A DNA stretch of 64,000 nt from a bacterium. Its GTDB lineage: Bacteria > Orphanbacterota > Orphanbacteria > Orphanbacterales > Orphanbacteraceae. Numbering within the stretch: the first letter of the stretch is position 1; each line of letters opens with the position of its first letter. This document shows positions 1 through 64,000 of this stretch, piece after piece. Made by a program: the position numbers and the translations under genes. The stretch is taken from the NCBI GenBank assembly GCA_025782575.1, contig JALGYY010000004.1, forward strand, positions 167,769 to 231,768. The letters are read 5' to 3'. A model generated the notes under the pieces. The model made no database searches and was not told the DNA's origin. It saw only the letters and a list, made by a program, of their open reading frames with translations.

Positions 1-1017
1 CCTGAACTTCGCACGATCGCCATCTATATTCTTCAGGATATCCGCCAGATAGGTGGCGTTGTATCCGATATCCATCTCGTCCTCATCGTATTCCGCTTCG
101 AGCCGATCTGTCGCCTCGCCGAGGTCCGGCGTATTCGATTTCAGCACGACCGCCCCCTTCCTGACCGAAACCTGCACCTGATGGGTCAGGCTGTCGCTCA
201 GGATCGCCACGCGCCGGCAGGAGGTCATCATGGCGGCCCGATCGGTGATCATGTTTTTATTGTTGTCCTTCGGGATCACCTGTTCGTACCGAGGGAAGGG
301 CCCCTCGAGAAGGCGGGAATAAACCACCGTTCCGCCGAAAGAGAACACCAGGTAGTTGTTGTCGACTTTGATGTCCACCATTTCTTCCGAATCGTCGGAC
401 AGGTTGATCATCTGGCCGAGCGCCTTGGGGGAGACGAGAAACTCTTTTTTCCCCTTCACCGGGAACTCGCCCGTCTTTTCCATGCGGGCCAGCCGATACC
501 CGTCGGTAGCGACCATCTCCATTCGCCTTGGCTCGATCCGCCAGAAGACGCCGTTCAGGGCGGGGCGGGTTTCGTCTCGAGAAACGGCAAACATTGTTTT
601 GGCGATCATCCGCCGAAGCATTGCGGCCGGAAGCTGCAGTCTCTCTCTCGTCTGCACGGTGGGGATCTTCGGAAACTCCTCTTCCACGATTCCCATGATG
701 CGGTACTTCGTTTCGCCACACTCGATCTGGATTCTTGTCTCGTCCTGGAGCGAGATGTGAATCGGCTTGTCCGGCAGAAGCCGGACGATTTCACCAAGCC
801 GCCTCGCCGGAACGGTCACCATGCCCGGCTTCTTCACCTCTCCGGCCAACGTGGTCGAAACCGAAGTGTCCAGGTCCGTGGAGATGACCGTAATGGAATC
901 TTTCTTCACATCCAGAAGGAGGTTGGAAAGAACAGGCAGAGTGGTTTTGGGCGGAACGATATGAAGGACCATTTCCAAGGTCCTCGAAAGATCGCTCTTG
1001 CTGGTCAGGAATTCCAT
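1..1017 (-). CDS. dnaN: DNA polymerase III beta subunit (sliding clamp), 3' end cut by window
   Basis: DnaN is the ring-shaped clamp that tethers the replicative polymerase to DNA. Reading the minus strand from ATG at 1017 gives 339 residues in one open frame up to the window edge, so about 30 C-terminal residues are missing. The N-terminus (MEFLTSKSDLSRTLEMVLHI) and the later segments ATDGYRLA, RYEQVIP and YNATYLADIL are typical of the three repeated clamp domains. A purine-rich GAGGGGGG lies just upstream of the ATG. The gene is normally adjacent to dnaA, but here dnaA is about 18.6 kb away on the same strand. Confidence 0.95.
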   Translation of the reverse strand, partial: MEFLTSKSDLSRTLEMVLHIVPPKTTLPVLSNLLLDVKKDSITVISTDLDTSVSTTLAGEVKKPGMVTVPARRLGEIVRLLPDKPIHISLQDETRIQIECGETKYRIMGIVEEEFPKIPTVQTRERLQLPAAMLRRMIAKTMFAVSRDETRPALNGVFWRIEPRRMEMVATDGYRLARMEKTGEFPVKGKKEFLVSPKALGQMINLSDDSEEMVDIKVDNNYLVFSFGGTVVYSRLLEGPFPRYEQVIPKDNNKNMITDRAAMMTSCRRVAILSDSLTHQVQVSVRKGAVVLKSNTPDLGEATDRLEAEYDEDEMDIGYNATYLADILKNIDGDRAKFR

Positions 1018-1299
1018 CGGGACCCCCCTCAATAACCCCCTCAAACTCAATCGATTAGAGCGGTGCTGCGCACACTGCTCCAAGATTTTTCAGTATAGGA
1101 CAGCGTCCGGATTGGGGCAAGGGAAAAGAACCCCGGAGAGGGGCGTGTAAGCTGTTGGTTTTCGGTCGGTTAGGGGGGTGGGTTTTCCGGGGTTTCGGGG
1201 GGTGCGATCCGGGGTGGGCAGGCCGTGCGAAAGGCCCGATCCTCTGGACATTTCGCACGCCGGTTTGATAGCCTTTTCTTGATGCATAATCCTCCCGGA

Positions 1300-2058
1300 A
1301 TGGTCTCTCTACTACTCGTCTGGTCGGTTGCGCTCACCGCTGCGGGTGCGCCCGCTTCCGATACACCCGATTTCCAGGCAAGGCTCTCCGACGCACTCGA
1401 GACTGTCGAAACGCTGATCGAGGATTCTGACCGGGAGTCCGCGCTCGACCTCCTTTCCCCTCTTCTTCGGGAAGCTCGTGCCGCAGATGACAGGAGAGCC
1501 GAGAGCAGAATTCTCATAACGAGAGGGCGTCTGCAGATCGGTCGAGGCAGACCGCTTGAAGCAGAGCCTGATCTTGTTTCGGCAGTCGCACTCTCAGAGG
1601 CTCTCTCTGATTCGACTCTCCTCTGCGAGGGGCTCTACCAGCTTGGTTATGCCCACCGTCGCCTTGGCCGTTTTGAGAAATCGAGAAACGCGTTCGAACG
1701 CCTGATCCGCGTGGCGACTGCCTCCCGCGACTCAACTCATATTGCTCGCGGACTGCTGGGAACGACTTCGCCCCTGATCAACGCCGGCTCGCTCGACACG
1801 GCGCTTGTCCGTCTCGAAACGGCACTGGAGCTTTTCCAGCGCTTCCGCCTGGAGAAGGACGAGCTGAACGCCACCCACCTGCTCGGTCTTGTGAACGCCA
1901 ACCGGGGAGAGAACGAAAAGGCAAAAAAATGGTGGGAGCAAACGCTCTCCAGATCGAGAGAGCTTGGCTCGCCCATGATGGAAGCGGGAAGCCTGTCGAA
2001 TCTGGCGACGCTGGAAGCTCTTACCGGGATTCCTTCTCATGCAGCCGAATACTTATGA
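1300..2058 (+). CDS. TPR-CHAT protein, N-terminal fragment (signal peptide plus TPR repeats)
   Basis: This is the N-terminal part of a TPR-CHAT protein. The hydrophobic start (MVSLLLVWSVALTAAGAPA) looks like a signal peptide and is followed by helical TPR-like repeats, for example LLCEGLYQLGYAHRRLGRFEKSRNAF-type units. The frame ends at TGA 2056-2058 after AAEYL. The same protein plainly continues one frame over, where ERAYALYLGD follows directly, so one extra base near 2053-2056 splits the gene. An upstream ATG at 1282 is an alternative start; neither has a strong ribosome-binding site. The downstream half carries the protease-like domain. Confidence 0.75.
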   Translation: MVSLLLVWSVALTAAGAPASDTPDFQARLSDALETVETLIEDSDRESALDLLSPLLREARAADDRRAESRILITRGRLQIGRGRPLEAEPDLVSAVALSEALSDSTLLCEGLYQLGYAHRRLGRFEKSRNAFERLIRVATASRDSTHIARGLLGTTSPLINAGSLDTALVRLETALELFQRFRLEKDELNATHLLGLVNANRGENEKAKKWWEQTLSRSRELGSPMMEAGSLSNLATLEALTGIPSHAAEYL

Positions 2059-4078
2059 GCGGGCATACGCACTCTATCTGGGTGACCAACGCTTTCGCGC
2101 CTCTCTGATCCCCGCGCGAAATGCCGCGATCCTTCGAATCCGGATGGGGCAGTTCGCCGCGGCGCAGTCGATGTTCGAAGACCTCCTTGACCTCTGCCGG
2201 GCCAACGGGTATCTCGATCACGAAGCGAATTTTCTGGTCTCCCTCGGATCGCTTGCCTACAAGCGGGGCCGATTGCAGGAGAGCGCCGGAAACTACCGCG
2301 CCGCCCTGGCGATTCTGGAAGATACGCGCGCAACTGTTCCACGGAACGAGGCAACCGTCGGTCTCGCACAGGTTTTAAGTGCTGTCGACAGCGTCGCGGA
2401 AGCACTCTCCCTGCTGAAAGATCAGGTGTCCGGCGGAATTGCCGGCCTCCCTCCAAATCAGCGCTTTGCTACAAACATAGAACTCGGGAGAACGCTCCTG
2501 CTCAGCGGGCGGCCTGCCGATGCGATCCGATTGCTCGAACCGATCCCCAGAGAGGCGGAAGAGCTCGGTTTCCGCTCCTTCGAGCTCTCGGCAAAAATCG
2601 AGCTGTCCGATGCACACGAGGCGATCGGGGAATCCGGGCGCAGCCTTTCCATCCTGCGGGAGGCGGCCACTCTCTGGGAAGAAGAGCGACAAGTCCCGGT
2701 TGACATGGAGTGGCGGGAGCAGAGGGGCGAGATCGGTTCCGATATCTCGACGCGGATCGCCTCCGTCATGCTCGGTAACACGAGCGCCCCGATAGAGAAC
2801 CGGCGAATCTCCGATGCGTTCGACGCGTTGCAGCGTTTCAAAGCCCGCACACTATTGGAGAGAATCTCGCGCCCCGGCACTCCCATTCCGGTCCTCGCCG
2901 ACCGATCCGTTACGGTGGTAGAGCTGCAGTCAGGCCTATTGAAACAGGGGGAGCTTCTTCTCGATATCTACTGCGGGGAAGATCGCTCTTTTCTGTTCGC
3001 TGTTACGCCGGATTCGCTCCGCGTCACCATTCTCCCGGGGAGGTCTGTTCTGGAGCGGCGCATCGATCTCCTCCACGAACTCCTGCGGAGCGCGGGGGGA
3101 GCGGCCAGTCGAGAGGCGGGCAAAGGGGCGACCGAGAGCATGGCCACCTGGCTCTTTGCCGGTGTCTCGGACCTGCTCGCATCGTCAACACATCTTCTCC
3201 TCATTCCCGACGGCCCGCTCAATCGGATTCCACTCTCAGTCCTGCCCGTCGCAGACAGTGCGGGAGATCGGAAACCGCTGATTTACTCCAAAACCGTCAT
3301 GCGGTATCCCTCGGCGACTCTTCTCGCCAGGCTCCGCGACAAGAGCGCTCTGCCGCCAAACGATTCGATTTCGATTCTGGCCGTTGCCGGAAGCCGGGGA
3401 GCCAGCGGCGAGGAGCTCCCCGGAGCCCTTCGAGAAGCCGCCGCCCTGGAGAAGCGCTTTCGACATGTCACCCTACTCGCAAAAGTCAAAGCGCGATCGG
3501 GCCTTCGAATCTTTTCGGGGTTCGACGTCCTCCATTTTGCGGCGCACACAACCATCGACGACCAGAACCCGTGGCTCTCCGCAATTCAGACCGGCCCCTC
3601 GGGGGGCCGTGCCATTCGGGCGGCTGAGATTGCGGGGCTTGATCTCGACGCCCGCCTGGTCGTGCTCTCCGGGTGTGAATCGGCGAGCGGTCGAATTCTG
3701 AACGGAGAAGGGGTACTCGGCCTCAGCACCTCCTTTCTGGGTGCCGGAGTCCCTGCGGTGGTAGCGACGCTCTGGCCGGTAGACGACCGGGCGACCGCCG
3801 ACCTGATGCTTCTCTTCTACGAGAACCTGGCGGACGGAGACGCTTTGGGGGTAGCATTGCGGGAGGCACAGGTCGAAATCGCGGGACATCCGGCAACGGA
3901 ACATCCTTTCTTCTGGGCGGGAATTATCGTGCTCGGAGACGCCTCGATTCGCCTGCCGATCGAGAGAATCGAGCCCGACCACGGGTGGGCCTTTATCCTT
4001 TTTACCCTTCTCGCGCTCCTGGTCATTCTCTGGCTCTGGAAATCGAGAAAGAATCAAAGCGAGGTCCGGCGTTTGTGA
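2039..4078 (+). CDS. TPR-CHAT protease, C-terminal part with caspase-like domain and membrane anchor
   Basis: This is the larger part of the split gene that begins at 1300. It continues the TPR repeats (about residues 1-300 here) and ends in a CHAT (caspase HetF-associated with TPR) domain. The catalytic-type His sits in LHFAAHT (about residue 503) and the Cys in VLSGCES (about residue 546), so the dyad is intact. The block GAGVPAVVATLWPVDD and the terminal HPFFWAGIIVLGD are typical of CHAT proteins. A hydrophobic segment (about 650-670) followed by basic residues suggests a C-terminal membrane anchor. The stop overlaps the GTG start of the sigma factor. The ATG at 2039 could allow re-initiation, but continuity of homology makes a frameshift more likely. 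Confidence 0.85.
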   Translation: MQPNTYERAYALYLGDQRFRASLIPARNAAILRIRMGQFAAAQSMFEDLLDLCRANGYLDHEANFLVSLGSLAYKRGRLQESAGNYRAALAILEDTRATVPRNEATVGLAQVLSAVDSVAEALSLLKDQVSGGIAGLPPNQRFATNIELGRTLLLSGRPADAIRLLEPIPREAEELGFRSFELSAKIELSDAHEAIGESGRSLSILREAATLWEEERQVPVDMEWREQRGEIGSDISTRIASVMLGNTSAPIENRRISDAFDALQRFKARTLLERISRPGTPIPVLADRSVTVVELQSGLLKQGELLLDIYCGEDRSFLFAVTPDSLRVTILPGRSVLERRIDLLHELLRSAGGAASREAGKGATESMATWLFAGVSDLLASSTHLLLIPDGPLNRIPLSVLPVADSAGDRKPLIYSKTVMRYPSATLLARLRDKSALPPNDSISILAVAGSRGASGEELPGALREAAALEKRFRHVTLLAKVKARSGLRIFSGFDVLHFAAHTTIDDQNPWLSAIQTGPSGGRAIRAAEIAGLDLDARLVVLSGCESASGRILNGEGVLGLSTSFLGAGVPAVVATLWPVDDRATADLMLLFYENLADGDALGVALREAQVEIAGHPATEHPFFWAGIIVLGDASIRLPIERIEPDHGWAFILFTLLALLVILWLWKSRKNQSEVRRL

Positions 4079-4701
4079 TTCCCCCGGGATCTGATCGTCT
4101 AACGAAACAAGAGGGTGGTCAGGAGACACCGTCCGACGAAGAGCTCCTGGCAATAATGGCCCGTCCGGACTCGAAGGACGCCGGGGCGGCGGGGGAAGAG
4201 CTATTCGGGCGATACTCGAAACGCGTTTATCTCTGGTGTCTTCGCTATGTCAAGGATCACGATGCCGCGCTCGATCTCGCACAGGATTCGCTCATGAGTG
4301 CCTTTCGATCAATCGAGTCGTTCCAGGGCCGGTCACGATTCTCTTCGTGGCTCTTTGCGATCACCAGAAACCGATGTCTCTCGTCGCTCCGGCCTGTCTC
4401 TCTTTTGCGTGACGACGATCGCGATCCCGATTCGGTGGCATCGCCCGACGACCCTCCCCTCCAGCAGCTTACCGACTCGGAAAGCGAAGCTTCATTGCTG
4501 AAGCTCATTCGCACCACCCTGGAGCCGATCGAGCAGAAAGTCATCTGGTTCCGGTGTTTCGAAAAGATGCCCGTCGACCAGATCACGGGCATGCTCGCGA
4601 TCGAGGGGGCGTCGGGAGCGCGGGGAATCATCCAGAGAGCAAGGCGAAAACTTCGTGCCGCCCTCAAGAAGAGACCGGCGAGCGAGGAGAACGAACAATG
4701 A
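4075..4701 (+). CDS. ECF-type RNA polymerase sigma factor
   Basis: This is a group-4 sigma factor of 208 residues, expected to redirect RNA polymerase in response to an envelope or stress signal. Region 2 is visible as ELFGRYSKRVYLWCLRYVKD, then DLAQDSLMSAFRSIESFQGR and SRFSSWLFAITRNRCL. Region 4 follows as LEPIEQKVIWFRCFEKMPVDQI with a basic end. I chose GTG at 4075 because it overlaps the CHAT gene stop as GTGA and has an upstream GCGAGG. The frame is open further upstream to 3985, but that stretch lies inside the CHAT coding region. The stop overlaps the next start as ATGA, so all three genes should be co-translated. Confidence 0.88.
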   Translation: MIPPGSDRLTKQEGGQETPSDEELLAIMARPDSKDAGAAGEELFGRYSKRVYLWCLRYVKDHDAALDLAQDSLMSAFRSIESFQGRSRFSSWLFAITRNRCLSSLRPVSLLRDDDRDPDSVASPDDPPLQQLTDSESEASLLKLIRTTLEPIEQKVIWFRCFEKMPVDQITGMLAIEGASGARGIIQRARRKLRAALKKRPASEENEQ

Positions 4702-5378
4702 GCAGACGAGTGTGTGTTCTGGCTGCAGAGATCGGCGACATTCCGAATCTCCCGGACAACGACCCCAAAAGCGTTCACGTGCGAGAGTGTCCTCGTTGCC
4801 GCGCCCTCCTCGACTCCTACCTGGCGTTTATGAGCGGGGGAAACGAAGCGGACGCGGATCGCTTGGTTGAAGCGGAAAACGTTCTTCGCGACAGGATCGC
4901 CGCGGAGATCGCGCGAACCGGCGACGTCGGCGGCTCGCCGGTTCCTAAAAAGAGACGCCCTGAAACGCGAGGACTGAGAGGCGTCCGGCGCGCGTTGCTT
5001 GCCACGGCAGCCCTGCTTCTCGTCGCCGTTTTCCTATACAACATCAACGAAGGAGACGAACGGGAGATTCGCCTTCGCGGAGAACCGAAAACGTCCGAGC
5101 AGGAGTGGGGCTGGGGCGACAACCGTGTCGGGGCGGATGGTTCTCTTCTGCTATCCTGGGAGCCTCTGGCCTCCGCCGATGAGTACGCAATCGACCTCTA
5201 CGACACGGACCTCGAACTGCTCCGTCGTTTCGGGCCCTACAAGAAGACCTCCGCAACAATTTCAAATGACGACATCGTCGCGCTCGGTTCGCCCCGGATT
5301 ATCTTGCTTCGTGTCGTCGCCCGGCGCCGGGGTGATGATGTCAGCGTTTCTCCGACGTGGTCGGTCGCCCTTCCCTGA
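4698..5378 (+). CDS. Putative transmembrane anti-sigma factor with HxxxCxxC zinc-finger-like motif
   Basis: The product has 226 residues. Near the N-terminus HVRECPRCRALLDSY matches the H-x3-C-x2-C core of zinc-binding anti-sigma (ZAS) domains. A single transmembrane helix (ALLATAALLLVAVFLYNI, about residues 98-115) separates it from an outer domain of about 110 residues that contains SWEPLASADEYAIDLYD, reminiscent of fibronectin-like folds. The ATGA overlap with the sigma gene supports a sigma/anti-sigma pair. With the upstream CHAT protease, the operon suggests signal-dependent proteolysis that frees sigma. That role is inference from gene order and domain content. Confidence 0.72.
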   Translation: MSRRVCVLAAEIGDIPNLPDNDPKSVHVRECPRCRALLDSYLAFMSGGNEADADRLVEAENVLRDRIAAEIARTGDVGGSPVPKKRRPETRGLRGVRRALLATAALLLVAVFLYNINEGDEREIRLRGEPKTSEQEWGWGDNRVGADGSLLLSWEPLASADEYAIDLYDTDLELLRRFGPYKKTSATISNDDIVALGSPRIILLRVVARRRGDDVSVSPTWSVALP

Positions 5379-5720
5379 CTTTTTCGCCGCCGTCCGCAGA
5401 CGTATGCGTTTTATCCGTCTACTTTCCTCCGACAACCTGTCTAGGGCCGTTGAGGGGGCCCGTATCTCTCTACTTATTTTGATCTTTCAATAAATATTGC
5501 TTGACAGGTTTTCAGGCGCAGAATCTCGGTGAGCCGCGCTCCCTTGTACGCCGGCCGCAAGACGGGCTCTCCTCGTCTCGGATCGATTCAATCAACTCTT
5601 CCTGCCGAATCTCTCAAGTTCATTGCCGGTCCTTGGTGTAGCCCCTCTCCCGAAGCCGAAAAAGGGCATGCTAAAATATCAGCGGGGCTTGGAACGATAA
5701 GGGTGGATCGGGAGGGGAAG
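5379..5720 (+). other. Intergenic gap between the anti-sigma gene and the HNH gene
   Basis: About 340 bases hold no convincing gene. There is an AT-rich stretch near 5473-5505 containing a TTGACA at 5502-5507 without a good -10 at normal spacing. A TAAAAT-like hexamer near 5671 lies about 45 bases before the HNH start. The reading frame of the HNH gene is open back to 5529, but that extension has no ribosome-binding site and unremarkable composition. Confidence 0.4.
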
Positions 5721-6890
5721 ATGGCGATGACGACGACGAAAAAGATGGACTCGGTTCTGGCGACGTATTCCAATCATGAGATCATTCGAAAAGGGGATCG
5801 GGCGGTTCAGAGCCGACATGAACTCTCCATCGAGATTCTCGACTGTCTGGTCGAGATCGAGGGGCGATCGATATTTCTAAAGGAAGGGTACTCCTCGCTT
5901 TTCGATTACTGCACGCGGAGATGGCACTACTCACCCCCTAAAGCGGGGCGGTTCATAGCGGCTGCCCGATGTATGAAGAGCTTTCCAGGTGTGCGGGATT
6001 TGCTTTTGCGGCGCAAGATTACACTCTGTGGCGTCTCCATGATCGCCGGAATCCTAACGGATGAGAACTCCGACAAGATCCTTCAGGAAGTTTCGGGAAA
6101 GAGATTCGTGGAGATCGAAAAGATCGTCGCCTCGCTGAAGATCGCTCCGAAGATCCGGGAGTCGATACGGCCGATCGGACTGCAGGAACCGGCGGGCGGG
6201 CGGGATCGAAGCGCCGATCACGAGGATCTCTTTCAGCCGAATCGAACACTTGGGAACTATCAAATTGATAGTGATTTTGTGGATGAACAGACGGATCAGC
6301 TGGGGGGCGACTCTCCAATCGATAACCATAAAATGAAACTCGAACAGCGCTACGAAATTCGGTTCTCGGCGAGCGAAGAATTCTGCCGGGACCTGGAGCG
6401 GGCGAAGATGGTCTGCTCCCGTAGTTGGAATCTGGAAGCGATTCTGGGGAGAGCGATCAAGGACCTGCTGGAGAAGCGGGACCCCGAGCAGAAAGAGGCA
6501 CGGCTGAAGAAGAGAGAAGCGAGGAAGCAGAGCAAGTCGGAGGGCCAGGCGCAGAGATTTGCGAAAAGCGGTTCCCCGGCCATACCGGCAACCGTGAGCG
6601 GCTCAGAAATGGCCGATGAGAAAGAGCCTCCAGGCAAGGGAGCAGAGGGGCTGCCCGTTCGTTCCCGACATATCCCGGCCCACTTGCGGGACGCGGTGTT
6701 CAACCGTGACAAAGGGCGCTGCACCTACACCAGTTCCCTCGACATCCAATGCGACTCGACCGCTCACCTGCAGATCGATCACATCACACCGTTCTGCCGG
6801 GGCGGGGGGCACTCCCTCGAGAATCTGCATCTCTTGTGCGGCAAGCACAACCGGTTGGCAGCGCGCGAAATGTCACTGACGAAGCGTTGA
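5721..6890 (+). CDS. HNH endonuclease family protein (DUF222-like N-terminus)
   Basis: The product has 389 residues. The C-terminal region from about residue 310 reads RHIPAHLRDAVFNRDKGRC, then QIDHITPFCRGGGHSLENLHLLCGKHN. It carries the His, Asn and His positions of an HNH nuclease and Cys residues for a structural metal. The N-terminal 150 residues are helical, as in the DUF222/HNH proteins that often occur in many copies in soil and sediment bacteria. The middle is charged and low in complexity. ATG at 5721 has a strong GGGAGGGG upstream. The biological target is unknown; mobile, phage-derived or toxin-like roles are all possible. It stands alone and is followed by a terminator-like hairpin. 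Confidence 0.8.
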   Translation: MAMTTTKKMDSVLATYSNHEIIRKGDRAVQSRHELSIEILDCLVEIEGRSIFLKEGYSSLFDYCTRRWHYSPPKAGRFIAAARCMKSFPGVRDLLLRRKITLCGVSMIAGILTDENSDKILQEVSGKRFVEIEKIVASLKIAPKIRESIRPIGLQEPAGGRDRSADHEDLFQPNRTLGNYQIDSDFVDEQTDQLGGDSPIDNHKMKLEQRYEIRFSASEEFCRDLERAKMVCSRSWNLEAILGRAIKDLLEKRDPEQKEARLKKREARKQSKSEGQAQRFAKSGSPAIPATVSGSEMADEKEPPGKGAEGLPVRSRHIPAHLRDAVFNRDKGRCTYTSSLDIQCDSTAHLQIDHITPFCRGGGHSLENLHLLCGKHNRLAAREMSLTKR

Positions 6891-6934
6891 GAAACGAATG
6901 ATCAAGGCGCGGATCAGGAAAACGCATACGTCAC

Positions 6935-6954
6935 CGGACAAGTCCGATTTTTTT
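6935..6954 (+). terminator. Rho-independent terminator-like hairpin after the HNH gene
   Basis: The sequence CGGACAAGTCCG can form a short GC stem with a small loop. It is directly followed by A and seven T residues, 45 bases after the HNH stop. The stem is short (4-5 bp), so termination strength is uncertain. Confidence 0.5.
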
Positions 6955-7152
6955 CGCCGACCTTGTGATTCTCCGCCCTTCTTCGTGTCTCACCTGTAGA
7001 CGGCTAGGGCCGTTGCCGCTTGGGCGTCGCCGGGGTGGGCTTCGCCGGGGGTGTGCGGGCGGCCATCGTGCACGGCGTGACCGTTGCGTCGGCACTCGAC
7101 GTGAGCCCCACCCTGAGCGGCGCCCTTACTACAATCTAAAGGAGCTCAGACC

Positions 7153-7818
7153 ATGTCATTACGCATTAACGACGAAGCGCCTGATTTCACGGCCGAAACA
7201 ACTCAAGGGAAGATCCGGTTTCACAAGTGGATCGGCGACGGGTGGGCCGTGCTGTTTTCTCACCCGAAAGACTATACCCCGGTCTGCACGACCGAGCTCG
7301 GCTACATGGCCGGTATTGCGGGTGAATTCGCCAAACGAAACTGCAAGATCGTCGGCCTCAGCGTTGACCCCGTGGAAAGCCACAAAGGGTGGGCCAAAGA
7401 TATCGAAGAGACACAAGGACACGCGTTGAACTATCCGTTGATCGCCGACACGGACCTGGCCGTATCCAAGCGATACAACATGCTGCCTGCGGAAGAAGAG
7501 GGGTCCTCGGAGGGCCGGACCGCTGCGACGAACGCGACCGTTCGGTCGGTCTTTGTCGTCGGGCCGGACAAAAAAATCAAGATGATGTTGACCTATCCCA
7601 TGAGTTCGGGCCGTAACTTCAATGAGATCCTTCGGGTACTCGACTCCATGCAGATGACAGCCGCACACCAGGTGGCCACACCGGTTAACTGGGTGCCTGG
7701 CGAGGACGTCATCATCCTGCCATCGGTTAGTGACGAGGAAGCCGGCAAGATGTTTCCGCGCGGCGGGGAGACGGTAAAACCCTACCTGCGCGTTGTTCCG
7801 CAGCCGAATTCAAAATAG
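7153..7818 (+). CDS. 1-Cys peroxiredoxin (Prx6 family)
   Basis: This thiol peroxidase reduces hydrogen peroxide and organic or lipid hydroperoxides in the cytoplasm. It has 221 residues, the usual Prx6 length. The peroxidatic Cys45 lies in the family motif PVCTTELG after FSHPKDYTP. The C-terminal half contains the dimerisation region with TPVNWVPGEDVIILPSVSDE. A strong AAAGGAG sits 8 bases before the ATG. It appears monocistronic: a terminator-like hairpin lies upstream, and the next gene starts 51 bases downstream with its own GAGAGGAGAGG. Confidence 0.93.
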   Translation: MSLRINDEAPDFTAETTQGKIRFHKWIGDGWAVLFSHPKDYTPVCTTELGYMAGIAGEFAKRNCKIVGLSVDPVESHKGWAKDIEETQGHALNYPLIADTDLAVSKRYNMLPAEEEGSSEGRTAATNATVRSVFVVGPDKKIKMMLTYPMSSGRNFNEILRVLDSMQMTAAHQVATPVNWVPGEDVIILPSVSDEEAGKMFPRGGETVKPYLRVVPQPNSK

Positions 7819-7869
7819 CGGCGCATCGCTCTGATTCCGGGAAGACACACAAACCGAGAGGAGAGGCCC

Positions 7870-8493
7870 ATGCCTAATTACACACGTCGACTCGCTGCGA
7901 TGTCACTCGCCTCCATGCTCGCCTTCCTGGGCTGGTGCGTGCCCGCAGAGGCAGTTCGCTACAACACGTCAACCCCACCGGCACGGTCGAATTTAGCGTG
8001 GTCCGGGGTATTCGCGTCTACCCCGCAGGGGGGAATCATTCCCCACGGTTCCGTGGTGAGTGCGATGGACGACCTCGGGCAGATCTACGTCGCCGGCACA
8101 TTTGACCTTCCCGGCGTCGGTCCGATTCGGGTTGCCTGGTGGGACGGAAGCCACTGGGAGATTATCGGAAACCGTGTCGTCAAAAGTGGCGCCATCGAGT
8201 CCCACGTGTCAGCGATCGCTGTGGACGGTGCGGGCAATATCTATGTTGGTGGATTGTTCACCGACGCCTACCACGATGACGGTTCGTTCGTCTCCTCCCG
8301 GAATATCGTCAGGTGGAATGCGGTCGCACTGCAATGGGAGTCAATCGGAGAGGGGACCGACGGGTGGGTGAGAGATATCGCCGCGCTTCCGAATGGCGAC
8401 CTTTATGTGGCCGGCGATTTCTCTGTCGTTTTTAACCCGGGGGGCGGTGCGGTCTCAGCTCCCCACATCGCCAGGTGGGATTCGGGATTATAG
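7870..8493 (+). CDS. Rax2-like secreted beta-propeller protein, N-terminal fragment before an in-frame amber stop
   Basis: A signal peptide (cleavage expected after PAEA, about residue 27) is followed by repeats of the type VDGAGNIYVGGLF...RWNA..LQWESIGEGTDG, typical of Rax2-like / Kelch-like propellers. Translation stops at TAG 8491-8493 inside one repeat. The frame resumes immediately and identically in phase as QWEPVGGGTDG, so this and the next entry are one gene of about 1219 codons interrupted by one nonsense codon. A single base change such as CAG to TAG would explain it; real decay and sequence error are both possible. Confidence 0.8.
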   Translation: MPNYTRRLAAMSLASMLAFLGWCVPAEAVRYNTSTPPARSNLAWSGVFASTPQGGIIPHGSVVSAMDDLGQIYVAGTFDLPGVGPIRVAWWDGSHWEIIGNRVVKSGAIESHVSAIAVDGAGNIYVGGLFTDAYHDDGSFVSSRNIVRWNAVALQWESIGEGTDGWVRDIAALPNGDLYVAGDFSVVFNPGGGAVSAPHIARWDSGL

Positions 8494-11400
8494 CAATGGG
8501 AGCCGGTCGGCGGCGGTACCGATGGCAATTGTGATCAGGTGGCGGTCGACAGCCTCGGCCGGATCATAGTGGCCGGTAGGTTTTCGAATGGGGACGACGG
8601 GTCGGGCAATCTGATTCCGTGCTCTTCTGTCGCACTCTGGAACGGGACGACGTGGATACCATTCGGCGCCGGACTTTCATTCGTCAGCCGGTACAGCGAG
8701 TTGCTCGTAACGGCGTCGGGGGACATCCTCGTGGCTGGAAGCTCCGTCGTGTCGGCCGGCGCCTCCCCGCTTTCCAACGGGGCGCTACTCTGGAACGGTT
8801 CCTCCTGGGTTCTTCCCGGCATCGTTCCTCCCTCCAGCGATATCGCGATGGACGGCGCCGGAAATCTATACAGTGTTACCCCGCCGCAATCGGTGTACCG
8901 GATCACGCCCATCGCTCCGGAACAAATCGCCGTAGCGAGTGGCGGCGAAGCGCCCGTGACGATCGCGGCCAACGAGGCGATTGCCACAACTCACGCCTAT
9001 TTGGGCGGTCTTTTCTCCTCCCTGGAGCATGGCGGAAACGTATACCAGATCACGAACGACGCCATGTGGGACGGGAATACGTGGAGCGCTCTTCGCGGTG
9101 TTGGCGGAGCGAACGGCCGGATCTACGCGGTCGGCGACGACGACAGGGAATGGGGCGCGGCGACCGCTTTTGCCGTGGGCGGCGCATTCACCAGGATCGG
9201 GGGAGTCAGCTCGATGAACGTCGCGCTGTTTGAGGGAGATGGCTGGATCCCCCTCGGCGGCGGCGTGAACGACACCGTGTTCGCGACTGCACTCGAAACG
9301 TTCCGCTTGCCGGCTGATGTCTATGTCGGGGGCTGCTTCCTGTCGGCGAACAACCCTGACGGCACCGTCCTTTCTGTTTCGAACGTGGCGCGCTTTGAGC
9401 GTTTCTCGAACCAATGGGAAGGCCTGGGTGGCGGCGTGAACGGGAAAGTTCGTGCATTGCACTTCGTCCAGGGGCCGGGGCTCGGGTTCCCTGACTATCT
9501 CTACGTTGGCGGCGAGTTCACCGAGGCGGTGCAGACAAACGGCGACACGCTCTCCGCTACAGGGCTCGTTCTCTGGAACAGTGTGAGCGAGGAGTGGGAG
9601 GCGGTGGGTGACGTGAACGGCGGAACCGCCACTGTCTACGACATCTCGTCCGGTTTCCTCTTTGCAGACCCCACCCTTTTTATCGGAGGAAACTTCCTCG
9701 GCGTGTCCGGCTCAGGTGGAGCGATCGACGTCAGAAATGTGGCGAGAATGCATCTCGACAACCTCACCTGGTCCGCGCTTGGGGAGGGTGTCGACAACAC
9801 GGCATACACGGTCAGTCCCTACTCGAGGAATCCGGCGGTTGTCGTTGTGGGCGGCGAATTCCTGAACGCCATCGATGCCGGTGGCGGTCTCGTCCCGGCA
9901 AACTATGCCGCCTGGTGGACACCGGACCAATGGACTCCGGTAGCTGGCGGCTTTGATGCGCCCGTTCGCTCAATTGCCCTGGGTAAGGTTTTCGGCGGCG
10001 ACTTCACGACGATTTTTCCCCCGTCCGGCCCACCGGTCACAGCAAACCACACCGCATTGGGAGAGTGGCCGTCCTTCGATCTCGAGGCGCTCGGGACCGG
10101 CACGAACGGTCCGGCGCACAGCGTGCTCGGCGTTATCCCGTGTTTCTACTGGCTTGGTGAAACCGCATACTTCGGCGGCGACTTCACTCTGGCCGGAGGT
10201 GGTCTCGCCACGGGGGTCGCGAAATGGCAGTACCACTACACCCCGCCCGGCCCGAACGTGGTGATCGGATCAGGAACCCCCTGTGGCGCCGGTTGCTCCG
10301 GCGGGGCAGTGCAGCTCAACTGCGATGTACTCGAGAAGCGGCAGAATACCGCGCCTGCATTCCAGAATCTGGGATTTCGTGACGCCGGAATCGCAGAGGG
10401 CCTCCCACTGGATACCCTTTTCTCGATCGACCTGACCGAATCGGGGAGCGGGCTCCCCGTGGCGACGTTCGACAGCCTTCGTCTCGGCCGGGGCCGGGAT
10501 CATTCAATCGTTCTGATCGGCCTGGACGATCCCTCTTCGTACGCGCCGAACCCGGAAGGAGTTCCCACCGATTTTTCCATGGTAGTCACAGAGGGAGGCG
10601 CTTCCGGGTCCGCCTTCACTGGTGATGTCCGGGTGGTCTTCGTGCATGGGGTGACCGACGCGCCGCCACTCGACATCAGTTCTTCTCTGAGTGGCGCGCT
10701 CTTGACCGGTTTCGGGTATGGTGCGGCGAGCGATGTCGTGATGCTTTCTCCCGAGGTGCATCACCTTGATCTCCTCGGGAGCTCAGACGGAATCTCCCGA
10801 GGAACGCATGACATCAATCTTGTCGGTCTCGAGGATCGCTTCGTGACGATACTCTTGTCGGGATTCGACGACCCCGCCTCGAATGGTGGAGGGTCGCCGA
10901 TCGGCGCAAACGGGTATGCGGAAGGGAAAGATGTTTCGGCCGATAACGACGGCGACGGAGTGCGGGACATTTTCGATGCGTGTCCGGCGTCGGAAACGGC
11001 CGCCAATTTGACTGTGCGCGGATGTGAAAGCGGTGTGTCGAACCGCGTCCTCGCGAGCGGCTGTACGTTCGCGGATGAGATTGCGGTCTGCGACGCAGCA
11101 TCAGCAGATCTCCGCGGGTTCTCGGCCTGCGTCCTTTCCCTTCTCGCGGATTGGCGCCAATCGGGCAATCTTTCCGGGCCCGAACGACTCGCGATCAGCC
11201 GGTGTCTGAGGATATCCGTTCGTTTAAAGGGTTCTGGGGCGGACCGCTCGCTGAACGCGCTCGCCCTTCGGGTCAACTCGAACCCCGTACGGAACACCGC
11301 CTCGTTCGCCATAACTGTTCCGGCTTCCTCTTCTGCAACGCTCGAGGTCTTTTCCCCGAGCGGCCGCCGGGTCAGGAGTTTCCCCGTGCCCGCTATCGGG

Positions 11401-11529
11401 CCGAATGGCGCCGACTATGCGTGGGACCTCTTGGACCGTTCCGGCCGGCGCATCACGAGCGGTGTCTACTTTGTTCGTCTCGCAACAGAGAGAAACGCGA
11501 TCGTAAGAAAGGTAATTGTGGTGGAGTGA
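8494..11529 (+). CDS. Rax2-like secreted protein, C-terminal part with DUF4397-like, calcium-loop and FlgD-Ig-like sorting domains
   Basis: This is the in-phase continuation of the gene starting at 7870; the first internal ATG-type start is not before about 8522-8539. It holds about eight more propeller units (for example LYVGGEFTEAV and AFAVGGAFTRIGG). A DUF4397-like domain follows (VRVVFVHGVTDAPPLDIS, about nucleotides 10500-10900). Next come an aspartate-rich calcium-binding-type loop (DNDGDGVRDIFDACP) and a C-terminal Ig-like tag with SPSGRRVRSFPVP, then SGVYFVRL and RKVIVVE. That tag resembles FlgD-Ig / type IX secretion tails and predicts export to the cell surface. Ligand and role are unknown. 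Confidence 0.8.
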   Translation, partial: QWEPVGGGTDGNCDQVAVDSLGRIIVAGRFSNGDDGSGNLIPCSSVALWNGTTWIPFGAGLSFVSRYSELLVTASGDILVAGSSVVSAGASPLSNGALLWNGSSWVLPGIVPPSSDIAMDGAGNLYSVTPPQSVYRITPIAPEQIAVASGGEAPVTIAANEAIATTHAYLGGLFSSLEHGGNVYQITNDAMWDGNTWSALRGVGGANGRIYAVGDDDREWGAATAFAVGGAFTRIGGVSSMNVALFEGDGWIPLGGGVNDTVFATALETFRLPADVYVGGCFLSANNPDGTVLSVSNVARFERFSNQWEGLGGGVNGKVRALHFVQGPGLGFPDYLYVGGEFTEAVQTNGDTLSATGLVLWNSVSEEWEAVGDVNGGTATVYDISSGFLFADPTLFIGGNFLGVSGSGGAIDVRNVARMHLDNLTWSALGEGVDNTAYTVSPYSRNPAVVVVGGEFLNAIDAGGGLVPANYAAWWTPDQWTPVAGGFDAPVRSIALGKVFGGDFTTIFPPSGPPVTANHTALGEWPSFDLEALGTGTNGPAHSVLGVIPCFYWLGETAYFGGDFTLAGGGLATGVAKWQYHYTPPGPNVVIGSGTPCGAGCSGGAVQLNCDVLEKRQNTAPAFQNLGFRDAGIAEGLPLDTLFSIDLTESGSGLPVATFDSLRLGRGRDHSIVLIGLDDPSSYAPNPEGVPTDFSMVVTEGGASGSAFTGDVRVVFVHGVTDAPPLDISSSLSGALLTGFGYGAASDVVMLSPEVHHLDLLGSSDGISRGTHDINLVGLEDRFVTILLSGFDDPASNGGGSPIGANGYAEGKDVSADNDGDGVRDIFDACPASETAANLTVRGCESGVSNRVLASGCTFADEIAVCDAASADLRGFSACVLSLLADWRQSGNLSGPERLAISRCLRISVRLKGSGADRSLNALALRVNSNPVRNTASFAITVPASSSATLEVFSPSGRRVRSFPVPAIGPNGADYAWDLLDRSGRRITSGVYFVRLATERNAIVRKVIVVE

Positions 11530-11612
11530 GTGGGCGTGCAGCAGATCCCCAGAACCGGTCAAACAACATTTTTAAAGATCAAAACCAAGTTCAATTGGGT
11601 AGAGCCAACCCG

Positions 11613-12737
11613 CTAGAAGTGAACGGACGACTGGACCTTGATGGAGTATTCCGTTTCCTCGCTGTCCGCCTCGGGAATGAACACGTCTACGTTAAAGGCG
11701 ACTTTGTTTCTCCCGACGAAGAAGAACTGCACGCCAGGCGTAACGAGGAACCCTCCATCGTCCTCGATCTCGTCGTTCGGGTCGGCGTAGCTCACCCGCA
11801 GGATCGGTTCCACCGCCTCCACGTAGCTGTTTCCGTCGACCGGTATTTTGTAGGTGCCGATCACCTGGGCGGCTACGAACGTCGGAAGATCGGCGCCATG
11901 AACTGCCGAATCCCAGTTCTCCCCCCACAGCACGCCGGCCTGCACATGGGGACCGCTCTTGAAATTCCCGTATTCCAGATCGGCCTGAACCGCCACCGCA
12001 TACTCTACTTCCGGATTCAGGTCGTCGCCGACCACCTTGGCAGCCGCCAGGGGAAGCGCATCCGGCTTCATCCCGCCGGCCACCGCGATAACGAAATCCG
12101 TGTCGGCCATGGGGCGAAGCGTCGCCCGGCCTGTGTATTGTTTTTCGCCGACCACGTCATCTCCATCTTTTCGTGCGACCGAAGGAATGACATTGGCGCC
12201 GGTGCCGTTCGTGACCGCGGCCGTGAGCGACACCGATTTCGCGTCGTTCTGCAGCTTCACTTCCAGGCCGATGTCCCTGTCGGAGAACCCGAGCTTCTCC
12301 GTGAGCGAAGAGAGCGAGCGCTTTCCGCCCACCCCGCGCACTTTCAGCGCCCGCTCTACCACCAGAATCTTCGTCGACGACGTCAGCTCGAAGATGTCGA
12401 ACGGCCGCTTGAACTGCCCGAGCCGGAACGAAACGTTCGGGCCGTAGACCAGTTTCATATAGGCGTCCTTGAGCGTGATCTTACCCTTGCCGAAATCCGG
12501 CTGTACTTTCCCGAATACGAAATCGTTCATCTGAATATCGAAGCTCAGCCTCGCCCGGCGTATCAAGAAATCCGAGCCGAGTTCCCCATCAACCGAGCTC
12601 GTGTTGAACTGGGTATGAACCCGGCCGGACAGGTTGAGCTTGACCGCTTTTGTCGTAACTTCCGTCGCTTCGCCGCTCGTTGCCAACACAACAAGGAGGG
12701 CAAGCGCCCCCCCGAAACAGGCCGATATCTTGTTCAT
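11613..12737 (-). CDS. Phosphate-selective porin, OprO/OprP family
   Basis: This outer-membrane channel is probably for phosphate or other anions. It has 374 residues: a signal peptide (MNKISACFGGALALLVVLAT, cleavage near GEA) and then a beta-barrel with alternating polar and hydrophobic strands. The family-typical start reads LNLSGRVHTQF, DFLIRRARLSFD and YMKLVYGPNVSFRLGQFKRPF, and it ends in the aromatic Phe expected for barrel insertion (VQSSVHF). The start overlaps the phoU stop by 4 bases, making it the last gene of the pstSCAB-phoU operon. That placement supports phosphate as the substrate. Confidence 0.88.
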   Translation of the reverse strand: MNKISACFGGALALLVVLATSGEATEVTTKAVKLNLSGRVHTQFNTSSVDGELGSDFLIRRARLSFDIQMNDFVFGKVQPDFGKGKITLKDAYMKLVYGPNVSFRLGQFKRPFDIFELTSSTKILVVERALKVRGVGGKRSLSSLTEKLGFSDRDIGLEVKLQNDAKSVSLTAAVTNGTGANVIPSVARKDGDDVVGEKQYTGRATLRPMADTDFVIAVAGGMKPDALPLAAAKVVGDDLNPEVEYAVAVQADLEYGNFKSGPHVQAGVLWGENWDSAVHGADLPTFVAAQVIGTYKIPVDGNSYVEAVEPILRVSYADPNDEIEDDGGFLVTPGVQFFFVGRNKVAFNVDVFIPEADSEETEYSIKVQSSVHF

Positions 12738-13408
12738 TCGTCGTCTCCTTCCGCCTCTTCAAATCTGTGTCGGACCACTTTTCCGGTCACCATGAATATG
12801 ACGTCTTCGGCAATGTTCGTCGTCAGGTCGGCGATTCGTTCCAGGTGTCGGGACGCGGACAGATAATGACTCGCCCGCTTTATCGCCCTGTCGTCCTTCA
12901 TCGTCTTCCGGAGCACCTTGTACATTTGCCCGTGAGCGTCGTCGATGTCGTCGTCTTTTTTGAGCACCTTGACGGCCAGGCTCGTGTCCTGGTTGATCAG
13001 GGCGTGCAGACTGTCCTGTACCATCTCGTGTACGTCGTCGGCCATCCCGGCAAAATCGAACGGCACAGGGAGCGTCTCGTGTTTCGCCAGGTAGAGTGCT
13101 CTTTTTGCAATGTTCGCCGCCAGGTCGCCCATCCGCTCCAGGTCGTTGTTCACTTTGAGCGCCGCCACGAGGAAGCGAAGGTCGCCGGCCACCGGCTGGT
13201 GGAGTGCCAGTATCTTGAGACAATCCTCTTCCAGCTCGACCTCGAGCCGGTCGATCTCCTGGTCTCCCGCGATGACCTCCTCCGCCAGTTCAGCCCGCCT
13301 GTCAACCAGGGCGCGAATGGCCGTGCCGATCGCTTCTTCCACCAGGCCGCTCAGCCCGAGAAGGCCCTTCTTCAAATGATCCAAGTCTCTTTGCAGATGA
13401 AGCGTCAT
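12734..13408 (-). CDS. phoU: Phosphate signalling regulator PhoU
   Basis: PhoU links the Pst transporter to the PhoR kinase and restrains the Pho response when phosphate is plentiful. The 224 residues form two copies of a three-helix PhoU domain, each with the metal-binding-type pattern (first NNDLERMGDLAANIAK, second ASRHLERIADLTTNIAED). Length and order downstream of pstB are standard. It overlaps the porin gene by 4 bases and begins 10 bases after pstB. Confidence 0.95.
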   Translation of the reverse strand: MTLHLQRDLDHLKKGLLGLSGLVEEAIGTAIRALVDRRAELAEEVIAGDQEIDRLEVELEEDCLKILALHQPVAGDLRFLVAALKVNNDLERMGDLAANIAKRALYLAKHETLPVPFDFAGMADDVHEMVQDSLHALINQDTSLAVKVLKKDDDIDDAHGQMYKVLRKTMKDDRAIKRASHYLSASRHLERIADLTTNIAEDVIFMVTGKVVRHRFEEAEGDDE

Positions 13409-13418
13409 CTCGTCTCTC

Positions 13419-14171
13419 CTATCCGAATCGGCCGGTGACGTATTCTTCGGTGCGCTTCACCTTGGGCCGAGTGAACACCTGCTGGGTTTCGCCATATTCG
13501 ACAAGAACCCCCGCTTCGAAAAACGCCGTGTAGTCCGATACTCTCGCCGCCTGCTGCATATTGTGAGTCACGATTACGATGGTGTATTTCTTCTTGAGCT
13601 CGAACAGAAGATTCTCGATGTGCGCGGTCGACACCGGATCAAGCGCGGAGCAGGGCTCGTCCATCAGTATCACTTCCGGCTCCATTGCGAGTGTGCGCGC
13701 AATACAAAGGCGCTGCTGCTGCCCGCCCGATAGTCCGAGTGCAGACGAACCGAGCCGGTCCTTCACCTCGTCCCAGAGGGCGGCTTTCTTGAGCGCCCCC
13801 TCCAGTCTCTCTCTCGGATCGCCCTCATAGCCGTTGATCGCGGGCCCCCATGAGACGTTTCGTTCAATGCTCTTCGGGAAAGGGTTCGGCTTTTGAAAAA
13901 CCATGCCGATCCGGCGGCGCACTTCTACGGGGTCGATCCCTTTGTCGTAAATATCCGTCCCGCGAAAGAGTATCTCGCCGTCCATACTCGAAGAAGGGAT
14001 GAACTCGTTCATACGATTGAACGCTCGGAGGAGCGTGCTCTTGCCGCACCCCGAAGGCCCGATGATCGCCGTTACCCGGTTTTCCGGGATCACGAGAGTC
14101 GCTTCCCGGACCGCGGGAGCTTCCCCGTATCGAATCGTGACGTTTCGGGCTTCCATGATCGACGTCATCAT
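13419..14171 (-). CDS. pstB: Phosphate ABC transporter ATP-binding protein
   Basis: This is the ATPase of the high-affinity phosphate importer. Its 250 residues include Walker A GPSGCGKS (about 38-45), the Q-loop FQKPNPFP specific to PstB, the signature [16 protein letters not shown], Walker [14 protein letters not shown] and the switch His in VTHNMQQA. It overlaps pstA by 4 bases. An alternative start is the internal ATG in MEARNV, five residues in. Confidence 0.97.
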
Positions 14172-15049
14172 CCGCCTCTCCTCTCTGCCCGGTGTCGAAT
14201 GAGAATGGCTCCAGTGTTCATGACGAGAAGGACGATCAGGAGAACGAGAATGCCGGCTGCGCCGAGAGCGTGGAAGTCCTTCTGGGGGCGCGAAGTCCAG
14301 TTAAAGACCTGGATCGGCAGGGTGGTGAATGCATCGAGCGGCCCTTCCGGCACGAACGCGACATAGGTGAGCGCCCCGATCATGACGAGTGGGGCCGTCT
14401 CGCCGATCGCCCGGGACAGGGCGAGGATCACGCCGGTCATGATGCCGGGGAGGGCCGAGGGGAGAACGTGATGGCGCACAGTCTGCCACCGCGTTGAGCC
14501 GAGTGCGTATGAGGCCTGGCGAAGCGAGCCGGGCACGGCCCGGATCGCCTCTCGTGCGGCGATGATGATCACGGGTAGAATCAACAGGCTCATGGTGAGC
14601 GCGCCGGCCAGAACGCTCCGGCCAAGCAGGAAGAACCTCACGAAAATGACAAGGCCGAGCATGCCGTAAACAATTGATGGTACGCCGGCGAGGTTCGCGA
14701 TGTTGATCTGGATGAAAGTGCTGAGCGCTCCTCGCCTGGCGTATTCCTCGAGATAGATCGCCGCGCCGACCCCGAGAGGAACGGCAATAATAGCGGTCGT
14801 GCTGATCATCCAGAGTGTGCCGAATAGGGCGGACTTGATGCCGGCCTGATCAGGAAAACGAGAGGGGAAGCTCGAAAGAAACTGCCAGTCGAGCCAGGAC
14901 ATCCCCTGGCGGGCGACGTGCACGAGGAGCGCGACCAGTATCAGGACCGCCGCCCAGGTCATGGCAGCGCAGGCAAAGCGGAAAACGGCAAGTGCCCGGC
15001 GCCGGGCGGGTAGATTGTTCGCGGAATGATGCCGACCAAGCCCGGTCAT
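14168..15049 (-). CDS. pstA: Phosphate ABC transporter permease
   Basis: This is the inner-membrane permease half of the Pst importer. Its 293 residues contain about six transmembrane segments. The coupling loop for the ATPase is visible as [28 protein letters not shown], and the PstA-type [17 protein letters not shown] follows. It overlaps pstC upstream and pstB downstream by 4 bases each, indicating tight translational coupling. Confidence 0.96.
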
Positions 15050-15948
15050 TCGTATACCTCCTGGAACCGGCGAAGAACCTGGTGGGAAAGAATATTCATT
15101 CCCAAAGTGATTATGAAGAGGAGCGCGCCCACAGCAAAAATCGTCTGATATTCCACGGTGCCGGCGGGCGTATCACCAAGGCTCACCTGCACAATATAGG
15201 CGGTCATCGTCTGGATACTCTCCAGCGGATTTGCCGTGATATTGGGCGTTGCTCCGGCCGCGAGCGTCACTGCCATCGTTTCGCCGATGGCGCGCGACAT
15301 GGCGAGCACGAACGAAGCGAGGACGCCCGACAGGGCGGCCGGCAGAACCACTCGGCCGGTCACTTCGAACGAAGTCGCCCCGAGGGCGTGCGCCCCTTCG
15401 CGGAGCGAGTTCGGGACGGCGCGGAGCGCGTCGTCACAGAGCGATGCGACCATGGGAAGAATCATGATGCCGACCACGATTGACGCGCTCGCCGCATTGA
15501 AGACCTGCGTTTCGGGAAAGACCGCTCTGATGATCGGTGTAACAAAGGTGAGCGCAAAATATCCATAGACCACGGTCGGGATCCCGGCGAGGACCTCAAG
15601 AACGGGCTTGATGATGTTTCGAACCCGATCGGAGGCGTATTCACTCAGGTAAATGGCGCTTCCAAGCCCGAGTGGAATGGCGATCAGGCTCGAACCCACC
15701 ACGATCATCATGGTGCCGCAGACGAGCGGAAGAATACCGAACGACCGGGGTACGAGAAGGGGTCTCCATTCCGTGCCGAACAGAAAGGACGGCAGGGAAA
15801 CCACCTCAAAAAACGCGAACGTCTCCCGGGCGAGAACCCCGACAATTCCAGCCGTGGTCACCACGGAGAGGGCGGCGCAGGTGAAAAGAACGACCTTGAC
15901 GGCCTCCTCTTTCCAGTGCCTTCCCCGCTTTCTCTTGAGCTCTTCCAC
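15046..15948 (-). CDS. pstC: Phosphate ABC transporter permease
   Basis: This is the second permease of the Pst importer, with 300 residues from GTG at 15948. I prefer that start because GGAGGAG lies 6 bases upstream; the frame is open back to 16134, but that would overlap the pstS coding sequence. It has six predicted transmembrane helices and the cytoplasmic coupling loop [24 protein letters not shown], followed by [17 protein letters not shown]. It lies 25 bases after pstS and overlaps pstA by 4 bases. Confidence 0.95.
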
Positions 15949-15973
15949 CCTGAACTCCTCCGCCTGCCGAGAC

Positions 15974-16972
15974 CTACATACCCAGGTCGAACATCTGCTC
16001 CAGCGTCTTGCCCGCTTGCTTTCCGTCTGCGTAGACAGTGCCGGCAACACCTTTTTCGAAGCGCGCGAGCGCAAGTGCATAGACCGCATCCGGTAGCGGG
16101 ACATAGCCCACCTCGCTGACAAGAACCGGCGCATTCTTCAGGTAGAATCGAATGAACTCGCGGACCTCGGGCCGGCCGGCCGCTTCTGTCGTCACATAGA
16201 TGAAAATCGGGCGGGCGAGGGGGGCGTAAGTGCCGTCGTTGATGCTGGAAGAAGAGGGTGCGATCGGCCCGCTTCCACCGTCTATCGGAATGAGCTTCAG
16301 CTTGTCTTTGTTCTCCACATAGTAAGCAAAGCCGAAGAAGCCGAGAGAGTGCACATCACCTGCGATGCCCTGGACGAGAACGTTGTCGTCCTCGCTCGCT
16401 GTGAAATCGTGCCGGCAGGACTGCGATTCGCCGTTGATCGTCTCGGTGAAGTAGTCAAATGTTCCCGAGTCAATTCCAGGGCCGTAGAGCGCGATGGGCT
16501 GGTCGGGCCATTCGTTCCGGACGTCTTTCCAGCTCTTTACCGTACTCCCGGGTTGCCAGATTCTTGTCAGTTCCTCGACCGTAAGGAGGTCGACAAATGC
16601 GTTAGTCTTGTGGGTCACAATGGAGATGCCGTCAAAAGCGACAGGCAACTCGATGTATTCCACGTTATTCTCTTTCGCCTTTTTGTTTTCTACCTGTTTG
16701 ATCGGCCGGGAGGCGTCATTGATATCCGTTTCTCCTATGCAGAACTTTTTGAATCCGCCGCCTGTTCCCGAAATACCCACCGTAACCCGGCAACGGGGGT
16801 GAACCTTCTGAAACTCTTCCGCAACCGCCTCAGTGATCGGGAAGACCGTGCTCGACCCGTCGATTCTAATCGTCCCCTTGAGCTCTGACCCGTTCTCATT
16901 CGCGCCATTCCCGCCGCACCCGAACAGGACAAGAGCGCTGAGCACCAATACTGTTTTCGTTGTTCGTCTCAT
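15974..16972 (-). CDS. pstS: Phosphate-binding lipoprotein PstS
   Basis: This is the periplasmic phosphate receptor of the Pst system. From ATG at 16972 (preceded by AAAGGAGG) the 332-residue product has a lipobox ending at Cys19 (LVLFGCGG), so it is membrane-anchored. Phosphate-contact segments are visible: [34 protein letters not shown], and a [11 protein letters not shown] segment with the SGTxD-type contact. A PHO-box-like array lies directly upstream. Confidence 0.95.
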
Positions 16973-17021
16973 GATTGGGAGACCTCCTTTCTCTTTCTTA
17001 CCGGGCAAGATACGAAACGAA

Positions 17022-17049
17022 TATTAGGAGGGTATTAAGAGGGTATTAA
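17022..17049 (-). promoter_or_regulatory. PHO-box-like direct repeat array upstream of pstS
   Basis: On the minus strand TTAATA, TTAATA and CTAATA start exactly 11 bases apart (hexamers at 17044-17049, 17033-17038 and 17022-17027). The first two are separated by identical CCCTC spacers, and a weaker fourth TTCGTA occupies the next 11-base step (17011-17016). An 11-bp repeat of a TTAACA-like hexamer is the architecture bound by PhoP/PhoB-type regulators. The array lies 50-78 bases before the pstS start and overlaps the phoR stop codon. Confidence 0.7.
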
Positions 17050-18833
17050 TTTTCGCCCCGAGGCGGCATACGGAATAAAAATCGACTTCCCCTGCCCGGC
17101 GCGCTCTCTACAGAGACGCTTCCTCCGTGGGAAAGGGCGATGTGCTTTACAATCGCCAGGCCGAGCCCTGTGCCGCCCAGGTCTCGCGAACGGGCCTTAT
17201 CTACCCGGTAGAACCGTTCGAATATTCTCGTCCGGTGGGCTGGATTAATGCCGATCCCGGTATCTTCCACTTCGACAAAGGCGTCACCTTCCTGGTGGAA
17301 AACGCTCACTTTCACCTTTCCCTCTTCCGGCGTGTATTGAATGGCGTTTCCGAGCAGATTGTCGATCAGTTGCCGTAACTCGTCCCGATTGGCGAAGACC
17401 TCCACGGGCTTTTCCCGCCTGACGATTACGAGTTCGATATTCTTGGATATCGCAGCGGGGCGGAATTCATCCACACTCTCATCAAGGAGCGTGCAAAGGT
17501 CGACCGGCTCTCGATAGGACTCGTCGTGGCCTGATTCAAGGCGGGAAATCGTAAGCAAATCGCCGACGAGCGAAGTAAGTCGATGGGACTGATTCTTTAC
17601 CTTGTTCAGAAAGCCGTTACGCGCCTCCGGTTCCATCTCTTCATGGTCCAGGACCGTTTCAACCAGCCCTCGTATAGCTGTAATCGGCGTTTTCAACTCA
17701 TGAGATACGTTGGCCACAAAATCGCTCCGAATCGCCTCCAATTGTCTCAGGTCGGTCAGGTCGTGAAGCACCAGCACGGCACCGCCGGTTTCCAGCGGGG
17801 TCGCGTGCATTTCCACAATCTGGTCCTTCCCGTCTCGAGCAATTCTGATTTCCTCTTTCAGTTTCTGCCCGTCCAGCATGGCTCTCCGGATAATTTTGTT
17901 CACGGCCTGAAGCCGGACGACCTCCCATATTCGTTTTCCATCGGAACTTTTGTCGTGAACGTCATTGTCTTTGAGGGTCACTCGTAGAATCCTGCCGGCC
18001 GCGTCATTCATATGGAGGATGCGCTCCTCTTCGTCAACAGCAACGACCCCTTCCGCCATTCCCATGAGAATAGCGAGAAGCTTGTTTTTCTCTTTCGCGG
18101 AATCGGAAATGCGGGTTTCTATGCTGGCGGACATTCGGTTGAATGAGCGGGCCAGATCGCCGACTTCATCATTTCCGCCGTGAGGCACCCGCCCCTGACC
18201 CTCCCCCTTTGCTATCAACAAGGCTTCCCGGCTGATCACATTGAGAGGCTTCACGACACGGTAAGAGAGAAGAAGCCCCATAAGGAGCCCCACCAGCGCC
18301 GCGAGCCCGGCCATAGTAAATATTGTCGTCCGAAGACGAACCAACTCAGCATCAACAGCGCTGGTAATAATGGAAGCTCGGACATAACCGAGGAGTTTCC
18401 CTGCCCGTTTCACGGGAATGGCGTGATACATGGTGTTTCGGTTGGCAGTACTGCTGAAGCGCGTGGCGGTTCCCAGCCCTCGATCCCGTGCGTCAAGAAT
18501 CTCGGGTCGGCGCCCATGATTTTCCATCGTAGCCGGATCGTTTTCCGAATCGGCTATCACCAGGCCGTCGCTTCTCACTACGGTCAGGCGAGTTTCCAGC
18601 GATCTTCCCAGAATCTGGATTCGTTTCTGAAAGAGAGGATCATCAGCCCCCGTCAGAGGGAGAGCGGCTATGTCGTTCAGCAAGACTACTTTGGCGTGAA
18701 GCGATTCCTCTATCCGGCGAAGCGTGTCGACCCTTACCCGGCTACTGAAGAGAAGCCCGGAGATCGCGGTCGAAGCAAGAATGACCGCGACGTAGCCGAT
18801 AAAAATCTTGCGCAGGAATCTGGAGTTCAGCAC
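17046..18833 (-). CDS. phoR: Sensor histidine kinase PhoR
   Basis: This is the membrane kinase of the phosphate-starvation two-component system. From GTG at 18833 (upstream GGGAGA) the 595-residue product shows TM1 (about 8-30), a periplasmic sensor region and TM2 (about 170-192). A HAMP domain follows, then a PAS domain (about 250-360), the HisKA His378 in NVSHELKTP, and an HATPase domain with LLGNAIQYTPEEG, DTGIGI and GTGLGLAIVKH. The frame is open up to 18989, but the extension lacks a start signal. No phoB response regulator is adjacent. PhoR assignment rests on architecture plus the pst neighbours. Confidence 0.88.
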   Translation of the reverse strand: MLNSRFLRKIFIGYVAVILASTAISGLLFSSRVRVDTLRRIEESLHAKVVLLNDIAALPLTGADDPLFQKRIQILGRSLETRLTVVRSDGLVIADSENDPATMENHGRRPEILDARDRGLGTATRFSSTANRNTMYHAIPVKRAGKLLGYVRASIITSAVDAELVRLRTTIFTMAGLAALVGLLMGLLLSYRVVKPLNVISREALLIAKGEGQGRVPHGGNDEVGDLARSFNRMSASIETRISDSAKEKNKLLAILMGMAEGVVAVDEEERILHMNDAAGRILRVTLKDNDVHDKSSDGKRIWEVVRLQAVNKIIRRAMLDGQKLKEEIRIARDGKDQIVEMHATPLETGGAVLVLHDLTDLRQLEAIRSDFVANVSHELKTPITAIRGLVETVLDHEEMEPEARNGFLNKVKNQSHRLTSLVGDLLTISRLESGHDESYREPVDLCTLLDESVDEFRPAAISKNIELVIVRREKPVEVFANRDELRQLIDNLLGNAIQYTPEEGKVKVSVFHQEGDAFVEVEDTGIGINPAHRTRIFERFYRVDKARSRDLGGTGLGLAIVKHIALSHGGSVSVESAPGRGSRFLFRMPPRGEN

Positions 18834-19066
18834 GCTTTTCTCCCGGTCTGCCGACCTCGGGCGCCTCTCTTGATTGTAAGGATTCGAGACAACAAAAAGA
18901 ACCCCGGAAGCGGATTCTTCCAGGAAGCCCGCCCCGGGGTAAAGGAATCGCAGTCTCGTTTGAAAGCACCGCCCGTCCAGTTTCGGCACTCATCAAACAC
19001 GATGGGTCCGTTGGCTGCGATTGCCTCTTGACTCATTCATACGGACAGTTTGTTTGCCTCTTTCCG

Positions 19067-19305
19067 GATTCTTTCTTCTTCTTCTTAAAGAGATTTAAAA
19101 AAAGAGTAGTAGTAGTAGGGGCTGCGGATATGTTGACAAGCAGGCCACACGTTAGATTGGTTGCGGGATTACAGTCTTTGGGAGATGGGAAGTTATGTCG
19201 GGTCATGTGGACGGTTTTCTAATAACTCTGGAGTTGTTCACAGGGCGGTGTTTGTCGACAATCGGTCCACAGGCGTATCCCGGTTTTCTGCACAGATTAT
19301 TCACA
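19067..19305 (+). other. Putative oriC2: AT-rich unwinding element, DnaA-trio-like TAG repeats and DnaA boxes
   Basis: Downstream of dnaA lies a pyrimidine/AT-rich stretch (19067-19106), then four consecutive TAG triplets (19107-19118) and a GC cluster. DnaA-box-like 9-mers follow: TTGTTCACA (19234-19242), TTCTGCACA (19286-19294) and TTATTCACA (19297-19305, fits TTATNCACA). The order AT-rich, TAG trios, GC cluster, boxes matches the basal unwinding system described for bacterial origins, where DnaA-trios are 3'-GAT-5' read away from the boxes. The nearest good box is more than 100 bases from the GC cluster, which weakens the case. Confidence 0.5.
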
Positions 19306-19321
19306 TGGCGAAGGTGGGTGG

Positions 19322-19550
19322 TTCAGCCGACTTGCCCCGGGCCAGAAATTTCTCGAAGGAGAATGAGCGAGACGAGGCCGGTGGGACCCGAAGAAGCGAA
19401 ACATAGAAAACGGACGGGGTTAATCAGACCCCGCCCGTTTTCATGTGGAGATGCTTCGGGCCGGCCGAGCGAGTGAGGCGAGGGGCGACGGTCAGGAGCC
19501 CCGGAGCCGGCTCCTTCGAGAGCTTTCTGGCCCGGGGCAAGCCGGCTGAG
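19322..19550. repeat. Long imperfect inverted repeat flanking a terminator hairpin
   Basis: The segment 19331-19361 and the reverse complement of 19511-19541 agree at 29 of 31 positions, and weaker pairing extends outward to about 19322 and 19550. The arms contain the GC-rich core GCCCCGGGCCAGAAA. The 149-base interior holds a second hairpin (19407-19441). No clear target-site duplication or transposase was seen. It could be a MITE-like element, a large structured RNA or a cruciform next to the origin. Confidence 0.75.
19407..19441. terminator. Bidirectional Rho-independent terminator downstream of dnaA
   Basis: A 14-bp stem (19407-19420 paired with 19428-19441, one G-U type mismatch) encloses the 7-base loop TAATCAG. 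Each arm is A-rich on the outside of one strand and T-rich on the other, so it can act in both directions. It lies 160 bases after the dnaA stop. Confidence 0.8.
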
Positions 19551-19601
19551 CCGGACTATTTTGGGTTTTGGTGTTGCAATAGGCTGCGCGCTCGGTCCCT
19601 T

Positions 19602-21053
19602 CTACGCTGCGAGCTCATCCGCAAGGCGATCCAGAATCGACCGGAAGCGGTCGTCCGCGATGGAAAGTCTCTCCACCTTCTGGCACGCGTGCAGAACGGT
19701 TGAATGGTCCCGGCCGCCGAACTTGAGACCGATCTGGCTGAGCGAGAGGCCGGCCAGTTGCCGAGTGAAGTACATCGCCACCTGACGGGCGAGGGCGATA
19801 TCCGCCGTGCGCCTCCTCGACAGAATCTCGTCGACCGACACATCGTAATGTCCGGCGGTTACCCGGATGATGTCACGCACGGTGGCCTTGTTCGTTCTCC
19901 GCGAGAGAAAGTCCTTGAGTACGTCTCTTGCGAGATCGACGGAGAGATCCTGACCCGTAAGTGAGGAAAAGGCGAGGAGCCGGATGAGCGAGCCTTCGAG
20001 CTGACGAATATTCGAGCGAATCGATCGAGCGATGAAGAGCAGAACATCGTCCGGGATAGAGAGATTTTCGAGCTCGGCCTTCTTCCTGAGAATGGCAATT
20101 CTGGTTTCGAGATCGGGCGAGCCGACGTCTGCGACCAGACCCCATTCAAATCGGGATATGAGGCGCTCCTCCAGGTTGGCGATTTCCTTCGGCGGGCGAT
20201 CACTGGTAAGCACGATCTGCTTTTTGGCATTCCAGAGGGCATTGAAAGTGTGGAAGAATTCTTCCTGCGTGCTTTCCTTGCCGGCAAGAAACTGAATGTC
20301 ATCCATCAGAAGAAGGTCGAAGGTTCTGAACTTCTCTTTGAAGGGGAGGGTGGTCCCGGTTTGAATCGCGTGAATCATGTCATTCATGAAGCTTTCAGCG
20401 GAAACGTAGTGCACATTGGCCGAGGGGTTTTTCTGCAGAACCGCGTGTCCGATCGCCTGAAGGATGTGAGTCTTGCCGAGACCTACTCCACCATAAACAA
20501 AGAGGGGGTTGTAGACATTACCGGGATTCTCGGCAACCGCTTTCGAGGCGGCACTCGCAAACTGGTTCGACTTGCCGACAACAAAGGTATCGAAAGAGTA
20601 TCGGCTGTTCAATTGGGCGGAAATTCTCCGGGCTTGCGCCTGTGGTGTAGCCGGCACCGCCGGAGGGGTGTGAAACGTTTTGGGCGTCTGCCGGGGTGGC
20701 GCAGGAAACAGCCCCGCTGAATCGGGCCGAGGACCAACCGGGTTTTGCCGTTCCGGCGTTGATCCAACTCCCGGGCGAAGCGGCCAATCGGCTGGAAGCG
20801 GCTCGTCAGAGATAGCAAAGTCGATCTCCGGCGTGGTCTCGGGAAGCACCTCGCCGAGGACCTGCTGGAAAAGGGGCATATAGTTTTCTTTCAACCAGTC
20901 GGCGAAGAACTGATTCGGCACCTGAATTCGGATTCCTTCGGCCGAATAGGCGACGCATTTTGTCGGCAGGAACCACGCCTCATATGCCTTCGGGCCGACG
21001 TAGTCTTGAACGCGATCGAGAACTTGAGACCAGACCTCTGTGGGGGATGGCAT
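19602..21053 (-). CDS. dnaA: Chromosomal replication initiator DnaA
   Basis: DnaA binds DnaA boxes at oriC and opens the DNA to load helicase. The 483-residue protein has the helicase-contact domain I (1-80), a proline-rich linker (about 90-145), the AAA+ domain with Walker A GGVGLGKTH (188-196), Walker B LLLMDDIQFLAGK and sensor motif LEERLISRFEWGL. The C-terminal DNA-binding domain contains the signature GRDHSTVLHA. ATG at 21053 has GAGG nearby. DnaA boxes occur on both sides of the gene, suggesting autoregulation and a bipartite origin. Confidence 0.98.
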   Translation of the reverse strand: MPSPTEVWSQVLDRVQDYVGPKAYEAWFLPTKCVAYSAEGIRIQVPNQFFADWLKENYMPLFQQVLGEVLPETTPEIDFAISDEPLPADWPLRPGVGSTPERQNPVGPRPDSAGLFPAPPRQTPKTFHTPPAVPATPQAQARRISAQLNSRYSFDTFVVGKSNQFASAASKAVAENPGNVYNPLFVYGGVGLGKTHILQAIGHAVLQKNPSANVHYVSAESFMNDMIHAIQTGTTLPFKEKFRTFDLLLMDDIQFLAGKESTQEEFFHTFNALWNAKKQIVLTSDRPPKEIANLEERLISRFEWGLVADVGSPDLETRIAILRKKAELENLSIPDDVLLFIARSIRSNIRQLEGSLIRLLAFSSLTGQDLSVDLARDVLKDFLSRRTNKATVRDIIRVTAGHYDVSVDEILSRRRTADIALARQVAMYFTRQLAGLSLSQIGLKFGGRDHSTVLHACQKVERLSIADDRFRSILDRLADELAA

Positions 21054-21059
21054 AGCTAC

Positions 21060-21500
21060 AATCCTCGGGGAAGTTATCCCCAGTTACCCTCAACCTTATC
21101 AACAACGGGGACCCGAGTTATCCACCGGCCGAGACCGGTTTTCCTCAGAAGAGACAAAGGTATCCCCAGGTTATCCACATGCGTGCGCAACCTCTTAACT
21201 AGTTAGTGTTTAACGGGTTTCGGCGAGAATCTCTTCGGACGAGCCCTGACTTATCCCCGGTGGGCGGGGCAGGTGGTGTAGAATCTGTGCTGTCCAGGCA
21301 TGAACCTGAATTCAGTGACGGGCCGATCCAAATTGTTCCGGGTGACGTCTCCTAACCCGGGAGGGGATCCTACCACGCAGGCAAAACAGGTCGCAAGCGA
21401 ATTTGGACAGTTTTTCCACAGGAAAGGGCTCAGGGGCCCTCTAGGGGCGATATTTGTGGCTCGAACCTCATCGACTCCACAAGATCTAGTTGTGGAAAGC
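21060..21500. other. Putative oriC1: DnaA-box cluster upstream of dnaA
   Basis: Boxes related to TTATCCACA occur in one orientation at 21074 (TTATCCCCA), 21096 (TTATCAACA), 21118 (TTATCCACC), 21171 (TTATCCACA, perfect), 21251 (TTATCCCCG) and 21412 (TTTTCCACA). An inverted pair TCCACAA/TTGTGGA at 21476-21496 adds two half-boxes. Clustering between dnaA and rpmH is the commonest bacterial oriC location. The region also serves as the dnaA promoter region. Confidence 0.75.
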
Positions 21501-21535
21501 TCGCTCTCAACATCATGTTGTGGGGAGGAGAGAAA

Positions 21536-21593
21536 AAGATTTTTTGGGCCTCCCCGCGATTTTTTGAGGGGACCTTTTCGCTTGACAGTCAAG
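21536..21593 (+). promoter_or_regulatory. T-rich repeats and a TTGACA-containing palindrome before rpmH
   Basis: GATTTTTTG occurs twice here, each copy followed by a G/C run, and may be a secondary unwinding element. The 13-base palindrome CTTGACAGTCAAG (21581-21593) includes a consensus -35 TTGACA about 100 bases before rpmH. No convincing -10 at 16-18 bases was found, so promoter function is tentative. Confidence 0.35.
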
Positions 21594-21681
21594 CGGTTAC
21601 CTTGCGAGACTCGGTTACGGTATGGAGCGACGTGGCCGTTTCGGCGGCCGCGTTTGCGTATGATTTCTAAACATGGAGTAG

Positions 21682-22239
21682 ATGACTCGTGAAGCGCACA
21701 TTCCAACCAAGCAACAGGAAAAGAAAACGCGTGCATGGCTTTCGTGCGCGCATGAAGACTCGCGGAGGCCGGGCGGTCCTGAACCGTCGCCGCGCGAAAG
21801 GAAGAAAGCGGCTCGCGGTATAGGGCGAGATCCTATGCCCGCGAGAAGAGTGCGCCAAAGGCTGTGCCGAACGGACCGGCTCCGCAGGAAAAAGGATTTC
21901 GATCGCGTGTTCCGGCAAAGGAACATGGCGCGGAGTCGGAGCTTCCGCCTTCATTTTCTATCGGAAGAACCATCCAGGCGGCCCCAAGTACGCGTAGCCT
22001 TCGTTGCAGGGAAACGGATCGGTGGAGCGGTTGTTCGTAATCGCTTGAAGCGGCTTATGCGCGAGGCTTATCGAAGACTCAAGCAAGACCTCGTAGTTGC
22101 CAACAGCCTGGACCTTGTCCTCGTTGCAGGCCGCGACTTCACCCGAAGCCGATCTCATGAAATCGAAGCAGAGATGCGGGAACTCTTCCGGCGCATCGGC
22201 TTGATTGCCGACGGAGCGACGGGGGAAGCTGGCGATTGA
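21682..22239 (+). CDS. rnpA: Ribonuclease P protein component, possibly with an N-terminal extension overlapping rpmH
   Basis: This is the protein subunit of RNase P, which matures tRNA 5' ends. The conserved core begins near [16 protein letters not shown] and includes [30 protein letters not shown], the RNR box. The frame is open from ATG 21682, seven bases before the rpmH start, giving 185 residues and enclosing all of rpmH out of frame, as reported for Thermus. A conventional start is ATG 21835 (134 residues, normal size). Which is used cannot be settled from sequence. It overlaps the yidD TTG start as TTGA. Confidence 0.9.
21689..21823 (+). CDS. rpmH: Ribosomal protein bL34
   Basis: The 44-residue product begins [18 protein letters not shown] and ends [12 protein letters not shown], the textbook bL34 sequence at its usual length. 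The start is GTG at 21689, with TGGAG about 10 bases upstream. It heads the conserved rpmH-rnpA-yidD-yidC-jag-mnmE-mnmG-rsmG cluster next to dnaA. Confidence 0.97.
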
Positions 22240-22451
22240 CGTTGCAATCGATGTTGATCCTCATGATTCGCGGTTATCGGAAGTGGATTTCGCCACTCGT
22301 TACCCCCTCTTGTCGTTTTCATCCCTCCTGTTCCGCCTATGCCATGGAAGCCGTCGACAAGCACGGTGCGTTCCGTGGGGCGGGGCTTGCCCTGAAGCGT
22401 GTTCTTCGCTGCCACCCGTATCATGACGGAGGATGCGACCCCGTTCCCTGA
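22236..22451 (+). CDS. yidD: Membrane protein insertion efficiency factor YidD
   Basis: This small amphipathic membrane-associated protein assists YidC-dependent insertion. The 71 residues contain the family hallmarks IRGYRKWISPL, CRFHPSCSAYAMEAV with its conserved Cys and Pro residues, and RCHPYHDGGCDPVP. TTG at 22236 overlaps the rnpA stop and has GGGGGAAG 7 bases upstream; ATG at 22251 is an alternative. The position between rnpA and yidC is canonical. Confidence 0.93.
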   Translation: MTLQSMLILMIRGYRKWISPLVTPSCRFHPSCSAYAMEAVDKHGAFRGAGLALKRVLRCHPYHDGGCDPVP

Positions 22452-22530
22452 GCTGCGCAAGCCGGGATCGGACATACCACCCCTCCACGCACCGGGGAGA
22501 CAAAAGAAGCTCCCCTGGAAATAGAGAACA

Positions 22531-24393
22531 ATGGACCGCAGAGCTTTAGTCGCCCTTTTCATCTCGACGCTCGTCATTTTTGCCTGGCAGGTGTTCTTCC
22601 TGCCTCCCCCCGAAGACCAGCTTGAACCGCCGGAAGAGGAGACCGCCGCCGCTCCGACGACTTCCGGAAAGTTCGACACCCGCCGGGACGAAACGATCTC
22701 GTCCGACATAGAGGTCCCCGATCCCGGAAGAATCGGCGCGCTCGATCAGAACGGTTACCGCGTGGAGCCGGAGGGTCTTGCGGCGGCGGACGTCGTTGAA
22801 GAGGTGCGGGCTCAAACCGTCTTCGTCAGTACGCCTCTCTATGCTATGGAAATCGACACCAAGGGGGGCGTGGTTCGCTCGATCCAGCTTCTCAAGTATA
22901 AGAACTACGAAAAGACGGGGCCGGTTTCGCTTACAAACCCGCAAGGACCGGGCGGGCTCGGCCTCATTCTGAACACCAGCAACGGAGAAGTCGATCTTCG
23001 CCGCGTGGTTTTCCAGGCGGATCAGTCAAGCGTTCGAATCACCGACGAGGCGGGCCGGGCGGCTCTTCGTCTCGAGCAGACCCTTATGAGCGGGGTTACC
23101 ATCAGGCGGACATTCCTCTTCGCCGGGGATACCTACCGGGTTGATATCGAGCAGGAGATCCTCCGCGATCCGGCAAGCCCCGAAGTCTTTTCCTATCGCA
23201 TGTTATGGGAGCCGGGTATCGAACCGACCGAGCTTGCCGCCGGGGAGATTTTCGAGCCGGGAGGTCGGGGGGCTCAAACAGAAGAACTCCTTGCCATTTC
23301 TTTCGTCGGCACCAGCGTCGTAAAGGACAGGTACGGCAAGATCAAGGAGGGCGGAGTCTCCCGGTCGGGCAGCGTGAAGTGGGCCGCCGTAAAGACCAAA
23401 TATTTTGCGATCGCCCTCATTCCGCCGGAAAACTCTTCCGCCGATTTCAGTATCTACGAGGACCAGGTCGCCAGGCGGATCTACTTCGAGGCGAAGTTTC
23501 CCGTGCAGTCCTCCCAGGGGGATACACGGACATTCGGTCTTTATGCCGGCCCGATCGACTGGGAAAGCCTGAAGGCGGAGGGGAACGACCTCGACCGCAT
23601 GATCGATTTCGGCTGGTCGCTGATCGAGCCCGTATCCCGCCTCATGCTTCGGGCGATGCTCTTCCTGCACAAGTTCCTGCCGAACTTCGGCGTTGTTATT
23701 ATTGTGATCTCGATTATTACGAAGCTCCTCTTTTACCGGCTTACCCACAAGAGCTTCCAGTCCATGAAGGACATGCAGGCGATCCAGGGGCAGGTGGCCG
23801 AGATCAAGGAGAAGCACAAGAACGATCAGCAGCGGCTGAACAAAGAGACCTGGGCGCTCTATAAGAAGGAGGGCGTGAACCCCATGGGAGGCTGTCTGCC
23901 CATGCTGATGCAGATGCCCGTCTTTATTGCGCTCTACAATGTGCTTCGCAGCACGATTTACCTGCGGCAGGCGCCGTTCGTGTTCTGGATCAACGACCTG
24001 AGCCGGCAGGAGATTCTGTTCCCGCTCCCGTTTGCGCTCCCGTTTCTGGGGGCGGCGTTCAGCCTGCTCCCGCTCCTCATGGGAATATCGATGTTTCTGC
24101 AGCAGAAGATGACCACCGTCGATCCCCGCCAGAAGGCCATGATCTACATCATGCCGGTCATGTTCACGGTGCTCTTTTACAAGCTACCGTCAGGGCTTGT
24201 GCTGTACTGGCTCGTCAACAACGTTCTTTCCATCGCACAGCAATGGCTCATTCATCGGGGGGGCGGGGACGGCAAGAAGCCCGAGCCCTCATCCGACACC
24301 CAGCGAAATGACGAAAAAACCGCAGGCCCGAAGAGCCGCGGCAAAAAAGGGCGAGGGCGCAGGCGCGCACTCCCGGCAAAGGAGACACCATGA
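22531..24393 (+). CDS. yidC: Membrane protein insertase YidC (Oxa1 family)
   Basis: YidC inserts and folds inner-membrane proteins, alone or with SecYEG. The 620 residues begin with an N-terminal TM (about 4-22). A large periplasmic beta domain (about 60-350) characteristic of Gram-negative YidC follows. The Oxa1 core comes next: KLLFYRLTHKSFQSMKDMQ, NPMGGCLPMLMQMPVFIALYNVL and a final TM with PSGLVLYWLVNNVLSIAQQ. The tail is basic. The stop overlaps the jag start by 4 bases. Confidence 0.97.
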   Translation: MDRRALVALFISTLVIFAWQVFFLPPPEDQLEPPEEETAAAPTTSGKFDTRRDETISSDIEVPDPGRIGALDQNGYRVEPEGLAAADVVEEVRAQTVFVSTPLYAMEIDTKGGVVRSIQLLKYKNYEKTGPVSLTNPQGPGGLGLILNTSNGEVDLRRVVFQADQSSVRITDEAGRAALRLEQTLMSGVTIRRTFLFAGDTYRVDIEQEILRDPASPEVFSYRMLWEPGIEPTELAAGEIFEPGGRGAQTEELLAISFVGTSVVKDRYGKIKEGGVSRSGSVKWAAVKTKYFAIALIPPENSSADFSIYEDQVARRIYFEAKFPVQSSQGDTRTFGLYAGPIDWESLKAEGNDLDRMIDFGWSLIEPVSRLMLRAMLFLHKFLPNFGVVIIVISIITKLLFYRLTHKSFQSMKDMQAIQGQVAEIKEKHKNDQQRLNKETWALYKKEGVNPMGGCLPMLMQMPVFIALYNVLRSTIYLRQAPFVFWINDLSRQEILFPLPFALPFLGAAFSLLPLLMGISMFLQQKMTTVDPRQKAMIYIMPVMFTVLFYKLPSGLVLYWLVNNVLSIAQQWLIHRGGGDGKKPEPSSDTQRNDEKTAGPKSRGKKGRGRRRALPAKETP

Positions 24394-25253
24394 ACAGCAC
24401 GACCGGCGAGGGACGCACCTTTGAGGAGGCGGTTGATTCCGCCGTTCAACAGCTAGGCGTCCGTATCGACCAGGTTCACGTGGAAGTGGTCGAGGAGAAG
24501 CGAGGACTGCTCTTCGGGCTGTTCGGCGGCAAAGTCACCGTCAAGGTCACCCACCACACGGCGACCGAGGATCGAATCGACGAAATCCTGTCGGGCATCA
24601 TGAAACATCTCGGAATCCCCTCTCAGGTCGACGTGTCCAAGAAAGGGGGGGACTACTTTGTGAATGTCGGCACCGTAGACTCGGACGGGCTGCTGATCGG
24701 AAAGCGGGGAGAGACGCTGCACGCACTCGAGCACCTCGTCAATCGTATTGTCCATCGGGACCCTCTCGAAAAGGGGCGGATCACGATTGATGTGAGCGGG
24801 TATCGGACGAGACGGGATGAACAGCTGAAGTCACAGGCCATCAATATGGCAAAGAAAGTGAAAGAATCCGGGCGGGAAATGAGTACCGACCCTCTTTACT
24901 CTCCTGATCGCAGGGTGATACATCTCGCGCTCACGGGCGACTCGGAGATACGGACTTACACATCGGGCGACGGACTTTACAAGAGCGTTGTCGTGGCGCC
25001 GGGTGGTAGTCGTGGCGGAGAAAGTCGTGACGGTCGCAGGCGTTCGTCGGGCAGAAGAAGCCGGGGCGGGCGTGGCCGGGGACGTGGCCGGGGCAGCAAC
25101 CGAGGGGGACAGAATCGGGGGGGGGAAAACCGTCAGGGCGGACGCGAGGGGAGTAGCGAGCCCCAAGATGCTTCGAGTGCCAACAGGCCGCCCTCGGGTG
25201 CTGCTGCTGGCGAGCGTCGCGCTCCCCGGGCGAGCGGCGGATCCGAAAGCTAG
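24390..25253 (+). CDS. jag: RNA-binding protein Jag/KhpB with an RGG-rich tail
   Basis: Jag combines a Jag-N domain (about 1-55: FEEAVDSAVQQLG..., RGLLFGLFGGKVTVKV), a KH domain (about 75-140, with GLLIGKRGETLHALEHLVNR) and an R3H domain (about 145-205, ending SGDGLYKSVVV). It binds RNA and in other bacteria influences cell division and sRNAs. Unusually, about 80 more residues are dominated by RGG/GR repeats and a Ser/Pro/Gly end, an RGG-box-like disordered tail absent from typical Jag proteins. It overlaps yidC by 4 bases. Confidence 0.93.
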   Translation: MNSTTGEGRTFEEAVDSAVQQLGVRIDQVHVEVVEEKRGLLFGLFGGKVTVKVTHHTATEDRIDEILSGIMKHLGIPSQVDVSKKGGDYFVNVGTVDSDGLLIGKRGETLHALEHLVNRIVHRDPLEKGRITIDVSGYRTRRDEQLKSQAINMAKKVKESGREMSTDPLYSPDRRVIHLALTGDSEIRTYTSGDGLYKSVVVAPGGSRGGESRDGRRRSSGRRSRGGRGRGRGRGSNRGGQNRGGENRQGGREGSSEPQDASSANRPPSGAAAGERRAPRASGGSES

Positions 25254-25342
25254 CCAGGCCAGGAGCAGGGTCCGGTTCTTGATCGCCGCCGAATTGTCTG
25301 GTCGGATCACACTTCAGGTCCGACCCTGATTCGAGCAGACTC

Positions 25343-26749
25343 ATGTCTACCATTCTTTATCGCGAAGGGGATACGGTGGTCGCTCCAGCGACCGCTCCCG
25401 GAGTGGGAGCACTTGCCGTGGTGCGTATCAGCGGCCCCGACGCGATCAGCATTGCCGACCGGATTTTCTCTGGCGCAACACCTTCCCGGGCGCCGCTCCG
25501 TACCATGCACCACGGCACGATTCTGAGCGTGGACGGCGAGCCGATAGACGAAGTGCTACTGACCGTTTTTCGAACGCCCCATTCCTATACCGGTGAAGAT
25601 TCCGTCGAGATTTCATGCCACGGCGCTCCCTATCTGGTGCGGCGCATCGTGGACCGGGTCGTGGCGGAGGGGGCGCGGCTTGCCGGGCCGGGAGAGTTCA
25701 CACGCCGAGCTTTCCGGAACGGGCGCATCGACCTGGCCCAGGCCGAAGCGGTGGCGGACGTCATTCAGGCTCGAAGCGCCGGCGCCGCCCGTTCCGCTCT
25801 CCGCCAGCTTCATGGCGGCCTCTCGAAGCGCCTACAGAGTATGCGGCACCAACTGATCGACGTGCTTGCCGATGTCGAGGCCGACCTCGATTTCGCAGCC
25901 GAGGAGGAGGTACCGTCGTATGATAGAGAGGCGGTGAAGGCGACACTCGGAGAAGTGCTCACGATTATCCGGGATCTGATTGAAAAGGGCGAGCGGGGGA
26001 GGATCGTGCGGGACGGCGTTCGGGTGGTGATCGCGGGGCGGCCGAACGCGGGGAAGTCGACGCTCTTCAATGCACTTCTGGAAGAGGACCGGGCGATCGT
26101 CTCGGAAGAACCGGGCACGACTCGCGACGTGCTCGAGGGAGAGATCGAGCTTGGCGGGATCCTGTTCACGCTGCACGACACCGCCGGCGAAAGAGAAGAG
26201 GCGACCGGGGCGATTGAGACGGAGGGCATTCAGCGGGCGAAGGCGAAGCAAAAAGAAGCGGATATCGTTCTTCGCGTGGCGGACCGGTCCGTGGCGCTTA
26301 CCGGGGACGAGAAGAGGCTGGCCCGTGGAGAGCACGATCTTCCGCGCCACCTGCTGGTGTTCACCAAAGGAGATCTTCCCGCCGGGCCGGATGCCGCGGC
26401 TTTCGACGACGCTCCCCGGGCGTCCCGTCCCCTGACTGTTTGTGTTCCGAGCGGAGAAGGGCTGGATGAGTTGCGGGCCGATCTGCTACGGCTGGCAGTC
26501 GGCGAGAAAGAAGCCGGGGCCGGAAAGCAGGGCGTGGCGGGCGACGCCGACGTCACAAGCCGGCGCCATCTCCAGGCGCTTCGAACGGTCGAACGGGCGG
26601 TCGTTTCAGGAGCAGCGACGGTTCGGGAGGGGGAGCTTCTAGCCGAAGACCTTCGCGCAGCACTGAACGGGCTCGACGAAATTACTGGTGAGGGGGCGCG
26701 GGAAGAACTGCTCGACGAGATCTTCTCCCGCTTCTGCATTGGAAAGTAA
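25343..26749 (+). CDS. mnmE: tRNA modification GTPase MnmE
   Basis: With MnmG, MnmE makes the cmnm5 modification at U34 of certain tRNAs. The 468 residues include the folate-binding N-terminal domain (TIVAPATAPGVGALAVVRISGP type), the helical domain and the G domain: P-loop GRPNAGKSTLFN (about 233-244), EEPGTTRD switch and DTAGERE. The C-terminus ends CIGK with the catalytic Cys. Length and order before mnmG are standard; the Shine-Dalgarno is weak. Confidence 0.97.
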   Translation: MSTILYREGDTVVAPATAPGVGALAVVRISGPDAISIADRIFSGATPSRAPLRTMHHGTILSVDGEPIDEVLLTVFRTPHSYTGEDSVEISCHGAPYLVRRIVDRVVAEGARLAGPGEFTRRAFRNGRIDLAQAEAVADVIQARSAGAARSALRQLHGGLSKRLQSMRHQLIDVLADVEADLDFAAEEEVPSYDREAVKATLGEVLTIIRDLIEKGERGRIVRDGVRVVIAGRPNAGKSTLFNALLEEDRAIVSEEPGTTRDVLEGEIELGGILFTLHDTAGEREEATGAIETEGIQRAKAKQKEADIVLRVADRSVALTGDEKRLARGEHDLPRHLLVFTKGDLPAGPDAAAFDDAPRASRPLTVCVPSGEGLDELRADLLRLAVGEKEAGAGKQGVAGDADVTSRRHLQALRTVERAVVSGAATVREGELLAEDLRAALNGLDEITGEGAREELLDEIFSRFCIGK

Positions 26750-26753
26750 AGTG

Positions 26754-28637
26754 ATGAGCAGAACGGACGGAAAATACGATGTAGCGGTAATCGGGGCGGG
26801 TCATGCCGGGGTGGAGGCTGCGCTTGCCCCTGCCAGGCTCGGCTTCCGTGTTCTGCTCCTCACGCTCGACAGGCTGGCGGTCGGGCGGATGTCATGTAAC
26901 CCTGCAATCGGCGGCCTCGCCAAGGGGCACCTGGTCCGGGAGATCGATGCCCTCGGCGGAGAAATGGCGCGCGCGATCGACGCGGTGGGAATTCACTTCA
27001 AGCTGCTGAACCGGAGCCGCGGCCCGGCTGTGCAGGGCCCGCGGGCACAGGCGGATAGAGACGGCTATTCCGCGTACATGCTGGGGGTTGTGGAGAACGA
27101 GCCGAACATCGACCTGAAAGATGGAGAGGCAGCCGACCTGATCGTTACCGGTGGCGAGATACGGGGTCTCGTGACAGCCACCGGCGAAAAATACAGCGCA
27201 GACTCTGTCATTCTGACGGCCGGAACCTTTCTCTCCGCGGTCATGTTCACCGGCGACAGGAAAGTGGCGGGTGGACGGAGGAACGAGCCGGCCGCCGAGC
27301 GACTGGGCGAGCGGATGCGAACACTCGGGTTCCGAACCGCTCGGCTGAAAACAGGGACGCCCCCGCGGGTGAGGCGGAGCACCGTCGACTGGAGCCGGGC
27401 CTGGGAACAGAAACCGGACAGGCCACCCCTACCGTTTTCATTTGGAACGGAGTCGATCGACCGGCCCCAAGTCTCCTGCTGGATTACCAGAACGAACGAT
27501 AAAACGCACGACATCATCAGGCGGAATCTCGACCGATCCCCACTCTTTCGGGGTGAAATCGGCGGCGCCGGGCCCCGCTATTGCCCGTCGATAGAAGACA
27601 AAATCCACCGCTTTGCCCATCAACCGTCTCACCATGTCTTTCTGGAGATCGAAGGGGGGGACTCGGACCTCGTTTACCCGAACGGGCTGTCGACCAGTCT
27701 TCCGGAAGATGTGCAGGAAGAATTTCTGAGGTCCATCCCGGGGCTTGAGGAGTGTGAGATGGTCATCCCCGGGTATGCCGTGGAGTACGATTTCTTTCCG
27801 AGCGATCAGATCCGGCGCTCACTTGAAACAACACTTGTAGAAGGGCTCTATCTCGCCGGACAGATGAACGGCACGTCCGGTTACGAAGAAGCGGCGGCCC
27901 AGGGGATCATGGCCGGCATCAATGCCGCGAACCGATGCCGGGGGGATCGGCCGCTCGTTCTCTCCCGGGCGGAGGCGTATATCGGCGTTCTGGTGGACGA
28001 TCTCGTAACGCGTGTGCCCCGCGAACCGTATCGTATGTTTACTTCCCGGGCGGAACACCGCTTGATTTTGCGACATGACACAGCCGACGTCCGGCTTGCC
28101 CCCGTGGGCGCCGCGCTCGGCCTCGCGTCGGAGGCGGCCGCTCGGCGCGCGGCCGAGAAGGACCGCGATGCCCGCCGGGAGATCGCCTATCTGTCGTCCC
28201 GAACCGCCCCATTCCACGAGGCGAATGAGTTGACGGAACGGCTCGAAGCGGGACCGGTAAGACCGGGAACCAAAGTTGTCGAAATTCTGCGCCGCCCCGC
28301 TGTCTCTTATGACGACATTCTCCCCCTTCGGGATGGTGAGCCGCTGCCCGCCCCGCCCCTCCGGCGGGAGGTGGAAGTACGGGTAAAATACGCGGGCTAC
28401 GTGGAGCGACAGATCCGGCTCGTGGAGAAGCTGAAGAAAATGGAGAACCGGTCGATTCCCACGCACTTTGCATATGAAGAGGTCGGAGGCCTTTCCAACG
28501 AGGCGGAGGAGAAGCTGACGGCTTTCCGTCCGGAAACGCTCGGCGTCGCCTCGCGGATCGAGGGTGTGACGCCGGCGGATGTCTCGCTGCTTGTGGTGTA
28601 CCTTGATCGATGGGAGCGGACGGAGGAACTGTCGTGA
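26754..28637 (+). CDS. mnmG: tRNA uridine-5-carboxymethylaminomethyl modification enzyme MnmG
   Basis: This is the FAD-dependent partner of MnmE. The 627-residue product has the Rossmann motif VAVIGAGHAGVEAAL at its N-terminus, then MSCNPAIGGLAKGHLVREIDALGG, LKTGTPPRV and GLYLAGQMNGTSGYEEAAAQG, and the C-terminal helical domain with YAGYVERQ. ATG at 26754 follows the mnmE stop by four bases; GTG 26751 is an alternative. The stop overlaps the rsmG start as GTGA. Confidence 0.97.
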   Translation: MSRTDGKYDVAVIGAGHAGVEAALAPARLGFRVLLLTLDRLAVGRMSCNPAIGGLAKGHLVREIDALGGEMARAIDAVGIHFKLLNRSRGPAVQGPRAQADRDGYSAYMLGVVENEPNIDLKDGEAADLIVTGGEIRGLVTATGEKYSADSVILTAGTFLSAVMFTGDRKVAGGRRNEPAAERLGERMRTLGFRTARLKTGTPPRVRRSTVDWSRAWEQKPDRPPLPFSFGTESIDRPQVSCWITRTNDKTHDIIRRNLDRSPLFRGEIGGAGPRYCPSIEDKIHRFAHQPSHHVFLEIEGGDSDLVYPNGLSTSLPEDVQEEFLRSIPGLEECEMVIPGYAVEYDFFPSDQIRRSLETTLVEGLYLAGQMNGTSGYEEAAAQGIMAGINAANRCRGDRPLVLSRAEAYIGVLVDDLVTRVPREPYRMFTSRAEHRLILRHDTADVRLAPVGAALGLASEAAARRAAEKDRDARREIAYLSSRTAPFHEANELTERLEAGPVRPGTKVVEILRRPAVSYDDILPLRDGEPLPAPPLRREVEVRVKYAGYVERQIRLVEKLKKMENRSIPTHFAYEEVGGLSNEAEEKLTAFRPETLGVASRIEGVTPADVSLLVVYLDRWERTEELS

Positions 28638-29299
28638 CACCGGTCATAGAAGAATTGCTCGACTATGCGCGGCAAAGCGGGCTGGAGCCGTCCACCGGGG
28701 CGGCATCACAGATGGAGGTCTATCTCGAAGGTCTTCTGCAGCGAGGGAAACGCCTTTCGCTATTTTCTCTCGGCGATCTTACTCCGGAAATTGTCGTGGG
28801 ACGGCACTTTCGGGACGCATTGAACGGCCTGTTGCACGTTCGGCCCCAGCAGGGGGCGGAGGTCCTCGACTATGGCGCGGGAAGTGGCGTGGTCGGTATT
28901 GTGTGGGCGATCTTTCGGCCGGACCTCCACGTCACTCTTCTCGAGTCGATGGGACGAAAGGCGTTTTTTCTGTTCGGCGCGAGAGACATGTGCAAGCTGG
29001 ACCAGGTCGGTGTGTACGAAGGTCGGGGTGAGGATCTCGCCGGGGAGCATGGGAAGGAACTCTTTGATATTGTCGTGAGCCGTGGGATTCCTGCAAGCGG
29101 GCGAAATCTGGAAGCGGTGCGCGATCTTCTTCGCCCGTTTGGTGTGGGGCTCTTCTTTAAAGGGCCGGAGTCGGCGGAAGCTTTCAAGGAGGCGGTTCGC
29201 ACGGTTCGCAGCCTTACAGTCGTGGGCGAAAAACAGGTATCTCTCGGAGAGAGCAAGCGGCGGATATTTGTTACGGTCAAGAAGGTCGTTGTCGAATAG
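28634..29299 (+). CDS. rsmG: 16S rRNA (guanine527-N7)-methyltransferase RsmG
   Basis: This SAM-dependent methyltransferase acts on G527 of 16S rRNA. The 221 residues carry the SAM-binding motif VLDYGAGSGVVGIVWAI, an acidic LLESMGRKAFFL strand and a VSRG segment near the active site. GTG at 28634 overlaps the mnmG stop and has GGAGG 7-8 bases upstream, better than the frame-open ATG at 28610. It is the last gene of the cluster. Confidence 0.9.
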   Translation: MTPVIEELLDYARQSGLEPSTGAASQMEVYLEGLLQRGKRLSLFSLGDLTPEIVVGRHFRDALNGLLHVRPQQGAEVLDYGAGSGVVGIVWAIFRPDLHVTLLESMGRKAFFLFGARDMCKLDQVGVYEGRGEDLAGEHGKELFDIVVSRGIPASGRNLEAVRDLLRPFGVGLFFKGPESAEAFKEAVRTVRSLTVVGEKQVSLGESKRRIFVTVKKVVVE

Positions 29300-29350
29300 A
29301 GGTTGCACCTCGCGTCCCGCCATCACCACATTACAGTCGCCGCCACTCGA

Positions 29351-29418
29351 GTTCTGGGGACACAATACGCAATTCCGTCAGAACGGAACGTGAGAATTGC
29401 GTATTGTGTCCCCAGAAC
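29351..29418. repeat. REP-like perfect 25-bp palindrome with 18-base loop between rsmG and thrC
   Basis: Arms 29351-29375 and 29394-29418 are perfect reverse complements, containing TTCTGGGGACACAATACGC and its mirror. The loop is 18 bases. It lies between convergent genes and abuts the thrC stop, so it may also terminate transcription from both sides. A diverged single arm with the same TATTGTGTCCCC core occurs at 63066-63079. Confidence 0.85.
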
Positions 29419-30611
29419 TAAGAGTTTCCCGCACGGTCTTCGTTCTCGAACAGGTGCCAGTATTTGACCCCCGCGCCGGTGTTGAAGAGTACGATCTGCT
29501 CTCCCGGGTCGACGGCACCGGTCTTCAGCAGTTCGCGAAGCGCCGCGACCGTGGCGCCCCCTTCAGGCGCGCCGAAGACCCCCTCGGATCGAGCCATCAG
29601 CCGGACGCCATCGAGCATTTCCTCGTCACTGACCGCAAGGGCGGTGCCGCCACTCTCGCGGAGCGCACGAAGAATGAGGAAGTCACCGACCGCGGCGGGA
29701 ACGCGCAGGCCATCGGCGACGGTTCGACCCCCCTCCCAAGGTTCAGCGAACTCATCGCCCCGCTCGAAAGCGCGAACCATGGGCGCGCACCCGGTTGACT
29801 GCACGGAAACCATCCGCGGGCGCTCGGAGCCGATCCACCCGAGCTCTTCCATCTCGTCGAACGCCTTCCACATTCCCACAAGACCCGTTCCTCCCCCGGT
29901 GGGATAGATCACCACATCCGGAAGGGTCCAGCCGAACTGCTCGGCGAGCTCATAGCCGAGAGTCTTCTTTCCCTCGAGACGATACGGTTCCTTCAGGGTG
30001 GAAACATCGAAGCGTCCTTCATCGCGCACTCCCTCGGCGGCCAGTTTTCCGCAATCAGTGATGAGGCCGTCTACGAGCGTGACCGTCGCACCGAAAGCCC
30101 GGCACTCCGCGATAAACAGAGGAGGAACATCACGGGGCATGAACACGAAGGCCGGCAGGCCGGCAAGGGCGGCGTAAGCGCTCATAGCGCCGGCTGCATT
30201 TCCGGCGGACGGGACCGACAGCGCGCCGGCACCGAGCTCCGCAGCTTTGGCCACGGCAAGAGACAACCCTCTCGCCTTGAACGACTTTGTCGGGTTCAGA
30301 CCCTCTTCTTTGATGAACAGCCTGGATGCCCCCACAATTTTCCCGAGCCGGTGGGCGCGCAGAAGGGGTGTCCAGCCCTCACCGAGGGAGAGCCGGTATT
30401 CGGGGGCGAGCACGGGAAGGAGTTCGGCATACCTCCAGAGGGTGGGCTCCCGCCGGGTAATCTCTTCGCGCCGGATAGTCCGCTTCGCGGCCTTGAGGTC
30501 ATATCGGGCGAGGAGCGGTCTCTCGCATGAAGGGCAGAGGTTTGCAAGGTGGCCGGCATCCTCTGTTTTACCGCAGAGGCCGCACTCGAGATGGCTCAGA
30601 AAGCTTTTCAT
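29418..30611 (-). CDS. thrC: Threonine synthase (PLP-dependent) with N-terminal zinc ribbon
   Basis: Threonine synthase converts O-phospho-L-homoserine to threonine. From ATG 30611 (397 residues) the protein starts with a zinc-ribbon pair CGLCGK and CPSC (about 10-29). The PLP fold follows, with the lysine in NPTKSFKARG (about K112), the phosphate-binding SAGNAAGAMSAYAA and GGGTGLVGMWKAF. The zinc ribbon and size match the archaeal-like/short class of threonine synthases. The frame is open to 30731, but no better start is seen. Related PLP lyases are the main alternative. Confidence 0.85.
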   Translation of the reverse strand: MKSFLSHLECGLCGKTEDAGHLANLCPSCERPLLARYDLKAAKRTIRREEITRREPTLWRYAELLPVLAPEYRLSLGEGWTPLLRAHRLGKIVGASRLFIKEEGLNPTKSFKARGLSLAVAKAAELGAGALSVPSAGNAAGAMSAYAALAGLPAFVFMPRDVPPLFIAECRAFGATVTLVDGLITDCGKLAAEGVRDEGRFDVSTLKEPYRLEGKKTLGYELAEQFGWTLPDVVIYPTGGGTGLVGMWKAFDEMEELGWIGSERPRMVSVQSTGCAPMVRAFERGDEFAEPWEGGRTVADGLRVPAAVGDFLILRALRESGGTALAVSDEEMLDGVRLMARSEGVFGAPEGGATVAALRELLKTGAVDPGEQIVLFNTGAGVKYWHLFENEDRAGNS

Positions 30612-30667
30612 GGGGGCGACATTAGCACATGAAGACAGGGGAACAGCCCCCTGCAATCGTGGAGATC

Positions 30668-30676
30668 TGTTATAAT
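30668..30676 (+). promoter_or_regulatory. Extended -10 promoter element for the PHP-domain gene
   Basis: TGTTATAAT is a perfect extended -10 (TGnTATAAT), 58 bases before the ATG at 30734 in the divergent thrC/PHP intergenic region. No good -35 is present, as is common with extended -10 promoters. A small hairpin, CAGGGG...CCCCTG, lies just upstream at 30636-30653. Confidence 0.6.
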
Positions 30677-30733
30677 GATAAAGAGTCAAGCAGGTCTCCC
30701 CCCTCACTATTTTCACTTGGCCGGGCCACACTT

Positions 30734-32644
30734 ATGACGAGCAGAAATTTCCCGCCCACGGGACGTTCCATGCGGTGGACCGTTCCCGCTCTCTTGATGG
30801 TGCTGTTCACGGTTGTCGCGCCGGCGGTTTACGCTGTGCCGGTCACCCTGACCATCGTCACGCTCGAAGCGGAAACGGGAGACACGATTGCAACGCGTAT
30901 CGCCATCGTCGATTCGTCGTTGAAAGAGCGCTATCCCATACCCATGGAGATCGGCTTTTACCACACGGCGAATGGCGGCTACCACTACGCCGCCGGCTCA
31001 ACAACAGTGATCCTCCCTCGCGGACCCGCCGAAATCCGGCTTTCCCGCGGTTTCGAATACACACCGATTGTTGACACAGCGGATATTCAGAGCGACACGA
31101 CGATCGCCTATTCGCTTCCGCGGTGGATCGACATGAACAATTTGGGTTGGTATAGCGGCGACAGCCACGTTCACCTGAATCATCCGGGCGGCACCTATAT
31201 AATCGACCCCTCTGAGGGGCACATGATGGCGGGCGCCGAGGGGCTGAACGTCGCGAACTGCCTCGACCAGGAATGGTTTTTCTCAGGAGGAATCGATCCC
31301 GCCAGCACACCGGACCGGATCGTTTACATGTCGGAGGAATACCGGAGTTCGAGTTACGGGCACTATTGTCTGATCGGGCTTTCGTCGCTTGTCAGTCCAT
31401 GGGGGTCGATCTGGTATCCCCTCGGCACGGATGCGGCGGACTCGGTTCATGCTCAACCCGGTGCACTCATTATCGCCGCTCACCCCATTACCACCGACTC
31501 GACGGAGCAGACAGGCGTCTGGCCGGGAAGCGGCCTTGCTCGCGGGTTGCCGATGGATGTGATCGGGGGCGCCATCGATGGCTTCGACCTGTTCAGCTAC
31601 AGCAATTTCGTGGGCGGGGGAATCGAGACGGATCTCTGGTACAAACTGTTGAATTGCGGATTCCACCTTCCGGTATCGGCAGGGACAGACGCGGCAATGA
31701 ATCGCGAACAAGATCTCCCCCTCGGCGGCTACAAGGTCTACGTCGACCTGGAGGGAAGTACGTTCGACTTCTGGGCGTGGTGCGATCAACTGGCGCGTGG
31801 CCGGACGTTCGTCACCAACGGCCCGCTTATCACCACATTCACTGTGGACAACGTATTGGCCGGCGACAGCACGAATCACATCGGGCCGGGGCCGCTTGCC
31901 GTAACCGGCTCCCTCTCTGTTCGGTCGGAGGTCCCACTGGACCGGGCGGAGATTGTCATGAATGGAAATGTGGTAAAGACGATCCTGTTCGGCGGGTCGG
32001 GAACCCTGGACACCAGCTTTGCTTTGAATGTAAACGGGAGCGCCTGGATTGCGGCGCGCGTCTATGGCGAATCGGTCGACTGGCATACGATTGGGGATAC
32101 GCTCTTTGCCCATACCGGCCCGGTCTATGTCTCTATGAACGATGTTCGCAATGTGAATCCGAGCGATGCACAGGATTTCGTCGCGTGGATCGATGACCTG
32201 GAGGCGCTCGTCCTTTCTCAAGGATCGTGGGCGGCGCCGGCGGACTCCGCCTGGGTGCGGGCTGAAATCGATGCCGGCCGCGCGTTTTATCAGAATCTGA
32301 TCGTGGCAACCGGGATCGGAAACGACAGCGGGGCCGAAGGCACAGAAACCGCGGTGCGCTTTGCCGATCTCTCCAGGACCCCCAACCCCTACTCGGCCAC
32401 GTCCGGTGTCTTGCAGCTTGAGATCGGGAATAGTGGCGCGCCGATCCCGGTGATAGTCGAAATGTACGATCTCCGAGGGCGGCGGGTGAGGCGTCTCGTG
32501 GACGGCGACCTGCAGCCGGGGTGGCACCGCATTCCCTGGGATGGTCGCGATGACAGCGGCCGAATCCTGGCGTCAGGTGTCTACTTCGCCCGCATCGTTT
32601 CAGAAGAGAAGTACTTGACCCGCAAAATGATCCTGGTTCGCTGA
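30734..32644 (+). CDS. Secreted PHP-domain metal-dependent hydrolase (CehA/McbA-like) with FlgD-Ig-like tail
   Basis: The product has 636 residues. A signal peptide (cleavage after VYA) begins at the MRWTVPALL segment, so ATG 30770 is an alternative start. The PHP-like metal motif GDSHVHLNHPGG lies near residue 140; further His/Asp candidates are AAHP and SAGTDAAMN. The arrangement matches CehA/McbA-family proteins, which hydrolyse phosphoesters or carbamates; the substrate is not predictable. The C-terminus (YDLRGRRVRRLVDGDLQPGW, then SGVYFAR and RKMILVR) is a FlgD-Ig / type IX-like sorting tail, so surface display or secretion is expected. Confidence 0.82.
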   Translation: MTSRNFPPTGRSMRWTVPALLMVLFTVVAPAVYAVPVTLTIVTLEAETGDTIATRIAIVDSSLKERYPIPMEIGFYHTANGGYHYAAGSTTVILPRGPAEIRLSRGFEYTPIVDTADIQSDTTIAYSLPRWIDMNNLGWYSGDSHVHLNHPGGTYIIDPSEGHMMAGAEGLNVANCLDQEWFFSGGIDPASTPDRIVYMSEEYRSSSYGHYCLIGLSSLVSPWGSIWYPLGTDAADSVHAQPGALIIAAHPITTDSTEQTGVWPGSGLARGLPMDVIGGAIDGFDLFSYSNFVGGGIETDLWYKLLNCGFHLPVSAGTDAAMNREQDLPLGGYKVYVDLEGSTFDFWAWCDQLARGRTFVTNGPLITTFTVDNVLAGDSTNHIGPGPLAVTGSLSVRSEVPLDRAEIVMNGNVVKTILFGGSGTLDTSFALNVNGSAWIAARVYGESVDWHTIGDTLFAHTGPVYVSMNDVRNVNPSDAQDFVAWIDDLEALVLSQGSWAAPADSAWVRAEIDAGRAFYQNLIVATGIGNDSGAEGTETAVRFADLSRTPNPYSATSGVLQLEIGNSGAPIPVIVEMYDLRGRRVRRLVDGDLQPGWHRIPWDGRDDSGRILASGVYFARIVSEEKYLTRKMILVR

Positions 32645-32690
32645 GGTTGATCCGCGCCTATCAATCAGTACGGCCGCGACGGCCGCGAGG

Positions 32691-33302
32691 CTAAGGCTTA
32701 GCGGAGCCCGCCCACTCTTCGCGTAGAATGGAATGGCAGACTTCGTCGTGCCAGTCCCCCCCGATATTCAACATCTGACGAAGCACGCCGTCCCGCGACA
32801 TACCGGCTTTTTCGGCTGTACGGATGCTGGCGACGTTGTTAGGTGCGCAGCGCCAGCTGAGCACATCCCACGGCCAGGCGGAGAACCCCCACGTAATCAT
32901 GGCGAGAAGCGCTTCGGTGCCGAGCCCTTGTCCCGCCATGTCTCCGTGGATCCACATGCCGACCTCTCCCCGGCGATCCTGAACCGGGCGGCCCCGCAAA
33001 TGGAAACCGGTCCCCCCGAGCAGGCGACTCTCATCCGGCGCCCAGATCCCAAGGGTGAATTCCTTGTTTTCAAGATACTCGGCGACGAATTTACGCACGA
33101 GCCCCTCTCCCACCTCGGGTGTGTACTCTCCCCGTGACCAGGGCATCCATTCCGAAAGGTGCTTCTTGGAAGAATCAACGGACTTGGCAAGGGCGGGGCC
33201 GTCACCGAACCGGTAAGCGCGAAGGACGAATCGATCAGATTCCAATCTCTCAGGAGCAACGAAGGGGCGAGGGTTATCTTCGGTCATGATTGCTGTCGTC
33301 AT
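32691..33302 (-). CDS. GNAT N-acetyltransferase (RimJ/RimL type)
   Basis: This is a 203-residue acetyl-CoA-dependent acetyltransferase. The N-terminus LESDRFVLRAYRFGDGPALA is typical of RimJ/RimL-like members, and the acetyl-CoA loop appears as GDMAGQGLGTEALLAMITWGF. The motif CAPNNVASIRTAEKAGMSRDG is the usual N-x-x-S-x-x-x-x-E-K-x-G signature. Possible substrates are ribosomal protein N-termini or amino-sugars; none can be assigned. A purine-rich GGAAGAGG directly precedes the start. Confidence 0.88.
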   Translation of the reverse strand: MTTAIMTEDNPRPFVAPERLESDRFVLRAYRFGDGPALAKSVDSSKKHLSEWMPWSRGEYTPEVGEGLVRKFVAEYLENKEFTLGIWAPDESRLLGGTGFHLRGRPVQDRRGEVGMWIHGDMAGQGLGTEALLAMITWGFSAWPWDVLSWRCAPNNVASIRTAEKAGMSRDGVLRQMLNIGGDWHDEVCHSILREEWAGSAKP

Positions 33303-33450
33303 CTCCTCTTCCGGCCGGAGAGATTAAAGATCGGACCGCCTGGGAGGCGCGAATGGAGTATGCTCACCAAGCTTGAACGTCGGACCGATCATACACTCAC
33401 GTACGGATTGTCGGCAGGGCGTTTCTGTGTGGACATGGAAAGAAGCATTC

Positions 33451-34428
33451 ATGAGTAGCAGCGGGAAAGCGCGAGGGGGTGTTTTCGGCCGGTGGGTCAC
33501 AGCACTCCTGATCGGCACGGCGCTTTTGTCGATCTCGTGCGTTCCGCAACGGGGCGGCGGCGGGGGAGCACCTAGACACCGGCTCGGTGGTCCGGCGCAT
33601 CACCCCCTCACCTCCATCAAGCATGTCATTATAGTAAGCGTGGATGGCCTCCGTCCGGATGCGATCCCCCTCGCCGATACTCCTACCCTGGACAGACTCA
33701 TTGCACAGGGGCTCTACAGCGACCATGCGGAAACGGCTCGCCCCTCCCTCACTCTGCCGAGCCACGTCTCCATGCTTACCGGACTGACGGTCGAACATCA
33801 CGGCGTTACATGGAACGGTTACAAGCCCGGTTTCACGAGCGACGCGACGGTATTCTCCGAGGCGAAAAAGGCCGGTCTTTCAACAGCGATCTTTACGGGA
33901 AAGAGCAAGCTGCTCTATCTTGCCCGTCCGGGAACGGTTGACGTCTTGCGGGGATGGATCGCCGAGGGGGACTCCGCCTGGAAAGAGGGGTCGAGTGCCC
34001 GGGTTGCCGAAGCGTTCGCCCGAGAATGGACTTCAGCCGGTTTCGCCCTCACGTTTATCCATCTTCGTGAACCGGACAGCTACGGGCATGGTTACGACTG
34101 GATGTCGCCGGAGTACTTGCGCGGCGTCGAAATCGTGGATCGGGCGCTCGGCTCGATCATTTCCACGCTCGAGAACGCAGGCTCCTGGGGCAAGACAGCC
34201 CTTATACTCACCTCCGACCACGGAGGGTTCGGAGATCACCACAAAGAGCGGCGCATCGAAAACTACACGATTCCGTGGCTCTGCGTCGGGCCCCACATAG
34301 AAAAGGGCGGTCTACTCGACCGCCCCATCCGAACCTATGATACATGTCCGACAGCGCTTCGGTTACTCGGCCTCGATCCGCCGACCGGAATCGACGGCCG
34401 CGCCGTTCTCGAAGTGACCCCACGCTGA
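33451..34428 (+). CDS. Alkaline-phosphatase-superfamily phosphodiesterase, probable lipoprotein
   Basis: The 325-residue product resembles the type I phosphodiesterase / nucleotide pyrophosphatase family. Metal- and nucleophile-bearing segments are visible: VSVDGLRPD, SLTLPSHVSMLTG (Thr nucleophile), LREPDSYGHGYDW and LTSDHGGFGDHH. The N-terminus has a hydrophobic stretch ending ALLSISC, a probable lipobox, so it should act in the periplasm. ATG 33451 has GAAAGAAG upstream; the open frame back to 33373 is unlikely coding. The substrate is unknown (nucleotides, phosphodiesters or phospholipid head groups). Confidence 0.85.
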   Translation: MSSSGKARGGVFGRWVTALLIGTALLSISCVPQRGGGGGAPRHRLGGPAHHPLTSIKHVIIVSVDGLRPDAIPLADTPTLDRLIAQGLYSDHAETARPSLTLPSHVSMLTGLTVEHHGVTWNGYKPGFTSDATVFSEAKKAGLSTAIFTGKSKLLYLARPGTVDVLRGWIAEGDSAWKEGSSARVAEAFAREWTSAGFALTFIHLREPDSYGHGYDWMSPEYLRGVEIVDRALGSIISTLENAGSWGKTALILTSDHGGFGDHHKERRIENYTIPWLCVGPHIEKGGLLDRPIRTYDTCPTALRLLGLDPPTGIDGRAVLEVTPR

Positions 34429-34435
34429 ACACGAA

Positions 34436-34912
34436 TTACCCGTGGTCATGTCCCGCCGTGTCATAGTGCGTCGCAAGCTGGTTGATTGCTTCGACAAGCG
34501 CCTTCGCGTGCTCGGCGCCGGTGTTCTGCTTTGCCTTCATGGCGGCTCGCATCACCGCGTGGTGGTCGGCGAGTTTGACCAGGTAGGCATCGTACCCCTC
34601 GGCCCCCTTCGCGACCGGTTTGACCTTCTGGGTCAGAAAATACTCGGCCACTGTCGTGATGATGTTCGACGCATGGTTTTCTTTTGTGTTGATCCATCGG
34701 ACGGCCTGATTGATGTCCTGCGCCGAATGGGCACTCGCCAGTTCGTTGATCAGGCGGGCCGCTTTTCCGATTGTCTCGGCGTCCTCCAGCATCGCTGTAA
34801 TACGGGCGGCATCATCATAAATACCGCAAGGCACCTGGCAATGTGCGGAAGCGATTGACGGAACGAGTAAAAACAGACTGAACGCAATTGAAACGATCAT
34901 CCGGGTCGACAT
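34436..34912 (-). CDS. sodN: Nickel-dependent superoxide dismutase, exported form
   Basis: Ni-SOD disproportionates superoxide. From ATG 34912 (preceded by AAGGAGG) the 158-residue precursor has a Sec-type signal peptide MSTRMIVSIAFSLFLLVPSI followed by ASA. The mature protein would then begin HCQVPCGIYDD, the diagnostic nickel hook with His1, Cys2 and Cys6. The remainder is the expected helical bundle. Cleavage by ordinary signal peptidase after ASA would expose His1. Known Ni-SODs usually carry a short propeptide removed by SodX, and no sodX gene is adjacent. The mature length is about 135, a little over the usual 117. Confidence 0.93.
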   Translation of the reverse strand: MSTRMIVSIAFSLFLLVPSIASAHCQVPCGIYDDAARITAMLEDAETIGKAARLINELASAHSAQDINQAVRWINTKENHASNIITTVAEYFLTQKVKPVAKGAEGYDAYLVKLADHHAVMRAAMKAKQNTGAEHAKALVEAINQLATHYDTAGHDHG

Positions 34913-34973
34913 GGATGTCCTCCTTAGACAGGGTGTGTGCTCGATCGGCCCCAACCTTACCACGGTGCGTCCT

Positions 34974-36071
34974 TTATAGGAAACGGTAGGTCAGCCCGAT
35001 CCCGAGAGTTTGCTTGAACTGGCCGGACCCGCGGATGGCGTTCCGGATATCGTCCGGATTGGAGAGCGTTCCGTCATCCGCGATGTCCGCGCCCACGCTG
35101 TTGTCGAAACGATCGTAAATCCACCGCGTGTACAGATTGACTGAAATGATCTTCGTGATCTGTGTCGTAAAAATATTCTCCCAGTCGACGTCCATTGTGG
35201 TCGTGTAATCAGCTACGTCCGGACTGATACCGGCCGCCACAAGCTGGTCTTCCGTCAGACCCTCGATCGCGCTTTTGTCCGAGAAAAAGATCGGCTGGTA
35301 AAGGGAAAGCTTGGATGTCCAGGTAACCCGGTCCTCTAGAATCTTTGCTTTATAGTCTGTCACCCACTCGAGGCCGCCGTCATTCGTGGCTATCGTTTCC
35401 GTTTCCGTGTCAAGACCGTCGACGTTGTCCTGGTCCAGGAACAGCCGGCGGGAGCTTTGCCGGAACGTAAAACCGAACCGGCTGAGTAGAGAGCGATCCT
35501 CTTTGTCGAGGAACTTCTTGGCCACACCGCCCGATTCCTTGAACTTGAGCGGATTCAGCGTGAGTGTCCGGCCGTTCAGATCAGATGCGTCCTGGAACTG
35601 GCTCTCAAATCGGCCAGATACAAAGGGATCGACCACCCATCCCATGGTGAAGCGGAAGATGGTTTCGTAGTCGATCAGATCGGTTGATTTCTCGGGCTTC
35701 TCCCATCGACGCTCAAAATCGCCGGAGGCGGTCGTATCGACCACCTGTTGATGTGTCTGCCCATAAGCCAGTTTAAGCGTGTTGTACCAGTTTACTTTTG
35801 GGGTGAACTGATTTTCCAGCGTTCCGTTCGTAATAAAAGCCCAGACGAGCGAACCTTTGTCACCGCCGGACCAGTTGTCGCTGTAGGCGCTTTGAGTAAA
35901 ATTGAATCCTGATTCGAGGGTCGGATAAAACCGACCCAGTTCGAGCACGCGCTCCTCTTCGTCATCGGCGAGCACGGAGCCCGCCGTGATCGCCGCTACC
36001 GCGACAAACGCGGCGATGACCATTGCGTGCCGAGTTCCCCGCCCGGCCCAGTTCCGTTTCATTTGCATCAA
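34974..36071 (-). CDS. DUF3078-like outer-membrane beta-barrel protein
   Basis: The 365-residue product has a signal peptide (cleavage near VLA). It begins with GFNFTQSAYSDNWSGGDKGSLVWAF, matching the N-terminal N-x-x-Q-x-A-x-x-N-W-x-G-G pattern of DUF3078 barrels of the FCB group. Alternating strands continue to a C-terminal LGIGLTYRFL with terminal aromatic/hydrophobic residues. Function is unknown. It lies 62 bases upstream of sodN on the same strand and may be co-transcribed with it. Confidence 0.8.
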   Translation of the reverse strand: MMQMKRNWAGRGTRHAMVIAAFVAVAAITAGSVLADDEEERVLELGRFYPTLESGFNFTQSAYSDNWSGGDKGSLVWAFITNGTLENQFTPKVNWYNTLKLAYGQTHQQVVDTTASGDFERRWEKPEKSTDLIDYETIFRFTMGWVVDPFVSGRFESQFQDASDLNGRTLTLNPLKFKESGGVAKKFLDKEDRSLLSRFGFTFRQSSRRLFLDQDNVDGLDTETETIATNDGGLEWVTDYKAKILEDRVTWTSKLSLYQPIFFSDKSAIEGLTEDQLVAAGISPDVADYTTTMDVDWENIFTTQITKIISVNLYTRWIYDRFDNSVGADIADDGTLSNPDDIRNAIRGSGQFKQTLGIGLTYRFL

Positions 36072-36089
36072 TCTCCTGTTCCTGTCTGA

Positions 36090-36911
36090 TTAACCCGCGG
36101 CCTGTCCCACATGGTGAACGACCTGCTGCGGGTAGGGGATGTCGATCCCGTTCTTGTCGAATTCCTTTTTGATCGCCTCGGTCAGGTCGAACCGCACGCT
36201 CCAGTAGTCCGGAGAATTCACCCAGGGGCGGACGATGAAGTTGACACTGGAGTCGGCGAGTTCCGATACGGCGATTGTCGGGGCGGGGTCTTTCAGTATG
36301 CGATCGTCCGCCTGAATGATGCGGGTCATGATGTCGCGCGCCTTGTCGATCGGCGAGTTGTAGCCGATTCCCATGACAAGGTCGATGCGGCGCGTATCAT
36401 ATCCGCCGTAATTCTTGATGACGTCACCATAGATCGTACCGTTCGGAACGATTATTTTTACGTTATCGCCCGTCGCGACGGTTGTGCTGAAGATTCCGAT
36501 CTCCTTGACCGAGCCGGCGACGCCAGCCGCGTTCACGAAATCACCCACCTTGAAAGGGCGGAAGAGCAGAATCATTACGCCGGAGGCGAAATTCGCGAGA
36601 GATCCCTGGAGGGCAAAACCGACCGCGAAGCCGGCCGCGCCGAGAATCGCAACGAACGACGCCGTTTCAATTCCGAAGCGACCGAGAACGGCCACGACTG
36701 TAATGATCAGCACCATGTAATAGACAATACTGCCGACGAATTTCGCGAGACTCTTGTCAACGTTCCCGCGGGTCATTGTCCTGATGATGACCCGGCGGAA
36801 GAAACCGGCCGCAAACCGGCCGACAATGAGAGTTACGATGGCAAGCAGGACTGTCGTGCCTAACGCGGTTATCCTCGCCATCATTTCCGGTGACAGGGAA
36901 TCCATAATCAT
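36090..36911 (-). CDS. mscS: Small-conductance mechanosensitive channel MscS
   Basis: MscS opens under membrane tension to release solutes during hypo-osmotic shock. The 273 residues have three TMs (about 15-37, 55-80 and 85-115). The pore helix GAAGFAVGFALQGSLANFASGVMIL has the conserved Gly/Ala packing. The cytoplasmic beta domain carries GDNVKIIVPNGTIYGDVIKNY. GAGAGGAG precedes ATG 36911. It is adjacent to mscL on the same strand. Confidence 0.95.
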   Translation of the reverse strand: MIMDSLSPEMMARITALGTTVLLAIVTLIVGRFAAGFFRRVIIRTMTRGNVDKSLAKFVGSIVYYMVLIITVVAVLGRFGIETASFVAILGAAGFAVGFALQGSLANFASGVMILLFRPFKVGDFVNAAGVAGSVKEIGIFSTTVATGDNVKIIVPNGTIYGDVIKNYGGYDTRRIDLVMGIGYNSPIDKARDIMTRIIQADDRILKDPAPTIAVSELADSSVNFIVRPWVNSPDYWSVRFDLTEAIKKEFDKNGIDIPYPQQVVHHVGQAAG

Positions 36912-37038
36912 GCTCCTCTCGCCGGGGTTCCGGGGCGCCGGCTCTCAAGGAAGAAGCCCGGGTCGGCAAGCAACCAGGGCCCCCTCGGTCAGGGTTGTCC
37001 CGCGAGAATGGAGCGAGCCGTCCCCGCGGAGCAGTTCT

Positions 37039-37455
37039 CTATTTTGCCTTCAAAAGGTCGCGGATCTCTGTGAGAAGCGTCTCTTCGGCCGACGGCTTCG
37101 GCGGCGGAGCGGGCTTCTCTTCTTCTTTCTTCTTGAAGCGGTTCACCTGCTTCACAAGCATGAAGACGCAGAAGGCGACGATGATGAAATCGAACACCGT
37201 GTTCAGCCAGGCGCCGTAGGCGATAATCGGAGCACTCGCTTCGCGCGCGGCGGCGAATGTTTCGAAAGTCTCGTCGCTCAGGTTTACATAGAGACTCGAA
37301 AAATCGAGCCCCCCCATGAGCTTTCCGATCGGGGGCATCAGCACGTCTTTCACGAATGAGCTGATGATCTTCCCGAACGCCGCACCAATGATGATACCGA
37401 TCGCCATGTCGAGAACATTGCCCTTCATGGCAAAGTCCTTGAACTCCTTCAGCAT
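37039..37455 (-). CDS. mscL: Large-conductance mechanosensitive channel MscL
   Basis: MscL is the last-resort osmotic release valve. Its 138 residues include TM1 with the signature [31 protein letters not shown], a periplasmic loop, TM2 ([26 protein letters not shown]) and a C-terminal bundle preceded by a charged Lys/Glu/Pro linker. A GGAGG-type site precedes the start. It lies 127 bases upstream of mscS. Confidence 0.97.
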
Positions 37456-37708
37456 GCCGTTTCCTCCTTGCTTGTGACGAATTGCTAACGAGTCTTGAAT
37501 GCCGATTCCGCCCTCAGGACAAGCCCTTCAACGCTCTTGGTCGCGCTCGAATCATCCAATGCGTAATCTCCCGGGGAGCATTCTTTCAGCCGGAAAGCCT
37601 CACCGCAATCAAAAAGGGGAGGGTTTCCAAGATGGAGGCCGCGCACTCCACCAACTGGAGACAACGGTAGTTGTGGCGTGAGGCCTGCCCCCGAGCCACG
37701 ACCTCTCG

Positions 37709-38434
37709 CTATCCGAAGACCTTTCGGAGAAGGGCGGTCGTTCTGGCGGCCGGGTCTTCGCGGATCTTTTTTTCTTCACCCGCGAGAGTGTCGAACAATC
37801 CGCCGAGCGCCTTCTCGGTAATGTGGCCGTCGAGATCGATAGAGGGCTTCGAAACAAATGGAATGCGGGAATACTTGTCGAGCAGTTCGTTATATGTGTT
37901 GTACACGCCGACCTCCTGCATCTTCTCGGTCACGATCGGCCGAAATTTTGTTCGAAGGCGATCGGAGGTGTGGGCGTAGAAATAATCAGTTGCAGAGCGA
38001 TCTCCCCCGTTCAGGATGCCCATCGCGTCGGAAAGAGTCATTTCCGTAATGGCGAGCCAGAAGACATCTTTCGCCTCACCGGCGGCCATTTCGGCCGCCC
38101 GGTTCATGGCCAGTTCGAATTCATCAACAGGCTTGTTGATCCCGATGCCCCGGAGAGTGCTCGCCACGGTTTCGAATTCCTTCGGCAGGGGGATTCTGAT
38201 CAGCGGATTCCCGAAGAAACCGTCTTCTTTGCTGGTGGTGATTACCGAACGATCCGTGCCGATATGGAGCGCTTCTTTGAGACCGGCCGCGACCGTCCCT
38301 TCATCGAGCGCCCCTCCTGCACCCCCGAGAATCGTCCCGAGTGGGATGTCGGATGCTGTGCAGCCGGAAAGGGTAAGCGCAAAAGCCAGAACGATTGTTG
38401 CGGACAGAGTTTTCATAATCCGTTTCTGAAACAT
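37709..38434 (-). CDS. DUF4197-family lipoprotein
   Basis: This 241-residue protein starts with a signal sequence ending in the lipobox ALTLSGCTA, so it should be a membrane-anchored periplasmic protein. The body (GLKEALHIGTDRSV, GFFGNPLIRIPLP, MNRAAEMAAGEAKDVFW) is typical of DUF4197, for which no function is established. ATG 38434 has AGGGG about nine bases upstream; ATG 38416 is an alternative. No operon partner is visible. Confidence 0.83.
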   Translation of the reverse strand: MFQKRIMKTLSATIVLAFALTLSGCTASDIPLGTILGGAGGALDEGTVAAGLKEALHIGTDRSVITTSKEDGFFGNPLIRIPLPKEFETVASTLRGIGINKPVDEFELAMNRAAEMAAGEAKDVFWLAITEMTLSDAMGILNGGDRSATDYFYAHTSDRLRTKFRPIVTEKMQEVGVYNTYNELLDKYSRIPFVSKPSIDLDGHITEKALGGLFDTLAGEEKKIREDPAARTTALLRKVFG

Positions 38435-38771
38435 GATTGGTAACCCCTGTTCGGAGTGAAGATCATTGTTGGTGGCCGGTTTCAGAATCATCGACCGGTT
38501 TCACTGCCCGAGAGTCACATTGGAGAGCCGATTCTGGCAACGAAAACCGCGCGCCAGTCCGCGAACTTGTGACTTTTCCTGGCCCGTTCGCGTCCATAGC
38601 ATCGAATAGGTCGACACCTGTCGTTTAGGGAACCGGGGAGTCGTGGTACCGTTTCTTCCGAGCCCCTTTCTCCGTCTGCCCGTTTCTTTCCGAGGGAGGA
38701 AAGTAGTGCGCGGTTCCCCGCTTCGTTATATTAGAGACAACTCTTCACCCATTTTCGAGGATGTTGCTGTC
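38435..38771 (+). other. Intergenic region upstream of the N-formylglutamate amidohydrolase-like gene
   Basis: This 337-base gap between divergent genes contains no convincing RNA or small gene. A -10-like TATATT at 38727-38732 lies about 40 bases before the rightward start, without a recognisable -35. The reading frame is open back to 38643, but that segment looks non-coding. Confidence 0.4.
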
Positions 38772-39578
38772 ATGTCCAAGCTCTCTTTTCCCGCCCCGCC
38801 GGCATGGACAGTCGTTCCGGGAGACGGCCCGGTTATCGGCGTGGCGCTCCACGACGGGCACCATGTCCGCCCTGAAATTCTCTCCCACATGGTGATCAGC
38901 GAGGACGACCGTCTTCGCGAAGAAGATCCGCTTACAGGTGATTGGGTAGGCGTGGGGGCGACGCAGGTTGTGGTGCATCGATCCCGCTTCGAACTCGACC
39001 TGAACCGTCCCCGGGAGCGGGCGATCTATCGCACCCCCGAAGAAGCGTGGGGACTCGTGGTCTGGAAGGAGATCCCGCCACGTGCCCTGCTCGAGCAATC
39101 GCTTGCAGCATACGATCAGTTCTATCGTGAGATGTTCGAGTTGCTCTGCGACATTGAATCCCGTCACGGGTATTTTGTCGTGTACGACTTGCACAGCTAC
39201 AACTATCGGCGCTACGGCAGGAACGCTCCGCCGGAGCCGGCGATCGAAAACCCCGAGATCGACGTAGACGCGACCCCTGTCGACAAAGAGCGTTGGGGCG
39301 CGCTGCTCGACCGATTCTTAAGTGATCTCAGGGGCTACGAATTTCAAGGTCGGCGGCTTGATGTCCGTACCAACATCAAGTTTCCTGGCAGCCACTTTGC
39401 ACAATGGGTCTGCCGGAACTTCCCGGAGACAGGTCTGGCGCTCAGTGTTGAAGTGCGGAAATTCTTCATGGATGAGTGGGACGGAACTCCGTTCAGGGAA
39501 ACTGTGGACGAAGTGGGGGAACTGCTCCGCGCGACCGTTCCCGGAGTACTCTCGGAACTGAGTCGGGCGAAGGCCTAG
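38772..39578 (+). CDS. N-formylglutamate amidohydrolase family protein
   Basis: The 268-residue protein matches the FGase fold: GVALHDGHHVRPEI near the N-terminus carries His residues of the zinc site, DLNRPRERAIY is a family motif and VVYDLHSYNYRR supplies another metal ligand. Family members remove formyl from N-formylglutamate in histidine degradation or act on related amides. No hut genes are nearby, so the substrate is uncertain. The start is chosen at MSKLSFPAPP, with GAGGA about 10 bases upstream. Confidence 0.85.
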   Translation: MSKLSFPAPPAWTVVPGDGPVIGVALHDGHHVRPEILSHMVISEDDRLREEDPLTGDWVGVGATQVVVHRSRFELDLNRPRERAIYRTPEEAWGLVVWKEIPPRALLEQSLAAYDQFYREMFELLCDIESRHGYFVVYDLHSYNYRRYGRNAPPEPAIENPEIDVDATPVDKERWGALLDRFLSDLRGYEFQGRRLDVRTNIKFPGSHFAQWVCRNFPETGLALSVEVRKFFMDEWDGTPFRETVDEVGELLRATVPGVLSELSRAKA

Positions 39579-39590
39579 GCGGCCGGAGGG

Positions 39591-40004
39591 CTACAGCTTC
39601 GAAGCGATCTTTTTAGCAATACCAGCCAGCTCTTCGGGCGGCGGCTCGGAGATATTCCACTCAATGCCGAGGCCGGAATTGTCTTCGTATTTCGGAATGA
39701 TATGGAAGTGTACGTGGAAGACCGCCTGATGGGCGTGGGCACCGTTGTTCTGCAGGACATTATAGGAGGAGGCGCCTGTAGCGGCGACCACGGCGCGAGC
39801 GAGGCGTGGCAAGACACGGCCCAATGCGGCAGCGGAGTCGTCAGACAACTCCCCGAGCATTTTCGCCGGTTCTTTAGGAATCACAAGAGTATGCCCGAGG
39901 CTGATCGGGTTGACGTCCATGAAGGCGAGTACGTTTTCGTCTTCATAGATCTTGTGACAGGGAACCTTTCCGTCGAGGATCTTCTGAAAGATCGTATCCG
40001 CCAC
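39591..40004 (-). CDS. HIT-family nucleotide hydrolase/transferase
   Basis: This is a 137-residue histidine-triad protein of the HINT/Fhit-like branch with the catalytic HVHFHIIP motif near residue 97, plus MDVNPISLGHTLVIPKEP. Such proteins hydrolyse adenosine phosphoramidates or dinucleoside polyphosphates. It lies 11 bases downstream of rpmG on the same strand and is convergent with the preceding gene. Confidence 0.94.
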   Translation of the reverse strand: MADTIFQKILDGKVPCHKIYEDENVLAFMDVNPISLGHTLVIPKEPAKMLGELSDDSAAALGRVLPRLARAVVAATGASSYNVLQNNGAHAHQAVFHVHFHIIPKYEDNSGLGIEWNISEPPPEELAGIAKKIASKL

Positions 40005-40015
40005 GTCGCCGTCTC

Positions 40016-40195
40016 CTATCGAATCTCTTTATGGACCGTGTGTCGGCGAAGGCTCGGGTTGTACTTCTTGAGCTCCAACCGCTCCGGGTGCTGCTGCTTG
40101 TTTTTAGACGTTCTGTAGCGGGAGGGGGATTTTCCCAATTTCCGCGCCTCAGTACACTCGATTGTGATCTGGACGCGAGCGCCTTTCTTGGCCAT
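40016..40195 (-). CDS. rpmG: Ribosomal protein bL33
   Basis: The 59-residue product begins [18 protein letters not shown] and contains [33 protein letters not shown], the bL33 family sequence. It keeps the N-terminal Cys but lacks the downstream C-x-x-C pair, so it is the zinc-independent (C-minus) form. It is followed by the HIT gene. The usual partners tRNA-Trp, secE and nusG are not present here. Confidence 0.95.
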
Positions 40196-40580
40196 TTCGG
40201 ACTCCTTACGATTATGCCCCTCCAGGGGGCCTGTTCAACCGAAACAGTATAGCGAAATCGGGGGTGGGAGGCAAGGCGGGATATTCGCTAACACGGCAGA
40301 GGAGCAGGAGGGGAGCCATATTGTTCAGAGAGCGGGTAAAACCATGGGTTGGACCACATGCCTAGTGCAGGGAATCAGCCACAGTGCCCATGACAACAAA
40401 GAACGAAAACAACCAGAAAGGTGACTATGAGACGCATGTCACTGCTCCCTTCGAGCGCCGAGGCCTCAAACTCAAATGAACCGGGATAGATGGGACTCTG
40501 GTGCGCGAAATGCGTCCCATATCCAAGTTACGCACACAAAGGGGGAGTGTCAAACAATTGGCGAGCGATCACGAAAAAGC
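40196..40580. other. Intergenic region between rpmG and nhaR-like gene
   Basis: About 385 bases have no open frame with family resemblance, and no tRNA or clear terminator was seen. A GC-rich hairpin CCCCTCCAGGGGG near 40217-40229 could act on rpmG transcription. Confidence 0.4.
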
Positions 40581-41489
40581 CTAAGCCCCACCTTCGAAAA
40601 GACGCCCTTTGGCGTTCTCCACAAGCGCGGCCACGAGGGGATGATCGAACTTTCTTCTGAGCGAGATTGCATAGAACTGCTCTCGTACGGACTCCAATCG
40701 CCCGACGACCCGAACGGCGTACTGTTTCAGGATCTCCTGCTCGGTAATGTCTGGTGCAGCAAACAAGCCCTTGCCGGCCTGGCCGAACGTCTTGAGTAGA
40801 GCACTATCCTGAAACTCAGCCACGACCACCGGGTGGATATCCTCCGTCTCAAACCAACGATCCAGCGATTGACGTAACGCGGTCCCTTCGGTTGGCAGAA
40901 GGAAAGGCGCCCCGTTGACGGAGCCCGGGAATCCGCGCCGGTATGACTCGGCCAGATCATTTGCCCCAAAAACAGAGACGCCACACTCCCCAAGCAGATG
41001 ACTGAATACTCGCACCCTGACTTGAGAACCAGCCGGGCGGTCAGACAAGACAAGGTGCAAATCGTGAGCCGCCAGCCGCATCAGCAATTCGGTAACGGGG
41101 GCTTCGTGACAAATCAGGCGGACGCCCTCGGGCATTGACAGGACAGGTTCGAGGAGCCGGTGGGCGACCAGCTTCGGCAGCACGTCAGCAATCCCGATGG
41201 TCACACGCAGGGGTCTGCCTGCTGACCGTCCCGCCAGAGTATCGAGCAGCTCCTGGCCGAGGCTGAAAATCTCATCGGCGTACCGCAGTACCGATCGGCC
41301 CGTATCGGTCAATACCAGATTCCGACCCGTCCGTGAGAAGAGTTGCTCGCCGAGCTGACTTTCGAGTGCCTTGATCTGTGCCGATATCGTTGGTTGTGCC
41401 AGCCCCAGTTTCCGGCAAGCAGCCGCGATGGTCCCCTCTTTGGCGACCACCCAGAAGTAGAGAAGGTGGTGATAGTTAAGCCAGTCCAT
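40581..41489 (-). CDS. nhaR: LysR-family regulator, NhaR-like
   Basis: The 302-residue protein starts MDWLNYHHLLYFWVVAKEGT with a winged helix-turn-helix (about 6-64: AAACRKLGLAQPTISAQIKALESQLG) that closely follows the NhaR subgroup, whose members respond to Na+/alkaline stress. The effector domain occupies 90-300. It is divergent from the baeRF-like/Usp pair, and a T-N11-A palindrome lies in the divergent gap. The regulated genes are therefore probably those neighbours; no nhaA antiporter is present. Confidence 0.87.
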   Translation of the reverse strand: MDWLNYHHLLYFWVVAKEGTIAAACRKLGLAQPTISAQIKALESQLGEQLFSRTGRNLVLTDTGRSVLRYADEIFSLGQELLDTLAGRSAGRPLRVTIGIADVLPKLVAHRLLEPVLSMPEGVRLICHEAPVTELLMRLAAHDLHLVLSDRPAGSQVRVRVFSHLLGECGVSVFGANDLAESYRRGFPGSVNGAPFLLPTEGTALRQSLDRWFETEDIHPVVVAEFQDSALLKTFGQAGKGLFAAPDITEQEILKQYAVRVVGRLESVREQFYAISLRRKFDHPLVAALVENAKGRLFEGGA

Positions 41490-41496
41490 GGCACTT

Positions 41497-41519
41497 AGGA
41501 AAACATAGATTAAACCTAT
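41497..41519. promoter_or_regulatory. LysR-type operator candidate (T-N11-A palindrome)
   Basis: ATAG at 41505-41508 is mirrored by CTAT at 41516-41519 around an AT-rich centre, giving T-N11-A from 41506 to 41518. Wider TAGG/CCTA arms surround it. It lies 16-30 bases from the nhaR-like start, where LysR proteins autoregulate and control the divergent gene. Confidence 0.5.
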
Positions 41520-41628
41520 GAATCAACTCTTATTATCTGTGGATCCGATGAGTGCTTTCCCGTGTAACACCACTAGGCCACCGAGAACACGCGCCGAACT
41601 GCCGGAATCTCTGACCGAGGGGGACAAA

Positions 41629-42813
41629 ATGGAACTCCGGATGCTGCAAGAGCACATTCGAGTGCTGGCGACTGTCCAAGAAACAGAAGATCTGATGCTG
41701 AGCTGCTATGCCAATTTCGAGCAGGGTCGCCGCAAGCACTCGCTGGCAGAGATTCGCGCGGCCGCGCGGGGAGTGAGGGCAAGCATAGACCCACCCATGC
41801 GCCCCGCTTTTGAGGAGGCGTTGCGCAAGATAGTTGATGCCCTCGGCTCGAAGGTTGCGCGAAGCACAAAAGGCGTTGCCGTATTCGCCCGCGCCGGCGA
41901 GAGCCCGTTCTTTCTGGCCCTGCCGTTCGAGGCCCCGCTGCCCAATTGGTTCTTTGCCGACAGGGTGCCCAATATTTATCACCTCGTGGAGCTGAAAGAT
42001 ACTTATGACAGATATGTTGTCCTGATCGCTCATGAAGATCGGGCGCGCATTCTCGAGGTGAACCTGGGTGCCGCCACGAAGGAGCTGTGGGTTTCCCAAC
42101 CAGCATTACGCGAGCGCGTCGGTCGGGAGTGGACGCGCGACCACTACCAGAATCATCGCCGCGATCGCGGAGACAAATTCATCAAAGAGAAGATTGAAAT
42201 CCTCGACAAGCTCATGTCGGCAGAGGGCCATACGTATCTAGTCCTGGCCGGCAGCCCCAGGGTAGTCAACCTTCTTCTGAAGAAACTGCCTCGAAGACTT
42301 GCCGACAAGGTTGTCGATGTCCTTCAGGCGACCTCACAAGATGCAACCGCCGACGTGGTGTCTGCCACGCTGTCGAGCTTCGTAGAACATGAATTACGCG
42401 AGTCCCTCGCTACGGCGCAGCTTCTCAAGTCCACGCTGCGACGAGGTGGTCTCGCTGTGGCCGGTACGGCCCCGACCCTTGCTGCACTACGAAGCGCCCA
42501 AACAGATATTCTTGTTCTCGCGGATTGGTACAGCCCTCCGCCCGGATGGCGGTGTTTCCAGTGCGGACACATCGATGCGGAAGAGTTGAAACCCATCTCA
42601 TGCGCGGAGTGCCACCAAGGCCGGTTCCGGGAGGTAGATCTCAAATCGGAAATGGTCCGACTCGCGGAACGTCTCGGGTGCGTGGTGGAAATCGTTCGAG
42701 AGAGCGACACGTTGCTGGAATGCGGAGGAGTCGGTTGTACCCTGCGTTACTGGCTCCCCGAGCAACACGCACAGCAAGAGATGAGAGAATCCCACGAGAT
42801 GTTCACGACGTGA
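41629..42813 (+). CDS. baeRF-like (bacterial archaeo-eukaryotic release factor-like) protein with zinc ribbon
   Basis: The 394-residue product resembles bacterial eRF1-like proteins: a central domain (VVLIAHEDRARILEVNLG, DKFIKEKIEILDKLM) and an eRF1 domain 3-like part (LVLAGSPRVVNLLLKKLP, ALRSAQTDILVLAD). A C-terminal zinc ribbon of two Cys pairs follows (CFQCGHIDAEELKPISCAEC). The GGQ peptidyl-hydrolysis motif was not seen, so a ribosome-rescue or hibernation role is inference. I chose ATG 41629 because of GAGGGGG six bases upstream and a plausible operator before it; the frame is open to 41518. Confidence 0.65.
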   Translation: MELRMLQEHIRVLATVQETEDLMLSCYANFEQGRRKHSLAEIRAAARGVRASIDPPMRPAFEEALRKIVDALGSKVARSTKGVAVFARAGESPFFLALPFEAPLPNWFFADRVPNIYHLVELKDTYDRYVVLIAHEDRARILEVNLGAATKELWVSQPALRERVGREWTRDHYQNHRRDRGDKFIKEKIEILDKLMSAEGHTYLVLAGSPRVVNLLLKKLPRRLADKVVDVLQATSQDATADVVSATLSSFVEHELRESLATAQLLKSTLRRGGLAVAGTAPTLAALRSAQTDILVLADWYSPPPGWRCFQCGHIDAEELKPISCAECHQGRFREVDLKSEMVRLAERLGCVVEIVRESDTLLECGGVGCTLRYWLPEQHAQQEMRESHEMFTT

Positions 42814-42896
42814 AATCGTCGACCCGATAGAGGGAGAGCGTGATGGCGTCATGATCGTAGCCTGTCAAGAACGACCCCGGGACGCGGGAGGATAAA

Positions 42897-43988
42897 ATGC
42901 ATCGCTTCAAGAATATCCTTGTTGTTGCCGAGGAAGGTGAACACGGCCGGGCGACGCTCGCCCGGGCTGTAAGACTGGCCAGGAGGAACGAGGCCAGGCT
43001 CACCGTCGTTGACCCACTGAGACGGACGACGGCGGAGAGAGCGCTTCCCCGTAACCTTCAGAATGCCATTGTGAGCGAGCGCCGATCCCTCTTGAAGCAG
43101 CTTACCGAGCCGTTTCGGGAGCAAGACGTTCAGATCCACGAAAAACTGCTGTACGGAACTCCGTTCATAGAAGTCATCCGGGAGGTGTTACGGAGTAGTC
43201 ACGACCTGGTGATCATCGCGGCTAAGAGCGCGGTCGGCCTCCGGGCGCGCGTGTTTGGCAGCTTTTCTCTTCACCTGATGCGCAAATGCCCATGCCCGGT
43301 CTGGGTGTTGGGACCCGCCCCGCGTTACCCGACCGGCCAGATCCTGGCCGCCGTTGACCCCAGCCCGACAGATGCCGAAAACGACTCGGTTAACGCGCAG
43401 ATCATTGAGCTGGCAACCTCCATAGCCAGGCTGACGAAAGGTCATCTCCACATCGTGCATGCATGGGAGCTTTGGGGGGAAGATCTTATGAGGCGGCGAA
43501 CAAGGAACCTGGGCGCGGCAGACTGGGCAGTCCACGAGGAACGCATTGCCGCCCAAACGCGGCTCAACGAGTTTCTCGGACACTACATCCTTGACGATGT
43601 GCATTACCACGTCCACCTCGTTAAGGGGAAGGCAAGCCGCGTCATCGCTTCCCTGGTCGCCAAACACGCGATCGACCTTGTTGTGGTAGGCACGGTGTGC
43701 AGAACGGGGATCGCAGGTATGTTGATCGGCAGCACGGCGGAAAACATGCTCGGACAGATGGATTGCTCGGTCCTCGCCCTGAAGCCCCGGGGATTCGTCT
43801 CTCCTGTGGAAGTCACAAATCCCCGGGGGGCGACATCTATCGAACCAGCGTCATGCGGTGGACATTCCGGTAATTTCCCGCATCAAACCGATAGAGATAG
43901 ATACCCGAGCCGACCGGTGTCCCGCGATCGTCCTGTCCGTCCCACAGGATCGAATGGAACCCCGGGGCTCGGGATTCATTGTCGATGA
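42897..43988 (+). CDS. Tandem universal stress protein (UspE-like) with antisense-encoded tail
   Basis: The protein has two UspA domains (about 1-145 and 148-300). The second ends with the ATP-binding loop VVGTVCRTGIAGMLIGSTAENMLGQMDCSVLALKP. UspE-like proteins support stress survival. The last ~55 residues after LALKPRGFVSPVEV are encoded antisense to the 3' end of the convergent FG-GAP gene and look unlike Usp, so the native stop seems to be lost. It lies 83 bases after the baeRF-like gene, with GGGAGGA upstream. Confidence 0.88.
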   Translation: MHRFKNILVVAEEGEHGRATLARAVRLARRNEARLTVVDPLRRTTAERALPRNLQNAIVSERRSLLKQLTEPFREQDVQIHEKLLYGTPFIEVIREVLRSSHDLVIIAAKSAVGLRARVFGSFSLHLMRKCPCPVWVLGPAPRYPTGQILAAVDPSPTDAENDSVNAQIIELATSIARLTKGHLHIVHAWELWGEDLMRRRTRNLGAADWAVHEERIAAQTRLNEFLGHYILDDVHYHVHLVKGKASRVIASLVAKHAIDLVVVGTVCRTGIAGMLIGSTAENMLGQMDCSVLALKPRGFVSPVEVTNPRGATSIEPASCGGHSGNFPHQTDRDRYPSRPVSRDRPVRPTGSNGTPGLGIHCR

Positions 43989-46848
43989 GACGCCGGACGA
44001 GCCGACCGTTCACGTTGTAGATCATGAGCTTCACCGGCATGGCGTCGGAGAGTTCATAGCGGATTACAGTGCTCGGGTTGAATGGATTCGGCGCATTCGG
44101 GAGCGATCGAACGACACCCGGCACTGCACTTCCGCCGGCAACGTCTGTTGCTGAGGGCTCAACCAGAGTGATCCGCTGGTTCGGCGCGGTGCCCAACAGA
44201 CGCTGCACGATCCCGCTCGGCCAGAGCACTTCGATTGTGTCGATTAACACCGAAGGAAGTTCGAAGAGCGCACCGAATCCGAACTCTGCCGTCAGCGAAT
44301 TCATCGAACAGAAGCCCGAACCGGACGTCACTTCGCGAATTCGTGCGACGCCGTTTTCAATGACTCGGATCCGCGCTCCCACACCGAACGAGTTGGACGT
44401 CGTCCCCTGAAGATCGATCTGGAGCCAGTGGTTGCCGCCACCGAGTTCGTTTCGATAGAGCCGGTTCGGTTGCCAGAATGAGTTCACAGTGAAGAGGTCG
44501 AGATCGCCGTCGTCATCGACGTCCGCCCACGCCGCGCCACCCGTTGCACCCGGATCGTCGTACGGCCACTGGGCGACATCCACGAACGAGGAGCCGTCGT
44601 TACGAAACAGGCGGTTCGGTCCGTTGAAGTTGGATAGATAGAGATCGAGGTCGCCGTCATTGTCATGGTCCGCCCATGCGGGAGTGTGCGAATCGAGCCC
44701 GTCAAGAAGTGGCGCCGGAGTGGAGTTCGAAAATGTGCCCCCACCCGTGTTCTCGAAGAGAGCATTGTTGCCGGCGTTGTTGGCGAGATAGAGATCGAGG
44801 TCGCCGTCTCCGTCATAATCCGCCCAGCTCGCTCCCCGTGCCTGGCCCGCATCGGCAAGGACCCCCGGCGTGACATCCGCGAATGTACCGTTCCCCATAT
44901 TCCGGAGCAGGCGGTTCGCCGTGCCGGAGTTGGCGAGATAGAGATCCGGATTACGATCGTTGTCGTAGTCTCCCCAGACGGCGGCGTACGTGTCGCCTCC
45001 GTCCGCAAGAGCTCCCGTCGCGATGTCGACGAACGTTCCGCTGTTGTTTTGCAGCAATCGGTTCGCTCCGCCGGTTACAGCGATATACAGGTCGAGATCT
45101 CCGTCCCGATCGTAGTCGGCCCACGAACCGGACAGCCCCACACCGGCATCGCCGAGAGCACCTGAAGTGGCGTTCGTGAACGCGCCGGTGCCAGAGTTGT
45201 CGAAGTAGACGTTCGGTCCATCGTTCACCAGATAGAGATCGAGATCAGAATCGCCGTCCACGTCTCCCAGGGTAACGCCGAACCCGAAGCCGAAGTCGTC
45301 AGTCGGCGGGCCGGTAATATCCGAAAGGATTCCGTTGTCATTACGGAAGAGCTTGTTCGGTCCGGCCCAGTTGGAAAGATAGAGATCGTGGTCGCCGTCA
45401 CCATCGATGTCACCCCACGCCACGCCATGACTGACGTCGAACCCTTTGATTTCCGGCGTCGACACATCGGCAAGCAGCGACTGAGGAGCGAAAATCGTGC
45501 CGTAGATATCGCGCCAGTTTCCCGCGCCGGAGTTCCGGTTGTCATCCCACGCGACGAGCGCCGAACCGTTCGATCCACAGGCGATCACAGGGTGAAGCGG
45601 ATCTTCGTTTCCCGGCGCGATTCCGGTCGTCTGGGAGAGTATGCTGTTCGGATAGGGTGGGTACTGATAGTTATAGTCCACATAGTTTCCGCGAATATGA
45701 TAGTAGCCATCCCCACCCAGGTTGCAGGGGTCGACCGAACCCGTTTCGCGCCAGACGACGAACCAGCTGTCGTTACGTTCGTCGAAGTCGAGGCGGGGGA
45801 GCCAGGGATCGGTGATCGGAAAGCTCCAGTGCTTGCAAATCCTACTCACCGGGAAGGCGCCGGTCAGTCCACTACAATACATCAACTCGTTCGCATCTAC
45901 CGGACAACCCCATATCCCTGTCCAGCTTGTTCCGGAATTCTGCGGGTCGGTGTTGTTATGGTCCTCCCACACAACCAGAAAGGTTTCATCGCTTCCCGAC
46001 TCACCGTATGAAACGTCCGGCCGATAGACGGAGCCCGACTGTGTACCCCAGTCGACAGGCACAGTCGCTTCGAACGGAACCCCCACTCCGCAGTTCCAGA
46101 GAGTGGCGATCGGGTTAGCGTCGGAGCCGAGCATGATTGCCCATCCGGAGCCTCCCAAGTCAAAAGCAAACAGGTAACGCCCTGTGGGTGTTTCGACGCT
46201 CGAAACGGGGGCATAGGCAAGGCCGGGTCGGCTGAGCTGGGTGAACGGGCCGTTCGTCACATTGATAGTCGAGCCGATCCCGAATCCGGCGCTGCTGACA
46301 CGCTGCGCGTAGATGTCGCGGAGCCCGCTCGACGAGCCGGTGTCCATCGCCGCCATGACGAGATACTCGTCCGCAATCGAGTTGTACTCAACCACCGGAC
46401 CGCCCGGACCGTTCCCCCTGTCATAGGGTTCACCCGCTATGGCGGATATGGTGTTCAGCCACCCTCCGTCAGCATCGATCAGAACCGCATCGATTCCCTG
46501 CGTTCCGATTGCGCCGCCGTTCACGGCAACGAGCAGGTACTCATCCTGAGTCGGGTTGTGAACAATACTCGGATCGCCATGCTGGAAACCGAGAGGGAGG
46601 ACAACTGGCGGAGCGATCGCGTTTCCCCAGCGATCAAGCCTGACGCCTTCGTAGAACGCAATTCCGATCGGTGCCGCCACCTGCCTGTAGACGGCAAAAT
46701 ACTCCTGCCGGGATTCGTTCCAGACGGCGCAGCGAGCCGTTTCTGTCGTGTCGGTGGTTGCTGTGATCGCAAAATCAGCGAGGAGCGCCGCCGGGATTGC
46801 AAGAAACCCGATAAGAACGAGAATAGTGATAATCGTACGCTTGTACAT
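43837..46848 (-). CDS. Secreted FG-GAP/VCBS repeat protein with ASPIC/UnbV domain and FlgD-Ig-like tail
   Basis: The 1003-residue product begins with a signal peptide (MYKRTIITILVLIGFLAIPA). The N-terminal half is a repeat-rich region with motifs such as NESRQEYFAVYRQ and DPSIVHNPTQDEYLLV. Seven FG-GAP/VCBS calcium-loop repeats follow (DIDGDGDHDLYLSNW-type), then an ASPIC/UnbV domain (NHWLQIDLQGT to TIEVLWPSGIVQRL) and a C-terminal tag (YNVNGRLVRRLID, SGIYLYRF, RMTLVR). It is probably surface-exposed and adhesive; its partner is unknown. ATG 46848 has GGAGG 8 bases upstream. It sits 127 bases after the CHAT gene and may share its transcript. Confidence 0.85.
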   Translation of the reverse strand: MYKRTIITILVLIGFLAIPAALLADFAITATTDTTETARCAVWNESRQEYFAVYRQVAAPIGIAFYEGVRLDRWGNAIAPPVVLPLGFQHGDPSIVHNPTQDEYLLVAVNGGAIGTQGIDAVLIDADGGWLNTISAIAGEPYDRGNGPGGPVVEYNSIADEYLVMAAMDTGSSSGLRDIYAQRVSSAGFGIGSTINVTNGPFTQLSRPGLAYAPVSSVETPTGRYLFAFDLGGSGWAIMLGSDANPIATLWNCGVGVPFEATVPVDWGTQSGSVYRPDVSYGESGSDETFLVVWEDHNNTDPQNSGTSWTGIWGCPVDANELMYCSGLTGAFPVSRICKHWSFPITDPWLPRLDFDERNDSWFVVWRETGSVDPCNLGGDGYYHIRGNYVDYNYQYPPYPNSILSQTTGIAPGNEDPLHPVIACGSNGSALVAWDDNRNSGAGNWRDIYGTIFAPQSLLADVSTPEIKGFDVSHGVAWGDIDGDGDHDLYLSNWAGPNKLFRNDNGILSDITGPPTDDFGFGFGVTLGDVDGDSDLDLYLVNDGPNVYFDNSGTGAFTNATSGALGDAGVGLSGSWADYDRDGDLDLYIAVTGGANRLLQNNSGTFVDIATGALADGGDTYAAVWGDYDNDRNPDLYLANSGTANRLLRNMGNGTFADVTPGVLADAGQARGASWADYDGDGDLDLYLANNAGNNALFENTGGGTFSNSTPAPLLDGLDSHTPAWADHDNDGDLDLYLSNFNGPNRLFRNDGSSFVDVAQWPYDDPGATGGAAWADVDDDGDLDLFTVNSFWQPNRLYRNELGGGNHWLQIDLQGTTSNSFGVGARIRVIENGVARIREVTSGSGFCSMNSLTAEFGFGALFELPSVLIDTIEVLWPSGIVQRLLGTAPNQRITLVEPSATDVAGGSAVPGVVRSLPNAPNPFNPSTVIRYELSDAMPVKLMIYNVNGRLVRRLIDNESRAPGFHSILWDGQDDRGTPVGSGIYLYRFDAGNYRNVHRMTLVR

Positions 46849-46975
46849 AGTCCGATCCTCCAAGAGAAACGCGCATTCTGGTCTTCTATCAGCCAAAACA
46901 CGAAAAAGGGAGGAACCGAACAGAAAGAAGCGGGAATGGATAAAGTGTGCAGCCAGTGAAGGCTGCGGGCGGCCG

Positions 46976-49900
46976 TCAGCGGCGGTCTCCGGTGGCGACG
47001 AAACCGGCCCAGTAGCCGGGGTGGGTTGAAAGTCCGAGAGCGCGGCGGCGTTCCAGGAGGGCGAGGCTTGCGCGGCGGACGGATTCGACCGTACTCCGGC
47101 CGGCAAGACGGTTCTCGTAAAGGGATCGCATCCATTCGAGAGTGATCTCGTCGTCCACAGGCCAGAGGCTCAGGATAAGCGTTCGAACCCCCGCCATTTC
47201 GAATGCTCTTCGTAGCCCGAAGACTCCCTCGCCCGCCCGAATCTGACCAAGGCCGGTTCCGCAGGCGGAGAGAACCGCCCACTCCACGCCGGTAAGATCG
47301 AGGGCAGCGATTTCTTCGGCCGTCAGAATGCCGTCCTCCTGATCGGGCCCGGCAGTATCTCGGCGATTGGCGCCGGCCAGGGCGAGGCCGCAGAGAAGGA
47401 GCGGGTTTTCGGTTACGGGAGAATCGTCCCGGGCGCCGACAGCCCCCCCGATTCCCCGACGGTTTTCTGCTACCGCGGCACACTCCCCTCCCAGGAAGAA
47501 CGCATGGGTTGCCACGTGGATGATTCGGCTTCCCGGCGCATGAGTTTTGAACGATGATTCGGTCGCTTCCGGCCCGTTTCGCAGCGTGTAATTGCCGCCC
47601 GTCCCCGTGTGGTGAGCACTGCCCCACATTTTCGACACAAGCTGCGACTCCCTCACCGCGCCGGGTAAGGGCTCGAATCGGATCGCGTCGAACCCGCCGC
47701 ACTCCGCCCGTTTGCCGCGAAACGGCGCCGCACTCGCGACCAGCAATTCCTCGGTAGGCAGGCCGCGTTCTCTCTGCCCGGCCGCGCTCTCGTAATCGGG
47801 ACCGCCGAGTGCGAAGAGGCCCCACGGTTGCCCACTTGCCGGGGGCACGGAGCTCGGTCGACAGAGGTCACGTTCCGCAGAAAGGAGATGAATTGACAGC
47901 CCCTCGTCGATCAGAAAGTGTTCGGGCAATGAACCGGGCAAAGCGTGGAAATCGACCAGGTGGATCGATCCGTCGGGGACGACTAAAATGGTCTCGTTAC
48001 CGGCGATCGACTCGGCCAGAGGATCCCAGATCATTCGGCGGAGTTCCCTTCCTGGCGTGAAAAGATCGATTTCGCCGCTTTCGACCGGCGCCCCTCCCCC
48101 CACGATCCCGTTTCTCCAGGCGCTCACCAGACTGTCGATGAGCGTGGCCGGACCGAGTGGGATCGCCACAGGGGCGTCGGTCGCTGTTACCACGAATGCT
48201 GTGTAGGCCGGCGGGGGAACGTCATGCAGCCACCCCGCGGCGACTCTTTCGTTAAGGTCGAATGCCACGAGTGCGGCGCCATTCGGAATCGCACCGACCA
48301 CGTCGCCGTATCCACGGTCCATCGCGGCAATCTCTTCCCCGTCCCTCTCGCTGTGCATGGAAAGAGTTCGCTCTGCGCGCTCTTTCGTGGCGCGCGCTTC
48401 TTCCAGATGATTACGGTGCTCTTCCATCGTCTCGTCCCCGCGGCCGCGAACGACGAGGTCGGCGAGTACCTGGCGCGCCTCGGCGAGACCGGCTCTGAGC
48501 GAGTCGACCACGACTTCCCGGCTGCCGGGCATCCTGCCACGAAGGGATGCGATTTCGTCGATCACAAGTCCCCGGGATCGGATGACTTCGTCCCAGATAC
48601 TCTCAACCAGATCGGGGGGCGAGCTTTTGTTAAGAAGGGGGATGGCAATTCCGAGGCCGGCATCTCGATGGCTGTCATAGCGAAGGGCCTCCCGCTCCGC
48701 CAGGTTGGGGGCTGTCAATCGATGGTGTTCCCGGCTCACCCTTTCAGAAGCGAGGGCTGCTTCGATCGCTCTGCTTGTATCACCGGTCGAGGCGAGCGCC
48801 GAAGCCAGACCCAACAGTTCAGTTGTTATGTTCGGATGGTCCTCGCCAAGCGCATCGACATAGATGTCGTAGGCGTGCTGGTAGTGCTCGGCGGCCCCGG
48901 AGTAATTCGAGCGCTCAAATTCAAGATTTCCCAGGTCGTGAATGAAGCGAGCCGAATGAAGATGACCCGGCCCATAGACCCGGGAGTAATACTCAACGGC
49001 GAAAGAAATATGGGCTTCCGCCTCGTCGAACTCGCCAAGATAGGTAAGCGCCCTTCCCAGATTTCCCCGTACTGTGGGGATCTCCGGATCATCTTCTCCC
49101 CGTGCTTTGCGAAGCCGCACCAGAAGATCTTCATAGATGTCCCGCGCACCCCGAAGGTCATTGCAGTGCAACAAACCTCCGGCAAGATCGCGAAGACCTC
49201 TTAACAATTTCGGATGATCCGTCTCAAGGCTGTTTTGCCGAATCGCGACAATTCTCCTGTGGAGAGCGACTCCCCGCTCACACTCACCGATCAACTTGTG
49301 AACATTGGCGAGGCCGGCGAGAGAATAGGTGAGCTGCTCATGGTCCGGACCAAACACTCTTTCTATTATGCGGATAGATCGTTCGTAGAACTCCCGAGCA
49401 TCGCCGTAACGCCCCATGATCCGATAGAGGTGTCCCAGGCTGGTCGTCGGGTGGGCAACCATATCGTGTTCGGGGCCGTATACCTTTTCTCGAATGGCGA
49501 TCGTTCGCAGAAAGGCTTTCTCCGCCTCGCCGTAGTTACCCATGAGCCGCAGCAGAATCGCGTAGCTGTACAGTGTCGATGCAATGCTCTTGTCGTCCGG
49601 ATCAAGAGAGCTATCCTGAATGGAGATCGCCCTTTCAAAGAGTCGCTGGGATTCCTGAAAGTTCTCATCCAGCCTGTGCAGTCGCGCCAGATAACCGAGG
49701 CTGCGGGCGAGGTCGGAGGCGTAAGAATCGTTTGCCGTCTCGAGGATTTTGATCGCGCGGCGAATGTCTGCTTTCGCACCTTCGTTATCCCCGACAGCCG
49801 TCCGTATGACGCCGAGCCTGTGATAAGCAGGCGCCACTTCCGGGTGATCCGCCCCATGAATCGCCACGCGAATAGCGACGCTTCGCTCGCCGAGCGAGAG

Positions 49901-50158
49901 GGCGTCGTTGCCGTGAACGTTTCCCGACTTCTGCATCACATCGAGAAGGACGTGAATCGCCTCGGCTGTCTCCGTTGACTGCTTGCCATATGTTTCTTCC
50001 GTGCTACCGAGATAGGCGCGCGCGAGTGATTCCGCATCTTCATAACGAGAGAGTTCCTTGAGCGCAATAATGGAATCGACCGTGGCCGCCTGATCGGCAA
50101 AGGGAGGTGTTGCGGCCACGAGAAGCACTGCGGCTGTTAAGATTGATGAACGAATCAT
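46976..50158 (-). CDS. TPR-CHAT caspase-like protein
   Basis: The 1060-residue exported protein has a signal peptide (MIRSSILTAAVLLVAATPPFA). About ten kinesin-light-chain-type TPRs follow (residues 30-470, for example YGEAEKAFLRTIAIREKVYGPEHDMV). The C-terminal CHAT domain (about 640-1055) has the catalytic pair His885 in HVATHAFF and Cys966 in LSACGTGLG. The fragment RTLILSLWPVDDEIT is a conserved CHAT block. The start overlaps the kinase stop by 4 bases, and the sigma gene lies upstream. Unlike the first copy there is no evident C-terminal anchor. A signal-responsive protease is the likely role. Confidence 0.9.
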   Translation of the reverse strand: MIRSSILTAAVLLVAATPPFADQAATVDSIIALKELSRYEDAESLARAYLGSTEETYGKQSTETAEAIHVLLDVMQKSGNVHGNDALSLGERSVAIRVAIHGADHPEVAPAYHRLGVIRTAVGDNEGAKADIRRAIKILETANDSYASDLARSLGYLARLHRLDENFQESQRLFERAISIQDSSLDPDDKSIASTLYSYAILLRLMGNYGEAEKAFLRTIAIREKVYGPEHDMVAHPTTSLGHLYRIMGRYGDAREFYERSIRIIERVFGPDHEQLTYSLAGLANVHKLIGECERGVALHRRIVAIRQNSLETDHPKLLRGLRDLAGGLLHCNDLRGARDIYEDLLVRLRKARGEDDPEIPTVRGNLGRALTYLGEFDEAEAHISFAVEYYSRVYGPGHLHSARFIHDLGNLEFERSNYSGAAEHYQHAYDIYVDALGEDHPNITTELLGLASALASTGDTSRAIEAALASERVSREHHRLTAPNLAEREALRYDSHRDAGLGIAIPLLNKSSPPDLVESIWDEVIRSRGLVIDEIASLRGRMPGSREVVVDSLRAGLAEARQVLADLVVRGRGDETMEEHRNHLEEARATKERAERTLSMHSERDGEEIAAMDRGYGDVVGAIPNGAALVAFDLNERVAAGWLHDVPPPAYTAFVVTATDAPVAIPLGPATLIDSLVSAWRNGIVGGGAPVESGEIDLFTPGRELRRMIWDPLAESIAGNETILVVPDGSIHLVDFHALPGSLPEHFLIDEGLSIHLLSAERDLCRPSSVPPASGQPWGLFALGGPDYESAAGQRERGLPTEELLVASAAPFRGKRAECGGFDAIRFEPLPGAVRESQLVSKMWGSAHHTGTGGNYTLRNGPEATESSFKTHAPGSRIIHVATHAFFLGGECAAVAENRRGIGGAVGARDDSPVTENPLLLCGLALAGANRRDTAGPDQEDGILTAEEIAALDLTGVEWAVLSACGTGLGQIRAGEGVFGLRRAFEMAGVRTLILSLWPVDDEITLEWMRSLYENRLAGRSTVESVRRASLALLERRRALGLSTHPGYWAGFVATGDRR

Positions 50159-51846
50159 TGTGGATTCTCGAGGACGATTTCACGCATCCAGACACCGCGG
50201 ACTTCCTCCGACCGAAGCTCCAGCCTGCCAGCGATGTCACCGACACTCCCGGGTGCAGGCGAGTTGGATCCTGTGCTTTGGAATGCGGGAACCGCCCCGC
50301 CGATTCCGCGCAGCCGCCGGAAAGATTCGCCTGAAATGGGGGCGGATCGTACGGGCCGTCCGAGTTCTGCCCGGGGGAGCCCCGCAATGGCCCGCTCGAT
50401 TTCCTCTACCGGGGATGGGCAGGCCACAACGAAAAAGTGCTCCCGCCCTCCGGCGCTCGTCACTTGCCAATGGATTTCTTCACCGTCACGATTTCCGGGC
50501 AGCTGATGCGACTGATCGCCGGGAAGGGGGTTCTTCAGCTCGTATCCGGGCAACGGGAACAGCACGAACGATGCGCCGTTCTCGTCTTCGGAGAGGACAT
50601 ATGTGTAGAGATCGGAAGACGCCTGGATCTTAAGAAAGAGCTCGTCCCCTGGTGAGACGGCCGAACCCGAACGGAGCCGTTCCGCACCTGAGGGACCTTC
50701 CCGATAGAGAGAGGCCTCGACGGAATAAGCGGGCGAGCCCGAGCGGAGGAAAAAGACTCCCGCTGCGATCGCTATTCCGGCGATGGCGCACGCGAACCAG
50801 AGCCGCGGTCCGCCTCCCGGCCGAGGAGATGCGATCGCCGGCGAGCCGGAACTCTCCGCACTCTCTCTGTCGAGAAAATCGGCGAGCGCTTTTTCCATTT
50901 CGCCGGCAGTCGCGAACCGTTCGCCCGGCTTGTTTGCAGTGGCCCGTTCGACTACGCGCAGAAAGCTTTCCGGCAGTCCGGGCCTCGCGTCCCGAAGCGA
51001 AGTGGATCGGCCTGATTCGTGGGCGTTTTGTATTTCGCCGGCCGACCGTCCGGTTACCGGAAATGCTCCCGATGCGAGCAGGTATAGGAGAATGCCGGCA
51101 CCGTACAGATCGCTCTGGACGGTCGCCTCTTCCCCCGCAAGGATTTCAGGCGCCATGTAGAGGGGCGTGCCGCTTACAGTCCGTCCGCCCCCGGCCGCCT
51201 GTTTCTCGCGGCCCAGGCCGAAGTCCATGAGAACAATCCGCCCCCCTTTTTCGCGCATCACGTTTCGGGCCTTTACATCCCGATGGACGAGACCTGATGC
51301 GTGCACGGCCGCAAGCGCGCGACAGACATCGATCCCCGTGAGCGCCGCCTCTCCTGCTCCGAGCGGGCCATCTGATTTCACGATACTGTCGAGGGTCCGG
51401 CCCCGAATGAGCTCCATCCAGATTCCGGCGCGACCGGCGTGAACATCAGCCCCATGAACAGTTACTACATTGGGATGGTCGACCTTTGCCAGCGCACGCG
51501 CTTCCCCGATCGTTCCATCATCTTCGGTTGTCTCGCCGGCGATCAGTTTGAGCGCCACCTCGCGGTCGAGCCGGGGATCGCGGGCTCTGTAAATCTCCCC
51601 GTAGCTACCGGAGGCGAGCGCTTCCAGAATTTCGAGAGCTCCCCACTTGTCGCCCGCGGAAAGAGGCTCTATTTCAGAGATGAGGTCCTCGTGGAATCCG
51701 GTAATCTTCGAGAGCAGGCGAAAACCATGAACGACCTGCCGGCTCTCCTCGTCGGGAGCGCCCGTCTCCTCGGCGTCCCAGTCGACACTCTTACCGTCCG
51801 CCACGGAGCGGGCGAGTTTCAGAGTCCAATCCCCATCACGCCTCAT
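50155..51846 (-). CDS. Membrane Ser/Thr protein kinase with DUF4384-like outer domain
   Basis: The 563-residue Hanks-type kinase has the glycine loop ASGSYGEIYRA, Lys100 in VALKLI, catalytic H188RD (HRDVKARNV) and D208FG, all intact. A TM (about 350-367) links it to an outer domain of about 190 residues (PGDELFLKIQASSDLYTYVLSEDENG, SFVLFPLPGYE) that resembles DUF4384, a putative ligand or protein sensor. The start overlaps the sigma gene by 11 bases and the stop overlaps the CHAT gene by 4 bases. It probably relays an envelope signal within this module; phosphorylation of sigma or the CHAT protein is inference. Confidence 0.9.
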   Translation of the reverse strand: MRRDGDWTLKLARSVADGKSVDWDAEETGAPDEESRQVVHGFRLLSKITGFHEDLISEIEPLSAGDKWGALEILEALASGSYGEIYRARDPRLDREVALKLIAGETTEDDGTIGEARALAKVDHPNVVTVHGADVHAGRAGIWMELIRGRTLDSIVKSDGPLGAGEAALTGIDVCRALAAVHASGLVHRDVKARNVMREKGGRIVLMDFGLGREKQAAGGGRTVSGTPLYMAPEILAGEEATVQSDLYGAGILLYLLASGAFPVTGRSAGEIQNAHESGRSTSLRDARPGLPESFLRVVERATANKPGERFATAGEMEKALADFLDRESAESSGSPAIASPRPGGGPRLWFACAIAGIAIAAGVFFLRSGSPAYSVEASLYREGPSGAERLRSGSAVSPGDELFLKIQASSDLYTYVLSEDENGASFVLFPLPGYELKNPLPGDQSHQLPGNRDGEEIHWQVTSAGGREHFFVVACPSPVEEIERAIAGLPRAELGRPVRSAPISGESFRRLRGIGGAVPAFQSTGSNSPAPGSVGDIAGRLELRSEEVRGVWMREIVLENPQ

Positions 51847-52420
51847 GACCCATCTCCTTTGCGAGCTTCACAAGGGCACGCGAAACGGCCATACGCGCCG
51901 CATCTTCAGACGGCTTGCAGAGAGCTTCCGCGATCTCCCGGTAGCTGCAGCGAAGTTCTACGCGCAGGTGTACCGCCTGCCGTTCTTCGTCTTTCAATTT
52001 TTCGAGCGCTCTCTCGTACGATTCGACGGTCTCTCTGCCGATCGTCTGCTCCAGCGGCGAAGGGGCGCGTGTCGCCGCGGTCTCCGGAATCTCGGCGGAT
52101 GGCGGCCGTACTTTGCGATCCCGAACCAGGTTTCGTACCCGGTTCAGCACCGCCTGCCTCATGTACCCTCGAAGCGCACCATCTCCCCGCATTTCGAATG
52201 TTTCGAGACGGCCCAGAGAGGCGATTACCGTTTCCTGGACAATATCCTCCGTGTCCCCCATGTCACGCGCCCATGGAGGGATGCGGCCGGTCGCCCAGGC
52301 GCGAAGCCTCGGGATGTACCGTGAATACAGGCGCTCGAGCGCCTCCCGGTCACCTTCCTGCACACGCGCAAGCAGGTGCTGCGTCGATTCAACGTCGTGG
52401 TGAGAGTCTCGATCGCTCAT
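51836..52420 (-). CDS. ECF-type sigma factor (first gene of kinase/CHAT operon)
   Basis: This 194-residue sigma factor has region 2 (EGDREALERLYSRYIPRLRAW, DTEDIVQETVIASLGRLETFEMRG, RGYMRQAVLNRVRNLVRDRK) and region 4 (LEKLKDEERQAVHLRVELRCSYREIAEAL), consistent with the ECF subgroups linked to protein kinases. No zinc-finger anti-sigma gene follows; instead a membrane kinase overlaps it, suggesting kinase control in place of sequestration. Confidence 0.88.
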   Translation of the reverse strand: MSDRDSHHDVESTQHLLARVQEGDREALERLYSRYIPRLRAWATGRIPPWARDMGDTEDIVQETVIASLGRLETFEMRGDGALRGYMRQAVLNRVRNLVRDRKVRPPSAEIPETAATRAPSPLEQTIGRETVESYERALEKLKDEERQAVHLRVELRCSYREIAEALCKPSEDAARMAVSRALVKLAKEMGHEA

Positions 52421-52582
52421 CGGGAAGGCCTCAAGTCTGGAAAATAGCTCGTCCCTCCATTATATACGTATCCGAGCTTCCCGCGGGGAGGATCATGCCC
52501 CATCCTGACGTTCTGACTCTGGAAACACGAAACGCGCGTGAAGCGAACGGAAGTATTAGGGAAGAATGGAGAGGGAGGTGGC

Positions 52583-55500
52583 CTATCTGAGGACGATCGT
52601 TTTTCGCGTAAAGACCTCAGCGCCCGTTTCGAGGCGGAAGAAGTAGACACCGTTCGGGACTTCGCGGCCGCCGCCGTCCCGGCCGTCCCATACGGCGGTG
52701 TGGGAGCCGGGCGATTGAACGCGATCTTCCAGCGTGCGGATCAACCGGCCGGCGGCATCGTAAACCGAAAGCCGAAGCGGGCCGGAGCCACGCACTTCAT
52801 AGAAGAGAACAGTTGAACTCGAAAATGGATTGGGGCGGGGGGCGATCAGGCGAACGGCAGTTGACTGTGCGAGGCCACCCGGTCGATCAGTCGAGCCTTC
52901 TATCGAGTAAGCAGTGAATCCGTCAGCGCCGTTCCGAACCACTTCACCCTTCGCGGATTCGGGATAGTTGTTCGACGACTCGTTCCATGTGAGGCAGGCG
53001 ACCCTGTTCGCCCCCACGTTTTTTGCAATCGGCCGGTCCGCCCCTTCTACGGAATAGAAGAGGAGTGTTGTTACGTCGCCGGCCGTTTCGGAGATCAGAG
53101 CAAAGTCGGAACAGGTGGCGTTGACCCGAAGGTCTTCAGGTGCCGGGCTCTCTGACCACTGAACCTGAAGGACCCCGGCACGCACATCGCCGAGACCGTT
53201 CAGTGAGATCTCGACAGTTGCGCCGGCGCCCGCCTCTCTGATCGTGATCGCCTGTGCGAGGCTTGCGGATGTCGTTCCGCGCGCCACATCATCTGTCGGC
53301 ACGAAACCTTCAAGCACCATACGGGCCAGGCGAACGACATCACTTACGTCGACCAGCAGGTCGTCGTTCGTGTCGGCGAGGCCGAGGTTCACGATTGCCG
53401 GATCGAGCAGTGTCACTTCGAGTACATGGCTGATCAATGAGCCGAGGTCGACCACGTCGAGCCGCCCGTTCACCGTGACATCACCTTTTTGGTATTCGAT
53501 TACAGAGAGGGAGACGCCGAGCAATTCGTTCGGGCGATCGGGGTCATTGGTCGTGAGCGCGATGCCGCCGAGATGCTCTCCGGCTGGAAGCTCGGCCGGG
53601 TTGAGAGCAACGGCAACGGTGTCCGACTCTCCGGGGGGCACTGCGCCCTCGACTCTCTGAAGTTCGATCCAGGGTTCGGTCGCCTGCGCCGACCATGTGA
53701 GTGTCACGGCGCCATTGTTGGTGATGATAATCTCGTGAGTGAGCGTCGGCGCGATAAGCGGATCGACTTCGGCCTCGATCGACGTAATCGGCAATTCCAG
53801 TTCGGGCGCAGCGGTGATCGCAAACGGCCCCGACGTGTCTTCGCTCGGCTCGCCGCCGACCAGGCTGATGCGAATGGCGTAGTCTTCTCCCGGGGTGTCA
53901 CACAATCCGACGAGCCATTCGAAGCTGCCCGTATTGGGCGCCCCTTCGCTGAGCGTCGCGCAGGGGGACTCTCCCCGAAGCAGATCGATCCGTACATCTC
54001 CTTCGCAGACACTCGGATCCCACTCGATCGAAACCGTGGCACCGCTGACGATCAATTCTCCCCCCGCTGGAAAAAGAAGCGCCAGATTGCAGAGCTGTTC
54101 GCCCGTTCCTGATAGCGAAACAGGAGCGCAGGCGAGTCCGGTAGAGAGAGTGCAGGTGAACGCTGTTGCCTCGACGGGGGCGAACTGAACGGTGAACGTT
54201 TTCTGTTCCCCTCTCGCGAGGCTGTAGGCGCGGTCGATGTCCGTGACCACAAACGGGCCGCACCCGGTATCGATTTCACCCTCCAACAGGCCACCACCGT
54301 CATTGCTGATGGTAATTGTTTGCGCGGCGGAACTGCCGACGGCTACCGCACCGTAGTCGATGGCGAGAGGGGCGACTGCGCAAAGCGGGGGATCATCCCC
54401 GGTACCTGACAGGTAGAGATCGTCGCAGAGCAGGCCGGTGGAGAGTGTGCATGAGTAGGCGATCAGATCTGAGGGTGCAAATCGAATCGTGAAGTTTTTC
54501 GTTTCACCACTGTTCAATATGAATGACCGATCAATATCGACCACAGTGAACGGGCCGCAGCCATCGTTCAGCTCCCCTTCAAGCGGGGCGAGCCCGTCGT
54601 TGCCGATCGTGACGATGAGATCGGCGCTCGCGCCGATTGATACCAGTCCGAAATCGAGAGCCGGCGGGGAGACTGTGCAGATCGGAGCGAGGACACCCAC
54701 GCCGATCAGATCGAGGCTGTCACACGGAAGCCCGGTGAAGATGCGACAGATCGTTGTCGCTTCCAGTGTGGGCGCGTAGGTCAGGCTGAATTCCTTCGAC
54801 TCTCCCGGTGCGAGAGAATAGCTCAGATCGCCGGCGATTGAGAATGGCCCGCATGAGCGGTCGAGTGTGCCCGAGAGAGTTCGTCCGCCGTCGTTCCGGA
54901 TGGTGAACAGTGTGTCCTTTGTGGAGCCAACCGCTACTTCACCGAAGTCGAAATGATAGGACGGCAGGATGTTGCAGAGCGTGTCGGTGAGCGCGAGCCC
55001 CTCGGCGAGGATCAGCGCGCACTCTGTTGCTGTCTGAATTTCGCAGGAATAGTTGCCCGCCGTGTCCGGGGCGAAGCAGACGGTGAAGCTGTCTGACTCT
55101 CCGGCTGCCAGCGAGAAGAGTGGTTCCGGTTCGAGTATGTAGAAACCGGTGCAACCGGCCTGGACGGTTCCACGCAAGGTATCGCCGCCGACATTTTCTA
55201 CGCGAAATCCAACATAGGAAGTATCACCTTGTACGACCGTACCGAAGAGAAGCTCGGCCGTAGAGATGGAGCAGACAGGAGCAACGAAGCCGTAGCCGTA
55301 TACCGAAAGACTATCGCAAAGAGAGCTACCCGTTGCGATCGAGCATGTGTCTCCCTCTTCTTCCACGGGTGCGTAACGGATCGAGAAGACGGCCGATTCA
55401 CCCGCCTTGAGGGAGTAATCGCGAGCTGTCTCGAGAACAGTATAGTCACCGCAACCGCCGCCGAACGTTCCCGCAACGGTTCCGAAGCCGGAGTTGGTGA

Positions 55501-57265
55501 TCGTTACCGTCCGCACACTGTCCTCGCCGACCGGGGTGCGGCCAAAGTCGAGAGAAAGGGGTTCGATCGTGCAGATCGGTAGACCGAAGCCGGTCCCCTT
55601 CAGGACGATCTCTTCGCAATATTCGCTGACAAAGAGAGCGCAGCTGTCAGCACACTCTGCTGTTGGAGCGTACCGTACGGTGTATGTGTTTTCCCCGCCG
55701 TTCGGGAAGCTGAAATCGCGATTAAAGTTGGTGACGGTAAACGGGCCACATGTGGCTGGAACCGTTCCCTGGAGCAGGCTGCCTCCGACGTTCTTGATCT
55801 TGAACTGCAGGTCTTTCGTTTTGCCGATCTCCACGCTTCCGAAGTCCCTGACAAAGTTGTCGATTTCACAGATCGGCTTGGTGTCGCCGGTCAGGGTCAT
55901 GGTTTCGCACGCGCTGCTTCCCGTCTCGACAGTGCAGGGGTGAAGTCCATGAGAGGTCGGCGCGTATCGAATGGTGACCTTGAGCGAGTCCCCCTCGTCG
56001 AGTGTGTGCAGCCCACCCCCCGAAACGATCGAGTAGTCGGCGCAGTTCAGTTTCACGTCGAGCGGCAGGGAGACTTCGTTGCTCGTATTGAAGAGGGTGA
56101 ACGAGCGGTCGAGCGATTCGCCTACGCCCACTTCGCCGTAGTCTATGCTCGCCGTCGACAGGCTGCACGATGGCGGCGGCGGAGGCACCGCATTGCCGGT
56201 GAGAGCGACACTGCCGCAGAATTCGCTACCCGTCTGAACAGTGCAGAGGTGCAGTCCTTCGGTCGTAGGCGCGTAGCGGATGGTGACCAGGCGGGAGGCC
56301 CCCGGGGCCAGGGGTGCCGATCCGCCGCCCGCAATGATGGAGTAGTGGGCGCAATCCAGATTCACATTGAGCGTCAGCGCTTCAGTTTCGCTCGTATTGG
56401 TGATTGTGAATGATTCATTGCTCGAGTGGCCAACAAAGACATCGTCGAAATCGATACTCGAGACGGACAGATTGCAGCTTTCCTTGTAGGTCATGATGTC
56501 GTCGACATATAGATTGCCTTCTGATGTAAAAGGGCCGCCGACGGCGAGAATGATCGACGAAATCTCACGATTCGCCGGATCGGCGACAGAGATCTCGTTC
56601 CACGATCTGAGCGTGGGCGTTCTATGAAACGACAGCCGGGACGAGGGCGATCCTCCGTCGCTGTAATTTACCTGCAACAGGACGCGCACCGTGTCGGTGG
56701 CTTCTTTGAGGACGATGAACGCCGGCCAGACCATGTACTTGGCGGAAATCTGTGCGGCTGTCAGCACTCCCGGCGCGAAGGTCTTAAATACCCGCGCATA
56801 CTCTACAATGCTGTCACACGGGGCCGTATAGGATCCCTGAAGGTCGAAGCCGACGCGCTGTGAACCGAGACCGTTTAGCACGGAGTCTACGGCCAGGGGA
56901 TAGTTCGCGCCGTCATACCAACCGGTCGAGACCTCTCGGGAAAGAAAAGTCCTTGCCGACGAATTGCAGTCCCCTGTGTAAGTTTCCCGCTGGACATCTG
57001 ACGGAGAAGCCCAAAGGCAGGAAGCATCGGGACAATTGAAGTTTTCGAGTACTTCCCATGCGTTGGGCGCAGCCGTTTTCCGGATCACCTGTGGCGTGCC
57101 CGACAGATCGTCATTACCCGAAATCGGCAACTGGATCGGCACGACTCCGGCAGGGGGATCGATCGCCAGGGATGGCGAGGCCACGGCCACAAGAAGGACG
57201 ATAACCAGAGCGGATAAATACGCAGGGACGCGAGAGTCGTTCGATTGCCCGGGGGAGCGGTTCAT
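52583..57265 (-). CDS. Giant secreted protein: eight ASH-like repeats, dockerin-like pair and FlgD-Ig-like tail
   Basis: The 1560-residue product has a signal peptide (cleavage after SLA, about residue 35) and an N-terminal domain of about 240 residues. Eight ASH/HYDIN-like beta repeats of about 90 residues follow. Each starts near a Cys and reads like DFGEVAVGSTKDTLFTIRN, with a CGPF-type Cys and an RYAPT segment before the closing strand. Later come a type I dockerin-like pair (GDVTVNGRLDVVDLGSLISH and ADTNDDLLVDVSDVVRLAR) and a C-terminal sorting tail (YDAAGRLIRTLED, NGVYFFRLETG, RKTIVLR). The repeats probably form an extracellular stalk. The start is weakly supported; TTG 57277 is an alternative. 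Confidence 0.82.
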   Translation of the reverse strand: MNRSPGQSNDSRVPAYLSALVIVLLVAVASPSLAIDPPAGVVPIQLPISGNDDLSGTPQVIRKTAAPNAWEVLENFNCPDASCLWASPSDVQRETYTGDCNSSARTFLSREVSTGWYDGANYPLAVDSVLNGLGSQRVGFDLQGSYTAPCDSIVEYARVFKTFAPGVLTAAQISAKYMVWPAFIVLKEATDTVRVLLQVNYSDGGSPSSRLSFHRTPTLRSWNEISVADPANREISSIILAVGGPFTSEGNLYVDDIMTYKESCNLSVSSIDFDDVFVGHSSNESFTITNTSETEALTLNVNLDCAHYSIIAGGGSAPLAPGASRLVTIRYAPTTEGLHLCTVQTGSEFCGSVALTGNAVPPPPPSCSLSTASIDYGEVGVGESLDRSFTLFNTSNEVSLPLDVKLNCADYSIVSGGGLHTLDEGDSLKVTIRYAPTSHGLHPCTVETGSSACETMTLTGDTKPICEIDNFVRDFGSVEIGKTKDLQFKIKNVGGSLLQGTVPATCGPFTVTNFNRDFSFPNGGENTYTVRYAPTAECADSCALFVSEYCEEIVLKGTGFGLPICTIEPLSLDFGRTPVGEDSVRTVTITNSGFGTVAGTFGGGCGDYTVLETARDYSLKAGESAVFSIRYAPVEEEGDTCSIATGSSLCDSLSVYGYGFVAPVCSISTAELLFGTVVQGDTSYVGFRVENVGGDTLRGTVQAGCTGFYILEPEPLFSLAAGESDSFTVCFAPDTAGNYSCEIQTATECALILAEGLALTDTLCNILPSYHFDFGEVAVGSTKDTLFTIRNDGGRTLSGTLDRSCGPFSIAGDLSYSLAPGESKEFSLTYAPTLEATTICRIFTGLPCDSLDLIGVGVLAPICTVSPPALDFGLVSIGASADLIVTIGNDGLAPLEGELNDGCGPFTVVDIDRSFILNSGETKNFTIRFAPSDLIAYSCTLSTGLLCDDLYLSGTGDDPPLCAVAPLAIDYGAVAVGSSAAQTITISNDGGGLLEGEIDTGCGPFVVTDIDRAYSLARGEQKTFTVQFAPVEATAFTCTLSTGLACAPVSLSGTGEQLCNLALLFPAGGELIVSGATVSIEWDPSVCEGDVRIDLLRGESPCATLSEGAPNTGSFEWLVGLCDTPGEDYAIRISLVGGEPSEDTSGPFAITAAPELELPITSIEAEVDPLIAPTLTHEIIITNNGAVTLTWSAQATEPWIELQRVEGAVPPGESDTVAVALNPAELPAGEHLGGIALTTNDPDRPNELLGVSLSVIEYQKGDVTVNGRLDVVDLGSLISHVLEVTLLDPAIVNLGLADTNDDLLVDVSDVVRLARMVLEGFVPTDDVARGTTSASLAQAITIREAGAGATVEISLNGLGDVRAGVLQVQWSESPAPEDLRVNATCSDFALISETAGDVTTLLFYSVEGADRPIAKNVGANRVACLTWNESSNNYPESAKGEVVRNGADGFTAYSIEGSTDRPGGLAQSTAVRLIAPRPNPFSSSTVLFYEVRGSGPLRLSVYDAAGRLIRTLEDRVQSPGSHTAVWDGRDGGGREVPNGVYFFRLETGAEVFTRKTIVLR

Positions 57266-57366
57266 GTTACACACCAATTCTGAGTGAAAACCGACGGAAT
57301 TGACCAGATTTACCCCCTTATCTTACCAGATTTTAGAAAGTTGTGTTTTGGGGGCAGTTTATTTAT

Positions 57367-58350
57367 CTAAGGCGTTTCGCCGATATGGAGCGTGGCGCCT
57401 TGAATGGCGAGCGAATCGGTCTGAATCGATTCCCCCGTGGGATCGGAAAGGACGACGTTTTCCAGCGTGAGTCCGACCGTTTCCGCGCCGGCAGCGATGT
57501 CGGCGCTCAGGTAAAGAACCACCTCATAGCCCGCATCGATCGACCTCTCTGAATTGTCGCTGAAGACGATCACTTTCCAGCGGGATTCCCCCTCGATCGG
57601 GTTGTCGCTGATAAGCGTGATGGCCGACGAATCGGCATCGAGAAAAAGCCTGCTGTCGGCGTCGACCTCAATGTCGTTAAACGTGTCGACCGCGCCGTCA
57701 CCGAAAACGAGATCGAATTGAAAGCCGCCGAGTTCAGTGGCGTTCACAAGTGCGATCGGAATGAGGTGGCCCTGCGCGCCCGGATCGGCCCACGTTTCCA
57801 CGACCTGAATGCCGTACTCCCCGGGGCCTGCACTATCGGGCGTCAGATAAATGTCGGCGCTTCTCGTTTCGCCCGACGTCAGGTTTTCGATCGTTCGCGT
57901 CCCCTGTCGCCTGAGCTCTTCATGACGAATGCGAATGCGGAAATCCCGCGGCTCATTGCCAATATCAAATTGATAGCTCGCGTCCAGAAAGGCGACGCCT
58001 CCTTCGGGCACTTCGCCAACCGCCGTGTCGTCCACGATCGGTGGGACACCAGAATCGATCAGTTCGGACGTTCGCACCTGTGGATTATCGCTCACATCGA
58101 AAATTTGAATTCGTAACGTTTGCTGGGCGAGAGGTTCGGCCGGTTCCTGCGGTCCGAAGAGAACCGGCACTCGGGTAACGCTCATAACCAAGCCATCGTC
58201 GGTGTGGCCCGGCCCGGATGGATCGCTATCCCCGCAACCGAAACCGAAGCAGGTGAGCGCTACTATAATAAGGGTGGCGGGAACGCCTGGCAGGCTTAAC
58301 ATGCCGAACACCTGCTTTCTGATTCGATTGAAGATCGGGATTCTGGTCAT
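57367..58350 (-). CDS. Lipoprotein with cohesin-like domain
   Basis: The 327-residue product has a long hydrophobic N-terminus ending in CFGFGCGDSD, a probable lipobox Cys. After a beta-rich middle, the last 120 residues resemble a cohesin-like beta-sandwich: IPIALVNATELGGFQFDLVFG, a VILY-type strand and GLTLENVVLSDPTGESI. Cohesins bind dockerins, and a dockerin-like pair is present in the neighbouring giant protein on the same strand. No cellulosomal enzymes are in the window. The assignment is by fold-level similarity and is uncertain. Confidence 0.6.
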   Translation of the reverse strand: MTRIPIFNRIRKQVFGMLSLPGVPATLIIVALTCFGFGCGDSDPSGPGHTDDGLVMSVTRVPVLFGPQEPAEPLAQQTLRIQIFDVSDNPQVRTSELIDSGVPPIVDDTAVGEVPEGGVAFLDASYQFDIGNEPRDFRIRIRHEELRRQGTRTIENLTSGETRSADIYLTPDSAGPGEYGIQVVETWADPGAQGHLIPIALVNATELGGFQFDLVFGDGAVDTFNDIEVDADSRLFLDADSSAITLISDNPIEGESRWKVIVFSDNSERSIDAGYEVVLYLSADIAAGAETVGLTLENVVLSDPTGESIQTDSLAIQGATLHIGETP

Positions 58351-58505
58351 TTAGTCGGACTCCCATGCTGAGATGATCAGCCATTAAATGGTATCGAACC
58401 GGAGAAAAATCGTCAACGAACATATCGGGGGGCAACTCCAGACAGTTGCGGATCGAAAAGTGTTCTGTTAGCGTTATGTTGCTTACCACAACGGAGCTGG
58501 AATCC

Positions 58506-59840
58506 ATGCGGAACAATCGGGCGCAGGTGCTTGTCTTCTCTCTGGTTGCGATGGCGGGGTTTGCCCTGCTGCTCACCGGGTGCGGATCGTCGTATCGCGG
58601 CGAGGTGGGTCGCCTCACGGAGCGGGAAGACTGGGAAGGGACCATTCCACACCTCAAGGTAGCGGTTGCCGAGGACTCGACCGATGCCTGGGCCTGGCGT
58701 GAGCTGGGCCGCGCCCGCCTCAAACTGGGGCGGCCGGCTGAAGCGCGAAAAGCGCTCGACCGATCGCGCGCCCTGAATCCCGACGATGCGACCACCGTAC
58801 TTTATTCCGGAATTGCTCACGAATCAGCCGGTGAATGGCTGGGGGCGCTCGGCGACTATGAGCGCTGTCTCTCGATGGACGGCCTTTCGTTCGAGCAGAT
58901 CGGCGCTGTCCGGACGCGAATTCTGCGGGCTACACGCGAAGTCGCACAGCTCCGGGCCGTCGAGTTACAGAAGCAGCCGGGCGAAATGCGCGAAAACTAT
59001 CTTGCCGTGTACACCTTTACCATTGCCGACACGACCTCTCCCTATCAGGCGCTCCGAAAAGGGGTAGCCGCCATGCTGATCACCGATCTCAGTAACGTGA
59101 AATCCCTCCGGCTCGTCGAACGGCTTCAGTTGGAGACTCTGATCAAAGAGGTACAGCGTGGTGCCGGAGGTGCGCTCGACCCGGCCATGCAGGTCCGGGC
59201 GGGAAAGATGATCGGCGCGAGACGATCGATCGCCGGTACGCTCGTCATGTTGCCTGGCGACGAGGTTCAACTTCAATATTATGTGCTCGACAATGAAACG
59301 GGCGAGAACCAGGCGCAGGGGGAGAGCCGGGGCGACGTGGAAGAGGTGCTTCGCCTGGAAAAGGAAATCGCATACGGAATCATCGATCAGATCGGGATCG
59401 TGCTGACCAAAGAGGAGCGGCGTGCCATCGGCCGGATCCCGACGACGAGTTTCCCCGCATTCCTTGCGTACTCCGAAGGAGTCGACATGGAGGATCGCGG
59501 CCGCTTCGTAGAGGCACATGCCAAGTATGAGCAGGCGTTGCAGCTCGACCCCGGTTTTGAAGAGGCGAAAGAGCGTCTCGAAGCGCTTGGGAGTGTGACG
59601 TCGAGCGAACAGATCGCCATGGCGACGGCAGAGTTCTTCACCGCCGTAGATGGAGCCGGAACCAAGACGGAGCGATCCGGTTCGCCGGTGGCGGAGCGAC
59701 TCGCCACGACCAGCGCGCTCGGCGGGTTCGGTGACAGCGAGGCGCTGTCAGGGGGCGTGGCCGGTTCTCAGGAAAACGTTTATCCCCCCGTCAATCCGGG
59801 AACGGGAACAATCAATATTCATGTGCCGGTGAGGAACTGA
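58506..59840 (+). CDS. CsgG-like TPR lipoprotein
   Basis: The 444-residue protein starts with a signal sequence and lipobox ALLLTGCGSS. TPR units follow (about 30-150: AWRELGRARLKLGRPAEARKALDRSRALNPDD). A CsgG/LpoB-like alpha/beta domain (about 170-360) contains AAMLITDLSNVKSLRLVERLQLETLIKE and a RSIAGTLVMLPGDEVQLQYYVLD strand set, and one more TPR occurs near the C-terminus. It is probably a periplasmic-facing outer-membrane lipoprotein in envelope assembly or curli-like export. The stop (TGA) overlaps the barrel start as TGATG. Confidence 0.78.
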   Translation: MRNNRAQVLVFSLVAMAGFALLLTGCGSSYRGEVGRLTEREDWEGTIPHLKVAVAEDSTDAWAWRELGRARLKLGRPAEARKALDRSRALNPDDATTVLYSGIAHESAGEWLGALGDYERCLSMDGLSFEQIGAVRTRILRATREVAQLRAVELQKQPGEMRENYLAVYTFTIADTTSPYQALRKGVAAMLITDLSNVKSLRLVERLQLETLIKEVQRGAGGALDPAMQVRAGKMIGARRSIAGTLVMLPGDEVQLQYYVLDNETGENQAQGESRGDVEEVLRLEKEIAYGIIDQIGIVLTKEERRAIGRIPTTSFPAFLAYSEGVDMEDRGRFVEAHAKYEQALQLDPGFEEAKERLEALGSVTSSEQIAMATAEFFTAVDGAGTKTERSGSPVAERLATTSALGGFGDSEALSGGVAGSQENVYPPVNPGTGTINIHVPVRN

Positions 59841-60574
59841 TGGTGTTGGCGGGGCGGAAGAACGGGAGCAGGGGGCGCGCGCTTTTCGCCGCGCTGATCG
59901 GCGTGGTCCTCTTGGCCGGCTCGGTCGGCGGATTCGGTGAGGCAGCTGCGGCGAGTCCTGGTGGTAACGCCTTATCGATCCAGGCCGGCGTGGCCGGGCG
60001 AACATGGACAATCGAATCAGACGAGGGCGAGTTCGACGTCAAGCAGACATCGTTCCCCCTGCTCATTCGAACGCCTCTCGTGAGCGAAGGACTTCGGCTC
60101 AGCATATTTACTGCGGCGGTTTCATCCGATGTAGAGGGGGGCGCCGATCGCTCACTCGGTGGCGCGGTCGACACCAGGCTTAGACTGAACTATCTGATGC
60201 CGAACGACAGGGTCGTATTGTCTGGCGGCGTGTCTCTCCCCACGGGGCAGACCGATCTCGATTCGAGCGAGGTGATCGTTTCGCGCGCCGTCTCGAATCA
60301 GATTCTGGGCTTCCGAACAAACCGATATGGCGAGGGGCTCGACCTCTCGGGGAATATTGCCGTTGCCTGGCCTCTTAACAATCAGTGGTCAGCTGGTGGC
60401 GGTGCCGGTGCCACCCTGAAGGGGACGTTCGACTATGCCCCGGAAGCACTGAACGGTCTCGGTGAGGTCGCTCCCGGCAACGAATTTCATATTTCCGGCG
60501 GCCTCAGTTATCTCGCAGAGGCCGGTGACCGCGTTCAATATGGACGGTACGTTTCGATCGTACGGGACGGATGA
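59840..60574 (+). CDS. Outer-membrane beta-barrel protein, N-terminal fragment before frameshift
   Basis: A signal peptide (cleavage near AAA, about residue 38) is followed by barrel strands such as TRLRLNYLMPNDRVVLSGGVSLPTG. The frame stops after RVQYGRYVSIVRDG. The continuation in the next frame (FNMDGTFRSYG onward) picks up the same barrel, so the break is one extra base at about 60530-60540 (CGC G TTC). It overlaps the upstream lipoprotein stop by one codon, suggesting co-expression. Confidence 0.75.
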   Translation: MVLAGRKNGSRGRALFAALIGVVLLAGSVGGFGEAAAASPGGNALSIQAGVAGRTWTIESDEGEFDVKQTSFPLLIRTPLVSEGLRLSIFTAAVSSDVEGGADRSLGGAVDTRLRLNYLMPNDRVVLSGGVSLPTGQTDLDSSEVIVSRAVSNQILGFRTNRYGEGLDLSGNIAVAWPLNNQWSAGGGAGATLKGTFDYAPEALNGLGEVAPGNEFHISGGLSYLAEAGDRVQYGRYVSIVRDG

Positions 60575-61067
60575 AGTCGAGGGGGAGGAAGTCTTTCAGG
60601 AGGGGAGCGAGGTCGAGTTGCTGGCGTCGATCGCGAGGGATGGTGAGCGCTGGCGCCTGGCGACGCGCGTGCGCGTTCTCCTGAAAGGTGACCACAAGTT
60701 CTTCGGGAGCGCTACCGAGTTCACAGCAGAAAGCGCTCTCGAGAATCTCATTCTCGCCAATCTCTCGGGCGATCTGATTGCATGGCGCGGCGGTGTGACT
60801 TATCGCGCCACGCCAACGATCGATGTCGGCGCCCACGTCGACGTGATCCGCTACGACAAAGCGACCGTGGAAAAAGCGGGCGGCGGTGGAGCTGTCGCTT
60901 CACGGGGCGAGGCGAATATTATCGAGCCGGGCGCAAGCCTCGACTGGCGAGCAAGCGATCTTATTTCGCTGCACTTTGGTGCCTCCGTTCCCACCGGCGA
61001 CGCCGAAGACGGCGCCATCGACCTCTCCGGCTTCGACTTCACAGTTGGGGCTACGGTTCGGCCGTAG
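60535..61067 (+). CDS. Outer-membrane beta-barrel protein, C-terminal fragment after frameshift
   Basis: From FNMDGTFRSYGTDEVEGEEVF the product continues beta strands (LATRVRVLLKG, LIAWRGGVTYRATPTIDVGAHVD) to LSGFDFTVGATVRP, giving a barrel end. The frame is open back to 60462, but that stretch is not homologous to the barrel. Coordinates begin at the apparent frameshift and do not mark a true start. The joined gene would encode about 410 residues. Confidence 0.7.
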
Positions 61068-61191
61068 CCTCCCCCATAGTTTCCGATCTGCGTGCTGTCC
61101 GTTTGCGGAACAAGCGACTTGCGTTTTGTGTGGAACTGTTGTCACACGGGTCTTGGTCGTTAACCCGGGTTAACTGAAATAGGGGACGAGT

Positions 61192-61896
61192 TTGAAGGCA
61201 TCTTTTCTTGTGGTCGCTCTTTTTGGTATCACGATAACGGCGCTTGCAAACGATGGCGCCATTACCGGTGTCGGGGGCACCATTCAGCTCTTGGACGAAC
61301 ACCCTAGTATCTCTCTGATTGCCGAGCATGTAAGTGTCACGGTCAATCACCGGAGCGGTGCCGCCCTGGTGGAGTGCCTGTTCGTCCTCACAAACCGGGG
61401 CGAGGCATGCACGGTTCGTCTCGGGTTTCCAGAGACTTTCGAAGGGGACACGGGCCCTCGCCCCTTCGATTTCTTCCGTTCAACCGTCAACGGCGAACCG
61501 ACTGAGTGCGCGCGCGTGGCCGAGGACTCCGATACGGAGAGACCTCGACGATTCTGGTGGATCAAGCAGGTCATGTTCGAGGCAGGCGAGACCAAGATCG
61601 TTGGTGATACATACAGGGCCCCGGCGGGCCATGCGATCGGCGACCGTGATGGTAACTTGCGGTTTTTCGAGTACACACTGGCTACCGGCGCTTCGTGGGC
61701 GGGACCGATCGAGGCGGCTACAATAACCTTTCGCCTTGAGGATTGCGATTCGACCTGGAAGGCGGCCCGTTTCTCGAGCGAGCCGAATTATTCGACTGAT
61801 TGCGAATACACCTGGCAGTTCCAGCAGTTTGAGCCTGGGGGCTCGGGGCCTCCCTACATCAATGTGTCGTGGCGCGAAGTGCCGGAGGGCGATTAA
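61192..61896 (+). CDS. Secreted protein of unknown function
   Basis: The 234-residue product begins at TTG 61192 with AGGGGACG upstream. It has a short signal peptide (KASFLVVALFGITITALA) followed by NDGAITGVGGTIQLL. A beta-rich domain follows, with VTVNHRSGAALVECLFVLTNRGE and LEDCDSTW, somewhat like the N-terminus of DUF4424 proteins. No catalytic motif was recognised. It is not clearly in an operon. Confidence 0.65.
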   Translation: MKASFLVVALFGITITALANDGAITGVGGTIQLLDEHPSISLIAEHVSVTVNHRSGAALVECLFVLTNRGEACTVRLGFPETFEGDTGPRPFDFFRSTVNGEPTECARVAEDSDTERPRRFWWIKQVMFEAGETKIVGDTYRAPAGHAIGDRDGNLRFFEYTLATGASWAGPIEAATITFRLEDCDSTWKAARFSSEPNYSTDCEYTWQFQQFEPGGSGPPYINVSWREVPEGD

Positions 61897-61920
61897 CCTG
61901 GCCGTGTGGAGAATTGGGCA

Positions 61921-62502
61921 ATGTCTTCATTTAAGAAATTGTTGCAAGATGTAAGAGCATGCACGATATGCGAAGAGCGCCTACCTCTCGGTCCTCGCCC
62001 GGCAATCCAGATTCACCCGAAGGCTCGTATTCTGGTTGCAGGGCAGGCGCCGGGCAGAAAGGTTCATGAGTCAGGTATCCCTTTCGATGATCCAAGTGGG
62101 AATCGCTTGCGCGATTGGATGGGCGTTTCAAAAGAAGTGTTTTATGACCCCGGGCAAGTCGCCCTGTTACCGATGGGCTTCTGCTATCCGGGGACAGGAA
62201 GATCCGGGGATCTTCCCCCACGGCCCGAATGCGAACCCGCCTGGCGCCGGCAGTTACTCGATCATCTAACCAATCTGGAGCTGACTATCGTGCTTGGCAA
62301 ATACGCACAGGCCTTCCACTTCGGTAGATCAAGCGTATCGCTTACTGAATTAGTAAAATCATGGGCGAACTATTGGCCAGAGATGGTTCCACTGCCCCAC
62401 CCCAGCCCGAGAAACAATATCTGGCTACGGAAAAACCCCTGGTTTGAGGAGGAATTGCTTCCACCGCTTAGAAAAAGAATATCGGATATACTGGTGGGAT
62501 GA
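61921..62502 (+). CDS. Uracil-DNA glycosylase superfamily protein
   Basis: The 193-residue product has the UDG fold pattern: an N-terminal CTICEERLPLG (Cys pair), VAGQAPGRKVHESGIPFDDPSGNRLRDWMG (the motif A region, where family 4 has GEAPG), FCYPG, and the later HPSPRN motif. Four Cys residues could carry a 4Fe-4S cluster as in families 4/5, but the second pair is spaced irregularly. It could excise uracil or be a related non-glycosylase member. ATG 61921 is preferred over GTG 61906. Confidence 0.8.
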   Translation: MSSFKKLLQDVRACTICEERLPLGPRPAIQIHPKARILVAGQAPGRKVHESGIPFDDPSGNRLRDWMGVSKEVFYDPGQVALLPMGFCYPGTGRSGDLPPRPECEPAWRRQLLDHLTNLELTIVLGKYAQAFHFGRSSVSLTELVKSWANYWPEMVPLPHPSPRNNIWLRKNPWFEEELLPPLRKRISDILVG

Positions 62503-62536
62503 GCGCTGGGTTTCTGTGGGCTGTCGGCGGGGTCAA

Positions 62537-63040
62537 ATGTTGATTCGAATAGAGATCGAAGACGATCGGGAAGCCGTATTTGCAGTTAACGCATCTGCTT
62601 TTGAAACGCCAGCCGAAGCCAATCTGGTTGTCACTTTGCGAGAAGAGGCAGAGCCGGTAATCTCGCTTGTCGCTGAAATGGATGGGGAGATTGTCGGGCA
62701 CATCCTGTTTTCACCTGTTTCGCTGTCGGGGTATCCGGATCTCAAGTTGATGGGGCTTGGCCCCATGGCCGTCGTCCGGGAGCACCAGAGAAAAGGGATC
62801 GGTTCGGCGCTTGTCTCGTCCGGCCTCGAAATGTGCAGGAAGCACGGCTTTGCCGCGGCGGTTGTTTTGGGACACCCCGAATACTATCCACGCTTCGGAT
62901 TCTCGCCATCGACCCGATTCGGGATTGATTCGGAATACAAAGTTCCGGAGGAGGTGTTCATGGCAATGGAACTACAAGCGGGTTCGCTGAACGGAAAAAC
63001 CGGCAGGGTGAAATATCATACGGCATTCAACGACGTATAG
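62537..63040 (+). CDS. GNAT N-acetyltransferase (YhbS-like)
   Basis: The 167-residue acetyltransferase has the acetyl-CoA motif REHQRKGIGSALVSSGLEMCRKHGF followed by VVLGHPEYYPRFGFSPS, typical of the YhbS/predicted N-acetyltransferase group. The substrate is unknown. The start is at MLIRIEIEDD with a GGCGGGG upstream; the frame is open further upstream into the UDG gene, but that part is not homologous. Confidence 0.87.
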   Translation: MLIRIEIEDDREAVFAVNASAFETPAEANLVVTLREEAEPVISLVAEMDGEIVGHILFSPVSLSGYPDLKLMGLGPMAVVREHQRKGIGSALVSSGLEMCRKHGFAAAVVLGHPEYYPRFGFSPSTRFGIDSEYKVPEEVFMAMELQAGSLNGKTGRVKYHTAFNDV

Positions 63041-63065
63041 AGACGCGCCCCGTCGGGCTAGTTCA

Positions 63066-63079
63066 ATATTGTGTCCCCG
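63066..63079. repeat. Diverged half of the REP-like repeat
   Basis: TATTGTGTCCCCGG shares the TATTGTGTCCCC core of the 29351-29418 palindrome arm, followed by GGAAT where that arm has AGAAC. No matching inverted arm was found nearby. It sits between convergent genes, like the full copy. Confidence 0.6.
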
Positions 63080-63116
63080 GAATCCGACCCCACAACCCTG
63101 TCCGCGCTTCCTGTGA

Positions 63117-63560
63117 CTACTTCACCTGCTTACCCGGTGCAAACGCGAAGTACTTGCTTCCTAAGAAATTGAAGAGTGTGGCGACCAGAATTCCGGCGAA
63201 GTTGGCGAGATAGTGCATTCGCCCACGAGCCATCAGCGGGATCTGAAGGAGCATGGAAATAATCAGGAAACGGACAAGCCATCCTCCGCCACAAACCCCC
63301 ACGAACCGGAGGTACGCCGGGAGCAGGTGCCCCGTCGATTTCTGACGAAAAGTCCAGAGACGGTTCAGCATGAAGTTCCATGTTACGGCGACGAGAAAGG
63401 CCGGGATCGTAGCCAACCTCGGATCCGTCCCTCTGAGCTCCGTCAAGGCTACGTACACGATCGTGTCGACAACAAGCCCGCTTCCGCCGACCAGGCAGAA
63501 CTGGGCAAATTGCCTGAGCGACGGATAACGACTAACGACTCTATCCCAAACAGCCTTCAA
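63117..63560 (-). CDS. GtrA-like membrane protein
   Basis: The 147-residue product has four predicted TM segments and the GtrA signatures QFCLVGGSGLVVDTIVYVAL, NFMLNRLWTFR and ILVATLFNFLGSKYFAF. GtrA-like proteins translocate polyprenyl-linked sugars or act in surface polysaccharide modification. TTG 63560 has GGGAGG 7 bases upstream; the frame is open to 63761, but no better start is visible. A basic tail ends the protein. Confidence 0.85.
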   Translation of the reverse strand: MKAVWDRVVSRYPSLRQFAQFCLVGGSGLVVDTIVYVALTELRGTDPRLATIPAFLVAVTWNFMLNRLWTFRQKSTGHLLPAYLRFVGVCGGGWLVRFLIISMLLQIPLMARGRMHYLANFAGILVATLFNFLGSKYFAFAPGKQVK

Positions 63561-64000
63561 CCTGCTCGCCTCCCGGGTATTGGCATTCCGCCTCTCTACT
63601 TGTCGGCCGCTCCCCCACTTACCCCATACTATCGCAAATGCGGCACGATTGGCGCGGCTTCCCTCTCCTGTCTTCCCATCTGATCGAGCGGAAACCACGC
63701 GTGAGGGCAGGAGAGAGGGTCTCGCTCGACAAAAGAGCGCTGAACGGAAAGGACCCTCCAAGCCGCAGAAAATGTTGTATAGTTAAAGCCTGACCTGGCA
63801 TTGCTCAGCGCTCTTAATCGGTGTGTGCCGTCTTGTCTTTCAGAGAACAGGGGGTGATTGGAAGGTTCTAATTGCTATCGGGCTTCCCTCATGGCCTGTT
63901 TCGCGGATCGGCGGTCGATCGAGTCGATCGAGGCTGGTCACTTACCACGGCTAAATTTCGCGGGGTTCAAAGCCGACCCATTCGACGGGGATTCCCGCGG
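63561..64000. other. Window end without an assignable gene
   Basis: About 440 bases upstream of the GtrA-like gene contain no recognisable RNA. A rightward frame from ATG 63892 (MACFADRRSIESIEAGHLPR) stays open to the window edge and could be the start of a gene, but it has no ribosome-binding site and no recognised family. A leftward frame (63561-63761) is the unlikely N-terminal extension of the GtrA-like gene. Confidence 0.3.

Follow-up and report, generated by a model that had tools for sequence, protein, structure and literature searches.

The window analysed here is a stretch of 64,000 nucleotides, and near its start three co-directional genes on the + strand encode a TPR-CHAT protein, an ECF sigma factor and a transmembrane anti-sigma factor (Table 1). 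The adjoining dnaN gene (25-1020) is divergent. The three genes named in the first-pass annotation are all present, with CHAT and sigma identified by profile matches and the anti-sigma by its zinc motif and a weak NCBIfam match. The GTGA and ATGA overlaps described there are real as well. The CHAT stop overlaps the sigma start at 4075-4078 and the sigma stop overlaps the anti-sigma start at 4698-4701; the sequences GAGG and AGGAG precede these overlaps. A conserved -35/-10 before the operon, which had been proposed as a check, was not found, and GGAAC and bipartite motifs of ECF promoters did not exceed shuffled controls across 30 upstream regions. An HNH endonuclease protein of 13E12-like layout (5529-6890) is encoded directly after the operon and was absent from the loci examined in relatives.

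Table 1. Features of the operon, of further CHAT operons in the source genome and of a second anti-sigma family.
Feature	Location	Strand	Description
TPR-CHAT, N-terminal half	1225..2058	+	Signal peptide MVSLLLVWSVALTAAGAPAS, TPR repeats (TPR_12 3e-13), TGA stop 2056-2058
1-nt frameshift site splitting the TPR-CHAT gene	2050..2058	+	TAC TTA TGA to TAC T TAT GAG, at ~2055
TPR-CHAT, C-terminal half	2039..4078	+	Remaining TPR, CHAT domain (Pfam, 2e-56), C-terminal TM (residues 649-667), basic tail
Predicted catalytic His, H503 of CHAT ORF	3545..3547	+	Invariant in 28/28 orthologs
Predicted catalytic Cys, C546 of CHAT ORF	3674..3676	+	Invariant in 28/28 orthologs
ECF sigma factor, 208 aa	4075..4701	+	GTG start inside the CHAT-stop overlap
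Transmembrane anti-sigma, 226 aa	4698..5378	+	ATG start inside the sigma-stop overlap
Anti-sigma zinc motif C6, H27, C31, C34, predicted cytoplasmic	4713..4799	+	From sequence and alignment
Anti-sigma single TM helix, residues 99-117	4992..5048	+	Basic segment before the helix (N-in)
Anti-sigma L126-R127-G128, linker between TM and FN3	5073..5081	+	Putative CHAT cleavage or docking site; R127 at 5076-5078
Anti-sigma FN3-like beta-sandwich, residues 130-226, predicted periplasmic	5085..5375	+	Model match to FN3 domains
L015, second CHAT operon in the window	43837-52420	-	Sigma at 51836-52420
L015 Ser/Thr kinase with DUF4384	50155-51846	-	
L015 TPR-CHAT	46976-50158	-	
L015 large FG-GAP/ASPIC protein	43837-47106	-	FlgD-like tail
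L012			Sigma / small protein / TPR-CHAT
L016			Sigma / anti-sigma-like / TPR-CHAT; kept in a relative as L042
Second anti-sigma family	L109, L111, L117, L118, L121, L123, L124, L216, L218-L221		Beside a different CHAT clade

The TPR-CHAT gene had been read as one uninterrupted frame over 1225-4078, a reading that missed a frameshift of one nucleotide. The TPR ORF ends at 2056-2058 and the CHAT ORF runs in another frame from 2039. When joined, the two halves match relatives exactly one nucleotide off register (HAAEY followed by YERAY) with nothing lost, and they thus represent one frameshifted gene rather than two genes. The frameshift is either a sequencing or assembly error or a recent mutation. 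Most orthologs, by which we mean the homologs nearest to the window CHAT, from a sister phylum, have a single open frame of ~900-1000 aa, and a few are cut by contig ends or bear stops. A programmed frameshift at TTA TGA is unsupported, as the orthologs are not split at this place and keep a single frame. Translation of TPR-CHAT probably does not begin at GTG 1225 but at ATG 1282 or ATG 1300, ahead of the signal peptide.

The CHAT half matches PF12770 with 192 bits against a cut-off of 24. The His/Cys pair reported earlier is present as H503 and C546 and conserved throughout the orthologs, catalysis itself being predicted. A structure model of the CHAT half (pLDDT 86) matches separase best (Z 27.7, rmsd 3.3 over 310), followed by Csx29, the TPR-CHAT protein of Craspase (Z 26.8). 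Further matches include DdvA (Z 20.1 over 507 residues, rmsd 8.7) and gingipains (Z ~19). The TPR ORF carries a signal peptide and the CHAT ORF closes with a TM helix and a basic tail, as in most orthologs. This combination places TPR-CHAT, by prediction, in the periplasm outside the inner membrane, where the topology of both this protein and the anti-sigma is derived from hydropathy and charge only.

Both sigma regions noted earlier are recovered. Sigma70_r2 matches at 8e-16 and TIGR02937 (residues 40-197, 8e-19) covers both regions, with no match of its own for the Pfam region 4 in the window sigma. The presence of sigma-70 regions 2 and 4 without region 3 identifies an ECF sigma factor. In the anti-sigma, the H-x3-C-x2-C motif recognized earlier reads HVRECPRC. 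Together with a fourth ligand (C6-H27-C31-C34), its N-terminal position and the neighboring ECF sigma gene, the motif defines a zinc-type transmembrane anti-sigma. The NCBIfam anti-sigma match is weak (8e-6, below the cut-off), and no Pfam family matched, zf-HC2 included. The protein is predicted to consist of the cytoplasmic zinc motif, one TM helix and a periplasmic FN3-like domain. In the structure model, the ectodomain matches FN3 domains over ~90 residues with Z values reaching 9.5, and a low-confidence linker (residues 120-126) is directly followed by R127, ahead of the FN3 domain.

The neighborhood of CHAT, sigma and anti-sigma genes, for which a lack of synteny in relatives had been named as grounds for rejection, is kept in the orthologs through several gene orders. 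An ECF sigma gene lies at most 1.1 kb from CHAT in 32 of the 47 ortholog loci. Among the other loci, two have the end of an anti-sigma gene beside CHAT at a contig edge, two have a sigma gene at a distance of 3.1-3.3 kb, one represents a fusion and several are truncated at contig ends. The genes occur as CHAT-sigma-anti-sigma, as sigma-anti-sigma-CHAT, and in divergent (L086) and convergent (L058) arrangements. Such variable order makes the mere inheritance of a single block unlikely. The ortholog records with names belong mostly to Candidatus Krumholzibacteriota/Krumholzibacteriia and 'Eisenbacteria', with a few labels of Latescibacterota and one of Acidobacteriota. No close ortholog of the window CHAT was found in the other examined genomes of its own family. 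A tree built from 132 CHAT domains places the window copy in a clade of 50 rows (SH-aLRT 98) that is mostly sigma-linked. About one quarter of the more distant CHAT genes, from other phyla, have a sigma gene within about 1.1 kb, which indicates that a wider association between CHAT and sigma exists.

Co-occurrence across genomes, also raised in the first-pass annotation, points the same way. The ortholog CHAT and the anti-sigma family are found together in 29 genomes, singly in 3 and 5, and neither in 41 (Fisher 5e-13, a value that overstates the co-occurrence because genomes of one phylum are not independent). CHAT genes and sigma/anti-sigma pairs that are not linked also tend to share genomes, as seen in five cases. 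The source genome (4.88 Mb, 95% complete) carries 8 CHAT genes and 28 sigma-70 region-2 genes, so that any given gene would have a sigma gene at most 2 kb away by chance with p=0.023. Four of the 8 CHAT genes have such a neighbor (P about 2e-5), the other three loci being L012, L015 and L016 (Table 1). A physical partnership is further supported by a locus in which CHAT is naturally fused to the anti-sigma ectodomain in a single frame of 1093 aa (L128, from CP070763; locus positions 5176-8457). The order in this protein is TPR-CHAT, TM, a short basic loop, a second TM, GILRGD and an FN3-like domain, and the CHAT and LRG-FN3 parts are predicted to lie on the same side of the membrane. The fusion has no zinc domain and no sigma gene nearby. 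As LRG is kept there nonetheless, its role is not only in sigma release.

The most conserved part of the anti-sigma outside the zinc motif is a single arginine. In an alignment of 21 sequences, only C31, C34 and R127 are invariant. In a wider set of 67 anti-sigmas, R127 is found in 61/66 with 3.8 bits, close to the zinc cysteines (3.9 and 3.75), in a linker where most positions other than the L and G of the motif stay below 1.4 bits. The equivalent of R127 is kept in two loci where zinc ligands are lost, and three anti-sigmas with DUF4384-like ectodomains retain LVLRG after the TM. A second anti-sigma family beside a different CHAT clade (Table 1) combines H-x3-C-x2-C and a TM with an R-G that is invariant in 12/12. 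In an unaligned pattern test, phi-R-G occurred in 42/77 tails of CHAT-adjacent anti-sigmas versus 5.8 +/- 2.3 in shuffled tails, and in 0/9 of the CHAT-less sigma loci of the source genome. This test and the presence of LRG in two separate MAFFT alignments rule out an alignment artefact.

LRG is not strictly tied to CHAT adjacency. Nine sigma/anti-sigma pairs of the same families in the sister phylum carry it without an adjacent CHAT. These neighborhoods lie mostly in genomes with CHAT elsewhere, and two lie in genomes without a CHAT match, both fragmented assemblies. They do not form an independent control, as they were found through anti-sigma similarity. An invariant arginine in the outer juxtamembrane linker is a candidate cut site and supports the earlier prediction that CHAT cleaves the outer or linker segment. 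Several clan CD peptidases, including separase, paracaspase, clostripain and gingipain R, cleave after Arg (PMC4357240). Alternatively, LRG could be the point where the ectodomain begins structurally, or could serve for docking.

The nearest known system in its parts is DdvA/DdvS of Myxococcus xanthus (PDB 8rot/8rw5), which likewise joins an ECF sigma to a transmembrane anti-sigma with TPR and CHAT and is closer than Craspase. Among PDB sequences, DdvA matches the CHAT profile best (E 4e-8), and its CHAT domain retains His and Cys. Anti-sigma, TM and TPR-CHAT form one chain in DdvA, whereas the window encodes anti-sigma and TPR-CHAT as two proteins, of which the anti-sigma carries an FN3-like ectodomain of its own. 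The window operon is thus not of the DdvA single-chain type, and L128 is a fusion in the reverse order without the zinc domain. No DdvA-like single-chain proteins were found in one additional sampled phylum, possibly not Myxococcota. The activating signal of DdvA was reported as unknown in 2015 (PMC4374960). In actinobacteria, ECF54 sigma factors have CHAT-domain proteins in a conserved context and proteolytic control has been proposed (PMC8999054), although ECF54 lacks an anti-sigma.

Comparable trios of protease, anti-sigma and ECF sigma are known. In CalpL/CalpT/CalpS of type III CRISPR, cleavage is followed by a proposed secondary degradation (PMC11417357). CalpL is a protease of the Lon type that the second messenger cA4 activates, whereas the window protease is a CHAT protein. 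DegS, a serine PDZ protease whose gene lies elsewhere, likewise differs from the CHAT protease encoded in this operon. DegS/RseA/RpoE and RsiW/SigW share the logic of a membrane anti-sigma that is cut outside the membrane and then processed, freeing an ECF sigma (PMC10028731). The arrangement described here has its logic in common with Craspase, CalpL/T/S and RseA/DegS. The literature searched, with much subscription literature outside its scope, contained no description of this trio of CHAT, sigma and anti-sigma.

We suggest that the operon serves envelope signalling, with CHAT as a dedicated site-1-like protease that would cut the anti-sigma at R127 and start the release of sigma, a reading to which we assign a probability of about one half. 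TPR-CHAT would be secreted through its signal peptide, with the C-terminal helix as its anchor in the inner membrane and the TPR and CHAT parts thus facing the periplasm. The zinc domain of the anti-sigma would hold the ECF sigma in the cytoplasm, while the chain crosses the membrane to the short linker and the FN3-like domain. An envelope signal might act on the TPR or the FN3 part. The CHAT cysteine protease would then cut the linker between R127 and G128 as the site-1 step, and intramembrane and cytoplasmic proteases would remove the remainder of the anti-sigma, leaving sigma free to act on its presumed regulon. More tentatively, at slightly less than even odds, the operon may represent a widespread and hitherto undescribed class of envelope signalling outside CRISPR. 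In this class, a periplasmic separase-like CHAT protein would be the dedicated site-1 protease of its own anti-sigma and would cut at one invariant arginine kept across unrelated ectodomains, so that a caspase/separase-type protease triggers transcriptional control across the membrane.

The first-pass annotation had likened the operon to Craspase (Csx29, Csx30 and CASP-sigma of type III-E CRISPR), where cleavage of the inhibitor relieves sigma (PMC10028731). The likeness holds for the TPR-CHAT fold and for the joint encoding of protease, sigma inhibitor and ECF sigma, and is limited by the predicted topology. Craspase is RNA-guided and has no membrane topology of the kind predicted here; its substrate is Csx30, and the partner in the window is a membrane zinc/FN3 anti-sigma. 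The Craspase cut sites (M-K, L-D and A-S) are non-Arg and not conserved across orthologs (PMC11106740). A Craspase-like, CRISPR-guided protease system with its CRISPR part lost or hidden would account for the shared fold class and trio logic. We consider it highly improbable given the predicted periplasmic location, the lack of cas1 in the source genome (95% complete) and the lack of a PADLOC match for the CHAT half, sigma or anti-sigma. Membership in Craspase, defined by TPR-CHAT with gRAMP/Cas7-11 and cas genes, is rejected, and no CRISPR genes were found among the ORFs scanned beside the operon.

Linkage, co-occurrence and fusion would fit any physical or regulatory partnership. CHAT might bind the anti-sigma without cutting it, with the LRG linker and FN3 domain as docking site and a conformational modulation of the anti-sigma. 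Alternatively, sigma might merely control the production of a CHAT protein with another envelope substrate. LRG could then be an interaction motif, in line with the pairs lacking an adjacent CHAT. This explanation is unlikely in our view, since the invariant catalytic dyad argues for protease activity and a lone invariant Arg in a variable linker, shared by several ectodomains, is more suggestive of proteolysis than of docking. The best structural match being separase, a securin-like role of the anti-sigma is also conceivable, in which LRG and FN3 act as pseudosubstrate inhibitor of CHAT, sigma release is coupled to CHAT activation, and the proteins that CHAT truly targets are found elsewhere in the envelope. 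In gingipain R, an Arg of the prodomain occupies S1 and holds the enzyme (PMC4357240), and the joining of LRG-FN3 to CHAT without zinc domain or sigma in L128 is expected of an inhibitory or self-processing segment. Nothing points to other substrates and most copies retain a complete sigma/anti-sigma pair, which makes this role rather improbable. The window copy itself might be decaying, with a real frameshift, a CHAT that is not one protein and a lost protease input. The frameshift contrasts with mostly intact orthologs and none of these was found in other examined family genomes. However, the halves are otherwise open and complete, the operon retains the catalytic residues, the overlaps and intact sigma and anti-sigma genes, and the frameshift could equally well be an error of assembly or sequencing. 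Decay thus appears somewhat unlikely; it would concern this copy only and is compatible with the other readings.

If CHAT is indeed the site-1 protease of the anti-sigma, caspase/separase-like CHAT proteins, known in bacteria mainly from CRISPR settings, would gain a general role in envelope sensing. ECF sigma factors would gain a site-1 protease of a new kind, one that is dedicated and encoded in the same operon. An external event would change gene expression through a cut at an anti-sigma Arg just outside the membrane, and the invariance of this Arg makes the cleavage idea a one-residue test. The same arrangement may explain DdvA in Myxococcus.

An order of sigma, intervening gene and TPR-CHAT was observed at seven loci in Acidobacteriota, Gemmatimonadota and Bacteroidota, one of them in the named strain Membranihabitans marinus CZ-AZ5. 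The CHAT proteins of L016 and its ortholog L042 show no obvious signal peptide and are possibly a cytoplasmic version. Their partner protein carries a C-terminal carboxypeptidase-regulatory-like beta domain, and a sulfatase-like gene precedes.
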